Assembly (NCBI RefSeq): GCF_035083965.1
Contig: NC_089738.1
Coordinates: 4,239,398-4,303,397, forward strand
Length of the DNA stretch: 64,000 nucleotides
Source of the DNA: Branchiostoma lanceolatum
Lineage: Eukaryota > Chordata > Leptocardii > Amphioxiformes > Branchiostomatidae
Reading direction: 5' to 3'
In this document: positions 1 through 64,000 of the stretch, one piece after another
Layout: each line of letters opens with the position of its first letter
Numbering within the stretch: position 1 is the stretch's first letter
The notes under the pieces: generated by a model
Seen by the model: only the letters and a program-made list of their open reading frames with translations
Databases searched by the model: none
What the model was told of the DNA's origin: nothing
Translations under genes and position numbers: made by a program

Positions 1-466
1 ATTGTGTTTAGGAGAAGAAATCTTGTTGACGACAATTATACAATATCTACAGGTATTAGCTTTACAAGAAAGAGCTGAAGTTTAAAGAATGTTGTCTTGC
101 CTTAAAGCAAACTAGAGAATTCCTAAAACACTATGAGGAACACATAAAGGTAAAAAGAATGCATGCAGTTGGAAAGCCATTAATCTACTAACAACTTGAT
201 CAAAACGCCAGTGTTGACAAACAATGCTTCAGATTAGTACTTGAACACTGATACCAAAAAGTGAACCAACAATTATTCTAAGTAAATTGAAGGATCCTCG
301 TTGTATCGATCCATTGATGAATTTCTTAATATTTGCAGCTCAGTTGACATTTCTGGTCAGTAAAACTAAAAGGAGAAAGTTAGTTGACATCAATACTGGA
401 TGCCTGCAAACGTCATCATAAACAGCAAAGATGTTGACTTGGGAGAACTGTGAACTGCCTACACAC

Positions 467-3222
467 CTTGGACATTCCTCCTCCATTCCTGAATACAAAC
501 CAACTTGCCTCTTTCTTTCCTGGCTCTTCCCTCGTCTGTGTGAGCCTCGTCCAGAGGTGTTTCCACTTGTCAAATCTGAATTAGGCTCGACTTCAGACCT
601 GTGACAAACAAGAAAGACACTTCTGTTTGAGTTGTCCTGACTTAGTGAATAAACATGCGTCAAAACATTACCTGGATTTTATACCACCTATCACCAATAG
701 TCAATTCTAAAACGATTAATTTTTGTCAAGCATTATTGTTTAAATCAAATCTCACCTGTCAATCTTTATCAATACATTCATGTAGACATGAGAAGGATTC
801 AATTATGTCCACAATTTGTATGCCAAGAAAAATTTAAAATTATCAGCATGACTTGCAAATATTACACCATACATATACGTTATGTATACATGTATAGCAA
901 TCAATATGGGATATATTGTATGCAACATGTTATAGATTCATTGTGAGAAGTCTATACTGCCCACAGTTCAGTCTCACAGACTGCAGGCCCTGACACTTCA
1001 TATTGCTCTAGCACGCTGTCACAGCACACAGTTAGAATGAACATGTGTGCTGTTATGTGACTTGGTGTGATCGTAATCACGCCATGCATGCAACTTGACA
1101 ACTTTTGGCTTCAAGGGAGAGACATTTTCAAATGCCTCGCCCCTGATGTGTCGCCAAAAAGAAAAAACGCCTATGCCCCTGATGTGTTACCAAAAAGAAA
1201 AAAAATATAGAGAGATCTAAGATGTTTCATGATTACAGGGTGTACATTGCATTAATTACAGACCTTCCAGTCACAGTGATGCTTGTGGCCCAGTGGGATA
1301 CACACCCAAGGGATGGGTCCTTTCACTGTGTAATTACTGATAATCACCTTTCTGGCCATGATTCACTACTAATAATACCTCACAGTCAGCAAATGCAGAC
1401 AGGTCCTAACAATAGCAACTAGAACCTTGCCAAATTGATATTAGCACTGTGATGGCTACTGACCTTTCATTATCATGATATTAAAGTCATTCATAAAATG
1501 CCTTCTAGGACTGATTTTTTATAATCCTTGACCAACGGTGTGTAGATAATCGTTACCTTTTAGAAAGTTGACTTTGCATTCTTGACTATATGCTGCATTC
1601 ATGCATTGTGCAGCTGAATAACATTGCCATGCTGACCTATCAAAACTAACATGTCTATCAAAATTCTGTATTCCTGCACTGATATTTTGTTATATGGGAT
1701 CAGTTTACCATTTCATCAAACATTGAATTGTCTCACTGTCATCACAGTTGCCTTGGCTAAGCTGGTACAATAAAAACAAGAGTTCCATGACCTCATATCT
1801 CCATGAACAAGTCTATTCATGCAAATGACTTACACATTTGCATAAGATATGCTTGGTCATAAACACCTTTATCTAACTTTCATGTTGCAATATTGACAGT
1901 CCTATAATTTTCCAATTAGATGAATGATCGTGTTTTGCATTAATTATGCAAATTAGGAACTTTATTTGCATAATTGGTATCTGTTGATGCTCCACTTTCC
2001 ATAAACTACATGTTACATATATTTGACTTTTGAGTCTGATAATGGAAAACACTGCAAATATAGATTTTCCTCATTAGCTATGCAAATTAAGTCCCAATTA
2101 GCATAATTTGCACTTCATTATGTATATCTCTGTCTAAGCTACCTGCATACTAAGTATCATATTGACAGTCCTATAATTTTCCAATTAGATGAGATATGGT
2201 ATTCTGCATTAATTATGCAAATTAGGAATTTATTTGCATAATTGGTATCTGTTGATGATCCACTTTCCATAAACTACCAAGTTACATGTATTTGAGTCGG
2301 ATAATGGAAAACACTGCAAATATAGATTTTCCTCATTAGCTATGCAAATTAAGTCACAATTAACAAGCTATCTGCCACCCAAAAATCAAGACCACAGCAC
2401 GTCCAGGTCAAAAGATACAAAAATTGCAGTTCTGCTGCAGTACCAAGGTCACATACCAGGGGGCCCAAAATCGACCTTAAATTTCGGCTTCACATCACCC
2501 GCCCACATCCCAAATATCATTGTAATCCATCAAGAGGTTCTTGAGTTATGCTGACTGGAGTGGTGCGGAAACACAAACATACACACACACATACACACAC
2601 ACAGACAGACACACCCAAAACAATATCTCCATTTTTCATGGAGATAACAATAGAATACATTTATTATATATTTCACTGCAAGTGTAATAGTGTACTGTAA
2701 CCCTTGAAATTTTAGTGGATTTTTTCTTGCGGTCACCTCTCTAATGTATTCATACCATACTACAGAATCGTTCCGACCATTAATCATACAGAAGACATCC
2801 ATGCACGCAAAAATTTATATTTCGGTATATCTTACTCTGTATGTTTAGTTTGGTTCATCCTTCCTGACTACGTACATTTCATAATGAAGGCAACTTTCTT
2901 TTTTGCCAAACTTTTTTTTTATTCACACGCTTGCATCAGTTCTGGGTCCCCTGAAGATGTCATCCATATGATCAAATCAACATGGCCTAACTCAAAGCAC
3001 AACAAAAACCTCCTTTCTTCTTCTACCCAAAATCAAATCCCTGCAAAAATAACTGACTGACCTCTTGGAGTTGGCTGGCCCCGACAGGGCACTACTGCTA
3101 CTCCTACTGCTACTGACACTGCTGCTCCGGCTGCTGGTCGACTCGACTCTCCTGGCAACAACTGATGTGCGTGACGACCGCCGCAAAGACCCCCCAGGAT
3201 GGTGACTAGGTTGGTCGGCCAT
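467..3222 (-). CDS. TRIP12: TRIP12 N-terminal coding exons (HECT E3 ubiquitin ligase), partial
   Basis: Two coding exons are visible on the minus strand. Exon 1 runs 3222 to 3062 (ATG at 3222, donor AAGAG|GTCAGT, 53 codons plus 2 bases). Exon 2 runs 598 to 467 (acceptor TTGTCACAG, donor CCAAG|GTGTGT). The phases fit (2 into 1) and the split codon gives Arg. The protein starts MADQPSHHPGGSLRRSSRTS, close to the vertebrate TRIP12 start (PGGSLRRS is shared), and continues as the Ser/Arg-rich disordered N-terminus known for this family. TRIP12 is a large nuclear HECT-type ubiquitin ligase of the UFD pathway; its ARM, WWE and HECT parts would lie beyond the left edge. Divergent orientation with FBXO36, as in vertebrates, supports the call. 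The acceptor of exon 1 is near 3274, so 3223-3274 is 5' UTR. The exon 2 donor is less certain because a GC donor lies slightly upstream. No further exon was recognised in 1-466. Confidence 0.8.
1889..2360. repeat. ~270-bp tandem duplication rich in ATGCAAAT-type words
   Basis: The phrase GACAGTCCTATAATTTTCCA recurs at about 1896 and 2164, and the second copy follows the first through GGATAATGGAAAACACTGCA. Each copy has paired TTATGCAAATTAGG and TTTGCATAATTGG words. It lies in TRIP12 intron sequence. Confidence 0.85.
2360..2640 (+). repeat. Dispersed lancelet-type repeat ending in a CA microsatellite
   Basis: Contains CTGCTGCAGTACCAAGGTCA, GGGGGCCCAAAATCGACCTT and CATCAAGAGGTTCTTGAGTT, then (CA)n. 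Related copies are at about 12315-12420 and 12840-13135 (opposite strand), 21240-21665 and 36225-36375. Confidence 0.7.
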
Positions 3223-3378
3223 AGGCGCAGCTCGCACAAGGGGGCATCCCCTCTACACGTTCAATAGGCTGCAGCTGGAGAGAAGGAAGATTACTCAATA
3301 CTGTAATATTGTGTACATGACATTTTTACCTTTCTTTAAGCCATAGAGCAAAGAGCTAGTATTACTTGCATTCTACTA

Positions 3379-3882
3379 CCGTATTTTCTCGATTTAAGTA
3401 CGCACCCCAATTAAAGTACGCACCCCTGATTTGGGCTAGTTCCAGACAAATTTGCAGAGCTGAAACGTGAAGTCAAAAACCCCAAATAAAGTATGCACCC
3501 CTTCTCCACTGTTCTTGAACACATTTTGAACAGGATAAATCCAAATTTATGGTGTTCCTTCTATTATCTCCGGTCATTTTTCTTATATCAAGGACTTCTA
3601 CATAATGCCATTCCTTAGATTCATAAAAGATTCTCTTGTTTACTCCGCCAGGCTGAGTATTGTCTCTGCAAACTTGAGGATTGCCTATGACAAGTTACAA
3701 ATTGGCAGGTATTGAGCCATGTATTGTTTCACCGCAGCTGGGTTCCTGGTTTGAGGTCCTTTTCCAATTTGTCCTGGCAATAACCTCAAATAAAGCACGC
3801 ACCCTGACTTTAGCAATGGTTTGTGGTGCCTTTTGAATTTTGAAATGTTTAAAAAGTGCGTACTTTATTCGAGGCAATACGG
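3379..3882. mobile_element. Tc1/mariner-type MITE, 504 bp
   Basis: Terminal inverted repeats (CCGTATTTTCTCGATTTAAG against CCGTATTGCCTCGAATAAAG, continuing TACGCAC) are flanked by TA at 3377-3378 and 3883-3884. No transposase. It lies between TRIP12 exons. Confidence 0.85.
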
Positions 3883-6800
3883 TATGTCCTAAGCAACAAT
3901 TTCTTGGAGCCCATCCCTCTCCTTTTACCACATCTACCTTTTAAAATTTTTTACCTTCCCAACCGAAGTCAGGGTCAGGTCAACGGCTAGGTTGATGGCA
4001 GAAAGTTTACAATGTGTCAAGTGCATTTCCCAAGGATACAATGCCTTGCCCGAGGAATCAAACCTGTGGTCTCTTGACTCAGTGTCTGCCAACCGAACCA
4101 CATGGGTATCAATGCTACCTCACATTTCTAGGATGTTCTACGAAACAAAGTGCCCATAGGAAGCTTTTTAATTGCTAAATGTTCCTTTTAACTGAACCGT
4201 ATTCTCAAGTCAGATTGCTGAAAGAAAGAATGTAAATTTTGATAACGGTGCCTTTACTTCATGGATAATGTTTGGCTTGATAATTTTGATGTTTTTTTCA
4301 AATGGTTTGATAATTTTGATGTTTCTTTCACAATCATATACAATTACAAAACCCCTTATTTTTTCTTATTGGAACATATGTTTACAATAAGGTTTATCTG
4401 ATTTAACTTGCCATAGAAATCACCAGCTTGTTGAGTATAAGCAAAAAGTGCCGAGGTCAAGATCAAACTTACCATTTGACAGTGTCTCATGTATCAAATA
4501 TCTGAGTCTTCCTCATATGATTTCATTGAATACTCCAAAACTCAGACTGAGTCTTTCATCTGAAACTACAGCAAAGTTGAAGCTGCTAACATTGTATACC
4601 AATAGGACTCAAGTCTGTACACAAACATATAAGTTCAGATCGGTCATTCGGGATTACAGATTTTGGTATGGCTCACATTTTGAAAGGCTGGGATATCACA
4701 AATTGTAGTCATGTTTTCATCCGTAAATATTTACGTAGGCAATGACTTAGTTATACTTATAGCAACAAAATATCCCAAACAGCAAACCCTTTACCTTCCA
4801 ATTTAATTTCACAGTTTTAAAGGTGCCCCAATAGCAGCAAATACTGTTCCCTTGTTGACAAGTCATATACCCTTGGGCAAAATCACTTTTCTAGGCTGGG
4901 TCTTTTCATGTTCACTTTGACTTCCGCACCTTAAATTGCCTTGGGACTTGGGTAACATCAGTCTTTTTTTTCAATAGCTACATACAGTACATACATTTAG
5001 CATCCCCAGGTCTTCATGTCAAGTTCACTACTGTATAATTAAACAATCTATTGTTCCTACTATCATTTTAATAGAACATTATGTAGCTCTGTGGACAAAA
5101 TGTAGACTGTGAAATTTCACCTTTAACCAAACAAGCTGTATAATGCTATTGTCTAATTAAATATAATTGGCCTTTAGACTAAAACAGATAGACAGCAGTC
5201 TTGGTAGAATGCACATTTATCAATGAACTGCAAACAATTTTCACCAGCTTTCCCTGTCTTTTCCGAAACAAGTACTTGAAGTAGTTCCACATCAAGACTT
5301 TGGTGACAGTAGTCTGATATTTCCGGATGATTGAACATTTGCCTTTTGAATGGTTGAAGCCAAATGATCCTTGAAACTTTGAAGGCAGGTCCAGCCATGT
5401 CTGGCAGACTGGTATTCCAGCAGCGTCCAACTGTTGGGACATTGCCAAACCACCAAATATGTCCTGAAAATGTTCTAATTTTCAATCCCAAGTCAATACT
5501 TAATGACACATTTTAATCTAACGAAATCCACCTGTGTTAACAATTGTACTACGCTCATGAATTCATCAACATGTTACTTGTACATACTAGTATATGTTTT
5601 GTTAACAATATCAGCCAGACCATCATAAATCTAATACCAGTCCAGCAACATGCTACTTGCTTTATTCTTGCAGAAAAACGTTCGCGGCCGCGCTATAGTT
5701 ACCATACTGCTCCAGTATTGGACAAAAATGTTTGCTGTGGCTTTAAGTTTGCAGTGAAACGGTCGCCGCAAATACAAAGCCACCGCAAACATTTCTGCAT
5801 TTACAGTATCAGTAGTGTTGCTTGAGAGGTCACCATGTACTTTGCATAAATGTCATTTATTTTGTCATACCCAGACTATCCTTCATCACAAAACTGAATA
5901 GTGCCTTTCCAAATCAAAGTGGTGCGTGCATATCTATATCATACACGTATGTGTAAATGTGTGTGCATGCATAAGTCAATATATCATGCATATATTATGC
6001 ATAAATCAATATGCGAGTACATAATGTTTTAGATTGTCAAATGTTCTAAATATGTGCACATACATATAGAAAGTTTCTGGATGTTTTCAACACTTTTTCC
6101 AGCCAGTTGTGTTTATGGAACTCTTTTTTTCCTTAGCATAAGTTATTAATGTTTGCATGTACGTAAATAACACCCTATTGCAATTCTACCAGTCATTGAT
6201 CCAAGGTGATCCATTGATGGTTATGCATTTTATCAATCCAGAAATTAATTATTCATGATGGCCGACCCAAAAAAAGTATCCTCCACACCAACACAAAGTA
6301 AAACATACGTCATCAAAATGGCGGATCCCACCAGCGACCTGTGGCATACAGGTAGTGATCAAGAGGTTGCTTTGAAACCTTACTTATATAGCCCATCCTA
6401 ATCCCTCCACCAAATGCACCTCTTTAGTAACAAAAGCTCCCAACCGAAGCTGAGTACTGTCAGCAAAGTCAAGATCAGATACTTTTGTCATGTTTTAACT
6501 TGGAAGTTGAGATACATTGAAAAGGAGATGTAGAACGTCAACATTGCATATTGAGGCAAACAAACGCCAAAAGCTGCAGTTGATTTTGAGTCAAATTGTG
6601 CCTAAATTTGGCATGACAAAATGTTTTAGCATCAGATAATACTGAGATACATGTACTACTTATTAGGCAATGCTAGGTTGTACACAAATCTTCCTGAAGG
6701 CTGCTAGAAGAGGAAATCATGGTCAACCATCACTCGCTGGTTGGATTTGCCATTTTGATAACGTACCGGTATAGCCTATGCTATAGGTTGCACCCCATGA

Positions 6801-7790
6801 CCAAATAATATTAAGATATATCCACTAGTCACCATGAGACAGAAATCTTTTCAAGTTAGGATCCAACAAATAGGCAACAAATAAAAATTACTATCACAGC
6901 AATACAACACATTCAAAAATTAGGCACCAATTCATAAACTACAATTTATGTAAATCATCTGCAATAAATTGTAGAAATTAAAATTTCCATATCATTATTC
7001 TATACAATTGAACACCTTTAAGCATTCAAGTAATCTGTAAATTCCATACAGATTTATGCTATAGCAGAAAAGGGGTAGATATCGCTCATAATTTCATATT
7101 AAGAATGTGCTAGATGGAAATTGTTCAGACTTGGAAAGCATGCATACATATGACGACATAGAACCCTTTGACCTGTACTGACCCAGATAAATGGACATAC
7201 GTAGCACGTTCACAAAGACCCGACATTTGCGGCTTCTAAATCCATTTTCACACCAAACTGTCCCCCAATAACCTACTGTAGAAAACTAGGCATGTACACC
7301 TACAATTCTAGATCCGTGGAAGCCGTCAAAATGCTGAAAATGGGTGATTTTCTCGGCACAATTGTCAAGGGTTCCTCCGCTTCCAGACAGCCTCTCTTTC
7401 TGTCACATCAGGCCTGCTTGCACCCTTTATATCATAGCTCATTGGGAACTACTTTCACGGTATTACAAGCCGATAATATCATATCAATGCATCGCAGATA
7501 TCAAATCATAATACTGTTACTCAGATTTCGCTACAAACCGCTTCAGGAGGGTGAAATTTGGCCCAAACTGGACGGAATAGCTGGCGATTGTGGAAGATCA
7601 ATTTTCCGGTTCCCTGCGATACCCCTTTGACGAACCCGGATCAATCCGCGGCCCTTATTATCATATCCTTTGGGCCAACATGGCACATTCCTGTCAAATT
7701 ATACTCCCTGAAATCCCCCCTTTTTAAAAATCATCACTCGGGGTCATCATTTCTTCAATTTTAGAGAGAAATGTAACTTTTTCTGGTACC
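3883..7790. other. TRIP12 first intron
   Basis: Intron sequence between the 5' UTR exon and the first coding exon. A TTCGCGGTGG-family foldback lies at about 5690-5815; no other element was defined. ORFs here show no protein-like conservation. Confidence 0.5.
5690..5815. repeat. Foldback repeat, TTCGCGGTGG family
   Basis: ATGTTTGCTGTGGCTTTAAG pairs with a downstream AAGCCACCGCAAACAT, ending TTTACAGTA. Related copies are at about 17957-18165, 31540-31708 and 32880-33062. Confidence 0.65.
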
Positions 7791-7794
7791 TACC

Positions 7795-7960
7795 ATCGAA
7801 CTTGACGAACATCAAAGATGGTACAAAACGCGCAAAGCCTGCTGGGATGAGGAACCTTTGCCTAAAACTCATTTCTGTACTAAAACAAATAAATTAACGC
7901 TCTTAATAAAAAATAAAATCTTAAGAATTAATTATTATAGGAAAGGAAGAATAATCTGAT
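7795..7960 (-). other. TRIP12: Probable 5' UTR exon of TRIP12
   Basis: On the minus strand a strong donor (GATG|GTAGGT) ends at 7795/7794, just upstream of the FBXO36 start. Spliced to the acceptor at 3274 it would give a non-coding first exon, the arrangement known for vertebrate TRIP12. It contains a short upstream ORF starting MFVKFD that closes soon after the splice. The outer limit (about 7960) is a guess; transcript data would be needed to place the start site. Confidence 0.45.
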
Positions 7961-8031
7961 ATGATTTTGATGTAATAATTGTGTTCGCAAGTCTCGACGT
8001 TTCTCGCGCATGACGTGAGATGGCAACCAGT
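7795..8031. promoter_or_regulatory. Divergent TRIP12/FBXO36 promoter region
   Basis: About 240 bp separate the presumed TRIP12 5' UTR exon donor from the FBXO36 start codon, so the two genes must share a compact bidirectional promoter. No TATA box is evident. The FBXO36 side has several CpGs and a TGACGTGAG (CRE-like) motif near 8011. Boundaries are inferred from the gene models. Confidence 0.45.
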
Positions 8032-11000
8032 ATGGCGTCCTTAGTGAGAGATGGAGTGCTGCTGGAGATGGCGGACCAGGCTCCCGCGCCTTCCAAGGAC
8101 TACTGCCAGCTCCTTATCACCACTAAGGAAGTGAGTACGTTTCTTAAGATCTGTGGACCAGAATGATGTATTTTTAAGACACATTCTTCGGCGTAAGCGC
8201 GCTAATTTGGCAGTAGATCGCACCGTCCAACGCCCGCCCTCCCACCTTTTCATTCCCGCCTATAGCGGAAGTTCGAAAATCAAAACAAAGTGCCTACGTG
8301 ACCTGATACGCATTTATGGTCTCGCCGAACATTGTGATAAGTCAACCTTATACTAACATCAGTTGTAGAAATGCCACCTAAAAAGTTCATACAGGCTCAA
8401 ATTTATGATTTATAACGAGTGTTTTATCCATATTGATTTACTTGCAAGTTCAACTGCGCACACGACCATGTTTTAAACACCTGTTCAAACTGTTTTCGAA
8501 ATTGGAGATCCCAAAAGCAAACCTCCCCGATTGTTTCGCTCTAAAGCTTCCTATAGTTTCTAGGTTGGGCACACAAAACTCAAAACACCATTTCATTTTT
8601 ATCAACTTGTTTCATTTTTCATATGTTAACCCCGGCACGTTGTTTATATTTGCTATTACAAACAGAAAGTTCAGCCTCTTGTTTATTTAGGGTCATTTTC
8701 TGCGCTAGTATCTTGCCAAAAACAGTCTGGACTGATTTGTTTTAACCAGTGATATCTTAAACAGAATTTTGTTGTGTCTTGCCTTTTCAACCTTCAGGTA
8801 GTTACCATGGCGACAAGAAAAGGGGTCAACATTCATGACATTACAGTCAAAACCTTTTCATTGTTCTCTTGACATTTGTCTAATGTTATGGGTTGATTGA
8901 TGTTGCGACGGCCGTCCAACATGTCGGCAGTTGTTAAGTTTCCTTTGTTGAAAAGGTCAGCTATATGATGATGTCTTACGTGGTATATGCGCTTCATGTA
9001 TTATGTATTTGTTTTTCTTTTCGAGTGTTAGCAGGTGTTTTTAGAAGAGCATTTCCCAGTGCACATCCTTGCACTTGACTACTGCAGTAATCTTGTTGTG
9101 AAAACAAGGAAAAATGCTGTGTTATGTTTATAGTATAATGTATGAACAAAAGAATTGGTTCAATGAATGTGAAACTTAAGTACGAATGTATATGGTACAA
9201 TGATGTTCAATGGGTTTCATGACGTCTTTACTGAATGTTTTTGGCATCCGGTGTTGACCGGTTCTAGAGCTGTTCGACTTGAGGGTAGACAGGCATTTTG
9301 CATAATGGTTACCTCACACATGGAATGCAACAATATTATGAGCTCACGTTCAAAGCCAACAAAGTAAAGGCAAAAAACTCTTCATTTGTGTTTGCCATTT
9401 CTACACCCCCAGTAATACATGAAATGCTGAAATAAGACAACGGTCACCACAACGTTGTAAATCTGTTTGTATTGTTCTGAAATCTGATAAGCTCTTTGGG
9501 ACAAAGTGACAGTCTTGCCAGGGATATTTTTCTTGAAAAACAGAGCGCTGATGATGCACTCAGATAATCATCTAGAATTGCACAATATTTGTGGGACCAG
9601 TTTATTTGTACACTTGGAAGTACACAAGGAAGTCCTTGCGGACAACCAAAATGTTGACAAACTGTTGTTGACACATACAGAACTGAACAGGCAAGGCATT
9701 GTGTCTGGACTGGCTATGATTTATGGTGTTGTGTAAACTTAAGTGGAGGGCACACAAATGGGGGAGGGGGGTCTCAAGGTCACAGACGGTTCAAGGTCAT
9801 CTACTTAGTGTTTTAGAAGGTGAGGGTATCATAGTGTGTCAGAGTTGACCAAACAATGACTGAAAAGATAATGAAACTTTACAAAATATATGATATCACT
9901 TCTATATGTTAAGGCATAAGATATTGTCACAACGCATTCTTTCTTAATATACTGCTTTCAGCAAAGATACAGGGATGGCTGGATGTTAAAGCCTCACTCT
10001 TAGCAAACTATCAGTACTGAATAATTGTGACTGTCTGTAACTTAACAGTTAGTAGTTACTGACAGTCACATTTCAGTAAGTCAGCTTTACTGTCACTCCT
10101 GTAATATTACTGACAAGTATTAGCTGGTAAGAAAAATTCATGGCTGGCCCCTTGGGTAGCCTACATGTGAGTTATCTTAACTAGACCTTGATGTTGATAA
10201 TTTATTATCATCAATGATATTATTAATAACGAATTCGAAGCAGTGATGTTTTGGATACATCTTTTTTATTTCAGAGTAAGAAATATGATGATGAATGAAT
10301 GAACTTTATTACTCAACATTCGCACATGTATGGCATTAATGATAACCAGATGGTATGTTGAAAGGACCCCTGACCTCCTCCCTTGAACTCTTGAAAAACG
10401 GCCTCGGCCGAAGAGTGTATGTTTTGCATACTTTCAAGGTTAAATAAAGGTTGAAAAAAAAAAAATTAAATCAACAATATTACAAGGCTAAGCTATCCTA
10501 CAATTCTATATATACAGTCAAACCTGTTTGGGCAACCACCAAAATATTGATGATGATGATGTTTTGTCTGCCTCCCTGTCCAGGTGGTCTGGCGCTGGTG
10601 GAAGATCTCCCTGCGGAAGGGCGACGAGAGGAGATGTTTCCCCGGGGAGATCAGAGAATCACACGATGACTTCCTGAATGATGACAAGGTCCAGGGTCAG
10701 TAATTTTCATTCTGAATAGGAGAACTTGGGTAGCCTGGTATCTCAACCTTTTATCACTACCGAGTCTCTTCGTCTAGCCTTGGTGCCATTTGATTACTAC
10801 CGAGGCGCCTAAATTCAGGGTAGTGGGTGTAGGAGCCAGGGTAGCGAGTGTAGGGGCACCGATAGTAATCAGATGCAACCCATCATCATCATCTTGTCGT
10901 GAGAGTGTCACGGATGAACATCAATATTCCTCCTCCTCCAGTCCTCCCTGTCCTCCATTGCTCTCGGTAGTTCTTCTAAATTCCAGCCTGCATCCTCACA

Positions 11001-13270
11001 CAGCTGCTGTATGTAGGTTGTGCGAGGTCTGCCTACACTTGCATGTCCATGGAACCCAGGCTACATTTTGTCCTCTTGTAAAACAATTTGCATAAGAGGA
11101 TGATTCAAAGAGACTTGGCAGGTATGATAGGTTTGGATACAAGGGTAGAACATGGGTGCTGCATCCCCTTACTCCCCTGGAAGTGGATTCTGTAGCTGTT
11201 TTCTTCTTTCTCCCTGGTCTTGGTAATATAGATGTATGATTCTATCTGTTTTATATGAATGATTCTATCATAAAAGACCCTCACTTGGAAGACTATTAAG
11301 TTTGGAACCTCAAGAATGAATGATGATTTTAGCATAGAAGTTCATCTGTGCAAGGACATCATATGCATGGTGTCCTTGATCTGTGTTGGTAAAGAACTTT
11401 AGATAACCAACATTGGGAGAAATTGGGGCTTAACCAAAATCATGTGTCTCTAACATCACGTCCCGGAAGTTGGAGTAGTCTGTATCTGTATCTGTATCTA
11501 TGTATATAGCCGGTACAACCGCCATTAGGCGTAACACACGGCCAGCTTCGCAGGAACGCGGCGTGGCAGCAGCTGGTTATATTACACCGAACGGTCTGTT
11601 ACACCTAGTCTTTGCATAAAAGGTCAGGTCCATTCTGTGAACAAGACTGACAGAGTCGTCCGAAAATTCCCAACCTCCCAGTGTTCAGGTTATGTAAAGT
11701 TTAGACTGGTTCATAAAAGGTTATTAGCTAGCAGGGCGTCTCCTGGACGCCCCACTCTAAGAAAACAAAGAAATTAGAGGCCCTCCTGTAGCAGGGCACA
11801 CCCAGAGGATGCCCTTCTTCCCTGGTAATTACATGCACAAAAAAAGCCTTGCTCATAATGTTGGATGATGTTGTTGTCATTCAAAGGGGATGTGCGGAGG
11901 GTGTTCGGTGAGCCTTCCCTGGAGCACGCCCTGGGTCTGTGCCGCGGGCATGTCGATTTCATCACACGTGTGCCAAAGCCCATGCTGATCTTCCTGGTGT
12001 CGTACCTGGAGCTGGAGGACATCTCTCAGCTTGCACAGACCAACAGGCTGTTCAGAGAGGTAGGAAATGTCAATCAAACAAGGCAGCAGTATCTCATTAC
12101 CTTTACATGCTTGTAAGGCCATGTTGATTAGATTATATGGATGACATCCACGCAAGTTTTCGACCGTACTGTAAATGGTACAAGGCAGCTGCAAAATGAA
12201 GAAATACATGCCATAAATTGAAAACAAATATCGAAAAACGGAGACTGTACGTCATAGAATGTTAATTCAAAAGTCAATTCCAATGTCAAAGAAGAAGAGA
12301 AAAAACAGAAAAGGTTAAATTTGGGGCCCCTGGCGGCTTTCCTAAGTACTGCAGCAGAACTTCTGGTTTTGATATCTTGTGTTCATGGTCATGATTTTTG
12401 GGTGGTAGATAGCTCCTGTTACCTTATCACTATGTGACTAAACATTAAAACTTCAGTGTTCACCTATGCTCCCCATTTATGTCGTTGTCCATAGATCTGT
12501 AACTCAGATGAGCTGTGGGAGCATGTGTACGAGCGGCACTGTGAGAACGTGACAGAAGAGATGCGCGACCTCGCTAAGGATGTGGGCTGGAAGAGTATGT
12601 TCTTCACCAACAAGTTGCAGCTGCAGGTGGGATGTTATATCTTCTTCTCCAAGAAAGCACTTGTAACCTTTTGAATTTGTTGTGTATCTAGAAGCCAGAT
12701 GAAATACATGTATTGTATTTGCCTTGACCCTCATAAGCCTTTGAGAACAATATTTTGTGTTGTTAAGTCTCAAAATACCTGTAGCAGATTTTCATGCGTC
12801 TCTGTGTGTGTGTGTGTCTGTGCTTCCAGATGTTTGCGGTCAAAATAACTTTGGAACCTTTGGATGGATTATAATGATATTTGTTATAGCTTTAGAACCT
12901 GTGGATAGATTGTAAATTGTATTTGGTATGTGGGTACCGTAGGTGTTGGAGAGATGAAGGTCAAGGTTGATTTTGGGCCCCCTGGTTTGTGACCTTGGTA
13001 CTGCAGCAAAACAACAGCTTTTTAAAATATCTTTTGTCCTAGACATGCTACGGTCTTGATTTTTTGGTGGCAGATAGCTTTTGACGTAAGAGAGAAGTGG
13101 TGTAGGTTTGGGCCCACTAGCGACTTGTCAGGCTATTGCACTGGTGCAATTTTTGAATGATTCTGCAATGTCAAACTGTAAATTTGCATGTTTTGTTGTT
13201 ACAGGTGCAGCTGCGCAGACAGAGGGGGCGCAAAGATGGATCAGGTGACAGCCCCACACCTGCCCACTAG
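8032..13270 (+). CDS. FBXO36: F-box only protein 36
   Basis: Five exons: 8032-8130, 10584-10695, 11887-12059, 12495-12626 and 13205-13270. All have GT/AG borders and phases 0, 1, 0, 0, giving 193 residues against 188 in human. The start MASLVRDG aligns with human MASWLPET; an in-frame ATG at 8020 would add four residues. Family landmarks are APAPSKDYCQLLITTKE, the WRWWKISLR segment, the F-box (PKPMLIFLVSYLELEDISQL followed by LWEHVYERHC) and the C-terminal GWKSMFFTNKLQLQ block. F-box proteins bind SKP1 and recruit substrates to SCF ubiquitin ligases; the substrate of FBXO36 is not known to me. It is divergently paired with TRIP12, another ubiquitin-ligase gene. Introns 2 to 4 carry lancelet-type dispersed repeats. 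The stop is TAG at 13268. Confidence 0.95.
10290..10470 (+). mobile_element. Probable retrotransposed 3' end with poly(A)
   Basis: The sequence ends in GGTTAAATAAAGGTTG and a run of 12 A, as expected of a reverse-transcribed LINE or SINE tail. The family was not recognised. Confidence 0.4.
10514..10546 (+). mobile_element. Mariner-type MITE end fragment
   Basis: CAGTCAAACCTGTTTGGGCA after a TA matches the terminal repeat of the complete element at 16230-16639. It lies only about 40 bp before FBXO36 exon 2. Confidence 0.5.
10860..11055 (-). mobile_element. LINE reverse-transcriptase tail fragment with (GAT)n end
   Basis: On the minus strand an open stretch reads GRPRTTYIQQLCEDAGWNLE, then LPRAMEDREDWRRR, and stops at 10908, followed by a short (GATGAT)n tail. 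This is the typical C-terminal end of a non-LTR retrotransposon ORF2. It is 5' truncated and lies in FBXO36 intron 2. Confidence 0.7.
11477..11625 (-). mobile_element. LINE 3' end, same family as in lectin gene B
   Basis: Shares the (TATCTG)n start, TATAGCCGGTA, CAGCTTCGCAGG and ACACCGAACGGTCTGTTACA with 53551-53700. It lies in FBXO36 intron 2 and lost similarity beyond about 11625. Confidence 0.75.
12315..12420 (-). repeat. Dispersed repeat, fragment in FBXO36 intron 3
   Basis: Reverse-strand copy of the family at 2360-2640 (GGGGCCCCTGGCG, ACTGCAGCAGAAC, TTTTTGGGTGGTAGATAGCT). Confidence 0.6.
12790..13135 (-). repeat. Dispersed repeat, longer copy in FBXO36 intron 4
   Basis: Starts at a (TG)n tract and carries GATTTTGGGCCCCCTGG, GTACTGCAGCAAAACA and TTTTTTGGTGGCAGATAGCT on the plus strand, the complement of the family at 2360-2640. 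Confidence 0.65.
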
Positions 13271-15012
13271 CGGCGACATTCCAAACTGCAGGCTCACAAT
13301 CATGATGCCAATACACTAGAAGTAATCCTATGTAAAGTCATGTTATGCAATGGGTAAACCACTGGAAAGAATACAACTTTAAATGTTCAATCTCCAATGT
13401 TCAAAACTTTCGGATGTTCAGTTTTGTTAGGGAAGTTTTGGAGAATAATACTGAACTTGTATGTGTTCGTGGTGTTCTGTTGTTAGATTTCCAGTGAAGA
13501 ACCTGAATGATTCTTATTGAATGCAGGTGCCACATGTGTTTACTTTCTAGTGTTGTATTTACAAACATACCAAAATCGGTGTCCAGCACAAGTAGTTCTA
13601 CAGCACTGAGAGTAACGTAAAATTACTAACATTAGGATTGATGTATTCGATGGAACTCTATGTACTTTTGACTTCTTATGTCCGTACTTGGCTTTGCAAT
13701 GGTGAATCAGGATATGTTTAACAGTCTTACTCAAGCCTCTGTTACACATAGTCGAACCTGGCTTTTGACCACTAGCCAACCAAGGTAGGTCGGAAGCAGT
13801 CAGACCAGTTTTAGGTTTAGAGTCAAAATTTGACTTCCAAACACACCCTGACCACTACTGACTTACTCCCAACCACCAGCCAACCCATTCCAGATCTCCA
13901 GTGCACAGCCTGAAAATTTCTAAACGTTTGGCTGGTGCAGCCAAACACCAGCCAACCACAGCCGAACACTAGCCGATCTAGCTCCCGGACCACTCCCAAT
14001 TTTTAATAAAGAATAAAGAACCATGGTTGGGGAAGGTCGGGAAGCCATGTTCGACTATGTGGAACCTAGGCTTAAGACAGCAGAAAGTCTAGACAATAAA
14101 CAATAACACTAGCAAATCTTGTGAAACTATTAAATGTGTTGGTTGGAAGCAGAAATTGCATTACTAACGTTAACAGTATGTTTTGATGGCAACAAAATGT
14201 GGAAGTTATTTTTTGCCCATTTTTGTTCAGATTAATAAACTGATATATATTTTCTTCCTTGCTGCTTTTACTCTGAATGTGTTAATGTTTTGTGAAGTTG
14301 TTTTTAATGATGTTTGTGCTTCATGATATGTTTAATTGTATATTATCCTCATTTTGTTTCTGAACCTATACTACATGTACATCAACATTAGTATGCTCAA
14401 ATTTATGTCAAGCAAGACTAGGCCATACATGTGTGCATACATGTACTTGTTTTAATAGTGCATTGTACATCTAATCCTGTATGCCACAATTAGGTGAAAT
14501 TCTACCATGTTCAGTGAAAATTCTACTAATGGCAACTGAAATATTGCAGCTCCTTTCTTGCAAAATAGAAATCTAGAAATGTTATTGGTATACATGTTGT
14601 AGTTATGTGAATGTCGATCATATTAAACATTTATGACTGTAAAAAAAGTTGGACCAAAAAATACCAAAAGTGGCCTTTCCAGAATGTTATGTGCAGTAAT
14701 TCAGTAATTCAAACAAATTTTCCAACAAGTGCAGTTTAGAAGGTTAAGTAGATAAACTGTGACATTCCGGTTCATTTCTTATGTATTTTTCTATGTACGA
14801 TAATGATGTTAACCAGTTTTGGTGATGTTGATAATTGTGTGACGAGTTCATATAAATATATCAGAATATGTGGTGCCTTCAGCATTTGTAGTTTGTATTC
14901 TTTTCATCAAATGTTTGTTGGTGTACATATTAATGCCATCGTCTTGAAGTTATTTTTAGTCCGCTGAACAAATGACTGGTACATAAATTATGAAGATGAA
15001 TGTACTTTTTTG

Positions 15013-15566
15013 TTAAAGGAAACCCAAGCAATATTTATAGCGCCCGAAAAATCGGATGATTGGTTCAAACGCTATCACAATGTATAGCAACGTCCATGAT
15101 GCAAAAGTATGACGTTGTTGTGATGTGAGAACTCACTGAAAATCGTTGCTTTTTGTAGGCTCGCGAAACTAAGGGGATCATCGTACGGCACGATTTTGCG
15201 CGGCTTTTAAGTACTAAAAGTATGAAGTTATTACGCAAATGTGCTAAACAATGTTAGTAAATGTCACTACATGTGTACCATAAAGATTTCAGCATTTTTC
15301 TTATTTCCATTTTTTGGCCCTAATTTTGCTTTGGTTGCCTTCAATCTCAAAGTAGATTGGCCAATAATCACTGTTTTGGCCTATGGATGCTGTCTTGCAA
15401 ACGCAAAGTTTCAGTTCCTTGGTCCAGTCCAAATGCTGACAAATTCCACGAAAAAGACAACAATTCAAGGTTTCATTCATGTATTACTCCGAGTGTGCAG
15501 TCTAAAAGAGTGCAGACCCTAAAAAGTAAACGGCTGCATGAACTAGTGTTTAGAAATTCCCTTTAA
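15013..15566. mobile_element. Possible TTAA-flanked MITE, ~0.55 kb
   Basis: TTAAAGGAAA at the left and TTCCCTTTAA at the right form short inverted ends with TTAA at both borders, as in piggyBac-type MITEs. The ends are short, so chance is possible. The rest of 14280-17789 shows no gene. Confidence 0.4.
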
Positions 15567-16229
15567 GCTAGCTCAACTGATTAAAGAAAGAAGTTAGTTT
15601 GGTGAAAGCTTATTTGTAAGTGAAGAAATTAGCAGGTTATCTTCGGCAGCCACGCGCGAGGTTGGACATGCACACTGCTGGGTGTTAAGTGGTGCGGTCG
15701 TACCTTTGCAGCTAGAAAGTGCCTTTGCGGGACACTAATTGCAATGTGATTGCTATAAAAAACGCATAGATGGTTGGACATTGTTGGCAATTTTTTTTGA
15801 CAATGAAGAATTAATGTGCTCAACATAGAATGAATGACATTGGTAGATTTCCTATACAGTATACCTTCATTACGAACACGCCCATGTAAAACAGGGATTA
15901 TAACATAGAAGTCTATGGGGAGAAAAAACTCATGAATGAGACCTCAAACCATTGCTAGTAGAATCTTCATTTACTTATCATTTCAATAACAAATGCACAC
16001 AATATCATCCTTTTAGAAAAAATAATAACTGCACATTCTGTCCAAATTAATACAGTGACAATTCCTTGGCAACAATAATGTACAATCTGCCAAATGACTT
16101 GAACACTTGACGTGTATCTTTATTAAGACTTAAGCCACACTGGTGTTGCATACCTTGTTGGTACATCCTGGCTTTTTAAGATTGTTGTTTGTCTTCAGCT
16201 TTTACTTTAACAGCTACAGAATCTATGTA

Positions 16230-16639
16230 CAGTCAAACCTGTTCAAGTGACCAGCTCTACATAAGGACCACCTGGCCAATGTAACCACTTTCTGATGGTC
16301 CCTTTGATAATTTTTCCAAATTGACACAATGATTGCTGTGTTTCAAGATAGTTTCAATTAGCTCTAACTGGGAGACCCCCGTTCAATCCTGGGTCAGGAT
16401 ATCTCAGTTGGGGCTGCACCTCTTCTTTTGTAAGGGTCATAAATTCGGGATCCCATGTTGAAGGCTAGCAACCGTTCCTTGTAAAAACATACCCTGCTAC
16501 AGAAACAGGAGGAAACTTGCTGACCTATGTGCCACTAGGCACTACAAGGATCTGAATGAATGAACTGAAGTGACCAACTGTCCACATAGACCAGATTTCA
16601 TTGGTCCCCTTGAGTGGTCTTCTTGGGCAGGTTTGACTG
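16230..16639. mobile_element. Tc1/mariner-type MITE with a nested SINE
   Basis: Ends CAGTCAAACCTG and CAGGTTTGACTG, flanked by TA at 16228-16229 and 16640-16641. The outer sequence reads as a mirrored set of GTGACCA-type words. The middle (about 16345-16565) is foreign and carries a tRNA-like head. Confidence 0.85.
16345..16565 (+). mobile_element. tRNA-derived SINE nested in a MITE
   Basis: An A-box-like TAGCTCTAACTGG (about 16357) and a B-box-like GTTCAATCC (about 16381) sit in tRNA spacing. A body and a tail with (GAAT)n (GAATGAATGAACTG) follow. Ends were not fixed exactly. Confidence 0.55.
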
Positions 16640-17789
16640 TAGTATATGGTGTTTCATGTTGCTATTTATACAAGTCGGACTCTGAGAGCTTGACACACAC
16701 TATTATACCATAAACAATATCAAAACTGCTCTGTACAGGATACATTTGTACCTGTGCAGGTTTCAGCTTGTACAGGAAATAATAAGTTTATGTTGTGAGA
16801 AGGTCTGGAACACGTTTGCCTGAGCTTCGGTGGGCTGACATATGCAACTCATTATCTTCATGCTCATGCAGTGAGAGCAACAATTTCACAGACTTCTAGA
16901 CCCTTTAGAAACTTTTTTATATCAGTATGCTAAGAGTGCAGAAGTTGTAGCATGTACATTGTAGCAGTAAGGTGGGCGTGTAGAACTAAAGGATCACAAT
17001 ACTATCTGCCCCAGAGGTGTCGCCAAAAATGCTCTAGATTAGCTTCAGTGTTACTCCCCCAAAAATCACAGGATGTAGTTTTGAGGCTGTACCAACTGAA
17101 ACCATGTATTCACACAAGGGAAAACACTTCTAATAGTTGGCTAGCTTTGACTGGAGTTTGTGGAAAACAACCAGCTTTACAATGGAGACCATACAATTTT
17201 GCAGATTGGAGGGATAAAAGAAAGGTGATTTCTAGCATTAATATTATCATCTACTACATAGTTCCATACTTAAACCAAGTACATTTGTATTGCCAACCAG
17301 CCCTCTTGCAACAATCATCGCTTGTACTTCCAAGGAAAATTGTCTTCAGTCCATACATGTGATCGGTAAGCTTTATCATCTTTTTAAGTTCCAAAAGAAG
17401 TCATTTAGTGCCAACCCAACTTTCCAACTCACTTTGGAAACAACTACATTAACATGTAGCACATATAGGATCCACAGAAATACTTAGTGACTATTGTCCT
17501 CTTACATGTACATAATGATTATTAATACAATATAAAGTCAACAGTACAAATACTGATCATCAATCAATATACATAAACCGATTACAAGTAAATCACATCT
17601 TGAGTATTCATGTCATGACTGATTCTGTTGATATCACAGTGCAGAACTCGGAGCGCTGATTCCCTTGTTCAGTATACTGGACATAATCAAAACATCCTGT
17701 TTCATTGTTCCGTCGTACCAACAGGACATTGTTGAAACCTCCTGTTTCCATTGTTCGGTGTAGACAGGACAGTTTGAGCTATCCCATCT

Positions 17790-19435
17790 TCATGAGATAA
17801 TTATTTCGTCATCCTCTTCCTCCAGCTCGAATTTCAGAGTCTTAGGAATCTCCAGAAGGTCGTACTGCGACCTTGGCACCAACTGTCTGATGACCTGTAA
17901 GCATCGTTCCCGCAACGTGTACACTGGACAGAGAGGAAAGCAAGTGCCACTGTTAGTATACTGTAGATGCAAAAATGTTCGTGGGGGTAGGGTGAAAATG
18001 GAGTGTTCGCGGTGGTTTTGAGTTTGCGTTTGAAACAATAGTAGCGCTAGAAGCACACAATGTAACGGCTTTTTGCGGTGGTTTTAAGTTCGCGGTTAAG
18101 ACGTCACCGCAAAAACCGCGAACATAAAACCACCGCGAACATTTCTGTATTTACAGTACTGTAGATTCATGTATTTTTCCTTTATTTTGCAGTATGAGGT
18201 TTTTGTGGTGTTTTAGGTTTGTAGTTGAAACAACTCTACACTACTATATCAGTGATAGGATATGGTCACCTTAAGTCATATATATAGGTTTTTTAATTAG
18301 GATGTTACCATGGTCAATATAATATATTGACCATGGTAAAATCCTAATTAAAAAACCTAGTACAAAAAACATATTGGCAATGTTGTGATTTCGCCAAGAA
18401 ACAAGATAAAACTACCACAAATATCTCAAGATTTACACTCAGTATCTTTACGGCTTGGCATACTGAACGAAGATGCAAGGGTCTTTTCCACGTCTACGTG
18501 TTTTACAGGTGAAGGTAAAACAGTCATCTTCAATAGAGGTAAAGCATGATGCTTTTTCAAGCAGATAGTTATAATTGTAGTGCAATTGAGTCTAGAGTCT
18601 AGACTAGTACTAGTACTGTAGTTAAGTTCATGTACATGTACATTACATTTATCAAAACAAGCACCATTCCTGTCATGTGTATAAGCCTAAGGGACAGTTA
18701 AATACTGTTAATGCAACACCTGCAGGGATCTCCCTAAAGATTATGGAACAGTGTCGCTCCTCCATCCTGTTCTAAATCTAACAGCTATTAACCTCAGATT
18801 TTCTGATTATGAAGAGGTCATAACAATCCATTCAGCCAATAAAATTTTTCTTACTGCATATGCATTTTATCAGTATCGTCATAAAATTATTTCAAAAGTA
18901 TACGCCCCCTTCATATACGTTTGCCATGTTTCCCCAAATTACATAAGACTTAAAATTGCATAGAATACGTTTCCCTTAAATACAACAAGACTGTAACAGT
19001 CAACATCAGCTTGTAGACGATTCAGCACTTAATTTTGACAGACGTCATACCATCCCTGTTGCCAAGATCTCATAAGACGTTCAAAAGAAATTTATCATTT
19101 TTACCTGGTATACCAATGTTGATGGTAGTCCTTTGTGGTGGCCAGTCCCCGTTCCAAGGTGTGGGGAAGTATACCTCCTTACACCTGACCGTGAGCTTGT
19201 CCCTCGCCAAACTGTCTCTGAAAATCCAGGGATGCCCCACGAAGGTGTTTACATCGAAAAACTCGCCAGGTCTCAGGTCGGTGGTGTAAGTCACTCGCTT
19301 TCCCTCGTAGTCAATCCAGATTATATCCGCACAGCGATCGCTCTTGTTGATGAATCTGGTAAAAGAGTGTACCAGGGAAGGCCCTGATACAAGTTTCCTG
19401 TCCCTGTTGCCTTGGTTGCCTTCGTTGCTCGGCAT
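17790..19435 (-). CDS. VHL: von Hippel-Lindau tumour suppressor (pVHL)
   Basis: Two exons: 19435-19105 (331 bp, donor CCAG|GTAAAA) and 17923-17790 (acceptor CTGTCCAG, stop TGA). They encode 154 residues, near the short human isoform (160). The beta domain keeps the hydroxyproline pocket: Trp40, Tyr50, Thr64 (Ser in human), His68 and Trp70, in the order of human W88, Y98, S111, H115, W117. The alpha domain starts VYTLRERCLQV, the elongin-C binding BC box (TLxxxC). pVHL is the substrate receptor of the elongin-cullin-2 ligase that degrades hydroxylated HIF-alpha. The intron before VYTL matches human intron 2; human intron 1 is absent here. The C-terminus is shorter than human and ends in an acidic run (EEEDDE) in place of the last helix. 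Its start lies 484 bp from NHLRC3, so the pair is divergent. Confidence 0.95.
17957..18165. repeat. Foldback repeat, TTCGCGGTGG family
   Basis: GTTCGCGGTGGTTTTGAGTT on the left and AAAACCACCGCGAACATTTC on the right form an imperfect inverted repeat. The outer ends are ACTGTAGATGCAAAAATG and ATTTACAGTACTGTAG. It lies in the VHL intron, immediately upstream of exon 2. Confidence 0.75.
18286..18358. repeat. 73-bp near-perfect palindrome
   Basis: AGGTTTTTTAATTAGGAT at the left is mirrored by ATCCTAATTAAAAAACCT at the right, with TTACCATGGTCAATAT toward the axis. About one mismatch per arm. It lies in the VHL intron and could be a minimal hairpin MITE. Confidence 0.85.
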
Positions 19436-19918
19436 TTTGCAACCAAAGTTGAGGCTTTAACGTGGCAAAGCTCCGTCTTCTTCCACAAAATGTACAACAG
19501 ATGTCGATGTGTACTACGTCATCAATACATGTGTTGTTGTTCCCCTTAATACTTCAAATTCAGCAAATTAAAATTATAAAACGATTGTAAGGTGATAAAT
19601 CATTTCTTAAGATGACTTAAGCTCCAAAAGGCCAATTATTATCAAGATAAATGATAAAAATGGTTCCGTTGTTTTTGGTGCACAAGGTAGCGTGACGACA
19701 CAGGTTAGACGAGTCTACTTTGCAGATAGGGGTGAAAATAATTATCTGTTGTCAAATGGAAAGTTTGGCTTCAACAAAGCAATATCATATTATAAAAATA
19801 TTAAGACTTAAAGATTCAGTTATATTTCAATCAAAATATATCATAAAAGATATTGCAAGTTACAAGATATTTTGAGCACATCTCCCCTGTGTAGAAGTGG
19901 TTCATTCTAAAACGCAAG
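19436..19918. promoter_or_regulatory. Divergent VHL/NHLRC3 promoter region
   Basis: The 483 bp between the two start codons must hold both promoters and 5' UTRs. No TATA box or known operator was recognised with confidence. A CRE-like TACGTCA lies near 19515 on the VHL side. Confidence 0.4.
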
Positions 19919-22900
19919 ATGGCTTCCTGTCGAACCTGTGAATGTGTATGTCGAAGTTTTGTGTGTTTCTTGCTGCTAGGAATTGTAAGTCCGTACAGGT
20001 CACCACTGTACAAGCTCGTGCCGACGTGGCCACTGGTTCCCTCCCACTTCCAAGCTCAGGAGTTCAGCACAGGCGTGTTGGTCAGCGGGGAAGTGGACGA
20101 AGTCTTCGTGGCACAGGTAAACTTTACACCAAGATCACACAACTTACTGTAACGATTTATCGATTCGTGCATTCCTTTCAAGCCCCAAGGGTGTGTTGCC
20201 CTCTCAAATGATGGCTGCTTAGCTGTATTGTCTAGGAGTACTGCATGTTTGGTTAATTTTACCTTAAAGCGAAGCTGCAAACTCACGGAATCCGGGATAG
20301 TGCCAACACCAGTTTGTATGATCGCACTGCAATTATGAGTTGAATCGCTAGATAGCACTGCTGACAGGTGTGTCTTTGACCAGATGACAGTTCAGTACTT
20401 TATGGATTTTTACCAGTGAGTGCATCACACAGACCGATTTTTCACTATCACTGTTCAGTATCTCATGAGAATTAACATTCCATTTACTCTCAGCTAGGTT
20501 GACAGTATTTGAAAAGTTTGATAGCACCATTAAGGTTTGACTTTATTTAGAACTAGAGTTCCACGAACACATTATCTTCGCCAAATAATCAAGGCTTATT
20601 ATGGAGAGTGATTAATATTTACATGCTTATCACCCCCAGCAAACTTGATCATGCACCATACCGTTTGAAAGTTATGATGGGGGGGGGGGGGGGGGGGGGA
20701 GGATGAGTCCAGTCTAGATAGGGATAAAAATTATTTGGTGGTACAGGACTAGTATATGTGTATAGTGTGCTGATATATGTTATAACTGGTCATCAAAAAT
20801 ATTGAAAGTTATGATTAAATGGTACAGTCAATATATATGAATAAAATAAATCTTTACTCCATATCATACAAATTTTGCAAGACATACATGTGACTTGTCC
20901 ATACTTGCTAGGTAATACCTAGCAGTGGTGCAGTTTTGGTGCAGTGTACTCTCTGAGCAGAGGAGTGCTGGTTTTTGACATGTTTTTTGGTGCTTTTGTC
21001 AGGCTTTCTATTTTGTCCCCTTTCCGTTATGTCTCCAACCGTGTGTTGGACAAAAATGGCTAAACTGAACACGTTAAAAACCAACCGGACCCACACATCT
21101 GCTTGGAGTTTAGTGAGACTGCCTCATCTGTTTATTTATGTGCCCAGTTTGTTTATTTATACTTTAAGGCAAGGCCCTCTGTTGACCTGTTTCGGGAACA
21201 CTGTCACATGGCCCATTGTGAACTGTACTTGGATTTACAAACTATCCTTACTAATTATGCAGATTAGCTCCTGATTTGCATAAAAAGTCATTGATTGTGT
21301 ACAACACCATCTGAGCTCTCTACATACCAAACTTCACGACGATCTGTCGACCCCTTCTCAAGTTATTCATGTCCGAAGGTCAAAACAAAAACACCCACTG
21401 CAGTTCCAAACAAGACGCTAGGGGGCCCAAACTTACACAACTTAATTCCTGTGGCATAAGCTATCTACCACACAAAAATCATTACCATAGCATTTTTAGA
21501 AAATATGCTCCAAAATTTTGAAGCTCCCCTGCAGTACCTTAGGTACCCGCTAGAAGGCCCATTATCAAACTTGACCTTCCTTTCCGTAAACCCTACCCAT
21601 CCACTAAATATCATACAGATCCATCAACAGCTTCTTGAGTTATGTTGTCCACAAGAAAATTCACATCCACACAAAGCCCGCTGCAGTACCGACGGAAAGT
21701 GGCAAGAGAACCATCAGCACATTTTCCCAACATGTCTTGTTGCATTTTTTGATAAATAAATGAAGAAACATGTTTTCATATTTCTGCCTTGATTTTCATC
21801 ACCAAAAAGATGGTAAGATTTAAGGTCTTCTGATTTGTTTCCAGAGAGGAAATGTCAGCACCAAAATGAACGTGTTCTCGGAGGACGGGACGTTCCTGCG
21901 CAGCTGGGAGACGGAGAAGATCGACATGCCCCACGGAACCAGGGTGCACGTTCCCGCGGGGAAGACTACAGCTGACGCACAGATATGGGTCACTGATGTG
22001 GGCAGTGGTGAGTTCTTACTTTGGCTGACAGGGTCCTTTTAACAGTTTAATTCAAAACAAGTGTGGCAATGAAAAATTGTTGCCATGGCAAGGGTGTCTG
22101 GGTTGATCTTACTTCATGTAACAAAAGTACCAACGTAGCACTCTTAGTTTTTCCATCATATTTGTTCAAAGCAGTGAGGCATCTGTAGTTCCAGGGTATT
22201 TCTGGTCCATTGTTTTGAATGTAATTCATTCGGTCACACTCACGGTCCGAAATCTGAAACACATTGCCTTGAGAGACCTACCTCCAGGCAAATACATGTA
22301 CATGCAGGAAACAATAGACTGGTCCTGACTGTCCATTACAATTAGCAGCTTAACCAATGATAGTGTAGCAATTAGCAGTTTGACCAGTAAAAAAGTGGCT
22401 GTCAGACATTTGCATTTTGTAGGCTTTGATGGAGGTGGGCGGGGCTATAGGATCAGTCTATTGTCTGCTGTTAGATGCTAATGTGATAAAATGATATCTT
22501 TCACTTTTATCAATATTGTATGGTACAATATTTGTCCATATAGGGCCCTGGGGTCACACTGTGAAAGCCTTTGACAGGAATGGCACGCTGTTACATGTCC
22601 TGGGTACACCGGGAAAGGCAGGCACAGGAAGGAGCCCTGTACAGTTCGACCAACCAGCAGACGTGGCTTTCGGCGCCGACGGAGAGATGTTCGTGGTAGA
22701 CGGGGACGGAGGGATGAACAACAGGCTGCTCAAGTTTTCACCAGGTCAGGATCCGTGTTTCTGCAATAGTTGAGACTTTGAAGAATCATGAACTACTGTA
22801 CATCAGGCTTTTAGCTATAAGCGCGTCAGAGCGTCTTCTGGATGCCTACACAAAGAAATTAGATTTTTAATCCCCCTCCCCCAACCCCCCATACACACAC

Positions 22901-24652
22901 ACTGTTTTTTCCTCATACCAGACATTGACATGCAAAGCTAACAAGTAATTGTTAATCCATAGAGCCCATTGGGGAAGTCTGCCCTCTCCCTCTGTCTATA
23001 AATCCTAGGTAAAAGCCTACTGTACATTGATAAAGGTTAGACATCCAGGTAATACGTTACCCAAGGTAACAGTTGCTCAATCATCTGCATAGATTTGGGA
23101 AAATCTGTCTTGTTACATAAGTAACTGTTCCTTTGCGTCCTTTTGATTTCGTGTTTTAGGTGCCATGAAGACACAGCACCGTATTAAAGACAAGCACATG
23201 TTTGCAGTGTGGTGACTTTGCGTTGAGCTCTCACTTCGAACTCATCACACTGCAGAAGTGTGCTCAAAACTACTGCAAACATTTCATGATTTACAGTACA
23301 ATTTACATGATGATGATGGCTGCTTCTTCGCTTCCGAAGATTACTGGGAATTTTGTCCACCTCTGCAGGCTCTTCTGTACATACCAGTATATCAAAAGCT
23401 TGAAAAATAAGTAGTTCTAACATCTCTGCAACCTCAGTGTCACTGACGGAAGGTATCTGTATTTGTAGTTGTTCGTGCAGAATCTGAAGGTAGTGGATGC
23501 TACCTGAAACGTCTGACCGTTTCCAAATTTTTATCCAGTACTGTTGCTTGAATGTTTTCTGGCATATCTTATTACCTGTCTAACCTTCATCAATGCATCT
23601 CTCCAACCTCTTACAGACTATAAATTGGAGTGGGTATCTGGAGGAAAGGGGAACAACACAGGAGAGTTCTACATCCCCCACAGTGTGGAGGTGGACATGT
23701 TTGGGCAGGTCTGGGTGGCGGACAGGGCAAACAACAGGACACAGGTGTTCCACGGAGGACAACAGCCCACTTTCATCGGGGAATGGACATCATGTTTTAG
23801 AGGGGACGGGCCATATTCTGTTCGGTAAGCAACTACCCAAAATTATGGAACATTTTATGCCTTTACATTATGGATTGCATTGTAAACACTGCATTAACTA
23901 TCTCTGTATATATCAGGGCTGTCTCCAGGACCCGTCCTTCCATCCCTGGAAGGAAATTTGCTTGTTGGGATGGAAAAAATTCAACCCCTTCCATCCCAAA
24001 ATATCAATTTCATGAGATAAAACTGATGAAAATGTATTCTTTAAGCTTAAAATGACAAATTCAACAATGAAAATTAAAAAATCGGCTCCCAAACAATGAG
24101 TGGGACGGGAAAAAATTTAAAGCTGGAGACAGCCCTGGTATATATGTAAATATTTTATGTTTGGGGCCGCATCTATAAGCAGCGACACCTATAGCTGCAG
24201 TGAAGAAGTCAGAATTGCCCTGAGGAAGGTGACAGATGGTCACCGAAACGTTGGTCGATTAAACATTTGGCGTTTTAGAATAGGCTATAAAACTAAAGGT
24301 CATGTTTCTCTTTCATTTCTGACCATAATATTCATATATATCTTTAAAATAAATTGAATGATAATCGTTTTTTGCTGTATCTTTAAGATTTCTGAATATT
24401 TTTTCTCTTCCTTATCACAGATTCAGTGCAAATAAGAAGTACCTGCTGGTCATCCAGTTAAACCTTTCACGTGTCTTAATTCTGGCTGCTCCATCAAAGG
24501 CTGGTTTCCTTGGCAACTGCACAGTGATTGACACCATCCAGATGGCCCCTGGTGTCAAACCACACCTACTTTCTGTCAGCCAATCAACAGGTGCCTTTTA
24601 TGTTGGAGAAATAGGAGCCAATCAGAGTCAAAAATTTGTGCCTTTGCACTGA
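19919..24652 (+). CDS. NHLRC3: NHL repeat-containing protein 3
   Basis: Five exons: 19919-20116, 21845-22007, 22544-22744, 23617-23824 and 24421-24652, with phases 0, 1, 1, 2 and clean GT/AG borders, giving 333 residues (human about 347). The N-terminus has a hydrophobic stretch (FVCFLLLGIV) fitting a signal peptide or anchor. NHL-repeat landmarks shared with vertebrate NHLRC3 are QIWVTDVGSG, GHTVK, VLGTPGK, VDGDGG, NNRL, IPHSV, VWVADR, LLVIQLNLSR and the C-terminal YVGEIGANQSQKFVPL. The family forms a secreted or lysosomal six-bladed beta-propeller; its activity is not established. N-glycosylation sequons (for example NGT, NNT, NLS) suit a secretory-pathway protein. Intron 1 carries a G-run and a dispersed repeat, intron 4 a hAT-type MITE. 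Confidence 0.95.
20679..20699 (+). repeat. G-run of 21
   Basis: An unbroken run of 21 G in NHLRC3 intron 1, followed by AGGATG. It may form G-quadruplexes and its length is likely variable or an assembly-sensitive figure. Confidence 0.9.
21240..21665 (+). repeat. Dispersed repeat in NHLRC3 intron 1
   Basis: Begins with an AATTATGCAGATTAG word pair and continues with GCTAGGGGGCCCAAAC, AAGCTATCTACCACAC and CCATCAACAGCTTCTTGAGT, matching the family at 2360-2640. Confidence 0.65.
22940..23020 (+). mobile_element. Tail fragment related to the 5S-headed SINE
   Basis: AATCCATAGAGCCCATTG and TAAATCCTAGGTAAAAGCC match the 3' part of the SINE at 27860-28258. It has no 5S-like head and lies in NHLRC3 intron 3. 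Confidence 0.6.
23914..24137. mobile_element. hAT-type MITE, 224 bp
   Basis: Ends CAGGGCTGTCTCCAG and CTGGAGACAGCCCTG are perfect inverted repeats, flanked by the 8-bp duplication GTATATAT (23906-23913 and 24138-24145). It lies in NHLRC3 intron 4. A decayed relative is at 27170-27345. Confidence 0.9.
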
Positions 24653-24839
24653 GAGGGGGAAGTAAAACCTTTTCTGATAGGTCAACTTCTTCTTTTACCT
24701 TATTGGCTGACAATATTGAAATTGTTTCACATGGTAGAATCAATCCTTTGAAAGCTACTTGTTAGTAAGTAGGGAAATGTCTTTATCGAAATGATATGCA
24801 AAACAGCTAAATAGATTGTGCAATATTATATCATTGTGA

Positions 24840-25465
24840 TTTATGTACATATTTGTATGAGTCAGAGTCTACAATTTCTTGTATTGATAACAAAAGAAAT
24901 ACTGCAATGTTATTGTTAAGAGACTTAGTTTTACAAAATATGACATCATTTTCACAGATATAATCATTTCAAAACATATAGAATATTTTTATTTGTATCA
25001 ATGGCATATAGAAAATACACAACAACTGTTACGTAAGACGTTTAAGGATTTTCTTCTTCATATTTGTATGAATCAGAGTCTATTGATAAAAGAAAACTGC
25101 AATGTTGTTGATAAGAGAAGTTTTTCAGCATTGTGAACTTAGTTTTACAAAATATGACAACACTTTCACGGATGAAATCATTTCAAAACGTATAGAATAT
25201 ATGGAATATTTTTATTTGTATCAATGGCATATACAAAATACACAACAACTGTTACGTAAGACGTTTAAGGATTTTCTTCTTCATATTTGTATGAATCAGA
25301 GTCTATTGATAAAAGAAAACAATGTTGTTGGTAAGAAGTTTTTTAAGCAGTGTGAACTTAGTTTTACAAAATATGTTCACAGATGAAATTATTTCAAAAC
25401 GTATCAAATATACGGAATATTTTTATTTGTATCCATGGCATATACAAAATACACAATGTAAGAAG
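24840..25465. repeat. ~215-bp tandem repeat, about three copies
   Basis: CTTAGTTTTACAAAATATG recurs at about 24924, 25138 and 25357, and TTTTTATTTGTATCAATGGC at about 24987, 25208 and 25421. It fills the spacer between the 3' ends of NHLRC3 and GPATCH3 and stops just before the GPATCH3 stop codon. Confidence 0.9.
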
Positions 25466-25494
25466 TTCAAGAATTCACTGAGTCATTTCTTCCA

Positions 25495-28400
25495 TCATGT
25501 CTTGTCCTCCTGTGTGCCTTTGACAAAGGGGACACTAGTCCTGTACTTGAGTGTGTGTGGTCCTGCTTGTCTAGTCAGCGTCTCCGCGTTATCCAGTTGG
25601 TACGGCTTGTCGTACACAGTAGAGATCACGACGTCTTTCTCTACGCGGCGTCGTTTAAACTTGTTCCCTCCAGCCTGGCGATCCAGCTTCTCGCCATAGA
25701 ACCTGCAGAGAGACAGATAGAAAATAGTTTTGTATACACATCTTAAGAAAAACAAAACTACCACAGAATGCAACACAATGTACAGTAGTACTTTGAGATG
25801 CTGGTTTACAATTACTGTAATTCACTTCATCTTCACGGTAGCAAAATTTCACGGTGTAAGGAAAATGGACATATTCATTGAACTTTAACTTCAGGTGGCG
25901 GCAAGTGATTTACAGAACGGATGTGTGAAGGAATCATAAATAATAACAACAGTTATTTTCCCGGTGATGATAAGTTCACGGTACAGAGGTGACCATGAAA
26001 ACAGTGAACATAAAGTTACAGTGAACGAAACAAGATTTACAGAAACTTCTAGCCCCCTGGCAAAGTTACACAAGTAATCAGCTACTGTATGTATGTTTGT
26101 CAGACTACCCCTCTGACTCATTTAAGATGTGACCTACACATGTATACCTCATTAAATTCTCACTATCTCAGTCAGTCTAAAAGACTATGACTTAAACTGC
26201 GCAAATCGGGATGTTATAAAATACAGTTTGTCTACAAATCAAATTTATTAAATGTAAGAAGAAGTGTCATACTCAAGTTATATCACGACCACATCTGTAT
26301 TTAGAGTCGCTTGGAAGAGTGGTGTGAAGACTAGCCGACTGCTGCCCACCCGTGTCAGGGACCTGGCAGCAGTTTAATCAAATACTGGATACTACAACAG
26401 TAATAAATGTACTTACCCAAAGCCTCTCTTGTCCCAGGGACCTTGTCCTTCGTTCCCCAAGGCGTCTGCCGGCCCCTTTTTCCAGGACCCCAGCCCCTCC
26501 CCGTCACACCAGCCTTGTTTCTCCATTATCTTACGCCCCAGGCCCTGGGGTGGAAATATACACATGAAATGATCTATGCAAGCTCAATAATGATGATATT
26601 TAGTTGCCCACACATGGGCTAAATGCAGTAGTTTCACTATCACATGAAACGTTTACGTAAAGAATCATTATGTGTAGCGTATCTGAACAGTGGGAGAAAC
26701 AAAACAAGAAGCTATGCTACACTATATCTAACCTTTACAAAACAGTCGAACAAACAATATGCTATCCAATACTGAATGGCTGGGATTTTTGACATGTCTT
26801 GTATCTTATATTATGTCATGCCTGGGCCTAATCACATAGGGGGTTCGGGAGTGTTATCACACAGGCTTCCATAGAATATTTTGAATGCATTTCGAGCGCG
26901 CCGGTTGCGCCGCCGTCGGAAATTCGAATACCGGATTCGGAGATTAGAATCAATGTTGTTGAAGTTTTGTGTTCGAGGACACAAACCTCCCTCAACTTCT
27001 AGCACATTCCGCATTGAAATGTGTGTTTTCTCGGGTGGGTATGACCAAGGTATGACATAAATAAAATACAACACGTTGTATTCCGCATCACCCTCGGTCC
27101 CAGCCCTCCCGCGGGTCGGATTCTATATTTACACTGCATTTTGAGCACTACTTTAACTAATCAACCAGGACCTCAGGACAGAAATTTGCTTTTGGACTGA
27201 AAAAAGAAATTTAGCCTGTCTGTCATGACATGAAAGTGAATGAAATGTATTTTTGTGAGCTTGAAATGAAATATTGTCAACATGGACTCTTAAACATTGA
27301 GTGGGATGGAAAGAAAAACTCAAAGCTGGAGACAGCCCTATAAATCAACAACTGTTCATGTTGTTTTCTTACGTTCTGTCACTAGCATAATGAGATTACT
27401 GTTGATACCACAAACAAAATAAGAACCTTTGTATGCTTCTCAAACTGTCCAATCTTCCCTCCTTGATCCCTCCGTTCCTTCCGTTGCTTGCGTGCGAGCT
27501 TTTTCGAATTCTTTTTTGAGGGAACATCTTCCCCATCTAGCCCTGCCCTTAGCCGCTGCTCAAGACGCATCTGGAGATAGTCCCGGGCATCCTTGTCTCC
27601 TCCATCTGTAAGAACAAAAAATGTCACTTTCTCTAGTTTTCAAGTCGAGAAGTCAACCACTATCATTAGTTGCAGCACAAAGTATTAACTAGGAAAGACA
27701 CTCAGAGAGGGCAATCTGCTGCGAAGGCAATATCGTTTTCTCAGCAGTTTACATGGTTGTAATCTGTAGTTAGATAGGAGGCTGCACTTTGCAAAGAAGC
27801 TGATGGGGGGCTGAAAATCAAATTCTTCCTTCAAGCAAACAAAAATCAAGATCTTGAGGTATCCTGTTCATTAACTAACCAATGCTGGTCTGGCTTTTAC
27901 CTAGGATTTACAGACAGGGCATCCAAAAATGGGGGTGGGGTGGTGGGTTAGGGGTGACCAGATATCCCGCAATGGGCTCTATGGATTAATAATATCAGGT
28001 GTATTTGCAGCCAGTGCCACAGGCAGGTACCCAATGTGTAGGGTAATGAGGCTGTTTAACGTGTTCGAGGCACCTCCTCGAGCACGGGACCCCCGTTTTA
28101 CGTCCCTCCCGGAAGACGATTTCGTGGAAAGCTTCGTGAGGCTACAGCAATCCGGACGTCCTTGGTTGGTCCCCCATCCAAGCACTGTCCGGACCGCGCG
28201 TTGCTTAACTTCCGAGATCGAGGGATCGGGTGTATCCAACGCGCCACGCGGCCGTAGCTAACAATTACTTGGTTAACTAACAATTAATTAATTAATTAAC
28301 AATTACAAAAGACGCTCTGAAGCCCTGCTAGCTAATAGCCTGACACTGGTAAAAAAAAGAAGCTAGAAAACAGAAAAAGGATACGGTGAGAAAGCAGGTG

Positions 28401-31400
28401 CGACGACCATACCTGGATCATAGTACACGCTCATGTCTACATCCCAGTCGTCCGTGGTCCTCTCGTCGAAGTCACCCCTCAGTTGGTCCCAGTACTGAGC
28501 GTCTGTGTAGAACACCAGACCGCTGCCGCCCTTCTCCCACTTCAGCTCGATCTCCTCCTCAAACAGACGCTCCTTGTTCCGCCCCTGTTTGGTCACGTCG
28601 TCGTACAACGCCTCGTGGCGCTCCCACTCTTCACACGTGTTGTCGTCCTGGGGGGAAAAGAAGTTTGGGAGAGTTCAACACACTTCATACATTTAATCAT
28701 AACAATCCAGAGACATATACACATCTACTGAGACAGCAAGTGAACAATATCACTGCAGTATGTTTCTTTGTATCCATTGCCACAAGTTGCTACTCTGTAC
28801 TCAGAATCATATATCCATTACTGAACCTTGAAAGTCTGCAATGTGGACAACTACATATAGATTTTCTGTGATTTTATCAAAAGCTAGTCAAAGTCAAGTC
28901 AAAGCCTTTATTTTCCTTCAAAAGTTTGTTCAGCCACATAGGCTGCTTTTCAACAAGGTCGAAGTGGAGGGGGAGGTAGTCAAGGATAGCTAGGTAGTAT
29001 TGGAGGCATATGGTAATTAGTATACATTAGGTGGGACAGGCTTTTTAGCGAATGCCCACAAACGCCCACTCTGGCGAAGTCCGCGCTGCACGAATCTAAT
29101 TTTTTTTGCTTGCAATATGTTCAGGTTGTGTTCCCATTAATTAATCCTGAGTTTCAAGTCAATCCATCGATCCGAAGTTAGATAAAGCGAACTTGAAGAT
29201 TCTTACCTGGCTTTTTAGCGAATGCCCAGCAAAAAAAGGCTTTTTAGCGAATGCCCACTATATCAGCCAAAATATCGGCCATCGTGACACGGGCGCTAAA
29301 TCTAACACCATAAACATGTTCAACAAGTTGTCCCCTGAATGTGTACTCAGTTTCCGTGCTGTACAAGCCTGTAAAGTCACTTTATTCTACGAAATGCACG
29401 GCGCGGCCTGCGGCACGTATTCGGGGTAGAGGCCGCTAGTAACCTGTCCCAAATATACAAATGAGCCGCCATATTGGATTTTTACGTCCGGGGCAGTGGA
29501 TTCCCACGCCGTGTATTTCGTAGAATAAAGTGACTTTACAGGCGTGTAAAGCACGGAAACTGAGTACACATTCAGGGGACAACTAGTTGAACATGTTTAT
29601 GGTGTTAGATTTAGCGCCCGTGTCACGATGGCCGATATTTTGGCCGATATAGTGGGCATTCGCTAAAAAGCCTTTTTTGCTGGGCATTCGCTAAAAAGCC
29701 AGGTAAGAATCTTCAAGTTCGCTTTATTTAACTTCGGATTGATGGATTGACTTGAAACTCAGGATTAATTAATGGGAGCACAACCTGAACATATCCCAAG
29801 CAAAAAAAATTAGATTCGTGCAGCGCGGACTTCGCCAGAGTGGGCATTTGTGGGCATTCGCTAAAAAGCCGATGCGTACATTAGGTCTGTCTTAAACTCT
29901 TTAGTATACAAGAACATGTAGCAAAACATACAGCCTTCTTTTGATATAGAGAACACTTCCACTTACATCATCGGAGTGGGACTCATCAGCTTTATCTTCC
30001 TTCTCCTTCTGCTGTCTCTGTTGCTCCCTCCTTTCCTCCTTCTCTTCTTCCTTCCTTCTCTGTTGCTCCTCCACGAATCCCACCTCAGCAGACAGCTCCT
30101 CCCCTGTACCCGTCAGCACCATGGTTCCTTCCTTCACACTACCCCCGTAGTCAAATGGTACATTCCCGTACCTCTTACTGGACCCAGTGGAAGGGAAGAC
30201 CAGTCCAAGTTTGTGGATGAGAATAGGGGGGAGCCTGCAGGTCCGGATTAGTTCTAGAAACACTTTGATTGGCGTTCCAACATTCCCGCGAGGCATGACG
30301 TCGGGCGGGTGGAGCTCTATGAGCTTCTGGAGCTCTGATTGGCTGATGGTTTCTCCGTCTTTTCTCTTCCGTCTTTGCTCTATTTCCTTTCTGGTCTGGT
30401 ATTTAAGAGCATCAGAACCTGAAACATTGGAGGATGATTGGACCTGTATGTTATCTGTATGTATAGCACTACATACATGTACACATCATAAACGTTGTAC
30501 ATGTTTTATGTCTTAAAGAGTCTTAAACAACCAATACAGGCTTTTTATTTGACGTCACATGCACCGCGTGTTGGATTACAGCGTACGTCCGCAAACCACA
30601 CCAAGATACCATTGCTTAATCAAATTATCTGCCAACATGGTCACTGTGGGATTCAAAAGATAATATGACGTCAACAAAAAGTCTCTATTTGTTGCTCCTA
30701 AATTTGCTTTTCAAGAACAGGAACATCAATTTCAATGAATGAAACAATGAACAAAAATTATGACAAAGGACCAGCAGTGTTAGTGCAGAAAATAGAATGT
30801 AACAAGAATTTGCAAATCATATCTGCTTGGCGATAATAAAATCATCACAACCGGGTTTCACAACCAACATATGAATCATAATATTTTATCAAATCATCAT
30901 TCTCTATCCCACCTTCCTCCGCCAGCCTGACCCTCCTGATGGTTGCCCGGTGCCTGAGGTAGTCCCCCCGCCTGTCCACCCAGTGTTTCCCGTGGTACAG
31001 TTTCACCAGCTCGTCCCATCTCTGCTCCACAACGCGCACAACACAACACAGAGTTCTCCTTCTGTCCGCCTTACATCTGCTTGAACCGGCTTCATTCTCG
31101 TTGTCCACACTTACTCTATAGTCTGTCAATACTTTCTGCTCAGGTGTGGATGTAGACGGTAAAACTACCGTATTTGTACTTACTCCAGTCGCCTTCTGGC
31201 TGTGCTTTTCGGGAAGATTTGTTCCTGAACTTACGACGTCGCCCCCCTCCCCCTTCCCTTCTTGCGAAACACTTTCTTCATGGTTTCCCCCCGCTGTATC
31301 CGTGTCTCTAGCCTCCGGACGATGTCTGAAGTGGAAACAGTCGAATCCCCCGCTTTCTATAAACTGGGAGAAGTAGTTTCTGAGATCCGCTGAGTGGAAA

Positions 31401-31459
31401 AGTCCCGGAATGTTGCCGACGATTCCGTAGACGACTTTCTTCGTGTTTGTGTCAGCCAT
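25495..31459 (-). CDS. GPATCH3: G-patch domain-containing protein 3
   Basis: Six exons on the minus strand: 31459-30913, 30418-29967, 28647-28413, 27605-27427, 26544-26417 and 25702-25495, with phases 1, 0, 1, 0, 2, giving 582 residues (human 525). Landmarks are the N-terminal VVYGIVGNIPGLFHSADLRN block, a Lys/Glu-rich disordered stretch, MPRGNVGTP and GSSKRYGNVPF in exon 2, LFEEEIELKWEKGGSGLVFY and DDWDVDMSVYYD in exon 3, and GGDKDARD in exon 4. The G-patch itself (GLGRKIMEKQGW then GEGLG) is in exon 5. G-patch proteins commonly activate DEAH-box helicases; vertebrate GPATCH3 has been linked to dampening RIG-I-like receptor signalling. Oddities are a weak exon 4 donor (AAAG|GTTCTT), which still gives the conserved HTK-GLGRK join, and introns with a SINE and an 844-bp foldback element. 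Confidence 0.95.
27170..27345. mobile_element. Decayed hAT-type MITE relative
   Basis: Shares GAAATTTGCTT, AAAATGTATT-like and GAGTGGGATGGAAAG words and the end AAAGCTGGAGACAGCCCT with 23914-24137; the left end is eroded. It lies in a GPATCH3 intron. Confidence 0.7.
27860..28258 (-). mobile_element. SINE with a 5S-rRNA-derived head
   Basis: On the minus strand, 28258-28141 (118 nt) reads as a 5S rRNA relative: GCTACGGC at the 5' end pairs with GCTGTAGC at the 3' end over eight base pairs (one G-T). ATCTCGGAAGTTAAGCA matches the A-box region and CTTGGATGGGGGACC the C-box. The rest is divergent from typical animal 5S. A body (GGGAGGGACGTAAAACGG) and a tail (AATCCATAGAGCCCATTG, TAAATCCTAGGTAAAAGCC) follow; the tail words recur at about 22950-23015. 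This is the layout of SINE3-type elements. It lies in a GPATCH3 intron. Confidence 0.8.
29033..29876. mobile_element. 844-bp foldback element with 10-bp target duplication (MULE-like)
   Basis: Two arms of about 370 bp (29033-29404 and 29508-29876) are inverted copies of each other, around a ~100-bp unique centre. TACATTAGGT occurs at 29023-29032 and 29877-29886. GGCTTTTTAGCGAATGCCC occurs three times per arm. Very long inverted repeats with a 9-10 bp duplication are typical of Mutator-like non-autonomous elements. It lies in GPATCH3 intron 2 and has no coding sequence. Confidence 0.9.
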
Positions 31460-31832
31460 GTTTTTGTGATGACGTCAGAGGAATATGACGTCATTCGGAC
31501 GCCGGACGATTCCATCTACAGGGGGTGTTCGTTTGTATAATATACCGTAAATGCATTTAAGTTCGCGTGGTTTTTTATTTTAATATTTCGCGGTAGGCAG
31601 AAAATGGCGTGTTCGCCGTGGTTTTAAGTTAACGTTTGAAACAATAGTAGCGCTACAGTCATAGGTGGGCAAAAAGTTTCGCGGTGGTTTTAAGTTTTAA
31701 GAAAGGTCCTAGACTCGACCTTTGAACTTCCTGGAAGTTTCCCGCCTTTTGTTGACCGACGACGCCGGGTGTTACACCGGGCCCGCATTCGCATTCCGAG
31801 ACGAGTCGTCAGCAGTTTTATTCCGTACCACG
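31460..31832 (+). promoter_or_regulatory. Divergent GPATCH3/Kelch-gene promoter with a probable 5' UTR exon
   Basis: This stretch separates GPATCH3 (minus) from the Kelch gene (plus). A good donor (ACCACG|GTAAGTC) at 31832 and the acceptor TTTTTTCCAG at 33174 suggest a non-coding first exon ending at 31832 that is spliced to the Kelch coding exon. A copy of the lancelet TTCGCGGTGG foldback repeat (about 31540-31708) lies within the shared promoter. The start site cannot be placed from sequence. Confidence 0.4.
31540..31708. repeat. Foldback repeat fragment, TTCGCGGTGG family
   Basis: ACCGTAAATGCATTTAAGTT, GTGTTCGCCGTGGTTTTAAG, GAAACAATAGTAGCGCTA and TTTCGCGGTGGTTTTAAG match the copy at 17957-18165 as direct words; the right arm seems missing. 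It lies in the GPATCH3/Kelch divergent promoter. Confidence 0.6.
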
Positions 31833-32879
31833 GTAAGTCAGGCTCGGATTGCCAAAATTGTCACAACTTTAGTAAATTAACTGTTGAACCAACTGCTGAT
31901 TTGTGTGGCTATGGTCCATGAGTTTGTCGAAACTGAAATTAAGAAAGAAAACTGATCTTGGTTTTCAGACGGGCATTTCTTGGAGCATGGCGTTAACGTT
32001 ACATCTGTTTCTTGTTATTCAGCGTACCGCCGGGGTGTCATAAATATATACTAGAGTAGAGTAGAGTAGAATTTTCGGTCAGGTAGGACTGTTCCAGTTT
32101 AGACCGCTCTTCATTGTTGAATTCCATTTCACTCAACTGTCATGGTGGGTTTGTGTGGATGTTCCAAAGCTCTGTGATTGTACTTTACAGGGTGAACTTC
32201 CATGTTTCCCCATTTCATCATGCTACTAATGCGTCCGGGTAAATCTTCGATAAACATAAGTTTCTCAGATACAGTGATGCACGCAAACATGTCAAACATG
32301 CCTGATATACACATGCTATGATTCATGAATGAATATTCGTAGATTCGAGTACGGTGTCAAGGAGGTTAAAATAGGATTGTAACCTCCTTGCGGTGTGCAG
32401 TATCAAAGCTGAAGGCCATTGTCTCGATTTGCATAACAATGCACAGACTGGTTTTGTTTACGTCTCAGGGGCCTTTAACTTTGACACTGAACATGCAAGA
32501 AAAGCACAAACAAGAAGCGTACTCGAGTCTACGAAAGTGTTTATTGTTCTTGTATGTAGTCTCATACAGGCTTGACAATCATTTGAGTGTGAATCAGGTT
32601 ACCTTTGTAAGTAGAACTATCTAACAGGAGTCACCTTGATTGTTTTTCGTTTATATTTCTAACAGTTGCTATTATTTGCATACCCAGTTAACTGCCTCAT
32701 GAAAAACGCACCAGGTTTGTACTGAACAGTACAAACTGCAAACCCAGATAGATACAATGGGATGGACTGCTACTCTTTTCGATGGGTTAGTGTGGTGGGT
32801 TCTTTAATGCTGCTGGAGGTGTGGCCCTCATAAAACACGGGGCCTCTGAGGGACGTCACTAGCTGAAGCTTAGTACCAC

Positions 32880-33062
32880 TGCAAATGCATTTTGGGTGGT
32901 GATGAAAATGGATGGTTGCAGTGGTTTTAAGTTTGCGGCAGTGCTATACTAGTAGTCACATACTGCTACAGTATTGGACGAAAATGTTCGCGGTGGCTAT
33001 AACTTTAAGTTTCTGGTGAACGGTTGACGTGAAAACCACGAACATAAAACCACTGCGAACTC
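32880..33062. repeat. Foldback repeat, TTCGCGGTGG family
   Basis: CTGCAAATGCATTTTGGGTG start, ATGTTCGCGGTGGCTATAAC, then CACGAACATAAAACCACTGC at the right. It lies in the Kelch-gene 5' UTR intron, about 110 bp before the coding exon. Confidence 0.65.
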
Positions 33063-33183
33063 AGTTCCTCCGGGTTTTGAGTCAACCACCCTATTCACAA
33101 GTCTATTGTGCCAACTTCATCATCTGGTGTCTAGAAATATATAACTGATCATCATGTCCTGTTTTTTTTTCCAGGATTAAAGT

Positions 33184-34911
33184 ATGATGGAAGGAATGCA
33201 GAGCTCACAGACATCATTCGACTTCAGCCACAATCCACATGCAGGCACCCTCTTGCAGGGCTTGCAGGAACTGCGATCAGACGACCAACTGGTTGATGTT
33301 AGCCTCTGCGTCTCCGGACTAGAGATCCCGTGTCACCGAAATGTCCTGGCAGCTTGCAGTGAGTACTTTCGGGCAATGTTCTGCAACGGGCATCGCGAGA
33401 GCAAAGAGCGAAAGATAACCATTCAAGAAGTCAACAGTAACGTCATGCAGCTTCTTGTTGACTATGCATACACCTCAAAAGTCACCATCACAGAAGAAAA
33501 TGCTGCGAAATTACTTGAAGGGGCCAACTTTTTCCAGATCCAACCTGTGCGTGAAGCATGTGTGACGTACATATGCAACAACCTGGATGCCAAAAACTGT
33601 CTACGGATGCTGCAGGTAGGCAACATGCTGTCCTGCCCAAACCTGGAGGATAAAGCGAAGTTGTGTGCCTTGAAGGAGTTTGCAGCAGTCAGCAAAACAC
33701 CGGCGTTCCTTTCTTTGACTAAGGACCAGCTAGTCACACTTGTCTCATCTGATGATCTCAATGCCACAGAAGAAGTTGTGTATGAAGCAGTGATGACATG
33801 GATCAACCACGACACCAGGAAGAGGAAGAAGGAGATGAGAGAACTGATGGAACTGGTCAGGTTCCCCTTCATGGACAAGCTGTACTTCTTAGAGAATGTT
33901 GAGAATAACGACGCAGTACGCAAGTCTTGCCATGACATTGTGAAGGAAACTCACAAGTTCCACCTGTTCCCAGGGGAGGTCAAGTCACCCCGCACCCGTC
34001 CCCGCCCTGCGAGTGGTTGGAGGGAGGAAGTTGTGACCATCGGAGGGATAAGGAAACAACAAACTGGGGAAAACAGTCATACAAGTTACAATCGCTGTAT
34101 CACATCGCACAGGGGGTGGGGTCTTATGTCAGGTTTACCAAGTCATTTCAAGTTTGATGGTGAAGAAGCACCAGTATTTGCTGCTGCCACACTGGGCACA
34201 AGTGACATTATTTTCTCTTCTGGCATTGATGTCTTTCTCTTTCACTCATCATCACGTTCGACGACAAACTGTTTTGAACTTGATCAGATGAAAACAAAGC
34301 GGCATGATCACAAACTTGCAGTGTCACATGGTAAAGTGTATGCCATTGGTGGCAGAAATGACAACATGCCAACTCTAGCATCTGTTGAGGTCTATGACCA
34401 GAGAGAAAAGTGTTGGAAAGAAGGCGATGCACTCCCACAACCAAGATACAGTCATGCTGTTGCAGTGTTGGATGGCAACATCTATGTGATAGGTGGGTAT
34501 GATGCCGAGAAGAAACTAACCTCCACTGTATATTGCTTCAAGCCAGGTGACTCCGAGTGGGAACAACAGAAGGACATGCCTGTTAGAGGTGCGTGTATCA
34601 CAGCTGCAGCTCTGAACGGTAACATTTATGTTGCTGGACTACGTTCAAAGGTGCTGTGTTTCAAGCCAGGCGAATGCGGTGGTGCCTGGAGTATAGCAGC
34701 CAACACAGGGGTTGGACGGTTTTGTGGAATGGCTGCCTTTGCTGGGAAGATTCAAATCAATGGAGGCTATGACAAGGGGAAAGGAAGTCGAGACATCTGG
34801 TGCCTTGATCCAGAAACCCGGTCACTGAACCATGTAGGATACATGAGCACGGGTCTGTTTTCCCATGCCTGTGTCACCACACTCAACTACAGACCTGAAA
34901 GGATTGAGTAA
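33184..34911 (+). CDS. BTB-BACK-Kelch protein (KLHL family), single coding exon
   Basis: An uninterrupted 575-codon ORF starts MMEGMQ just after a strong acceptor (TTTTTTCCAG at 33174). Residues about 25-130 are a BTB/POZ domain (DVSLCVSG, the EIPCHRNVLAACSEYFRAMF helix). Residues about 135-245 are a BACK domain (NCLRMLQVGNML, EEVVYEAVMTWINHD). Residues about 280-565 are Kelch blades (VYAIGGR, IYVIGGY, IQINGGY). BTB-BACK-Kelch proteins usually form homodimeric CUL3 ubiquitin-ligase adaptors that bind substrate through the propeller. The first Kelch blades are weak, with few double-glycine motifs. The exact vertebrate orthologue cannot be named; KLHL families expanded independently in lancelets. 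The intronless CDS behind a 5' UTR intron suits either an old retrocopy or intron loss. Confidence 0.9.
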   Translation: MMEGMQSSQTSFDFSHNPHAGTLLQGLQELRSDDQLVDVSLCVSGLEIPCHRNVLAACSEYFRAMFCNGHRESKERKITIQEVNSNVMQLLVDYAYTSKVTITEENAAKLLEGANFFQIQPVREACVTYICNNLDAKNCLRMLQVGNMLSCPNLEDKAKLCALKEFAAVSKTPAFLSLTKDQLVTLVSSDDLNATEEVVYEAVMTWINHDTRKRKKEMRELMELVRFPFMDKLYFLENVENNDAVRKSCHDIVKETHKFHLFPGEVKSPRTRPRPASGWREEVVTIGGIRKQQTGENSHTSYNRCITSHRGWGLMSGLPSHFKFDGEEAPVFAAATLGTSDIIFSSGIDVFLFHSSSRSTTNCFELDQMKTKRHDHKLAVSHGKVYAIGGRNDNMPTLASVEVYDQREKCWKEGDALPQPRYSHAVAVLDGNIYVIGGYDAEKKLTSTVYCFKPGDSEWEQQKDMPVRGACITAAALNGNIYVAGLRSKVLCFKPGECGGAWSIAANTGVGRFCGMAAFAGKIQINGGYDKGKGSRDIWCLDPETRSLNHVGYMSTGLFSHACVTTLNYRPERIE

Positions 34912-36200
34912 CTGCCTTGAATTAGCATGTGTTTATTTTTGTACTACATGTGACTGTCACTGAGTAGCTGTCAAACTGAAGATTCCAACATTGTACCTTG
35001 TTAGATGTTGAACTTAAATGATAAAGAGAGAGTGATGTTTTGTAGTCAAGCAAGTCATCAGAACATGGCCCTCTATGACGGTGTCTTTTTACACAATGGT
35101 CACCAATGACCACTCTTAACTTTTCCACTTGTAGATAATAACATTGTTACAAATATTGAATTAGCAATAGCGATACAGTATTGGTGCTCTAAGGCTATTT
35201 CATCAGAATGATAGACAAAGTTTGGATATGCCCTCCCTAAATGAATAATGAATCCACTGTTTTTACATGTGTGTCCAGTGTCTGGCCTTTCAGATTTATG
35301 ACCTCCTTTATTTCTCTCTTTTATTTCAAAGTACATAAATGTAGTTGATTGAAGTCTACTGAATGAGTCACGTATGTTTCACTTATGTTTGATTAACCTG
35401 CAAAATTATGTATTTAGAATTAGATTTGATGTTGATGGTCTCAGACATTGTCAGGTCTTGTAAGAAGCACGGATAGAGGCACGGATCTTGAAGAACCAGA
35501 TAAACATAATTGTATGTTTTGTTTTTTAAGTCTTTTTTACTAACATGCAATTAGGCAGTCTCGAGAATATGGTAAGATATTTGTTTATATACATGTATGC
35601 TGGTTTTTAATCTCTGAAAGTGAGGCCTCTATCCAGCAATTTAACATTGTATTGTTATGATACCATTATTACTATAATTAGCTTTCACGTTGCTGTTAAG
35701 TGTGGTTAGGGCTCTTTCCAAATATTATGATAGTAGCACAAGTGGAGATTGTTTGTTAAAAGGGCCTAACTGAGTCATTACAGCCATCATAGCTTCCTAG
35801 AAGTGACTTTCACTCTATATGCAAATTTAACACAAGTTTTTCAGCTGAATATTGTAATGAAGTGTGCCTCTTAGTTGGACATAAACATGTAGCTTGTTTT
35901 TCCCAACTCATATTTGTATCAATAGTAACTATCATTAAAAGGGAAAACGTAGAGATAGAACAGGAGTTACTACTTGTTACCATTCTATATCTTTTTACTA
36001 AAAGAACTACTTGTGGAAATTTCTATGTAATGATCAATGACGAACAAGTTCCTTTTGAAGAATGTTTTGTCATATGTGTGGGTTTAATTCTCTGTATGTA
36101 TAGTTGCAAGACCATGTGTAAAATTAATACTGTGGTCTAACTGCTTTATTAGGATTAGGGCCATGCTAGCATGATTAACCTTAGTCTTTGCTTGAAACCA
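34912..36200 (+). other. Kelch-gene 3' flank, no further gene seen
   Basis: AT-rich sequence after the Kelch stop with no coding exon I can support. It probably includes the 3' UTR. No protein-like conserved ORF appears on either strand. Confidence 0.35.
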
Positions 36201-36224
36201 CTTGACAAAGATAGACCCTCAGTT

Positions 36225-36375
36225 ATCAAAAGTTCTGCTGCAGTACGGTCGAAAGCCATTAGAAGGCCCATCATCGAACTTGACCTTCATCTCCCTGACA
36301 CCAGATAAAGATTCATCCACAGCTTCTCGAGTTTTGTGGCTTACAGACACACACGCACACACACACACACACACT
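36225..36375 (+). repeat. Dispersed repeat fragment with CA microsatellite
   Basis: CTGCTGCAGTACGGTCGAAA, AGAAGGCCCATCATCGAAC and then (CA)n at 36344-36374; same family as 21240-21665. Confidence 0.65.
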
Positions 36376-36689
36376 GATGATATACAAAGCTAGTCGTGCT
36401 GCGTACCTAAACGTAACAACAGGTTTTTGAACTTCTTCAATGATGACAGAAACATTAATAAGCTGTTTATGACTTGTCAGCATATTTATTTTTAAAAATA
36501 TAACTAGGTTCTTACCGCCAAACTCCCTTGGCCTCGCTATCAAAACTCCCGGCCCTCCTGAATGATGTCGCATATTAGTAACGCTAGCTGTTCCAATGTG
36601 TCACTTTGGTCATGTTTGGTGTTGCATGAGGCTATGAGGTTAGGAGATTAGTCACAAAATATACATAGACTTGGTGTAGATTCATATCG

Positions 36690-36785
36690 GTACTGTACCA
36701 GTACTTCATGATCCGGTATTTTGGACCTGTACCTAATCGATTTTCACGGTACAGTACCGGTACACAGTACCGGTACGCAGCGCTA
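36690..36785. repeat. GTACCGGTAC-rich short repeat
   Basis: Several GTACCGGTAC or GGTACAGTACC palindromic words in about 90 bp. Its origin is unknown; it may be the core of a decayed inverted repeat. Confidence 0.5.
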
Positions 36786-37354
36786 TCCAGAACACAGTCA
36801 CTACGATGAAAAAGCTAACACTTTTCAGGCATGAAGTTAGATATATGATAACTACCTTTGAGTTATCTTTTTTTTTTTAAATGACTGGAAAAGCTGCTGG
36901 TGACCCTTCAGAAGATAACAAGTAATCGATGTTAGAAGCTGACATAACGTGTTCGATAGGTTGACCAGTGTGAATAAACCTGCATTCTTGTCCTTCCTGT
37001 TACTTGGTCGATGTTCCTTTGCCGGCTTGTACATACTGTTTCCTTTTGGAGGCTGAGCTTGATCCGAGATGTCAACTTTAGACTTACAAAGACCCATGTC
37101 TCAATATATCTGTATCAACGCCGATTCGACGGTCTCTTCCTACTTGAGCCTGGTTGCCATGGACCTCTTGAAGGGTGCATCAATACTCCTTATGAGTACT
37201 GAGAGAACAAACTGTCACAGTATGGGCAAGAACTCGATGATCTACGATGATGAAGATACAGACTTTATGGAGCCGCTTCAATGACTACATCTTCTGCCAG
37301 CGCAGCTCAAACAGTCGGTACTACGGTCAGATCCCCATCACCACTATCTGGTCT

Positions 37355-37890
37355 TCATTGTTCATGGCCGCTCGGGACTGCTGCTGTTCCTCCGAATCTC
37401 GCAAGGGAAGGGTAACGTTAGGGCTGCGCGGGCGGAGACGGGACGGTTGTGCGGCGGTGTGAAGAGGAACAAGAGCTGCCAGGGAGGAAGGGGGCGACTC
37501 CGTACAGGGTAAGGAGACCTCGTCAATATAGGTCTTGCAGAGAAGGAGCAGTCACAGCGGCTGCTTCGACCGCACTCCGCTCAATCAAGAGTCACAAGAG
37601 CCAGGGTCCGAACTGAGAACTCAGGCGGCGGTCTGTCGTCTGAATAGGGCAACGAGAACAGACGGAGAGGATCTTACAAATCTTTGTATGATTTTGTAAT
37701 ATCTTAGTCAGTATGTATGATGGACTAACAGAAGGAAATCTCATTGTTATTCAGTGTAGCTCTTTCGTGATTACTACCCTTGATAAAGTGTTGATGTTAG
37801 GTTATGTGAAGACTTTTCCGAACTTTTTGGGCTGTGTTGTTTTCTAACTTGATCCCGACATAGGAATGCAACAAAATAAATGTGATTTAA
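37355..37890 (+). repeat. Duplicated block, copy 1
   Basis: Closely similar to 42660-43310. Both copies share a segment starting TTCATGGCCGCTCG, a GC-rich stretch (CTGCGCGGGCGGAGACGGGA) and a 3'-UTR-like tail ending CAACAAAATAAAT. Both carry a small intact ORF starting MAARDCCCSSESRKGR (32 codons) differing by one residue. The function is unknown. It may be the 3' part of a duplicated gene, since an AATAAA signal sits at its end. In this copy the collagen pseudogene fragment follows directly. Confidence 0.6.
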
Positions 37891-38200
37891 GTAAAACGAA
37901 GGTGAGACAGGAGAACCAGGACCTAAGGGTGACACTGGATAACCAGCAGGTCCTAAATGCGACACTAGAGAACAAGGTCCCCAATGTGACGCGGGAAAAC
38001 CAAGCCCTAAATGCGACACAGGAGAAACAGGTCCTAAATGCGACACAGGAGAAACAGGTCCTAAATGCGACACAGGAGAAACAGGTCCCAAATGCGACGC
38101 TGGAGAACTAGGCCCTAAATGCAATATGTAGGCTGAAGATCAAGAGCCTAAATGACCTAAATGCGACACGGGAGAACCAGTTCCTAAGGAAGGGGGTAGG
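37890..38200 (+). pseudogene. Collagen-like pseudogene fragment with 27-bp repeats
   Basis: One frame reads as degenerate Gly-X-Y collagen (GETGEPGPKGDTG then repeats of GPKCDTGET) but with in-frame stops and several broken triplets. The 9-residue (27-bp) repeat occurs four or more times between about 37960 and 38110. The end (GELGPKCNM, AEDQEPK, CDTGEP) aligns with exon 1 of the lectin gene at 44244 (GELGPKCSM, AEDQGPK, CDTGEP). It is therefore a relic duplicate of that exon with an expanded repeat. No lectin exon follows it. Confidence 0.7.
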
Positions 38201-38614
38201 GGACTACCTTACGATCACGTGAGTTTTTCAGAAGCGAGCCCTGATTGGCCACAGCGTGTTGTGTTTGGTTAACCTCATTGGTCAAACCAATTAAATCCTT
38301 GGTGAAACGAAGTACGTCACTTATTCAACTGAAGCCAAGGCTGTTAGCGAACACGTACTCAATCCGGCATCTAGCTACGTAAAGGGGACTTGTATCTCTT
38401 TGACAGGGGAAAGCGACTCGTTACAGTATTATTCACAAGGTAAGACTGTTATTTTTTCGTTTCTATCTTTCCAGACCTTCCACTTCCCTAGTGCCTGTAT
38501 ATTGTTGTAAAGAATGAACGAGGTGGCAACCCGTTGAAAGACTACACCAAGGAGATCAAAAAGAGATGTACTCAAAGGATATACGTAGTTCTATTCAATC
38601 TAGCCTGGATGCCA

Positions 38615-38724
38615 TATTCTCCAAGCAGAGGCTTCGATCGAGAGGGGTAGTTTTGTCCGGGATTTTAACGTTAAAATCCCGGACAGAACTACCCCTCTCG
38701 ATCGAAGCCTCTGCTTGGAGAATA
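38615..38724. mobile_element. 110-bp perfect hairpin MITE
   Basis: Two 55-bp arms meet at AAC|GTT with no spacer; ends TATTCTCCAAGCAGAGG and its complement. GGATGCCA lies on both sides (38607-38614, 38725-38732; up to 10 bp if TA is counted outside). Arms are almost fully complementary, so the insertion is recent. Confidence 0.9.
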
Positions 38725-39418
38725 GGATGCCATACTGTTTCCAGGGCCTACACAGTCCAACCTCTCGGCTCTTGGGCTATTATGCCCCCAAGGGACTAAT
38801 AGTTACATATTCAACGATAGGAATGTCGGACGACTCGGACCATCAACTCCGCCCAGTCAACTCGGCCCCTGGTCAACACTCTTAACTTGGTCAAACCAAG
38901 GAGGTTTTATATAGATCAAACCAAGAGCAAGGAGGTTTTATATGGGGGTCAAACTATTTACGTACATCTAACGTTAGTACTACGCAATGATATCTCGCAA
39001 TCCACATTACTGTGGCTCTGAATTTTGTGTTCGACATTTGGATGGGTCGAGCCCAAATCATGCCATAGCCGTACAGTTTGGGGCATGTTGTTTTCCACAG
39101 ATCTAAGTTGTCTGACAAAGAAACGCGGCCTCTATTGAGATGCATGCTCATTGTCGACGCGCCAGCTGTTGGGATGCTCAAAGCGTAACCATGGTAACGT
39201 TACCAGCAAGGACATATTATGGTTACCAGTAACGCCTTTCCGTTTCTCGAGTACAGGGAGGCGCTACACTCTTTGATACGTTTGCTGTTTCAAATTTACA
39301 TTGTAACTTTGTCAGGAGTAAATATGTGTTAGAAGGTTTTACTACCAGACAAACATCCCGTTCCGGCTTGACCAAACACTATTTACATTTAGTGATGATC
39401 TGAGTCGTCCTGATTCCC

Positions 39419-39636
39419 TAGCCTCTACCAGGCCCCGCGGGATGGCTGGAAAAATAGTAGAAATTGGCCTAATAGAGTGCCAAGGGAGTCAGCTACGGAG
39501 AGAGGGTCCGATATACCATCCACAGAGGCAAACTGTACCCCTATAGCAGACTAACTCCTCTTGCATGCTTTTCTGTATATTTGGCCAGTTTCTACTCTTT
39601 CCAGCCGCCTCTGGGGCCTGCAGCTGGTAGAGGCTA
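39419..39636. mobile_element. 218-bp MITE with 9-bp target duplication
   Basis: Ends TAGCCTCTACCAG and CTGGTAGAGGCTA are inverted, and the arms extend through GGCTGGAAA and GTAGAAA-TGGCC words. CTGATTCCC flanks both sides (39410-39418 and 39637-39645). No coding sequence. Confidence 0.85.
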
Positions 39637-40655
39637 CTGATTCCCCACCATAGCAGCGATGTGGCTTTTTCAATACCCCGTCAAATATAACTTCACCAAA
39701 ATTATTTCCACTGTTAGAAGAAGTTGTGCATTTAATCCTGTTGCATTTAATATGCAATGATAAATGCTCCACCCGGAGCAAAAATTCGACGGATGTTCGT
39801 ACAAATATAGACCATTAGTGTATAAAAAAAAGTTATCATACTCTGAAAGCAGGACTGTTGCCAGGGCCATGGGGGCCTCATCAGGGGGCAGGCAGAGCTT
39901 CCTTGGCGGCCTGTCAGTGCTGACACAGCCGATGAGCTGGTCTATGTAGGCCCTGAGAACAACTAGTCGACACACATAGAGAAACACGCTTGGCAAAACA
40001 TAACCTTTTTGGCAAAGGTAATCAGGGGGAAGCCAAGAGAGAAAAACACGGACCACTAGACGTACGTGAGGAAAGCCTCAAAACACCCACGGCACTGAAA
40101 CGCACCCTATATCTGCTTGGAAACTAATCTCCAAGTAGATGTTGGGGATGGTAGGTCATAACGTTTTCTGACTGCGAGCGTTTTTGACAACCAGGATTCT
40201 CAACATCGATCTACTTGAATCTTAAAGATATAAATCTAACCATGTCCTCTAAACCTAGCTCTACCTCATCACATAACCCAATCACTGCAAGACGTCGCTT
40301 CTTGTCCAACAAAAGCAGTTACATAATTGTAACAGACCTTGCCGTTTGAAAAGAAGCAGCGAGTTTTAAAACAATACTAGCTGCTGTAAGAGCCCATAGT
40401 GGACTCATCCCCCTCCCTGATAGATATAGACTCTTCCAGTGACGTCATGCATATAGACGAGTAGAGAGATGAATAAAGACCTCATAGCATGAAGATGTCC
40501 TGTCTGTGAGTGCTCCTTGAGCTAACACCGGAGATTCATTTAGGGATGGGGGACAGGCTAGAAATGCTCCGTTACACTACCTTCTAACCGTTTCTTTTCC
40601 GAATATTGCAATTTATTTTTATTCCTACATGTACAGCGCTCGAGACTTGGTCAGC

Positions 40656-41573
40656 ATGGCAACCACAGCTGTATCTCATCTGAAAGAAGGGGAGGACATC
40701 GGTGGGCGTGGGAAGGGTCGTCCGCATACCCACAAGTGCAGTGTGTGCGACAAGGAGTTTTCTAAACTGCGTACTCTGAAGCAACACATGTCTACTCACA
40801 CTAGTGAAAAATCGCACAGGTGTGAGAAGTGCAACATACAGTTTCGTGAACAGGGTTCTCTAAAGAAGCATATAAGAGCTCACACTGCTAAGAAACCTTA
40901 CAGATGTGAGGAGTGCCGCAAACAGTTCAGTAAGCTGAGTCATCTAAAGAGTCACACACGGACTCACACTGGTGAGAAACCGTACAGATGTGAGGAGTGC
41001 AGCAAACAGTTCAGTGAACTCAGTAATCTGAAGTCGCATATTAGGACCCATACCGGCGAGAGGCCATATAAGTGTGACAAGTGTAGCAAACAGTTTACTG
41101 AGCAGGGCTCTATGAAGAACCATATGAGGACGCACACTGGCGAGAAACCCTACAGATGTGAGGAGTGCAGCAAACAGTTTCGTGTGCTGAGTAATCTGAA
41201 GAAACACATGCGGACTCACACAGGTGAGAAACCGTACAGATGCGAAGAATGTGGCAAACAGTTCAGTGAGCTGGGTGCTCTGAAAAGGCATATGCGAACT
41301 CACACTGGTGAGAAACCATACAGATGTGAGGAGTGTAGCGGACAGTTCAGTGAACAAGGTTCTCTGAAGAAACATATGAGGACTCACACTGGTGAGAAAC
41401 CGTACAGATGTGAGGAGTGTAGCCGACAGTTTAGTGAGCTGGGTGCTCTGAAAACGCATATACGAACTCACACTGGGCAAAAACCGTACAGCTGTGAGAA
41501 GTGTAGCCGACAGTTTAGTTACCAAAGTTCTCTGAAGAAACATATGAGGACGCACACTGGTGAGAACCCATAA
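40656..41573 (+). CDS. C2H2 zinc-finger protein with ten fingers
   Basis: The ORF encodes ten tandem C2H2 fingers (CxxC-x12-HxxxH) joined by the classic TGEKPY-type linkers, starting at HKCSVCDKEF. Finger helices vary at the base-contacting positions (for example EQGSLKKH, ELSNLKSH, ELGALKRH), so it is likely a sequence-specific nuclear DNA-binding protein. The start chosen is MATTAVSHLK at 40656, because a good acceptor (polypyrimidine then TACAG) lies at 40636; an in-frame ATG at 40629 falls inside that acceptor. Adjacent fingers are very similar in DNA, which points to recent internal duplication. The stop TAA at 41571 falls in a linker (GENP-stop where GEKPY is expected) and a further finger-like segment (RCEECSRQFSELG) continues in frame to about 41640. 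No effector domain (KRAB, BTB, ZAD) was seen. Confidence 0.85.
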   Translation: MATTAVSHLKEGEDIGGRGKGRPHTHKCSVCDKEFSKLRTLKQHMSTHTSEKSHRCEKCNIQFREQGSLKKHIRAHTAKKPYRCEECRKQFSKLSHLKSHTRTHTGEKPYRCEECSKQFSELSNLKSHIRTHTGERPYKCDKCSKQFTEQGSMKNHMRTHTGEKPYRCEECSKQFRVLSNLKKHMRTHTGEKPYRCEECGKQFSELGALKRHMRTHTGEKPYRCEECSGQFSEQGSLKKHMRTHTGEKPYRCEECSRQFSELGALKTHIRTHTGQKPYSCEKCSRQFSYQSSLKKHMRTHTGENP

Positions 41574-41640
41574 AGATGTGAGGAGTGTAGCAGGCAGTTC
41601 AGTGAGCTGGGTGTTCTGAAGACCCACATAAGGACTCTGC
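41574..41640 (+). pseudogene. Eleventh zinc finger stranded behind the stop
   Basis: Directly after the TAA, the same frame encodes RCEECSRQFSELGVLKTHIR, with both cysteines and the first histidine of a C2H2 finger. The second histidine region is altered (TLHN). It looks like a former finger cut off by a Tyr-codon (TAC) to stop (TAA) change. The alternative is simple erosion of the array end. Confidence 0.7.
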
Positions 41641-41644
41641 ACAA

Positions 41645-42060
41645 CTTATGCAAAAAAAGTCCTCATTAGCATACTTTTCATTCAGGTGTATCCACCTTTC
41701 CTAATGAAACCTACACCTACAATATGACATCCGTAGCATTTAGCTTAAGGGAAATATAAGTTTCTGCATAAATTATGCAAATGAGGTCATCGTTATCATA
41801 ATTTACATTCAGGTGTATTCGCCTTTCCTAAAGGTACCTACACATTCAATATGACATCCGTAGCATGTACCGTAATGGGGCTATCAAGTTTCTGCATAGA
41901 TTATGCAATGAGGTCCTCAATAGCATAATGTACATTTAGGTGTATACCTTTCATAAAGGTTCCTACACCTCCAATATAACATCCGTAGCATGTGCTGTAA
42001 GGGGATTGTGACGTTTCCACATAAATTATGCGAATGAGGTACTCATTAGCATAATCAATA
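41645..42060. repeat. ~125-bp tandem repeat, about 3.3 copies, with TTATGCAAAT words
   Basis: TTATGCAAATGAGGTC, CATTAGCATAAT, CAGGTGTAT, CCTTTCCTAA and CATCCGTAGCATGT recur in order. It begins right after the zinc-finger gene. ATGCAAAT and its mirrored ATTAGCATAAT make an imperfect palindrome in each unit. Confidence 0.85.
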
Positions 42061-42659
42061 TGAGAGAGTGCCAATCAATTATTGAATATACAGTTTGAGC
42101 TAACACCTCATAATCGGCAAAGCCGGGTAATCGGGAAAATTGCGCTGACAAATAGGTATTGCAAATAAGCGGTTTCTATTGTACTGAGGAGACCTCTCTG
42201 ACCAGAAATCGACTCCGTGACATTTTACCTGAGAGTACTAGTATATAATTATATGGGTTCTACATTGAAAGGTTAACAGCAATTTAAAGGGAAAAGTCTT
42301 GTTTTGTAATCTAAATAGCGCCTAGTAGGTTTTCTGAATGTGTATGTAATGTTGCCGTGACGAATTAAGTAAAGGGTCTGCTTTTGAGATTTGTTTATTG
42401 ACATAGGAGCTTATGATGATGATGGACATAGGAAATATTTTCAAGATTCTATCTGCACAGTGTTACCCGATAACTATGAAGATATCAGAGTCAAACTGAA
42501 ACTACTGGAAATATTTTGTTTTCATAGACAAGAAACTCAAACGTACCACTAAGAGATGTACGTACGTGTTACTTTGAACAGGCATTGTGGCATGAATTGG
42601 CTACTCTCGAACCAGTGGTTCGGCTACGGCTGGTTTTTGACGTACTTTCACACCAAAGC

Positions 42660-43310
42660 CAAATCTTCATCGTTCATGGCCGCTCGCGACTGCTGCTGTT
42701 CCTCCGAATCTCGCAAGGGAAGGGTAACGTTAGGGCTGCGCGGGCGGAGACGGGACGGTTGTGCGGTGGTGTGAAGGGGAACATGAGCTGCCAGGGAGGA
42801 AGGGGGCGACTCGGCACAGTGTAAGGAGACCTCATCAATACGTCTCACAGACAGATTGAGCAGTCACTGCAGTTTCTTCGATCGTACTCCACCGAGCCGA
42901 GTTTTACAGTTTTAAAGATGGCAAATAGAACTGACGGAGAGGTCTTCAACTTGGACTGTCGACTGGTTGCTGTATGGACAGTAGTATGTCTTTATATATC
43001 GTTAGTGTGACAAAACCAAGCAAAAAGTTCTCGAATTTATGTAAACCATTTAATTGTACTATATATGTGTCAAACTATATGCTGTCGACTATGCAATGTA
43101 CGTATTGTATGACTTTGTAATGTCTTAATATAGATGTATGATGGATTTACAGAAGGAAATCTCATTGTTATCCAGTGTAGCTCTTTTGTTATTACTACCC
43201 TTGATAAAGTGCTACGTGATGTAAAGACTTTCTCGATCTTTTTGTGTTCAGTAGTTTTCTAACTTGATCCTGATATGGACATGCAACAAAATAAATTTAA
43301 GTTACGTAAA
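42660..43310 (+). repeat. Duplicated block, copy 2
   Basis: Second copy of the block at 37355-37890. It has the same small ORF (MAARDCCCSSESRKGR start, 32 codons) and the same tail with CAACAAAATAAAT, and lies about 0.9 kb upstream of lectin gene A. The order block then collagen exon is the same in both places, so block and collagen exon were duplicated together. The 5' parts (before 37355 and 42660) differ. Confidence 0.6.
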
Positions 43311-44243
43311 ACGTCCAGCTTGCTTTCCTCTCTTCTTTGATGGTTTGTTTACCATTTAGAAATAGCGCATTACAAGTGAGGAGGTTGGCTTGATCGATAG
43401 CTTTAATATTGAATCATCATCGCACAACATAGATTGCCTAGAAGGCTACTTCTTCCATTCTAGCGCATCCGTAATGATACCATATATGGTCTAGTGTATG
43501 AGGAAATTCCGCCACCTTTCGGCAATGCCTATGTTTGCAGATTTCTTTTAATACAACGCCCATGATATCTTAATCATTTGTGTTGTGACCACAGATGACT
43601 TCTGTCGTCTTCAGCAGCAGGGGTTGAGATATGTAAACCGCACCGCCCCTTGGAAACAAGCCAGAAAAACACGAAGTTATGGGCGTCGTAACCAGCCAGG
43701 TTTGACAGTGTATACACAGCTACTGATGAGGCTGTCAACTTGTCCGTATACCAAGTCCGTTTGAGATATTGACAGTTTTTTTTTCATACGCAGTCGTGCG
43801 CACTTGATATACGCACAAGTGTGACAGCCCCTTATAAATTACATCAGGAGGACGTAGAGTAAGCACCTGGGACACTGGTGACTGCCCCGACAACTGTTGT
43901 ACTAGGAAACCGCCCCTTTCTTATAATATTGCAGTCATTGTGTACACCTGTGTCAAGCAGCGGCTGTGATGAGAGGCCAAGGGCAATGTTACATTTCAGA
44001 ACTAATACACTCGCGGAGAAGGAACTTAGGGATTCAATCCGTGAAGACCCTATCCTGCCGGTTCTCGCTCTTCCAGCTGGTTCGAAGATTTGTAGGGAAT
44101 TATTGGGTCCACAGCAGGAAGTGTTGTCTCAGTACACTTAGTGACAGCCAATTTGGTCAAACAGCAAACCAAAGATCACATACAGCGTGTTTAGCGGCTC
44201 CATCCGCAAGAGGTGGTCCAGGGGTAAATTTCAACACAGCGCC
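43310..44243 (+). other. Upstream region of lectin gene A
   Basis: No coding exon recognised. A TATAAAT-like element near 43835 is a possible core promoter of gene A, but this is weak. An upstream membrane-stalk exon like that of genes B and C was looked for and not found. Confidence 0.3.
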
Positions 44244-45338
44244 ATGGATGGAAGTCGGGGAAGATTTCTTCTCGTGACCATGGGGTTGGTGATGGGCGTT
44301 CTTCCCGGAGTGGTGATCGGCAACACCGGAGAACCAGGTCCTAAAGGCGACACTGGAGAACTAGGCCCTAAATGCAGTATGTATGCTGAAGATCAAGGGC
44401 CTAAATGCGACACTGGAGAACCTAAAAGTCCAAAGGTGAGTGTAGGGTTAATGTTGGTGAGTTCAAATGGTGGATAAAAAGTTAGGGGAATAATCTTACT
44501 CGGTGGTCTTACTCGGCATTAAAGAATGAAGGTGTACATGTTTTCGCCGTTTTGATTTCTTTCATAATGTAGAAGTAATTTACATTCCACCAGGGGCCAA
44601 AAGGTGACCAAGGTGACCAAGGCTTGGCTGGTCCCAAGGGACAGAAGGGTGACCAGGGCCCAGTTGGTCCACATGTCCATCGATGTGAGTACGCTGTAAC
44701 TGGTGTTGTGATTTGCGGTTGTTTCACTAACGTACATAGTAGAAGTTGTCATATCTTCGAAACCAAACCAATTGTGATGTTAAGCATGGTGTAACAAAAT
44801 GTTAGAACTTTAATAGGCTACTTGACCAAAATCTGAAGAACCCATCTATATTATATTACGTAATACCTTTCTACTTCTGAAATACTTGCACTTGCATTGC
44901 TGCATTAATTGTTTGACAAATGAGCGTTGTCTTTTCCAGTTAGACGGACCAGCCAAATTGAGCTTCTCCGATTCTGTGATGTGCTTTAGAAATAGCCGAA
45001 AGCGATGGCTTTCAAGAAATGACGTTGCGCCTGAACCGACTTTGTCATTGAATATTGTTTCAGGCGACCTTGGACGCGTAGACACTGGCCCACCGCCCCA
45101 CCGTCTCTCCGCAGGACACGGACTGCGCGACATCTGCAAAATCCACCGCTTCGACAATGCCTTCCTTGAGACACCGGTTGTTCATATCGGTCTCGCCCAC
45201 CTCGACCACCACGCTGGCCAGGAACGGATCCACACGTATGTGAAGAGCGCTTCAACGACCCAAGTCGAAGTATGCATGAGCACTTGGCATGATACAGCAT
45301 GGGTAAGGGTACAGGTAGAGATCTTTGCTTGTGGCTGA
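44244..45338 (+). CDS. Secreted collagen-like H-type lectin (copy A)
   Basis: Three exons: 44244-44435, 44594-44684 and 45064-45338, phases 0 and 1, all GT/AG, 185 residues. The start MDGSRGRFLLVTMGLVMGVL with a following small-residue stretch (GVVIG) looks like a signal peptide. Residues about 27-91 are collagen-like, interrupted once by a cysteine-containing segment (CSMYAEDQ); exon 2 gives a clean run of Gly-X-Y triplets. Cys95 ends the stem. The last exon holds an H-type lectin domain, about residues 115-184 (RFDNAFLETPVVHIGL, TWHDTAWVRVQVEIFAC). H-type lectins are known to bind N-acetylgalactosamine-like sugars as trimers, which fits a trimerising collagen stem. It lacks the membrane helix and furin site of copies B and C, so it is probably the soluble paralogue. 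A role in pattern recognition is inference. Confidence 0.85.
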
Positions 45339-46138
45339 ATAGGAACAGTTTAAGCTAGTCATGTCAACAAATTAAATCAATGACATGTTTTATGCAAGAG
45401 AGATATCCGTAGTTTATCTTATAGCAGCAAATTTCGCATCAGGTTGAATATGATACATATGGCAAAAGAAACTTTCGAGGAAGTATGCTCTCTTCATCTG
45501 CATGTTTTGTCCATCTAAGTTCTTATGAGAAACACTCATAATATGTCAGTCATAAAGGTTAAAATCATTTCGAAGGTATGAGGTCGTGGAACTCTTCTTT
45601 CAATCATGTCAACCGATCAGTTTCATCGGTCAATTTTCATGCAAGAGAGATATCTGAAGTAGAGTTTTTGTACAAATATAATACATATGTCAAATGCAGT
45701 AAAAAAAAACAACTTATGCTCTAATTATTTGCATGTTTTGTTCATCTAAAATCTTTGTAATGTATTAGAAGATGGTGTCATTTTTACACACGTAAAGGCA
45801 GTCTTTACTTAAAATCATGTACCAAAGAGGTCAAGGATGTGTTATGATGTATTTCCATTATTAATCTCATGGTAAGTTGTCTGCTATCATTTTGCGCGAT
45901 CTTTTACTTCATATCTACCCAACACCATTGGGTTTTTTTCAAAATTTCATTGTTTTAATTGTTGTTCGGGTCACTGTGTAAATCTGAGGATGGGAGTAAG
46001 GGTATCTATAGAATACATGTATATTATATACTGGGATCCCATTACACTTGTTATAAAGAATATACAAAACTATATCTAAGTCAATAGTACATGTTCTTCA
46101 CTGCTAAGTGCCCTGATCATTGATAGCAACACTTAAAA
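45339..46138 (+). other. Copy A 3' flank, homologous to the flanks of copies B and C
   Basis: AT-rich non-coding sequence related to 55741-56303 and to 63570-64000 (shared phrases such as GCATGTTTTGTTCATCTAA). It marks this as part of the tandem duplication unit. No gene seen. Confidence 0.6.
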
Positions 46139-46140
46139 TA

Positions 46141-47405
46141 AACTACGCACAAAAAGTTCGGAAACTTAACTTTGGTCGATCATATTTCCGTTATTTTTTT
46201 ACCGATTTCAATATATTACATATCATTTAAAAGCCTATTTGATTTCCTTTCCCATGATACCAAACTTATTGTGATTGCAAGTTCATGAAACGAGCATCAG
46301 GCCTGCTAAAGTGAGTGGGTCGAAGAAATAAAGTGCCCAGATTATCTTACTATAGTCAAACATGCTATTCCGTACATATTCTTCTGTTGATATTGACTTC
46401 TGTACGAGGGTATTGTGAAAAATCAACAAGAATAAAAAAGACATATTCATGAAAGCTAAGTTTATTCTTTATCAAAACCAACAATCTGTGTCTTAGTAAC
46501 GGGTTAGCAAGGAGTCTTAGTAACGGGTGATCCAGCCACGCGCTGTCACTACAGCACGGCACCTCCTCCTCATACTCGTCACCAGTCGCGCAATGCGATG
46601 CTGTGGGATAGCGTCCCATTCCTCTACCAGCAGTCGTCCTAGGTCAGCCACCGTGTCTTGCACGGACAGCTCGCCCAAGCTGCTCCCATAGATGTTCGAT
46701 GGGGTCCAGGTCCGGGCTCTTAGAGGGCCACTCCATCCTTTCTACACCTGCATGCTGGAGATGGTCGGCGATGATCCCTGCCCGGTGTGGGCGGGCGTTA
46801 TCATCTTGCAGCAAGGCATTCGGCCCCATGTTATGGAGGAAAGGGATGGCCACCGGATCAAGTATTGTGTCACGATATCTTTCTGCATTGAGGGTTCCTG
46901 GTACAAGTCTTGTCTTTCCCCTGGAGTTTATGCCTCCCCATACCCCAATGTTTGTTGTGAAACAATAACAAAAAATAACACCTGTGGATGACGATACCGT
47001 TGCAGGACGCAGGTGTTTATGTGGTGTAAACAATTGGTTCTTCGATGTGCTAAAAATAACCTTGGATGTTCTGTGTGCTAGAAATAACCTTGGATGGTCT
47101 GTGTTCTAAAATCAACCTTAGAACCTGAGGAAACAATATATTGAATCATCATCCACGCCCATACCGATAGGATGTCACAGCGCGCGTATGACACCAACAG
47201 GGAATTTTAGGCACTTATTCTCCGTGACCCACTCACGTTATTAGTCCTGGTACTTGTTCCGTGGGTTTTCAATCACAATAAGTTTGGTATCATAGAACAG
47301 GGAATCACACAAGCTTTATAATTATATATAATGCATCAAAATCGGTAAAAAACAACGGAGATATGATCAACCAAAGTTAAGTTTCCGAACTTTTTGTGCA
47401 TAGTT
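46141..47405 (-). mobile_element. Tc1-like DNA transposon, 1265 bp, defective
   Basis: Long terminal inverted repeats (about 200 bp, imperfect) start AACTACGCACAAAAAGTTCG and are flanked by TA target duplications at 46139-46140 and 47406-47407. The minus strand encodes the C-terminal half of a Tc1 transposase (VWGGI, QDDNARPHRAG, WPSKSPDLDPIEHLWEQLGR; about 47033-46644), including the second Asp and the last acidic residue of the catalytic triad. The N-terminal DNA-binding part and the first catalytic Asp are missing, apparently by internal deletion, so it is non-autonomous. The homologous DNA downstream of copy B (TA at 56304) is uninterrupted and represents the empty site, so insertion followed the duplication. 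Confidence 0.9.
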
Positions 47406-47407
47406 TA

Positions 47408-48030
47408 CATATTGCCACTACGTAGTAACTCGCCTTGTTTTAAGTCATCCTAATAATCAGGTAGCCACATTCTTATGGCTGGCTCCGCAATAAGTTCGTA
47501 TTATTCTTGTGGGGGGGGGGATAGCTGACTTGGTATGATTTATTATTCATCATCAAGTTCACTTTGAATCTTTTTAGATAACTTAAGTCGAATCCTGTAA
47601 ACTGTTCAGAGACCACTGCACATGTATATGGTCCTATCAGTGTGTGCCACCGTGAGGAATATCAAATAAATCATCATCACTTGTATCGCATTGGTGAAGT
47701 TATCATTCTATCTCCACACATTGGCAGTGTTTAATCGTGTATTATCAAGTTCCCTTGATCTTGTCTTTATTGTTTTGTGATACATTAATAAGTTCCTATC
47801 ATTGGTCATCGCCCAGGAATAATCATCCAAACTGCAATTATAGACTGAAGGTTTTTAAAACGCTATGGTTCTTATGCAAGGTGGATAAAATTCTTCTTTT
47901 CTTTTTATAGGTTTGCCAAAGAAAATGAATATATTGAATGGCAACAGGGACAACATGGGTGTGTGTTCATGTGCATGTTTTAGTTATGTGTGGATAAGCA
48001 TGTGTGTTCAGGTGTGTGTGCATGCTGTGT
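47408..48030 (+). other. Spacer shared by the A-B and B-C intervals
   Basis: Non-coding sequence matching 56306-56880, including the stretch TTTGCCAAAGAAAATGAATA before the TG microsatellite. It is part of the tandem duplication unit. No gene seen. A G-run lies at 47512-47520. Confidence 0.6.
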
Positions 48031-48081
48031 GTGTCCGCGCGCGCGTGCGCGCGTGTGTGTGTTCGTGTGTTTCTGTGTGTG

Positions 48082-48125
<44 letters not shown>
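48030..48125. repeat. (TG)n microsatellite
   Basis: Near-pure TG/CG alternation, including a GCGCGCGTGCGCGCG stretch that could adopt Z-DNA. The equivalent at 56880-57030 is more degenerate. Confidence 0.95.
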
Positions 48126-48128
<3 letters not shown>

Positions 48129-48129
48129 A

Positions 48130-51100
48130 GCCCCTTGTGTTGACCTCAACAGATGACTAAATGTGACATTGAGAGTTATTGCAAACTACGATAAAGGCGT
48201 TTGAAGGACACGTTTAGATGACCGCATGTAACCGAAAGAGTACTGTCAAGTAAACAGCCATTCAGGCATCAACAGAAGGATAACTTGTATATGATTTGTC
48301 ACAGACACAGGAGGGGTGTCCAGTTCAGTCTGAAACAATGGGGTTTGAATACAAGTGAAAATGGGCAGATTTTGTGTAAATCTGATATCATATTATACAT
48401 ATTGGCATATCCACAATGCCCTCGGTAAGGTATTGTTCTCGCTTCGGTGAGAACCAAGCGGATCGGAGGAAACTCGTGTTGACCTCGTCAGGTGTCTGAA
48501 TGTGACCTTGAGAGTTATTGCAAACCACGACACAGACATTTTGAGGAAACGTTAGATGACCGCATGTAACCGTAAGAGTTAGTTACAGAGTGGTGCCTTC
48601 AATTAAAGAACCTTTCAGGCATTAGCAGAAGTATAACTTATGCGTGACTTGTCACAGACTGGTGTGTCAAGTAGGAATACAAGTAAAATGATCAGATTTC
48701 GTGTAAATCTGATATCATATTATATCTTGTCATATCCACAATGCTCTCGGTACGGCACTCTTATCGCTTTGGTCAGAACTGAGTGGTTCGGGGGAAACAT
48801 GTGTTGATCTCAGGTGCAAACTACGACAGAGGAAACGTTTAAATGACTGCATGTGACCGCAAGAGCTAGTTATAGAGTGGTACATTTCCCTTCAGGCATC
48901 AACAGAAAGATAACTTGTACGTGACTTGTCACAGACACAGGGAGATGTGTCCAGTTCAGGTTTGGATTTAGAATAAAAACAGATAGGTAGACGGTAAAAT
49001 CTCGCCTCATATCATGTATTACAATATCAAGAATGTTATCGGTAAGGTAACCCGCTCGCTTTGATCAGAATTGAACCAAGTGGTTGGACAAAACTTGTGT
49101 TGACCTCATCAGGTGACCGACCGTTGTGACGTTGTAGATTTATTTTACAAACCACGACAGAGGCGTTTGGAGGAAACGTTAAGTTGACCGCAGGTGACCG
49201 TAAGAGCCAGTTACAGAGTGGTACATTTCAACAGCTATTCAGGCATTAACAGAAGGATAACTTGTACGTGACTTGTCACAGACAGGTGTGTCCAGCTCAG
49301 TCTGAAACAATGGGGTAGAAACAGGTAGGGAACAAGTAGAAATTGGCAGATTTTGTGTATTCATGATATCTTGTTATATTCACAATGCTCCCGGCAAGGT
49401 CCTTTCCCCGCTTTGGTCAGTATTGAGCGGCTTTGGGGAAACTTGTGTTGACCTTAGGCGCAAACCACGACAAACGTTTTTGGAGGAAACGTTTAGATGA
49501 CTGCATGTGACCGTAAGAGCCAGTTACAGAGTGGTACCGTCAATTAAACAGTCCTTCAGGCATTAACAGAAGGATGCGTGACTTGTCACAGACACAGGCA
49601 GATGTGTCCAGCTCAGATTGGGATTAAAAGAATAGATAGAAAGACAGGTAAAATTGGAAGATTTCGTGGAGATCTCGTATACCTCTTGCTTTGGTAAGAA
49701 CCAAGCAGTTCATAAGAATCTTGTGTTGACATCAGACGACCAACTGTGGCATTGAGAGTTTTTAAAAAAACACGACAGAGGCGTTTGAAGGAAACGTTAA
49801 ATGACCTCATGTGACCGTAAGAGTTAGTTACAGAGTGGTACATTTGAACATCCCTTCAGGCATTAACAGAAGGAAAACTTGTGCGTGACTTGTCACAGGC
49901 AGGGGTTTCAAGTAGGAAAACAAGTAAAAATGGACAGATTTCAGTGTAAATCTGATATCATATTATATCTTGTCATATCCACAATGCTCTCGGTAAGGCA
50001 CTCGCTTTGGTCAGAACTGAGTGGTTCGGGGGAAACATATGTTGATATACGTGATCTCAGGTGCTAACCACGACAGGGGAAACGTTTAAATGACCGCATG
50101 TGACCGCAAGAGCTAGTTACAGAGTGGAACATTTCCCTTCTGGCATTAACAGAAAGATAACTTGCACGTGACTTCTCACAGGCACAGGCACATGTGTCCA
50201 GTTCAGGTTTGGATTTAGAATAAAAACAGATAGGAAGATGTAAAGTCTCGCCTCATATTATTTACAGTATTACCATATCCAGAATGCTATCGGGAAGGTA
50301 CCCCTCTCGCTTTTTTATAAGAACCAAGCGGCTTGGAGCAAACTTGTGTTGACCTCATCAGGTGACCGGCCGTTGTGACGTTGCAGATTTATTTTTACAA
50401 ACCATGGCAGAGGCGTTTGGAGGAAATGTTTAGTTGACCGCATGTGACCGTAAGAGCTAGTTACAGAGTGGTACATTTCAACAGCCCTTCAGGCATTAAC
50501 AGAATGATAACTCGTGCTTGACTTGTCACAGACAGGTGTGTCCAGCTCAGTCTGAAACAATGGGGTAGAAACAGGTAGGAAACAAGTAGAAATAGGCAGG
50601 TTATGTGTATTTATGATATCTTGTTATATCTACAATGCTCCCTGCAAGGTCCTTTCCTCGCTGTGGTCAGTATTGAACGATTTTGGGTGCAAACCACGAC
50701 AGACGTTTTTGGAGGAAACTTTTAGATGACCGCATGTGACCGAAAGAGCCAGTTACAGAGTGGTATCATCAATTAAACAGCCCTTCAGGCATTAACAGAA
50801 GGATGCGTGACTTGTCACAGACACAGGCAGATGTGTCCAGCTCAGATTGGGATTAAAAGAATAGATAGAAAGACAGGTAAAATTGGAAGATTTCGTGGAA
50901 ATCTCGTATACCTCCGCGGTCAGAACCAAGCAGTTCATAGGAATCTTGCGTTGCCATCAGACGACCAGCTGTGACATTGAGAGTTTTTGAAACCACGACA
51001 GAGGCGTTTGGAGGAAAAACGTTAAGATGACCGCATGTGACCGTAAGAGCTAGTTACAGAGTGGTACGTTTCAACAGCCCCCCGCGGGCGTTAACAGAAG

Positions 51101-51360
51101 AATAACTCGTGCTTGACTTGTCACAGACAGGTGTGTCCAGCTCAGTCTGAAATGACGTGGTAAAAAGCAGGAATGCAGCTAAAAATGGGCAGATTTTGCG
51201 TAAATTTCATATCTAAAATTATTTTGTGGTATCCACAATACTCTCAGTAAGGTACCCCTCTCGCTTTGTTGAGAACCGAGCGGTTAGGAGGAAATTAACA
51301 TGTGTGACCTCAGGTAACCAACTGTGACGTGGAGAGTTTTGTGAACCCCGCCAAAACTCC
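48130..51360. repeat. Tandem array of about eleven ~0.3-kb units upstream of lectin gene B
   Basis: Units of about 280-345 bp recur, each starting near TGTTGACCTCA (for example about 48137, 48477, 48802, 49098, 49446, 49724, 50040, 50347, 50680, 50950, 51300). Each contains the same ordered words: GCATGTGACCGTAAGAG, TTACAGAGTGGTAC, TTCAGGCATTAACAGAAGG, GACTTGTCACAGACA, GTGTCCAGCTCAG and ATCCACAATGCTCTCGG. At least two unit types (a longer form with GTTGTGACGTTG and a shorter form) alternate in places, suggesting higher-order duplication. No coding capacity is conserved. The last unit runs into the gene B promoter. Confidence 0.9.
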
Positions 51361-51419
51361 TCAGGCATCAGCTGAAGGCCACTCAAAAATAGACACGGAC
51401 AGGTTTTTCCTCTTAACTC

Positions 51420-51743
51420 TGAACCAATGGGCACGCTTGGTGATGACAGCATGATCACGTGAACGCGACGTCACGGATGATGACGACAGAATACCGGGAA
51501 AATTGGGCAGCTTATGTTTAATTGTGACATCGCTGTATATTTATAGCAAAATGCACAATAGAAAATCTATTTTGTTTGCGTCGCGGGTTTTCCCCTGGCG
51601 TCTACCTTTTATGGCGGAAAAGAGTGTAAAAGTGTATAAAAGGGACCGAAAACTTGTGCAAGAACAGTACTCCAACGTCGCCTGTCCCGATCTGAACACT
51701 TAGTCTCTGTCACAGATCGGTAAAAGTTTATCTGTAGAGGAAG
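51420..51743 (+). promoter_or_regulatory. Core promoter and 5' UTR of lectin gene B
   Basis: A TATA box (TATAAAAG, 51635-51642) lies about 100 bp before the start codon, placing transcription start near 51665. Upstream are a CCAAT motif (about 51424), an E-box CACGTG (51456-51461) and a CRE-like GACGTCAC (51467-51474). The same elements in the same order precede gene C. Confidence 0.7.
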
Positions 51744-54700
51744 ATGATCCCAGAGAAGCTCCTCAGCCACGGTCGGGACCACAGCAGTCGCGGCTCTGTC
51801 ATCCAGCTCTTCGCGGCCGGTGTTTTCCTGGTTGCCGTCTGCCTGGTGCTGTGGAAGGGGGCTGAGCTGAGGGAACGCCGGGTCGTGCTGGACAGGGTCC
51901 TGGACGAAGTCACCCTACAGAGCGAAGAGATTCGGTACCTGAGAGAACAGGTCTACTTGCTGAAGAAAGAAAGAGAAGACGACAAGACTCACTCCGAGAC
52001 ACCAGAAGACACCGTCCAAGACGAGGCCTTTCAGGAACAAGATTTGACAGCAGGAACTGAAGTAAGAGTCCTTGTGTTTCTTTGTAAATATTTACTTCGT
52101 TGTTGAAATTAGTGGTCACGCTTAAGGTTTTTATGCTAGACTTGAGTTCTGCTGGAAGAATCCTTCCCCTCTGTGTTTTTCGTATTGCCAAGTACCTATT
52201 TAAGAGCCCCAGTCCGCCACAGACTACGCTCAAATATCTGGTGTCTTGTTGGACAATGATACCGTGCATGTCGCAGTCAAATTCCATGTGTTCTTTTTGA
52301 CCGGTTAAACAAAAGACAAAACTTTATCTATCCATCCATCCATCTATCCTATTCATCCATCTATCCATCCATCAATCTATCTAGCAATAAGTCAATCGAT
52401 CAATGAAAAACATTCCTAACTTTTGAAGTATCCTGTTCACCCACCAAACTAACAAACCGCGCGTCCGCCTGCCGTTTAATGACTGTGTTTATACCAGAAC
52501 CAGTGACTGTCGCTAACGCGTTTAAGACAACTCCTTTGCACTGATAATTATTTGTGACCTCTCACGTTTTGAACTTTCGTCAATTGTTAACTCCGCCCAC
52601 TTGACATAATGCCAAGTACGTAGATCTGTGATATGCTCCAAGCAGAGGTTTCGGTCGGAGGGCTCAGTGTAGTGGCCGCGATTTTTACCTCTCCCTCCCT
52701 TCACGTTAAATTTAAAATCGCGGCCACTCCTTCGTGTTTAGACTTTCAGTCAGGAAAGGTGACATGAAACTGTCGCCAGTGTTATGAAGCGTTCAGGAAA
52801 CCCCATTTTTTCAACGGAATCAGGATACAAAGATGGCCCCGTTGACGTGGTGACTGTTGCTTGTTCAATTACTTTTTCTGTTATACAGCTTCACTCGTAC
52901 TTTTTCTACAACACTGAAAAAAAGCAAAATACTAGTGCTTGTAGACATTTTGAAACATAGAGTTGATGGCAAAGTAGCTTTTCTTGAATATTTATACAAT
53001 TAAGTCGTAACTTTAATTTTGCACTTTTACTACCACTTCAGTATCAAATCATATGGTAGCGTTTCCAAGCTTCTTCTAACGTTGGTAAATACATTCTGTG
53101 TGCAATAGGCGTTAATCTTGGAATCAGTAGACACAAACAAGACGCCAACATGAATTAACTATCGATAGATATGAACTCGGTTGGAACAAATATCTTCATT
53201 ACATCTAACGTTAGATCTTGAAGATATGTTTGGAACTTTGACCTGTATAACAGTTGCCCGCCTAGGGGTGGAATAGATTATGATGTTTACCCCTACTTCT
53301 ATTTCGCAGTCGGAGTCGACGGACAGTGACGTTGATACAGGTGATCTGGACGACATGGGGGACACTCCCTGGCGACTGAAAGATGTACTGCACAGCAGAT
53401 CGAAGAGGAGTCTTAGTAAGTTTTTGTGGCAGACGAAATAAAAAGTTTAAACCAAAACAAAACTACAGAATTATAAAGTTGCAGAATTATATATCCAGCA
53501 ATACATCTAACGCTCCCGGTCTAGGATATTTAATCGTCATGATAGGAATATCTGTATCTGTATCTGTATCTATATAGCCGGTATAACCGCCATCAGGCGT
53601 AACACACCAGCTTCGCAGGCACGCGGCGCGGCAGCAGCTGGTCATATTACACCGAACGGTCTGTTACACCTAGTCTTTGCATATCTGACTGCAACCGTTC
53701 TTTAAAGCTACTTAGTGATGAAGCTCCTACAGTACTTGATGACAACGAGTTCCATTCTACTATGGTTCTCGGGAAATACGAATTTTTGAACACGTCAATC
53801 CAATAATACAGTTCTATAAGATGCTGCTTATGGCACGACATCTACACATTGGACGCTCATTTTGCCTGTATTTCCAGGGTGCTACCCATCCGCGTGTAAG
53901 GGAGACATTGGACCGAGAGGCAGGAGAGGACCACGAGGATTTAAGGTAAGCTTGAAATGATACGCAAAGACGGAACAATGATGAATATTGTGTTTTCACG
54001 CCAGAGATCTAGGATATCAAGGGCCTCACTGTGAATCAATGTTATATAATGGGTACTAGAAAGGATACATGCTTTATGCTACGGTCACAATTGCGCCAGT
54101 GCCCGTAGGGGGTGTAGCCCCGTTCGGGCCCCGAAGCCACAGAGTTGTCCCTGTGTACTGCCGGATACGGGTTGGGGGGGGGGGGTGCCTCTCGGTGTTC
54201 TCAGGATTACCTTACGGTGTCTGTTTGTTACCGGGTCCCGGGTTGATTTTAAATTCGAGTTAAAAAAAGAATCCCGGGGACCGGTCGTGCACAAAATAAG
54301 CCCGGTAGCCGAAGGTTGTCCCACGGGGCCTTGTCCGTTGAATGAGCTCACTCGATGTGGCGTGACATCACTCGGCGGTGCAAGATTGTTGTTGTACATC
54401 TTTTCGCCATCTTAGTTCTTTTTTCATTCTTCATTACACCAGGGGGAAAAAGGTGACCGAGGCTACCAAGGCTCCACTGGCTCCAGGGGACTGCCAGGTG
54501 CCCGAGGTCCAGCCGGCCGTAAGGGTGACCGTGGTTTCCGTGGCATCCAGGGAGAGAAGGGTGACCCGGGCCCAGTTGGTCCACACGTCCGGCATTGTGA
54601 GTACACTGTAACTGGCGGTATGAATTTCCGTCATATTTGTCAAGAAGTGACGCGTTGTGTTTTCGACATTCACAAAATTCACAAAATTTCATAGATAGTA

Positions 54701-55740
54701 TTTCTGTGGGCATGGTTTTAGCTCAGCGAGAGACATTCTTTAAAACATTGGTTGAAGTTTTTCTCTTATTCTTTAAAACATTGGTTGAAGCTTTTCTCTT
54801 ATTCTTTAAAACATTGGTTGAAGCTTTTCTCTTTTTTCTTTTTACCGGAACGATGAAATGATTGACAAGACCATTAATAAGTTACTGGACCTACGTCTGA
54901 AGAAACGTTTTTTATTTCCTTTCTACAACTGAAATACTTGAACTCATATTGCTACATTCATTGTTTGACAAAAAATGTTGTCTACACCAGTTTGGTCAGA
55001 CAAACAAAACTGAACTCTGTGCTGAAATTATCTGCGTTAGAGATAACTGAATGCTGTAACTGTACTTGTTATCACAAATGGCTTTCTAAGAAAAGGAAGT
55101 TACTAACCTACTTAACTTATTCATTTAATGTAGATTGTAGTTTATATAGCAACAATAGAAATGTTTTGTTTGATTATATTATGCGAACGTTTCCACACTT
55201 TCAATTGATGTCTAATATTTAAAAATTCATTTTTAGTATGCGTTTTGACCATGCAATATAAAACAAGTCCATCTCAACTTATATTTCTAACATCACAAAG
55301 AGACGAGAAGAGGCCGAACCTATGAATTAGAGTAGTTTTAGAATCATTTCTTTATATTAGTATTAGAAATCCTGTCAGTGTCATTTTATATGTATTTTGT
55401 ATCCATATGCCTGTACTTGAATGAATGTACAATAAAGGTTATCATTATATTGAATATTCTTTCAGGCGAGATCGGACGCGTAGAGACTGGTGCACCGCCC
55501 CACAGTCTCAACACAGGCACCGGAAAACGCGAAATTTGCAAGATCCACCGCTTCCGCCATCCGTTCCTTTACGCACCGGCCGTTCATGTTAGTTTCACCC
55601 ACCTCGACCATCACGCTGGCCAGGAACGAATTTTCACTTACGTGAGGAGTGCTACGAAAACCCAAGTCGAAGTATGCATGGGTACTTGGCATGATACTCA
55701 ATGGGTTAGGGTACAGGTAGATATCCTCGCTTGTAAATGA
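51744..55740 (+). CDS. Type II membrane collagen-like H-type lectin (copy B)
   Basis: Five exons: 51744-52061, 53310-53415, 53878-53945, 54443-54596 and 55466-55740, phases 0, 1, 0, 1, 306 residues. Layout: cytoplasmic residues 1-17; membrane helix about 18-37 (SVIQLFAAGVFLVAVCLVLW) with no cleavable-signal features; heptad-like, charge-rich coiled coil about 40-80; acidic linker; furin-type RSKR at 136-139 followed by Ser. Cys143 and Cys148 come next, then 21 uninterrupted Gly-X-Y triplets (150-212), Cys216, and the H-type lectin domain about 235-305 (PFLYAPAVHVSF, HHAGQERIFTYV, CMGTWHDTQW, VDILAC). The positive GRRGPRG and GRKGDRG triplets are typical of ligand-type collagen stems. It is probably trimeric at the cell surface and shed by proprotein convertases; this is inferred from layout alone. 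Intron 2 holds a LINE-tail insertion absent from copy C. Confidence 0.9.
52320..52385. repeat. (ATCC)n microsatellite in lectin gene B intron 1
   Basis: Runs of CATCCATCCATC interrupted by CTAT. The homologous tract in gene C is at about 60080-60140. Confidence 0.9.
52630..52730. mobile_element. Hairpin MITE, truncated, in lectin gene B intron 1
   Basis: Homologous in position to 60394-60511 (CTCCAAGCAGAGGTTTCGG and AAATCGCGGCCACTCC) with the same left flank GTAGATCTGT. The right end and flank are missing, so a deletion has occurred in copy B. Confidence 0.75.
53551..53801 (-). mobile_element. 5'-truncated LINE tail in intron 2 of lectin gene B
   Basis: A 251-bp insertion flanked by AATA (53547-53550 and 53802-53805); copy C keeps the empty site (AATA at 61735). 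On the minus strand it encodes the extreme C-terminus of a non-LTR reverse transcriptase (FPRTIVEWNSLSSS followed by SLSSFKERL) and ends in a (GATACA)n microsatellite tail, as in CR1/L2-type LINEs. A related fragment lies at 11477-11625. Confidence 0.85.
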
Positions 55741-56880
55741 AGAGATTCGGTCTTCAGTTCTAGTCATGTCAACAAATCAGTGGCATGTCTCAATTTTCGT
55801 ACAAAAAAGATATCTCAAGTAGAAGTTTTGATAACACACTTTGGTATAAGGTTAGATATCATACATATGTCAAAAGTATGCTCTTTTCATTTGCATGTTT
55901 TGTTCATCTAATTTCTTTGTAATCTTTTAGAATATGGTGCTATTGTTATACATGTGAAGGCAGTATTGATATTCTTATCAGTGTACCAAAGGGGGGAATT
56001 ATGTGTTATAATGTTAGTTATGTTATGATGTGTTATGACCCCATTAGTAATCTGACTCTTTGTTGTCTGCCATGGTTTTGCAATTGCGATCTTTTGCTTC
56101 ATGTTTACCCAACATCAATGGTTTGTCAAGATCTCATTGTTTTGTGTTTGGTTCACTGTGTAAATCTTAGAGTATCTATAGAGTTTATTGTATAGTGCAA
56201 TCTCAATACCCTTGTCAAGAATACAAAGCTAACGTTATTTCTAAGACAATAGCATATGTTCTCCACTCCTCAGTGTTCTGATCATTGATAGCAGCATTTA
56301 CAATACATATTGCCAACTTGTGTTAAGTTATCCTGATATTCAGGTAACCGCATTCTTATGGCTTGGTCCGCAATAAATTCGTATTATTCTTTTGGTGGGG
56401 ATCGCTGACTTGGTATAATTTACAATTCATTATCAAGTTCACTTCGTATCTTTTTAGATAACTAAAGTTGAATCCTCTAAACTGTTCAGAGGCCATTGCA
56501 CATGTATGTGGTCCTATTAGTGTGTAACATCGTGATATCGTGAATGTCAAATAAACCATTATCTTTAGTATCACATTGGTGAAGTTATCATTCTTTCTCC
56601 ACACACTGACAGTGTTTTACCATGTATCATCGAGTTCACTTCATCGGTATCATTATTGTTTTCTGATACATTAATAAGTTTCTATTATTGGTCATCACAC
56701 AGGAATAATCATCCAAACTGCAATTATAGACTGAAGGTTATGGTTCTTATGCAAGGTAGATAAAATTGTTCTTTTCCTTTGATAGGTTTGCCAAAGAAAA
56801 TGAATATATTGAATGGCAACAGGGACAACATGGTCGTGTGTTTATGTGCATGTTTTAGTTATGTGTGGATAAGCATGTGT
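55741..56880 (+). other. Copy B 3' flank and spacer
   Basis: Non-coding, AT-rich sequence homologous to the copy A flank without the Tc1 element (uninterrupted TA at 56304-56305) and, for its first part, to 63570-64000. No gene seen. Confidence 0.6.
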
Positions 56881-57035
56881 GCTTATGTGTGTGTGTGCGC
56901 GTGTTTGTCTGTGTGCGTGTGTTTGTGCGTGTGTTTGGCTGTGTTTGTGTGTCTGTATGTTTGTGTGTGCCTGTATGTGTCTGTCCGTGTGTATGTGTGT
57001 GTGTGTGCGTGTGCGTGTGAATGTGTGTGTCAAAA
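56880..57035. repeat. Degenerate (TG)n microsatellite
   Basis: TG-rich sequence with frequent TTTG, TCTG and CG interruptions, at the position equivalent to 48030-48125. Confidence 0.9.
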
Positions 57036-57039
57036 GCCC

Positions 57040-59150
57040 CCGTGTTGACCTCAACAGATGACTAAATGTGACCTTGAGAGTTATTGCAAACTACGATACA
57101 GGCCTTTGGAGGACACGTTTAGATGACCGCATGTGACCGAAAGAGTGCCGACAATTAAACAGCCATTCAGGCATTAACAGAAGGATAACCTGTGTATGAC
57201 GTGTTACAGACAAAGGAGGGGTGACCAGCTCAGTCTGAAACAATGGGGTTGGAATACAAATAACAATGGGCAGATTTTGTGTTTATCTGATATCATATCA
57301 TATATATCGGTATATCCACAATGCTCTCGGTAAGAACCTAGCGGTTCGGAGGAAAATCGTGTTGACCGTAGCCCGTCAGGTGACAGAATGTAACCTTGAG
57401 AGTTTGTGCAAACCACGAAAGAAGCTTTTGGAGGAAACGTTCAATAAATGACCGCATGTGACCGAAATAGTTACAGGCTGGTACCGTCAATTAAACAGCG
57501 CTTCAGGCATTAACAAAAGGATAACTCATGCGTGACTTGTCACAGACAGGTGTGTCAAGTAGGAATACAAGTAAAAATGGGCAGATTTCAGTGTAAATCT
57601 GATATCATATTATATCTTGTCATATCCACAATGCTCTCGGTACGGCACTCTTATCGCTTTGGTCAGAACTGAGTGGTTCGGGGAAACATATGTTGATCTC
57701 AGGTGCAAACCACGACAGAGGAACTGTTTAGATGACCGCATGTGACCGCAAGAGCTAGTTACAGAGTGGACCATTCCCCTTCATGATCAGGCATTAACCG
57801 AAGGATAACTGGTGCGTAACTTGTCACAGACACAGACAGATGTGTCCAGTTCAGGTTGGGATTAAAAAACAGATAGGAAGACAGTTTAAGGGAAGAATTC
57901 GTGTAAATCTCGCCTCATATTATATATTACCATATCCAGAATGCTATCGGGAAGGTACGGTTCTCGCTTTGGTCAAAACCAAGTGGTTTGGAGAAAACTT
58001 GTGTTGACCTCATCAGGTAACCAACCCTTGTGACGTTGCAGTTTTTTCTTTAAAACCACGACAGAGGCGTTTGGAGGAAACGTTAAGTTGACCGCATGTG
58101 ACCGTAAGAGCTAGTTACAGAGTGGTACATTTCAACAGCCCTTCAGGCATTAAGAGAAGGACAACTTGTGCGTGACTTGTCACAGACAGGTGTGTCCAGC
58201 TCAGTCTGAAACAATGGGGTTGAAATAGAAGTAAGAATGGGAAGATTTTGTGTAAATCTGATATCATATTTCGTCCACAGTGCTCTTAGTAAGATATTAT
58301 TCTCGCTTTGGTCAGAACATAGCAGTTCGGTGGAAACTTGTGTTGACCTCATCAGGTGACCAACTACATGTGGCGTGGAGAGTTTTTGAAAACCACAACA
58401 GAGGCGTTTGGAGGAAACGTTAAGTTGACCTCATGTGACCGTAAGAGCTAGTTACAGAGTGGATCACTTCAACAGCCCTTCAGGCATTAACAGAAAGATA
58501 ACTCCTACGTGACTTCTCACACACACAGACAGATGTGTCCAGCTCAGATTGGGATTTGAAATAAAAACAGATAGGAAGACAGTTAAAGGGAAGATTTCGT
58601 GTAAATCTCGCCTCATATCATATATAAGTATATCCAGAATGCTATCGAGAAGGTACCGTTCTCGCTTTGGTCAAAACCAATTGCTTTGGAGGAAACTTGC
58701 ATTGACCTCATCAAGTGACCAACCCTTGTGACGTTGCAGATTTTTTTTACAAACCACGACAGAGGCGTTTGGAGGAAACGTTAAGTTGACCGCATGTGAC
58801 AGTAAGAGCTAGTTACAGAGTGGTACATTTCAAAAGCCCTTCAGGCATTAACAGAAGGATATCTTGTGCTAGACTTGTCACAGGCAGGTGTGTCCAGCTA
58901 TGTCTGAAATGACGGGGTAAAAAATAGGAATACAGCTAAAATGGGCAGATTTTGCGTAAATTTCATATCTTATAATATTTTGTGATATCCACAATACTCT
59001 CCGTAAGGTACCCCTCTCGCTTTGTTCAGAACCGAGCGGTTAGGAGGAAATTAACATGGGTTAACCTCAGGTAACCAACTGTGACGTGGAGAGTTTTGTG
59101 AACCCCGCCAAAACTCCTCAGGCATCAGCTGAAGGCCACACAAAAATAGG
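57040..59150. repeat. Tandem array of about seven ~0.3-kb units upstream of lectin gene C
   Basis: Same family as 48130-51360, with unit starts near 57043, 57358, 57690, 58002, 58334, 58702 and 59065. It shares the words GCATGTGACCG, TTCAGGCATTAACAGAAGG and GACTTGTCACAGACA. The array is shorter than the one before gene B (about seven units against eleven), so copy number has changed since the gene duplication. Confidence 0.9.
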
Positions 59151-59174
59151 CAGCTTTTTCCTCCTTACTCTGAA

Positions 59175-59493
59175 CCAATGGGCACGCTTGGTGATGACAG
59201 CATGATCACGTGAACGCGACGTCACGGATGATGACGACAGAATACCGGGAAAATTGGGCAGCTTATATTTGATTGTGACATCGCTGTATATTTATAGCAA
59301 AAGGTACAATAGAAAATCTATTTGGTTACGTCGCGGGTTTTCCCCTGGCGTCTACCTTCTATGGCGGAAAAGAGGTCCAAAGTGTATAAAAAGGACCGAA
59401 AACTTGTGCAAGAACAGTACTCCAACGTCGCCTGTCCCGATCTGAACACTTAGTCTCTGTCACAGATCGGTAAAAGTTTATCTGTAGAGAAAG
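59175..59493 (+). promoter_or_regulatory. Core promoter and 5' UTR of lectin gene C
   Basis: Near-identical to the gene B promoter: CCAAT (about 59175), CACGTG (59207-59212), CRE-like GACGTCAC (from 59218) and a TATA box (TATAAAAA, 59385-59392) about 100 bp before the start codon. Confidence 0.7.
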
Positions 59494-62400
59494 ATGATCC
59501 CAGAGAAGCTCCTCGGCCAGAGTCGGGACCACAGCAGTCGCGGCTCTGTCATCCAGCTCTTGGCGGCCGGTGTTTTCCTGGTTGCCGTCTGCCAGGTGCT
59601 GTGGCAGGGGGCTGAGCTGAGGGAACGCCGGGTCGTGCTGGACACGGTCCTGGACGAAGTCACCCTACAGAGCGAAGAGATTCGGTACCTGAGAGAACAA
59701 GTCTACTTGCTGAAGAAAGAAAGAGAAGACGACAAGACGCACTCCGAGACACCAGAAGACACCATCCAAGACGAGGCCCTTCAGGAACAAGATTTGACAG
59801 CAGGAACTGAAGTAAGAATCCTTGTGTTTCTTTGTAAATATTTATTTCGTAGTTGAAATTAGTGGTCACCCTTAAGGTTTTTATGCTAGACTTGAGTTCT
59901 GCTGGAAGAATCCTTCCCCTCTGTGTTTTTCGTATTGCCAAGCACCTGTTTAAGAGCCCCAGTCCGCCACATATTACGCTCAGATATCCATATCTGGTGT
60001 CTTGTGGGACAATGATACCGTGCATGCCGCAGTCAGATTTCAAGTGTTCTTTTTGACCGGTTAAACAAAAGACAAAACTTTATCCATCCATCCATCCATC
60101 CATCCATCTATCCTATCCATCCATCCATCCATCAATCAATATATCAATAAGTCAATCGATCAATGAAAAACATTCATAACTTTTGAAGTATCCTGTTCAC
60201 CCACCCACCAAACTAACAAACCGCCCGTCCGCCTGCCGTTTAATGACCGTGTTTATACCAGAGCCAGTGACTGTCGCTAACACGTTTAAGACAACTTCTT
60301 TGCACTGATAATTGTTTGTGACCCCTCACGTTTTGAAGTCTCCTCAAACGATAACTCCGCCCACTTGACATGATGCCAAGTACGTAGATCTGTAATATGC
60401 TCCAAGCAGAGGTTTCGGGACTAGTAGTGGCCTCGAATTTTAACATCTCCCTCCCTTCACTTTAAAAATCGCGGCCACCTCTTTGACCCCCACGAAACCT
60501 CTACTTGGAGAGTAGATCTGTGAGACCTCCGCGGGAGCCATGAAGAATTACGTCTTCGACACATATAGGCTTTATTTTGCACATTATCGTTGTGCATGGG
60601 TATTTGTACAATGAAACAAACACTACATGCTTCTTTTAAATTGAAATGTTCACAACTCTCATTTGAAAAAAAAGGACGATACGGTCTGATGACACCAAGA
60701 AGAGACAATGCCAAGAAGATCTCTTCTTTCAGTCTAGTGCCATAATAAGGACAGGTGACACGAAACAGCCAAAGCATCCGTCGTCAATGTTAAGTGTTCA
60801 GGAAAAAACTTTTTTCAACCGAGTTAGGATACAAACTTAAGATGATCCCCTCCCTTCACAAGGTGACTGTTACTTGTTCAGCTGCTTTTTCTGTTGTACT
60901 GTATTACTCGCACATTTTCTACAACACTGAAAAAAGCAAAATACTACTGCTTGTAGACATTTTCAAACATAGAGTTTAAAATGATGGCAAAGTATCTCTT
61001 CTTGAATATTTATACAATTAAGTCACAACTTTAATTTTGCACTTTCACTACCACTTCAGTATCAAATCATCTGGTTTCCAAGCTTGCTTTAACGTTCTTA
61101 GATAGGCGTTAATCTTGGAATCAGTAGACACAAACAAACGTCAATATAAGGTAACCATCGATAGATATGAAATCGGGTGGAACAAACATCTTAATTACTT
61201 GATAGACAAGATATGCTTTGAACTTTGACCTGTAACAGCTACCCACTTACAGTTATGGTTTATCATTTATCTAAATCTCATTCTTTCTTTATGTTATCAA
61301 TTTAATCATTTTCATCAATTTGTTACTCTTTGATATCTTAGCACCCTAGATTTTAAGCACTGTTAGTTATGTAATTGCAAATTGGATTTTAGTCTGTTTT
61401 CGCACTCGGCGTTACCGATATGTACCACCGCTCTAAAGGTGAATAAAGTCTAAAGGTGGAATAGATAATGATGTTTTTCTTTACTTCTAATTTGCAGTCG
61501 GAGTCTACGGACAATGACGTTGATACAGGTGATCTGGACGACATGGGGGACACTCCCTGGCGACTGAAAGATGTACTGCACAGCAGGTCGAAGAGGAGTC
61601 TTAGTAAGTTTTTGTGGCAGACGAAATAAAAAGTTTGAACCAAAACAAAACTACAGAATTATAAAGTTGCAGAATTATATATCCAGCAAAACATCTAACG
61701 CTCCCGGTCTAGGATATTTAGTCGTCATGATAGGAATAATACAGTTCTATAAAATGCTGCTTATGGCACGACATCTACACATTGGACGCTCATTTTGCCT
61801 GTATTTCCAGGGTGCTACCCCGCCGCGTGTAAGGGAGACATTGGGCCGAGAGGCAGGAGAGGACCACGAGGATTTAAGGTAAGATTAAAATGATACGCAA
61901 AGACAGAACAATGATGAATATTGTGTTTTCACGCCAGAGATCTAGGATATCAAGGGCCTCACGGTGAATCAATGTTATATAATGGGTACTAGAAAGGACA
62001 CATGCTTTATGCTACGGTCACAATTGCGCCGGTGCCCGTAGGGGGTGTAGCCCCGGCCGGGCCCCAAAGCCACAGAATTGTCCCTGTGTACTGCCATATA
62101 CGGGTTGGGGGGGGGGGGTGCCTCTCGGTGTTCTCAGGATTACCTTACGGTGTCTGTTTGTTACCGGGTCCCGGGTTGATTTTAAATTCGAGTTAAAAAA
62201 GAATCCCGAGGACCGGTCGTGCACAAAATAAGCCCGGTAGCCGAAGGTTGTCCCACGGGGCTTTGTCCGTTGAATGAGCTCACCCGATGTGGCGTGACAT
62301 CACTCGGCGGTGCAAGACTGTTGTTGTACATCTTTTCGCCATCTTACTTCTTTTTTTTTATTCTTCATAACACCAGGGGGAGAAAGGTGACCGAGGCTAC

Positions 62401-63569
62401 CAAGGCTCCACTGGTCTCAGGGGACTGCCGGGTGCCCGTGGCCCAGCCGGCCGTAAGGGTGACCGTGGTTTCCGTGGCATCCAGGGAGAGAAGGGTGACC
62501 CGGGCCCAGTTGGTCCACACGTCCGGCATTGTGAGTACACTGACTTTCCATCATATTTGTTAAGAAGTGACGTGTTGCGTTTTCGGCATTCACAGAATTC
62601 ACAACATTTCATAGATAGTATTTCCGTGTGCATGGTTTTAGCACAGCGAGAGGCATTCTTTAAAACATTGGCTGAAGCTTTGGTTGAAGCTTTTCTCTTT
62701 TTTTCTTCTTACCGGAACGAGGAAATGATGGACAAGACCATTAATAAGTTACTGGACCTACGTCTGAAGAAACCTTTTTTCTTTTCTTTCTACAACTGAA
62801 ATACTTGTATTGCTATATTCATTGTTTGACAAAAATGTTATCTACACCAGTTTGGTAAGACAAAAAAAAATGAACTCTGCTGAAATTATCTGCGTTAGAG
62901 ATAACTGAATGCTGTAACTGTACTTGTAAACACAATTGGCTTTCTAAAAAAAAGGAAGTTACTAACCTACTTAACTTATTCATTTATTTTGTTTGATTAC
63001 ATGATGGGAACGTTTCCACACTTTCAATTTATGTCTAATATTTAGAAATTCATTTTCATTATGCGTTTTGACCATTAAACAAGTCCATCTCAACTTATAT
63101 TTCTAACATCACAAAGAGACGAGAAGAAGCCGACCCTATGAATTAGAGTAGTTATAGAACCATTGTTTTAGATTAGTATTAGAAGTCCTGTCAGTGTCAT
63201 TATATATGTATTTTGTATCCATATGCCTGCACTTAGCCCGTGATAAGATATGAATGTACAGTATAATAAAGTTTATCTTTGAATATTCTTTCAGGTGAAA
63301 TCGGACGCGTAGAGACTGGTGCACCGCCCCACAGTCTCAACACAGGCACCGGAAAACGCGAAATTTGCAAGATCCACCGCTTCCGCCATGCTTTCCTTTA
63401 CGCACCGACCGTTCATGTTAGTTTCACCCACCTCGACCATCACGCTGGCCAGGAACGGATTTTCACGTACGTGAAGAGCGCTACAAAAACCCAAGCCGAA
63501 GTATGCATGGGTACTTGGCATGATACTCAATGGGTTAGGGTACAGGTAGATATCCTTGCTTGTAAATGA
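59494..63569 (+). CDS. Type II membrane collagen-like H-type lectin (copy C)
   Basis: Five exons: 59494-59811, 61498-61603, 61811-61878, 62377-62530 and 63295-63569. All have exactly the same lengths and phases as copy B, giving 306 residues. The protein differs from copy B at few positions (for example LLGQS for LLSHG near the N-terminus, GLR for GSR in one collagen triplet, HAFLYAPTV for HPFLYAPAV in the lectin domain). The membrane helix, coiled coil, RSKR site, 21 Gly-X-Y triplets, flanking cysteines and H-type lectin domain are all intact. Introns are also highly similar to copy B, pointing to recent duplication or gene conversion. Differences are an empty LINE site at 61735-61738, a complete hairpin MITE and extra sequence in intron 1, and a shorter tandem array upstream. 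Confidence 0.9.
60080..60140. repeat. (ATCC)n microsatellite in lectin gene C intron 1
   Basis: Purer CATCCATCCATC run than in copy B, at the equivalent position. Confidence 0.9.
60394..60511. mobile_element. Hairpin MITE, CTCCAAGCAGAGG family, in lectin gene C intron 1
   Basis: Left TGCTCCAAGCAGAGGTTTCG and right CGAAACCTCTACTTGGAG ends are inverted, with TAGTGGCCTCGAATTTT against AAAATCGCGGCCA inside. GTAGATCTGT flanks it on both sides (60384-60393, 60512-60521). Same ends as 38615-38724. Confidence 0.85.
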
Positions 63570-64000
63570 AGAGATAGGGTCTTCAGCTAGAGACAAATAT
63601 CAGTGACATGTCTCAATTTTCGTACAAGAAAGATATCTGAAGTAGAGGTTTTAATAACACATTTTGGTATAAGGTTAGATATCATACATATGTCAAAAGA
63701 AATGAAAAAAGTATGCTCTTTTCATTTGCATGTTTTGTTCATCTAATTTCTTTGTAATCTTTTAGAATATGGTGCTATTGTTATACATGTGAAGGCAGTA
63801 TTGATATTCTTATCAGTGTACTAAAGGGGGGAATTATGTGTTATGATGTTAGTTATGTTATGATGTGTTATGACCCCATTAGTAATCTGACTGTTTGTTG
63901 TCTGCCATGGTTTTGCAATTGCGATCTTTTGCTTCATGTTAACCCAACATCAATGGTTTGTCAAGATCTCATTGTTTTGTGTTTGGTTCACTTTGTAAAT
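63570..64000 (+). other. Copy C 3' flank, homologous to that of copy B
   Basis: Nearly the same as 55741-56160, and the similarity runs to the window edge. This suggests the tandem unit, and perhaps another lectin gene, continues to the right. Confidence 0.6.

Follow-up and report, generated by a model that had tools for sequence, protein, structure and literature searches.

Tandem lancelet genes for predicted membrane-tethered H-type lectins with a collagen stem and a furin motif

The window analysed here, 64,000 nt of Branchiostoma lanceolatum DNA, contains two tandem genes of five exons each, copy B (51744–55740) and copy C (59494–63569), and a third paralogue, copy A (44244–45338), which lies outside the span of the initial annotation. 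That span, 51744–63569, proved exact, running from the A of the B start codon ATG to the final base of the C stop codon. The features of B and C are as follows.

51635..51642, + strand: TATA box of B, TATAAAAG, 109 bases before the ATG
51744..52061, + strand: B exon 1; ATG, 17-aa stub, predicted signal-anchor helix, coiled coil, acidic linker
53310..53415, + strand: B exon 2; acidic linker and RSKR-SL, phase 0 in and phase 1 out
53878..53945, + strand: B exon 3; CYPSAC, then Gly-X-Y triplets 1–5
54443..54596, + strand: B exon 4; the other sixteen Gly-X-Y triplets, ending within the Cys216 codon
55466..55740, + strand: B exon 5; H-type lectin domain, stop
59385..59392, + strand: TATA box of C, TATAAAAA, 109 bases before the ATG
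59494..59811, + strand: C exon 1; content as in B exon 1
61498..61603, + strand: C exon 2; carries RSKR-SL
61811..61878, + strand: C exon 3; CYPAAC, then the first five collagen triplets
62377..62530, + strand: C exon 4; collagen
63295..63569, + strand: C exon 5; H-type lectin domain, stop

Both genes splice to 306 aa without an internal stop. Exon lengths (318, 106, 68, 154, and 275 nt) and phases (0, 0, 1, 0, 1) are identical in the two copies, and their alignment has no indels within exons and 536, 255, 3, and 133 gap columns in the four introns. Exons 2–5 are under constraint, with 7 nonsynonymous and 16 synonymous codon differences between B and C (binomial p = 9e-6 against 0.75). Codon usage is uninformative for exons 3 and 5, where other frames score equally or higher. 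The encoded proteins comprise, in this order, a predicted signal-anchor helix, a coiled coil, an acidic linker, RSKR, a cysteine segment, collagen, a cysteine, and an H-type lectin domain. The order of parts given in the initial annotation is thereby borne out by the joined five-exon proteins, in which both Pfam domains, H_lectin and Collagen, score above their cut-offs. The gene structure, the domains with their order, and the constraint on exons 2–5 can be read from the DNA itself.

The collagen run consists of exactly 21 unbroken Gly-X-Y triplets (aa 150–212); shuffling the B protein 20,000 times gave runs of at most 7. The register is unbroken over the junction of exons 3 and 4. Two cysteines (C143 and C148, in the CYPSAC segment of B and CYPAAC of C) precede the run and one (C216, its codon split between exons 4 and 5) follows it. 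Pfam Collagen (PF01391) scores 41.8 bits in B and 41.5 bits in C, against a cut-off of 27.2, in agreement with the cysteine-flanked 21-triplet stem described earlier. Only three residues, VRH, separate the last triplet from Cys216, and no helical neck precedes the head. The MASP-binding motif of collectin stems is GK-X-GP, which does not occur in every collectin; no such motif was found in the stems of A, B, or C.

The last exon had been read as an H-type lectin, and the domain search proposed with that reading agrees with it. Pfam H_lectin (PF09458) scores 30.7 bits in B, 29.1 in C, and 35.2 in A (cut-off 24). Apart from H_lectin and Collagen, nothing in Pfam matches the whole proteins up to E 1, and on this ground another fold for this exon was rejected. 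Among sequences of known structure, the head matches discoidin-1 (E 2e-4) and Helix agglutinins (E 1e-3 to 5e-3); used as a profile against PDB, it retrieved six matches, all six of them H-type lectins. The head can be aligned with discoidins and Helix agglutinins over 63–77 residues. The H-type lectin fold is a six-stranded sandwich that forms trimers and binds GalNAc or galactose. Helix Asp26, presumably a sugar contact, lies just beyond the aligned block of the profile match, and simple extension puts a threonine opposite to it. Between B and C, the lectin exon is under purifying selection (6 synonymous and 4 nonsynonymous differences; dN 0.019, dS 0.126).

Exon 1 encodes a strongly hydrophobic stretch at aa 18–36, with a mean Kyte-Doolittle hydropathy of 2.61 in B and 2.27 in C; the predicted signal-anchor helix spans aa 18–37. 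The type II membrane helix of the initial annotation is thus present as far as hydrophobicity goes, whereas its topology is left ambiguous by the flanking charges (+1 before and +2 after in B, +1 and 0 in C, the N-terminal amine left out), which are therefore compatible with a cleaved signal peptide as well. Likewise, the proposed coiled coil is seen as a heptad pattern at aa 46–73, only moderately beyond chance (fractions of 0.0095 and 0.011 of 20,000 shuffles were as good). TATAWAWR has 14 matches on the + strand of the whole window. The codon-usage score of B exon 1 is 0.236; the codon usage of exon 1 was reached by none of 2000 non-coding windows, in B and in C, and 0 of 300 dinucleotide shuffles yielded a comparable exon. 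At the same time, exon 1 differs between B and C by 9 nonsynonymous and 2 synonymous changes, as expected without constraint, and its identity of 96–98% per 100 bases is hardly higher than that of the flanks (92–97%).

With simple splice criteria, exon 2 is the only candidate between exons 1 and 3 of each copy that can be entered in phase 0 and left in phase 1. Omission of exons 2 and 3 as a pair preserves the reading frame and would yield a product that lacks the furin motif. The splice donors of the first two exons agree with the consensus at only 6 of 9 bases, a level equalled or exceeded by 16% of GTs on the + strand. A short alternative first exon, bordering a GT microsatellite, is common to both copies (47925–48011 in B, 56800–56886 in C). 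Of the alternative candidates, four stretches were scored individually. All four have the codon usage of non-coding DNA: as good a score was found in 1455 of 2000 non-coding windows for 47925–48011 (B), 1783 for 56800–56886 (C), 1673 for 56800–56994 (C), and 1405 for 52633–52758 (B). No TATA box was found within 250 bases upstream of their three start points.

RSKR occupies aa 136–139, is encoded by exon 2, is followed by SL, and lies between the predicted anchor and the collagen. The furin site of the initial annotation is accordingly in the right place, while the shedding attached to it goes beyond what the motif can carry: the minimal pattern R-X-[KR]-R occurs three times per protein (RSKR, RERR at 43, and RGRR at 155; shuffle average 0.44), so the RSKR motif alone is no proof of cleavage and was judged not to exceed chance. 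A chain cut at RSKR would start with SLRCYPSACKGDIG, that is, with a cysteine-bearing N-terminus directly ahead of the collagen, and its predicted pI would be 10.1 in B and 10.0 in C. Net charges are +8 for the stem, +3 for the head, and -18 for the acidic part of the linker.

Copy A is an older paralogue that keeps collagen and lectin behind a signal-peptide-like start. Its exons are as follows.

44244..44435, + strand: A exon 1; signal-peptide-like start, six triplets, interruption with two cysteines
44594..44684, + strand: A exon 2; nine Gly-X-Y triplets, homologue of B exon 4
45064..45338, + strand: A exon 3; H-type lectin domain and stop, 68% identical to B

The exon phases of A are those of the collagen and lectin part of B and C. 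Its start has a mean hydropathy of 2.28 over aa 8–26, but the codon usage of exon 1 is weak (a fraction of 0.1 of non-coding windows are as good, and another frame, with stops, scores higher), and no TATA box was found in 43700–44260. With runs of 6 and 9 triplets, the collagen of A reaches 24.9 bits in Pfam, below the cut-off of 27.2. Its collagen parts are neutral to slightly acidic (charges 0 and -1), so that, of the three copies, only B and C have a basic stem.

We assign a probability of roughly 0.6 to the reading of B and C as genes for an H-type lectin that has the layout of a collectin, is tethered to the membrane, and is shed by furin. All of its parts are known; their combination looks new. 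From the sequence we infer sugar binding and specificity, topology, cleavage, trimerisation, and an immune role as follows. The product would be a homotrimeric type II membrane protein, anchored by the N-terminal helix, its C-terminus facing the secretory lumen. Close to the membrane, the coiled coil would unite three chains and let the collagen stem, about 18 nm long, zip up; at the tip of the stem, the H-type lectin head would form a cap with three sugar-binding sites. Cleavage after RSKR by furin or a related protease would remove the anchor, the coiled coil, and the very acidic linker, and release a basic chain of 167 aa, about 18 kDa before collagen modification, in which the two cysteines of SLRCYPSACKGDIG are followed by collagen, the layout of a mature collectin. 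These cysteines would lock the trimers and could also tie several of them into larger oligomers. The protein would probably detect microbes by their GalNAc- or galactose-type sugars, first at the surface of the cell and, once cleaved, in body fluid, and it may act in innate defence. Paralogue A would be a constitutively secreted short form.

A first alternative concerns the N-terminus. If it were a signal peptide, or if the membrane exons belonged to another transcript, the gene would make a collectin-like H-type lectin that is secreted, and the type II receptor would be an artefact of the gene model. The signal-peptide-like start of A, the lack of purifying selection on exon 1, the ordinary donors of exons 1 and 2, and the ambiguous charges beside the helix all agree with this, and there is a precedent in a fused lancelet gene model (Lectin_C plus fn2) that proved an artefact according to the available part of PMC4967905. 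We nevertheless consider it improbable, as each copy has a TATA box 109 bases ahead of exon 1, which also shows strong codon usage, the four other first-exon stretches look non-coding and their starts are without a TATA box within 250 bases, and exon 2 is the sole bridge found. Moreover, neither the 17 aa ahead of the hydrophobic stretch nor RSKR would be of much use to a secreted chain.

Two further explanations accept the membrane protein and differ in its role. Macrophage scavenger receptors bind polyanions by a basic collagen stem, and B and C share with MSR1 the order of type II helix, coiled coil, and collagen. Their stem, with +8 per chain and +24 per trimer and with no basic counterpart in A, could work in the same way, the lectin head being secondary or not sugar-binding. 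The purifying selection on the lectin exon and its 68% identity in A make such a role very unlikely, and the basic residues may serve only charge pairing in the triple helix. Gliomedin, MACIT collagens, and ectodysplasin are vertebrate furin-shed type II collagenous proteins, and such proteins act in matrix and signalling; by analogy, B and C might be developmental or matrix adhesion proteins, transmembrane-collagen or gliomedin-like, the shed form being deposited in matrix and binding host glycans. Tandem duplication with fast N-terminal change is more typical of defence genes, a weak argument, and we regard a matrix role as unlikely.

Returning to the furin-shed lectin, we tentatively put forward a bolder version, which we consider rather doubtful: B and C may be the first members of a third class of collagenous lectins for defence, next to collectins and ficolins and with an H-type head, in which furin converts a membrane receptor with an acidic coiled-coil pro-region, registering the collagen trimer and masking the basic stem, into a soluble, basic opsonin, while the neighbouring paralogue is secreted. 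In vertebrates, the complement lectin pathway is started by collagenous lectins whose heads are of the C-type or fibrinogen kind; the H-type lectin domain is best known from snail eggs and slime moulds. A collagen stem bearing such a head would mean that the plan of a stem with a trimeric head has also been reached with another lectin, and in these proteins membrane receptor and soluble opsonin would be one gene product, one cut apart.

Among known systems, the H_lectin head is shared with Helix pomatia and Helix aspersa agglutinins and Dictyostelium discoidins, down to short motifs (LNTGSGKRE in discoidin-1, LNTGTGKRE here; TWHNT in Helix, TWHDT here). The snail agglutinins are soluble, single-domain proteins and the discoidins are soluble with an F5/8-type domain; to our knowledge, both are without collagen, membrane helix, or furin motif. 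Collectins and ficolins resemble B and C in their short cysteine-bearing segment, collagen, and C-terminal lectin head, and CL-P1 also in its type II membrane helix and coiled coil. In contrast, B and C have an H-type head instead of a C-type or fibrinogen one and no helical neck, and no C-type lectin domain matched up to E 1 in Pfam, which sets them apart from collectins. The ectodysplasin A layout of type II helix, furin motif, collagen, and trimeric head was aptly compared with B and C in the initial annotation, although no TNF domain matched up to E 1 in Pfam and, after cleavage, a collectin is closer. Gliomedin and MACIT collagens have the type II orientation, coiled coil, furin shedding, and collagen; the collagen of B and C is much shorter than in MACITs, and no olfactomedin domain, as in gliomedin, matched up to E 1 in Pfam.

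A description of collagen joined to an H-type lectin was not found in the available parts of PMC3094311, PMC8878817, PMC9334734, PMC5549309, and PMC12119288, and likewise of PMC12220804, PMC4284660, PMC4967905, PMC6071037, PMC12373286, and PMC12843592. In prokaryotic and viral contigs, 47 and 117 stretches, respectively, matched by pattern and none was confirmed as a relative by tblastn; given the nature of these collections, this result says nothing on other animals. The three NCBIfam matches, all to bacterial adhesins of collagen-like type, scored far below the respective cut-offs. A phage source for B and C is unsupported: tblastn of their head in 50,697 phage records gave nothing up to E 1, and a Helix agglutinin segment gave one Cutibacterium phage lectin (phage CA1NRNZ, E 0.08), whose translation is by inspection without a collagen run and whose profile comparison with the heads yielded a probability of 1.1%. 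While these phages do have an H-type lectin domain, their collagen and lectin are in separate genes; in P. acnes phages the lectin is encoded by gp17, and gp19, two genes away, is a collagen-like tail gene (PMC3094311, available part).

Genes B and C, whose predicted products carry a membrane helix, a collagen stem and an H-type lectin head, are tandem duplicates. The coding sequence of each is split into five exons bordered by GT...AG, and exon lengths and phases match between the copies. The span 51744..63569 that the initial annotation gave for them agrees exactly with these exon models.

Coding exons of B and C (window positions)
Exon 1: B 51744-52061; C 59494-59811
Exon 2: B 53310-53415; C 61498-61603
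Exon 3: B 53878-53945; C 61811-61878
Exon 4: B 54443-54596; C 62377-62530
Exon 5: B 55466-55740; C 63295-63569

In self-alignment, the three longest blocks pairing B with C (47434-50035, 50688-52727 and 53802-56165, against downstream partners) are 78.9-88.7% identical. The exons align without gaps, and the four introns contain 536, 255, 3 and 133 gap columns. Upstream of both B (48130-51350) and C (57040-59110), adjoining a GT microsatellite, lie arrays of repeats whose diverged units are about 64-80% alike. The spliced products are 306 aa each and differ at 16 residues.

Features of the predicted B and C proteins (residues)
18-37: hydrophobic stretch
46-73: heptads, p about 0.01
After the heptads: acidic linker, net charge -18 over the part counted
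136-139: RSKR
143 and 148: cysteines
150-212: collagen, 21 triplets
216: cysteine
Up to 306: H-type lectin

The protein motif scan found neither an N-glycosylation motif nor a GKxGP motif. A profile of the three lectin exons, including that of the diverged paralogue A, matched, up to E 1, six different PDB sequences, each a discoidin or a Helix agglutinin (E 1e-4 to 5e-3). In the aligned blocks, TWHNT of Helix corresponds to TWHDT here, and an arginine that we take to be a GalNAc contact in Helix is retained. The Helix aspartate, presumably also a contact, lies just ahead of these blocks; a simple extension of the alignment sets a threonine opposite it.

Exons 3, 4 and 5 belong together, since the Gly-X-Y register runs unbroken across the exon 3/exon 4 junction and the codon for Cys216 is split between exons 4 and 5. 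Exon 1 exits in phase 0, and exon 3 requires phase 1. The interval between them was searched for a stop-free exon accepting phase 0, delivering phase 1 and satisfying simple splice criteria; it yielded one candidate in each gene, namely exon 2. For exons 1 and 2, the donor agrees with the consensus at 6/9 bases. As to other starts, the open upstream extensions of exons 3 and 4 contain no in-frame ATG, whereas that of exon 5 of B contains one, which falls within the intron. Two Met codons occur in exon 2, neither with a hydrophobic leader. Joint skipping of exons 2 and 3 would keep the frame and remove both RSKR, the candidate furin motif, and the two-cysteine segment CYPSAC (CYPAAC in C), possibly giving an uncleavable form.

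A lancelet lectin gene fusion was shown to be an artefact, according to part of one report (PMC4967905), and we therefore treat the join of exon 1 cautiously. Upstream first exons with an ATG, at least 20 codons, a hydrophobic stretch above 1.6 and a donor of at least 6/9 number 3 in B and 11 in C with a phase 0 end, and 4 and 10, respectively, with a phase 1 end leading directly to exon 3. Only two kinds are common to both genes: exon 1, and peptides around an MNILNGNRDN start that border or extend into the GT microsatellite. Among these peptides, the shortest (47925-48011 in B, with a donor of 8/9; 56800-56886 in C) has hydropathies of 1.65 and 2.07, versus 3.01 and 2.63 for exon 1. One candidate, 52633-52758, was found in B only. 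A TATA box lies 109 bases upstream of the exon 1 ATG in B and C alike; none was found within 250 bases upstream of the three alternative starts checked. A comparable first exon appeared in 0/300 dinucleotide shuffles of 45400-53300, and the exon 1 criteria applied to the window returned two hits on the + strand, the B and C copies of exon 1, and none on the - strand.

Codon usage was scored against two genes of the same window (878 codons), with 2000 non-coding windows as background.

33181-34908 (+): BTB-BACK-kelch (KLHL-type) gene, single open frame, 576 codons
40521-41573 (+): C2H2 zinc-finger gene, single open frame, about 10 fingers

Exon 1 scored 0.236 (B) and 0.200 (C), values reached by 0/2000 windows. 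Four alternative first-exon stretches scored -0.12 to -0.19, within the non-coding range (1405-1783 of the 2000 windows as good). Support for exon 1 comes from codon usage, not from conservation: of the codon differences there between B and C, 9 are nonsynonymous and 2 synonymous (dN 0.038, dS 0.027), the pattern expected under either absence of constraint or fast change, and identity per 100 bases is hardly higher in exon 1 (96-98%) than in its flanks (92-97%). Exons 2-5 are constrained (7 nonsynonymous, 16 synonymous; Fisher p 0.009 for the difference in ratio). No window equalled exon 4 in either copy (0/2000). For exon 2 the fractions as good were 0.029 and 0.043, and another frame scored higher but has three stops. 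For exon 3 they were 0.21 and 0.12, and a different open frame outscored it; for exon 5 they were 0.0195 and 0.027, a reverse-strand frame scoring about equally (B, 0.083 versus 0.086; C, 0.086 versus 0.074). It is thus the collagen register and the domain matches that carry exons 3 and 5.

Paralogue A (44244-45338) lies beyond the span initially annotated.

44244-44435: A exon 1
44594-44684: A exon 2
45064-45338: A exon 3

Its lectin exon is 68% identical to that of B (dN 0.21, dS 0.46), and its collagen exon has the phases of its B/C counterpart. The first exon encodes a signal-peptide-like start followed by collagen interrupted by a cysteine-bearing stretch. The 5' end of A is uncertain: its Pfam Collagen match is under the gathering score, codon usage in the first exon is weak, and a search of 43700-44260 for a TATA box gave none. 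With the B protein as tblastn query, matches around A are confined to the collagen and lectin exons, and exons 1 and 2 have no match in the window besides B and C. Since A has both collagen and lectin, their pairing predates the B/C duplication. Between A and B lies a Tc1/mariner-like DDE_3 fragment (46647-47105, -; Pfam 37.3 bits, cut-off 28.6).

Every single part of the B/C architecture is already known. Excerpts of published work describe immunoglobulin-like and H-type lectin domains combined in gastropods (PMC8878817), phage-tail repeats with H_lectin in one polinton-like virus (PMC12220804), and phages that carry a collagen-like gene and a lectin gene as separate units (PMC3094311). In the examined portions of non-subscription literature, we found no description of collagen and H-type lectin in one protein; it may well be present, without a name, in some public proteome. 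Extracts from a lancelet genome paper report an unusually high number of new domain pairs (PMC4284660), a claim disputed by another analysis (PMC4967905).

In the proposed working, the membrane-adjacent coiled coil would assemble three chains and hold them in register for a collagen stem that, if helical throughout, measures about 18 nm. Cleavage after RSKR would release a 167-aa chain, beginning in B with SLRCYPSACKGDIG, with a predicted pI of 10.1 (B) or 10.0 (C). This chain would share the cysteines-collagen-lectin layout of a mature collectin but lack the collectin neck. Given an acidic pro-region and a basic stem (+8 per chain), the former may also shield the latter until it is cut. Family knowledge points to putative sugar binding, shedding and a role in defence.

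Elsewhere in the window, we observed two further features.

28139-28259 (-): 5S rRNA-like, 60.3 bits (gathering 38), a gene or a 5S-derived repeat
29039-29870: long palindrome of about 830 bases, 90% identical to its own reverse complement
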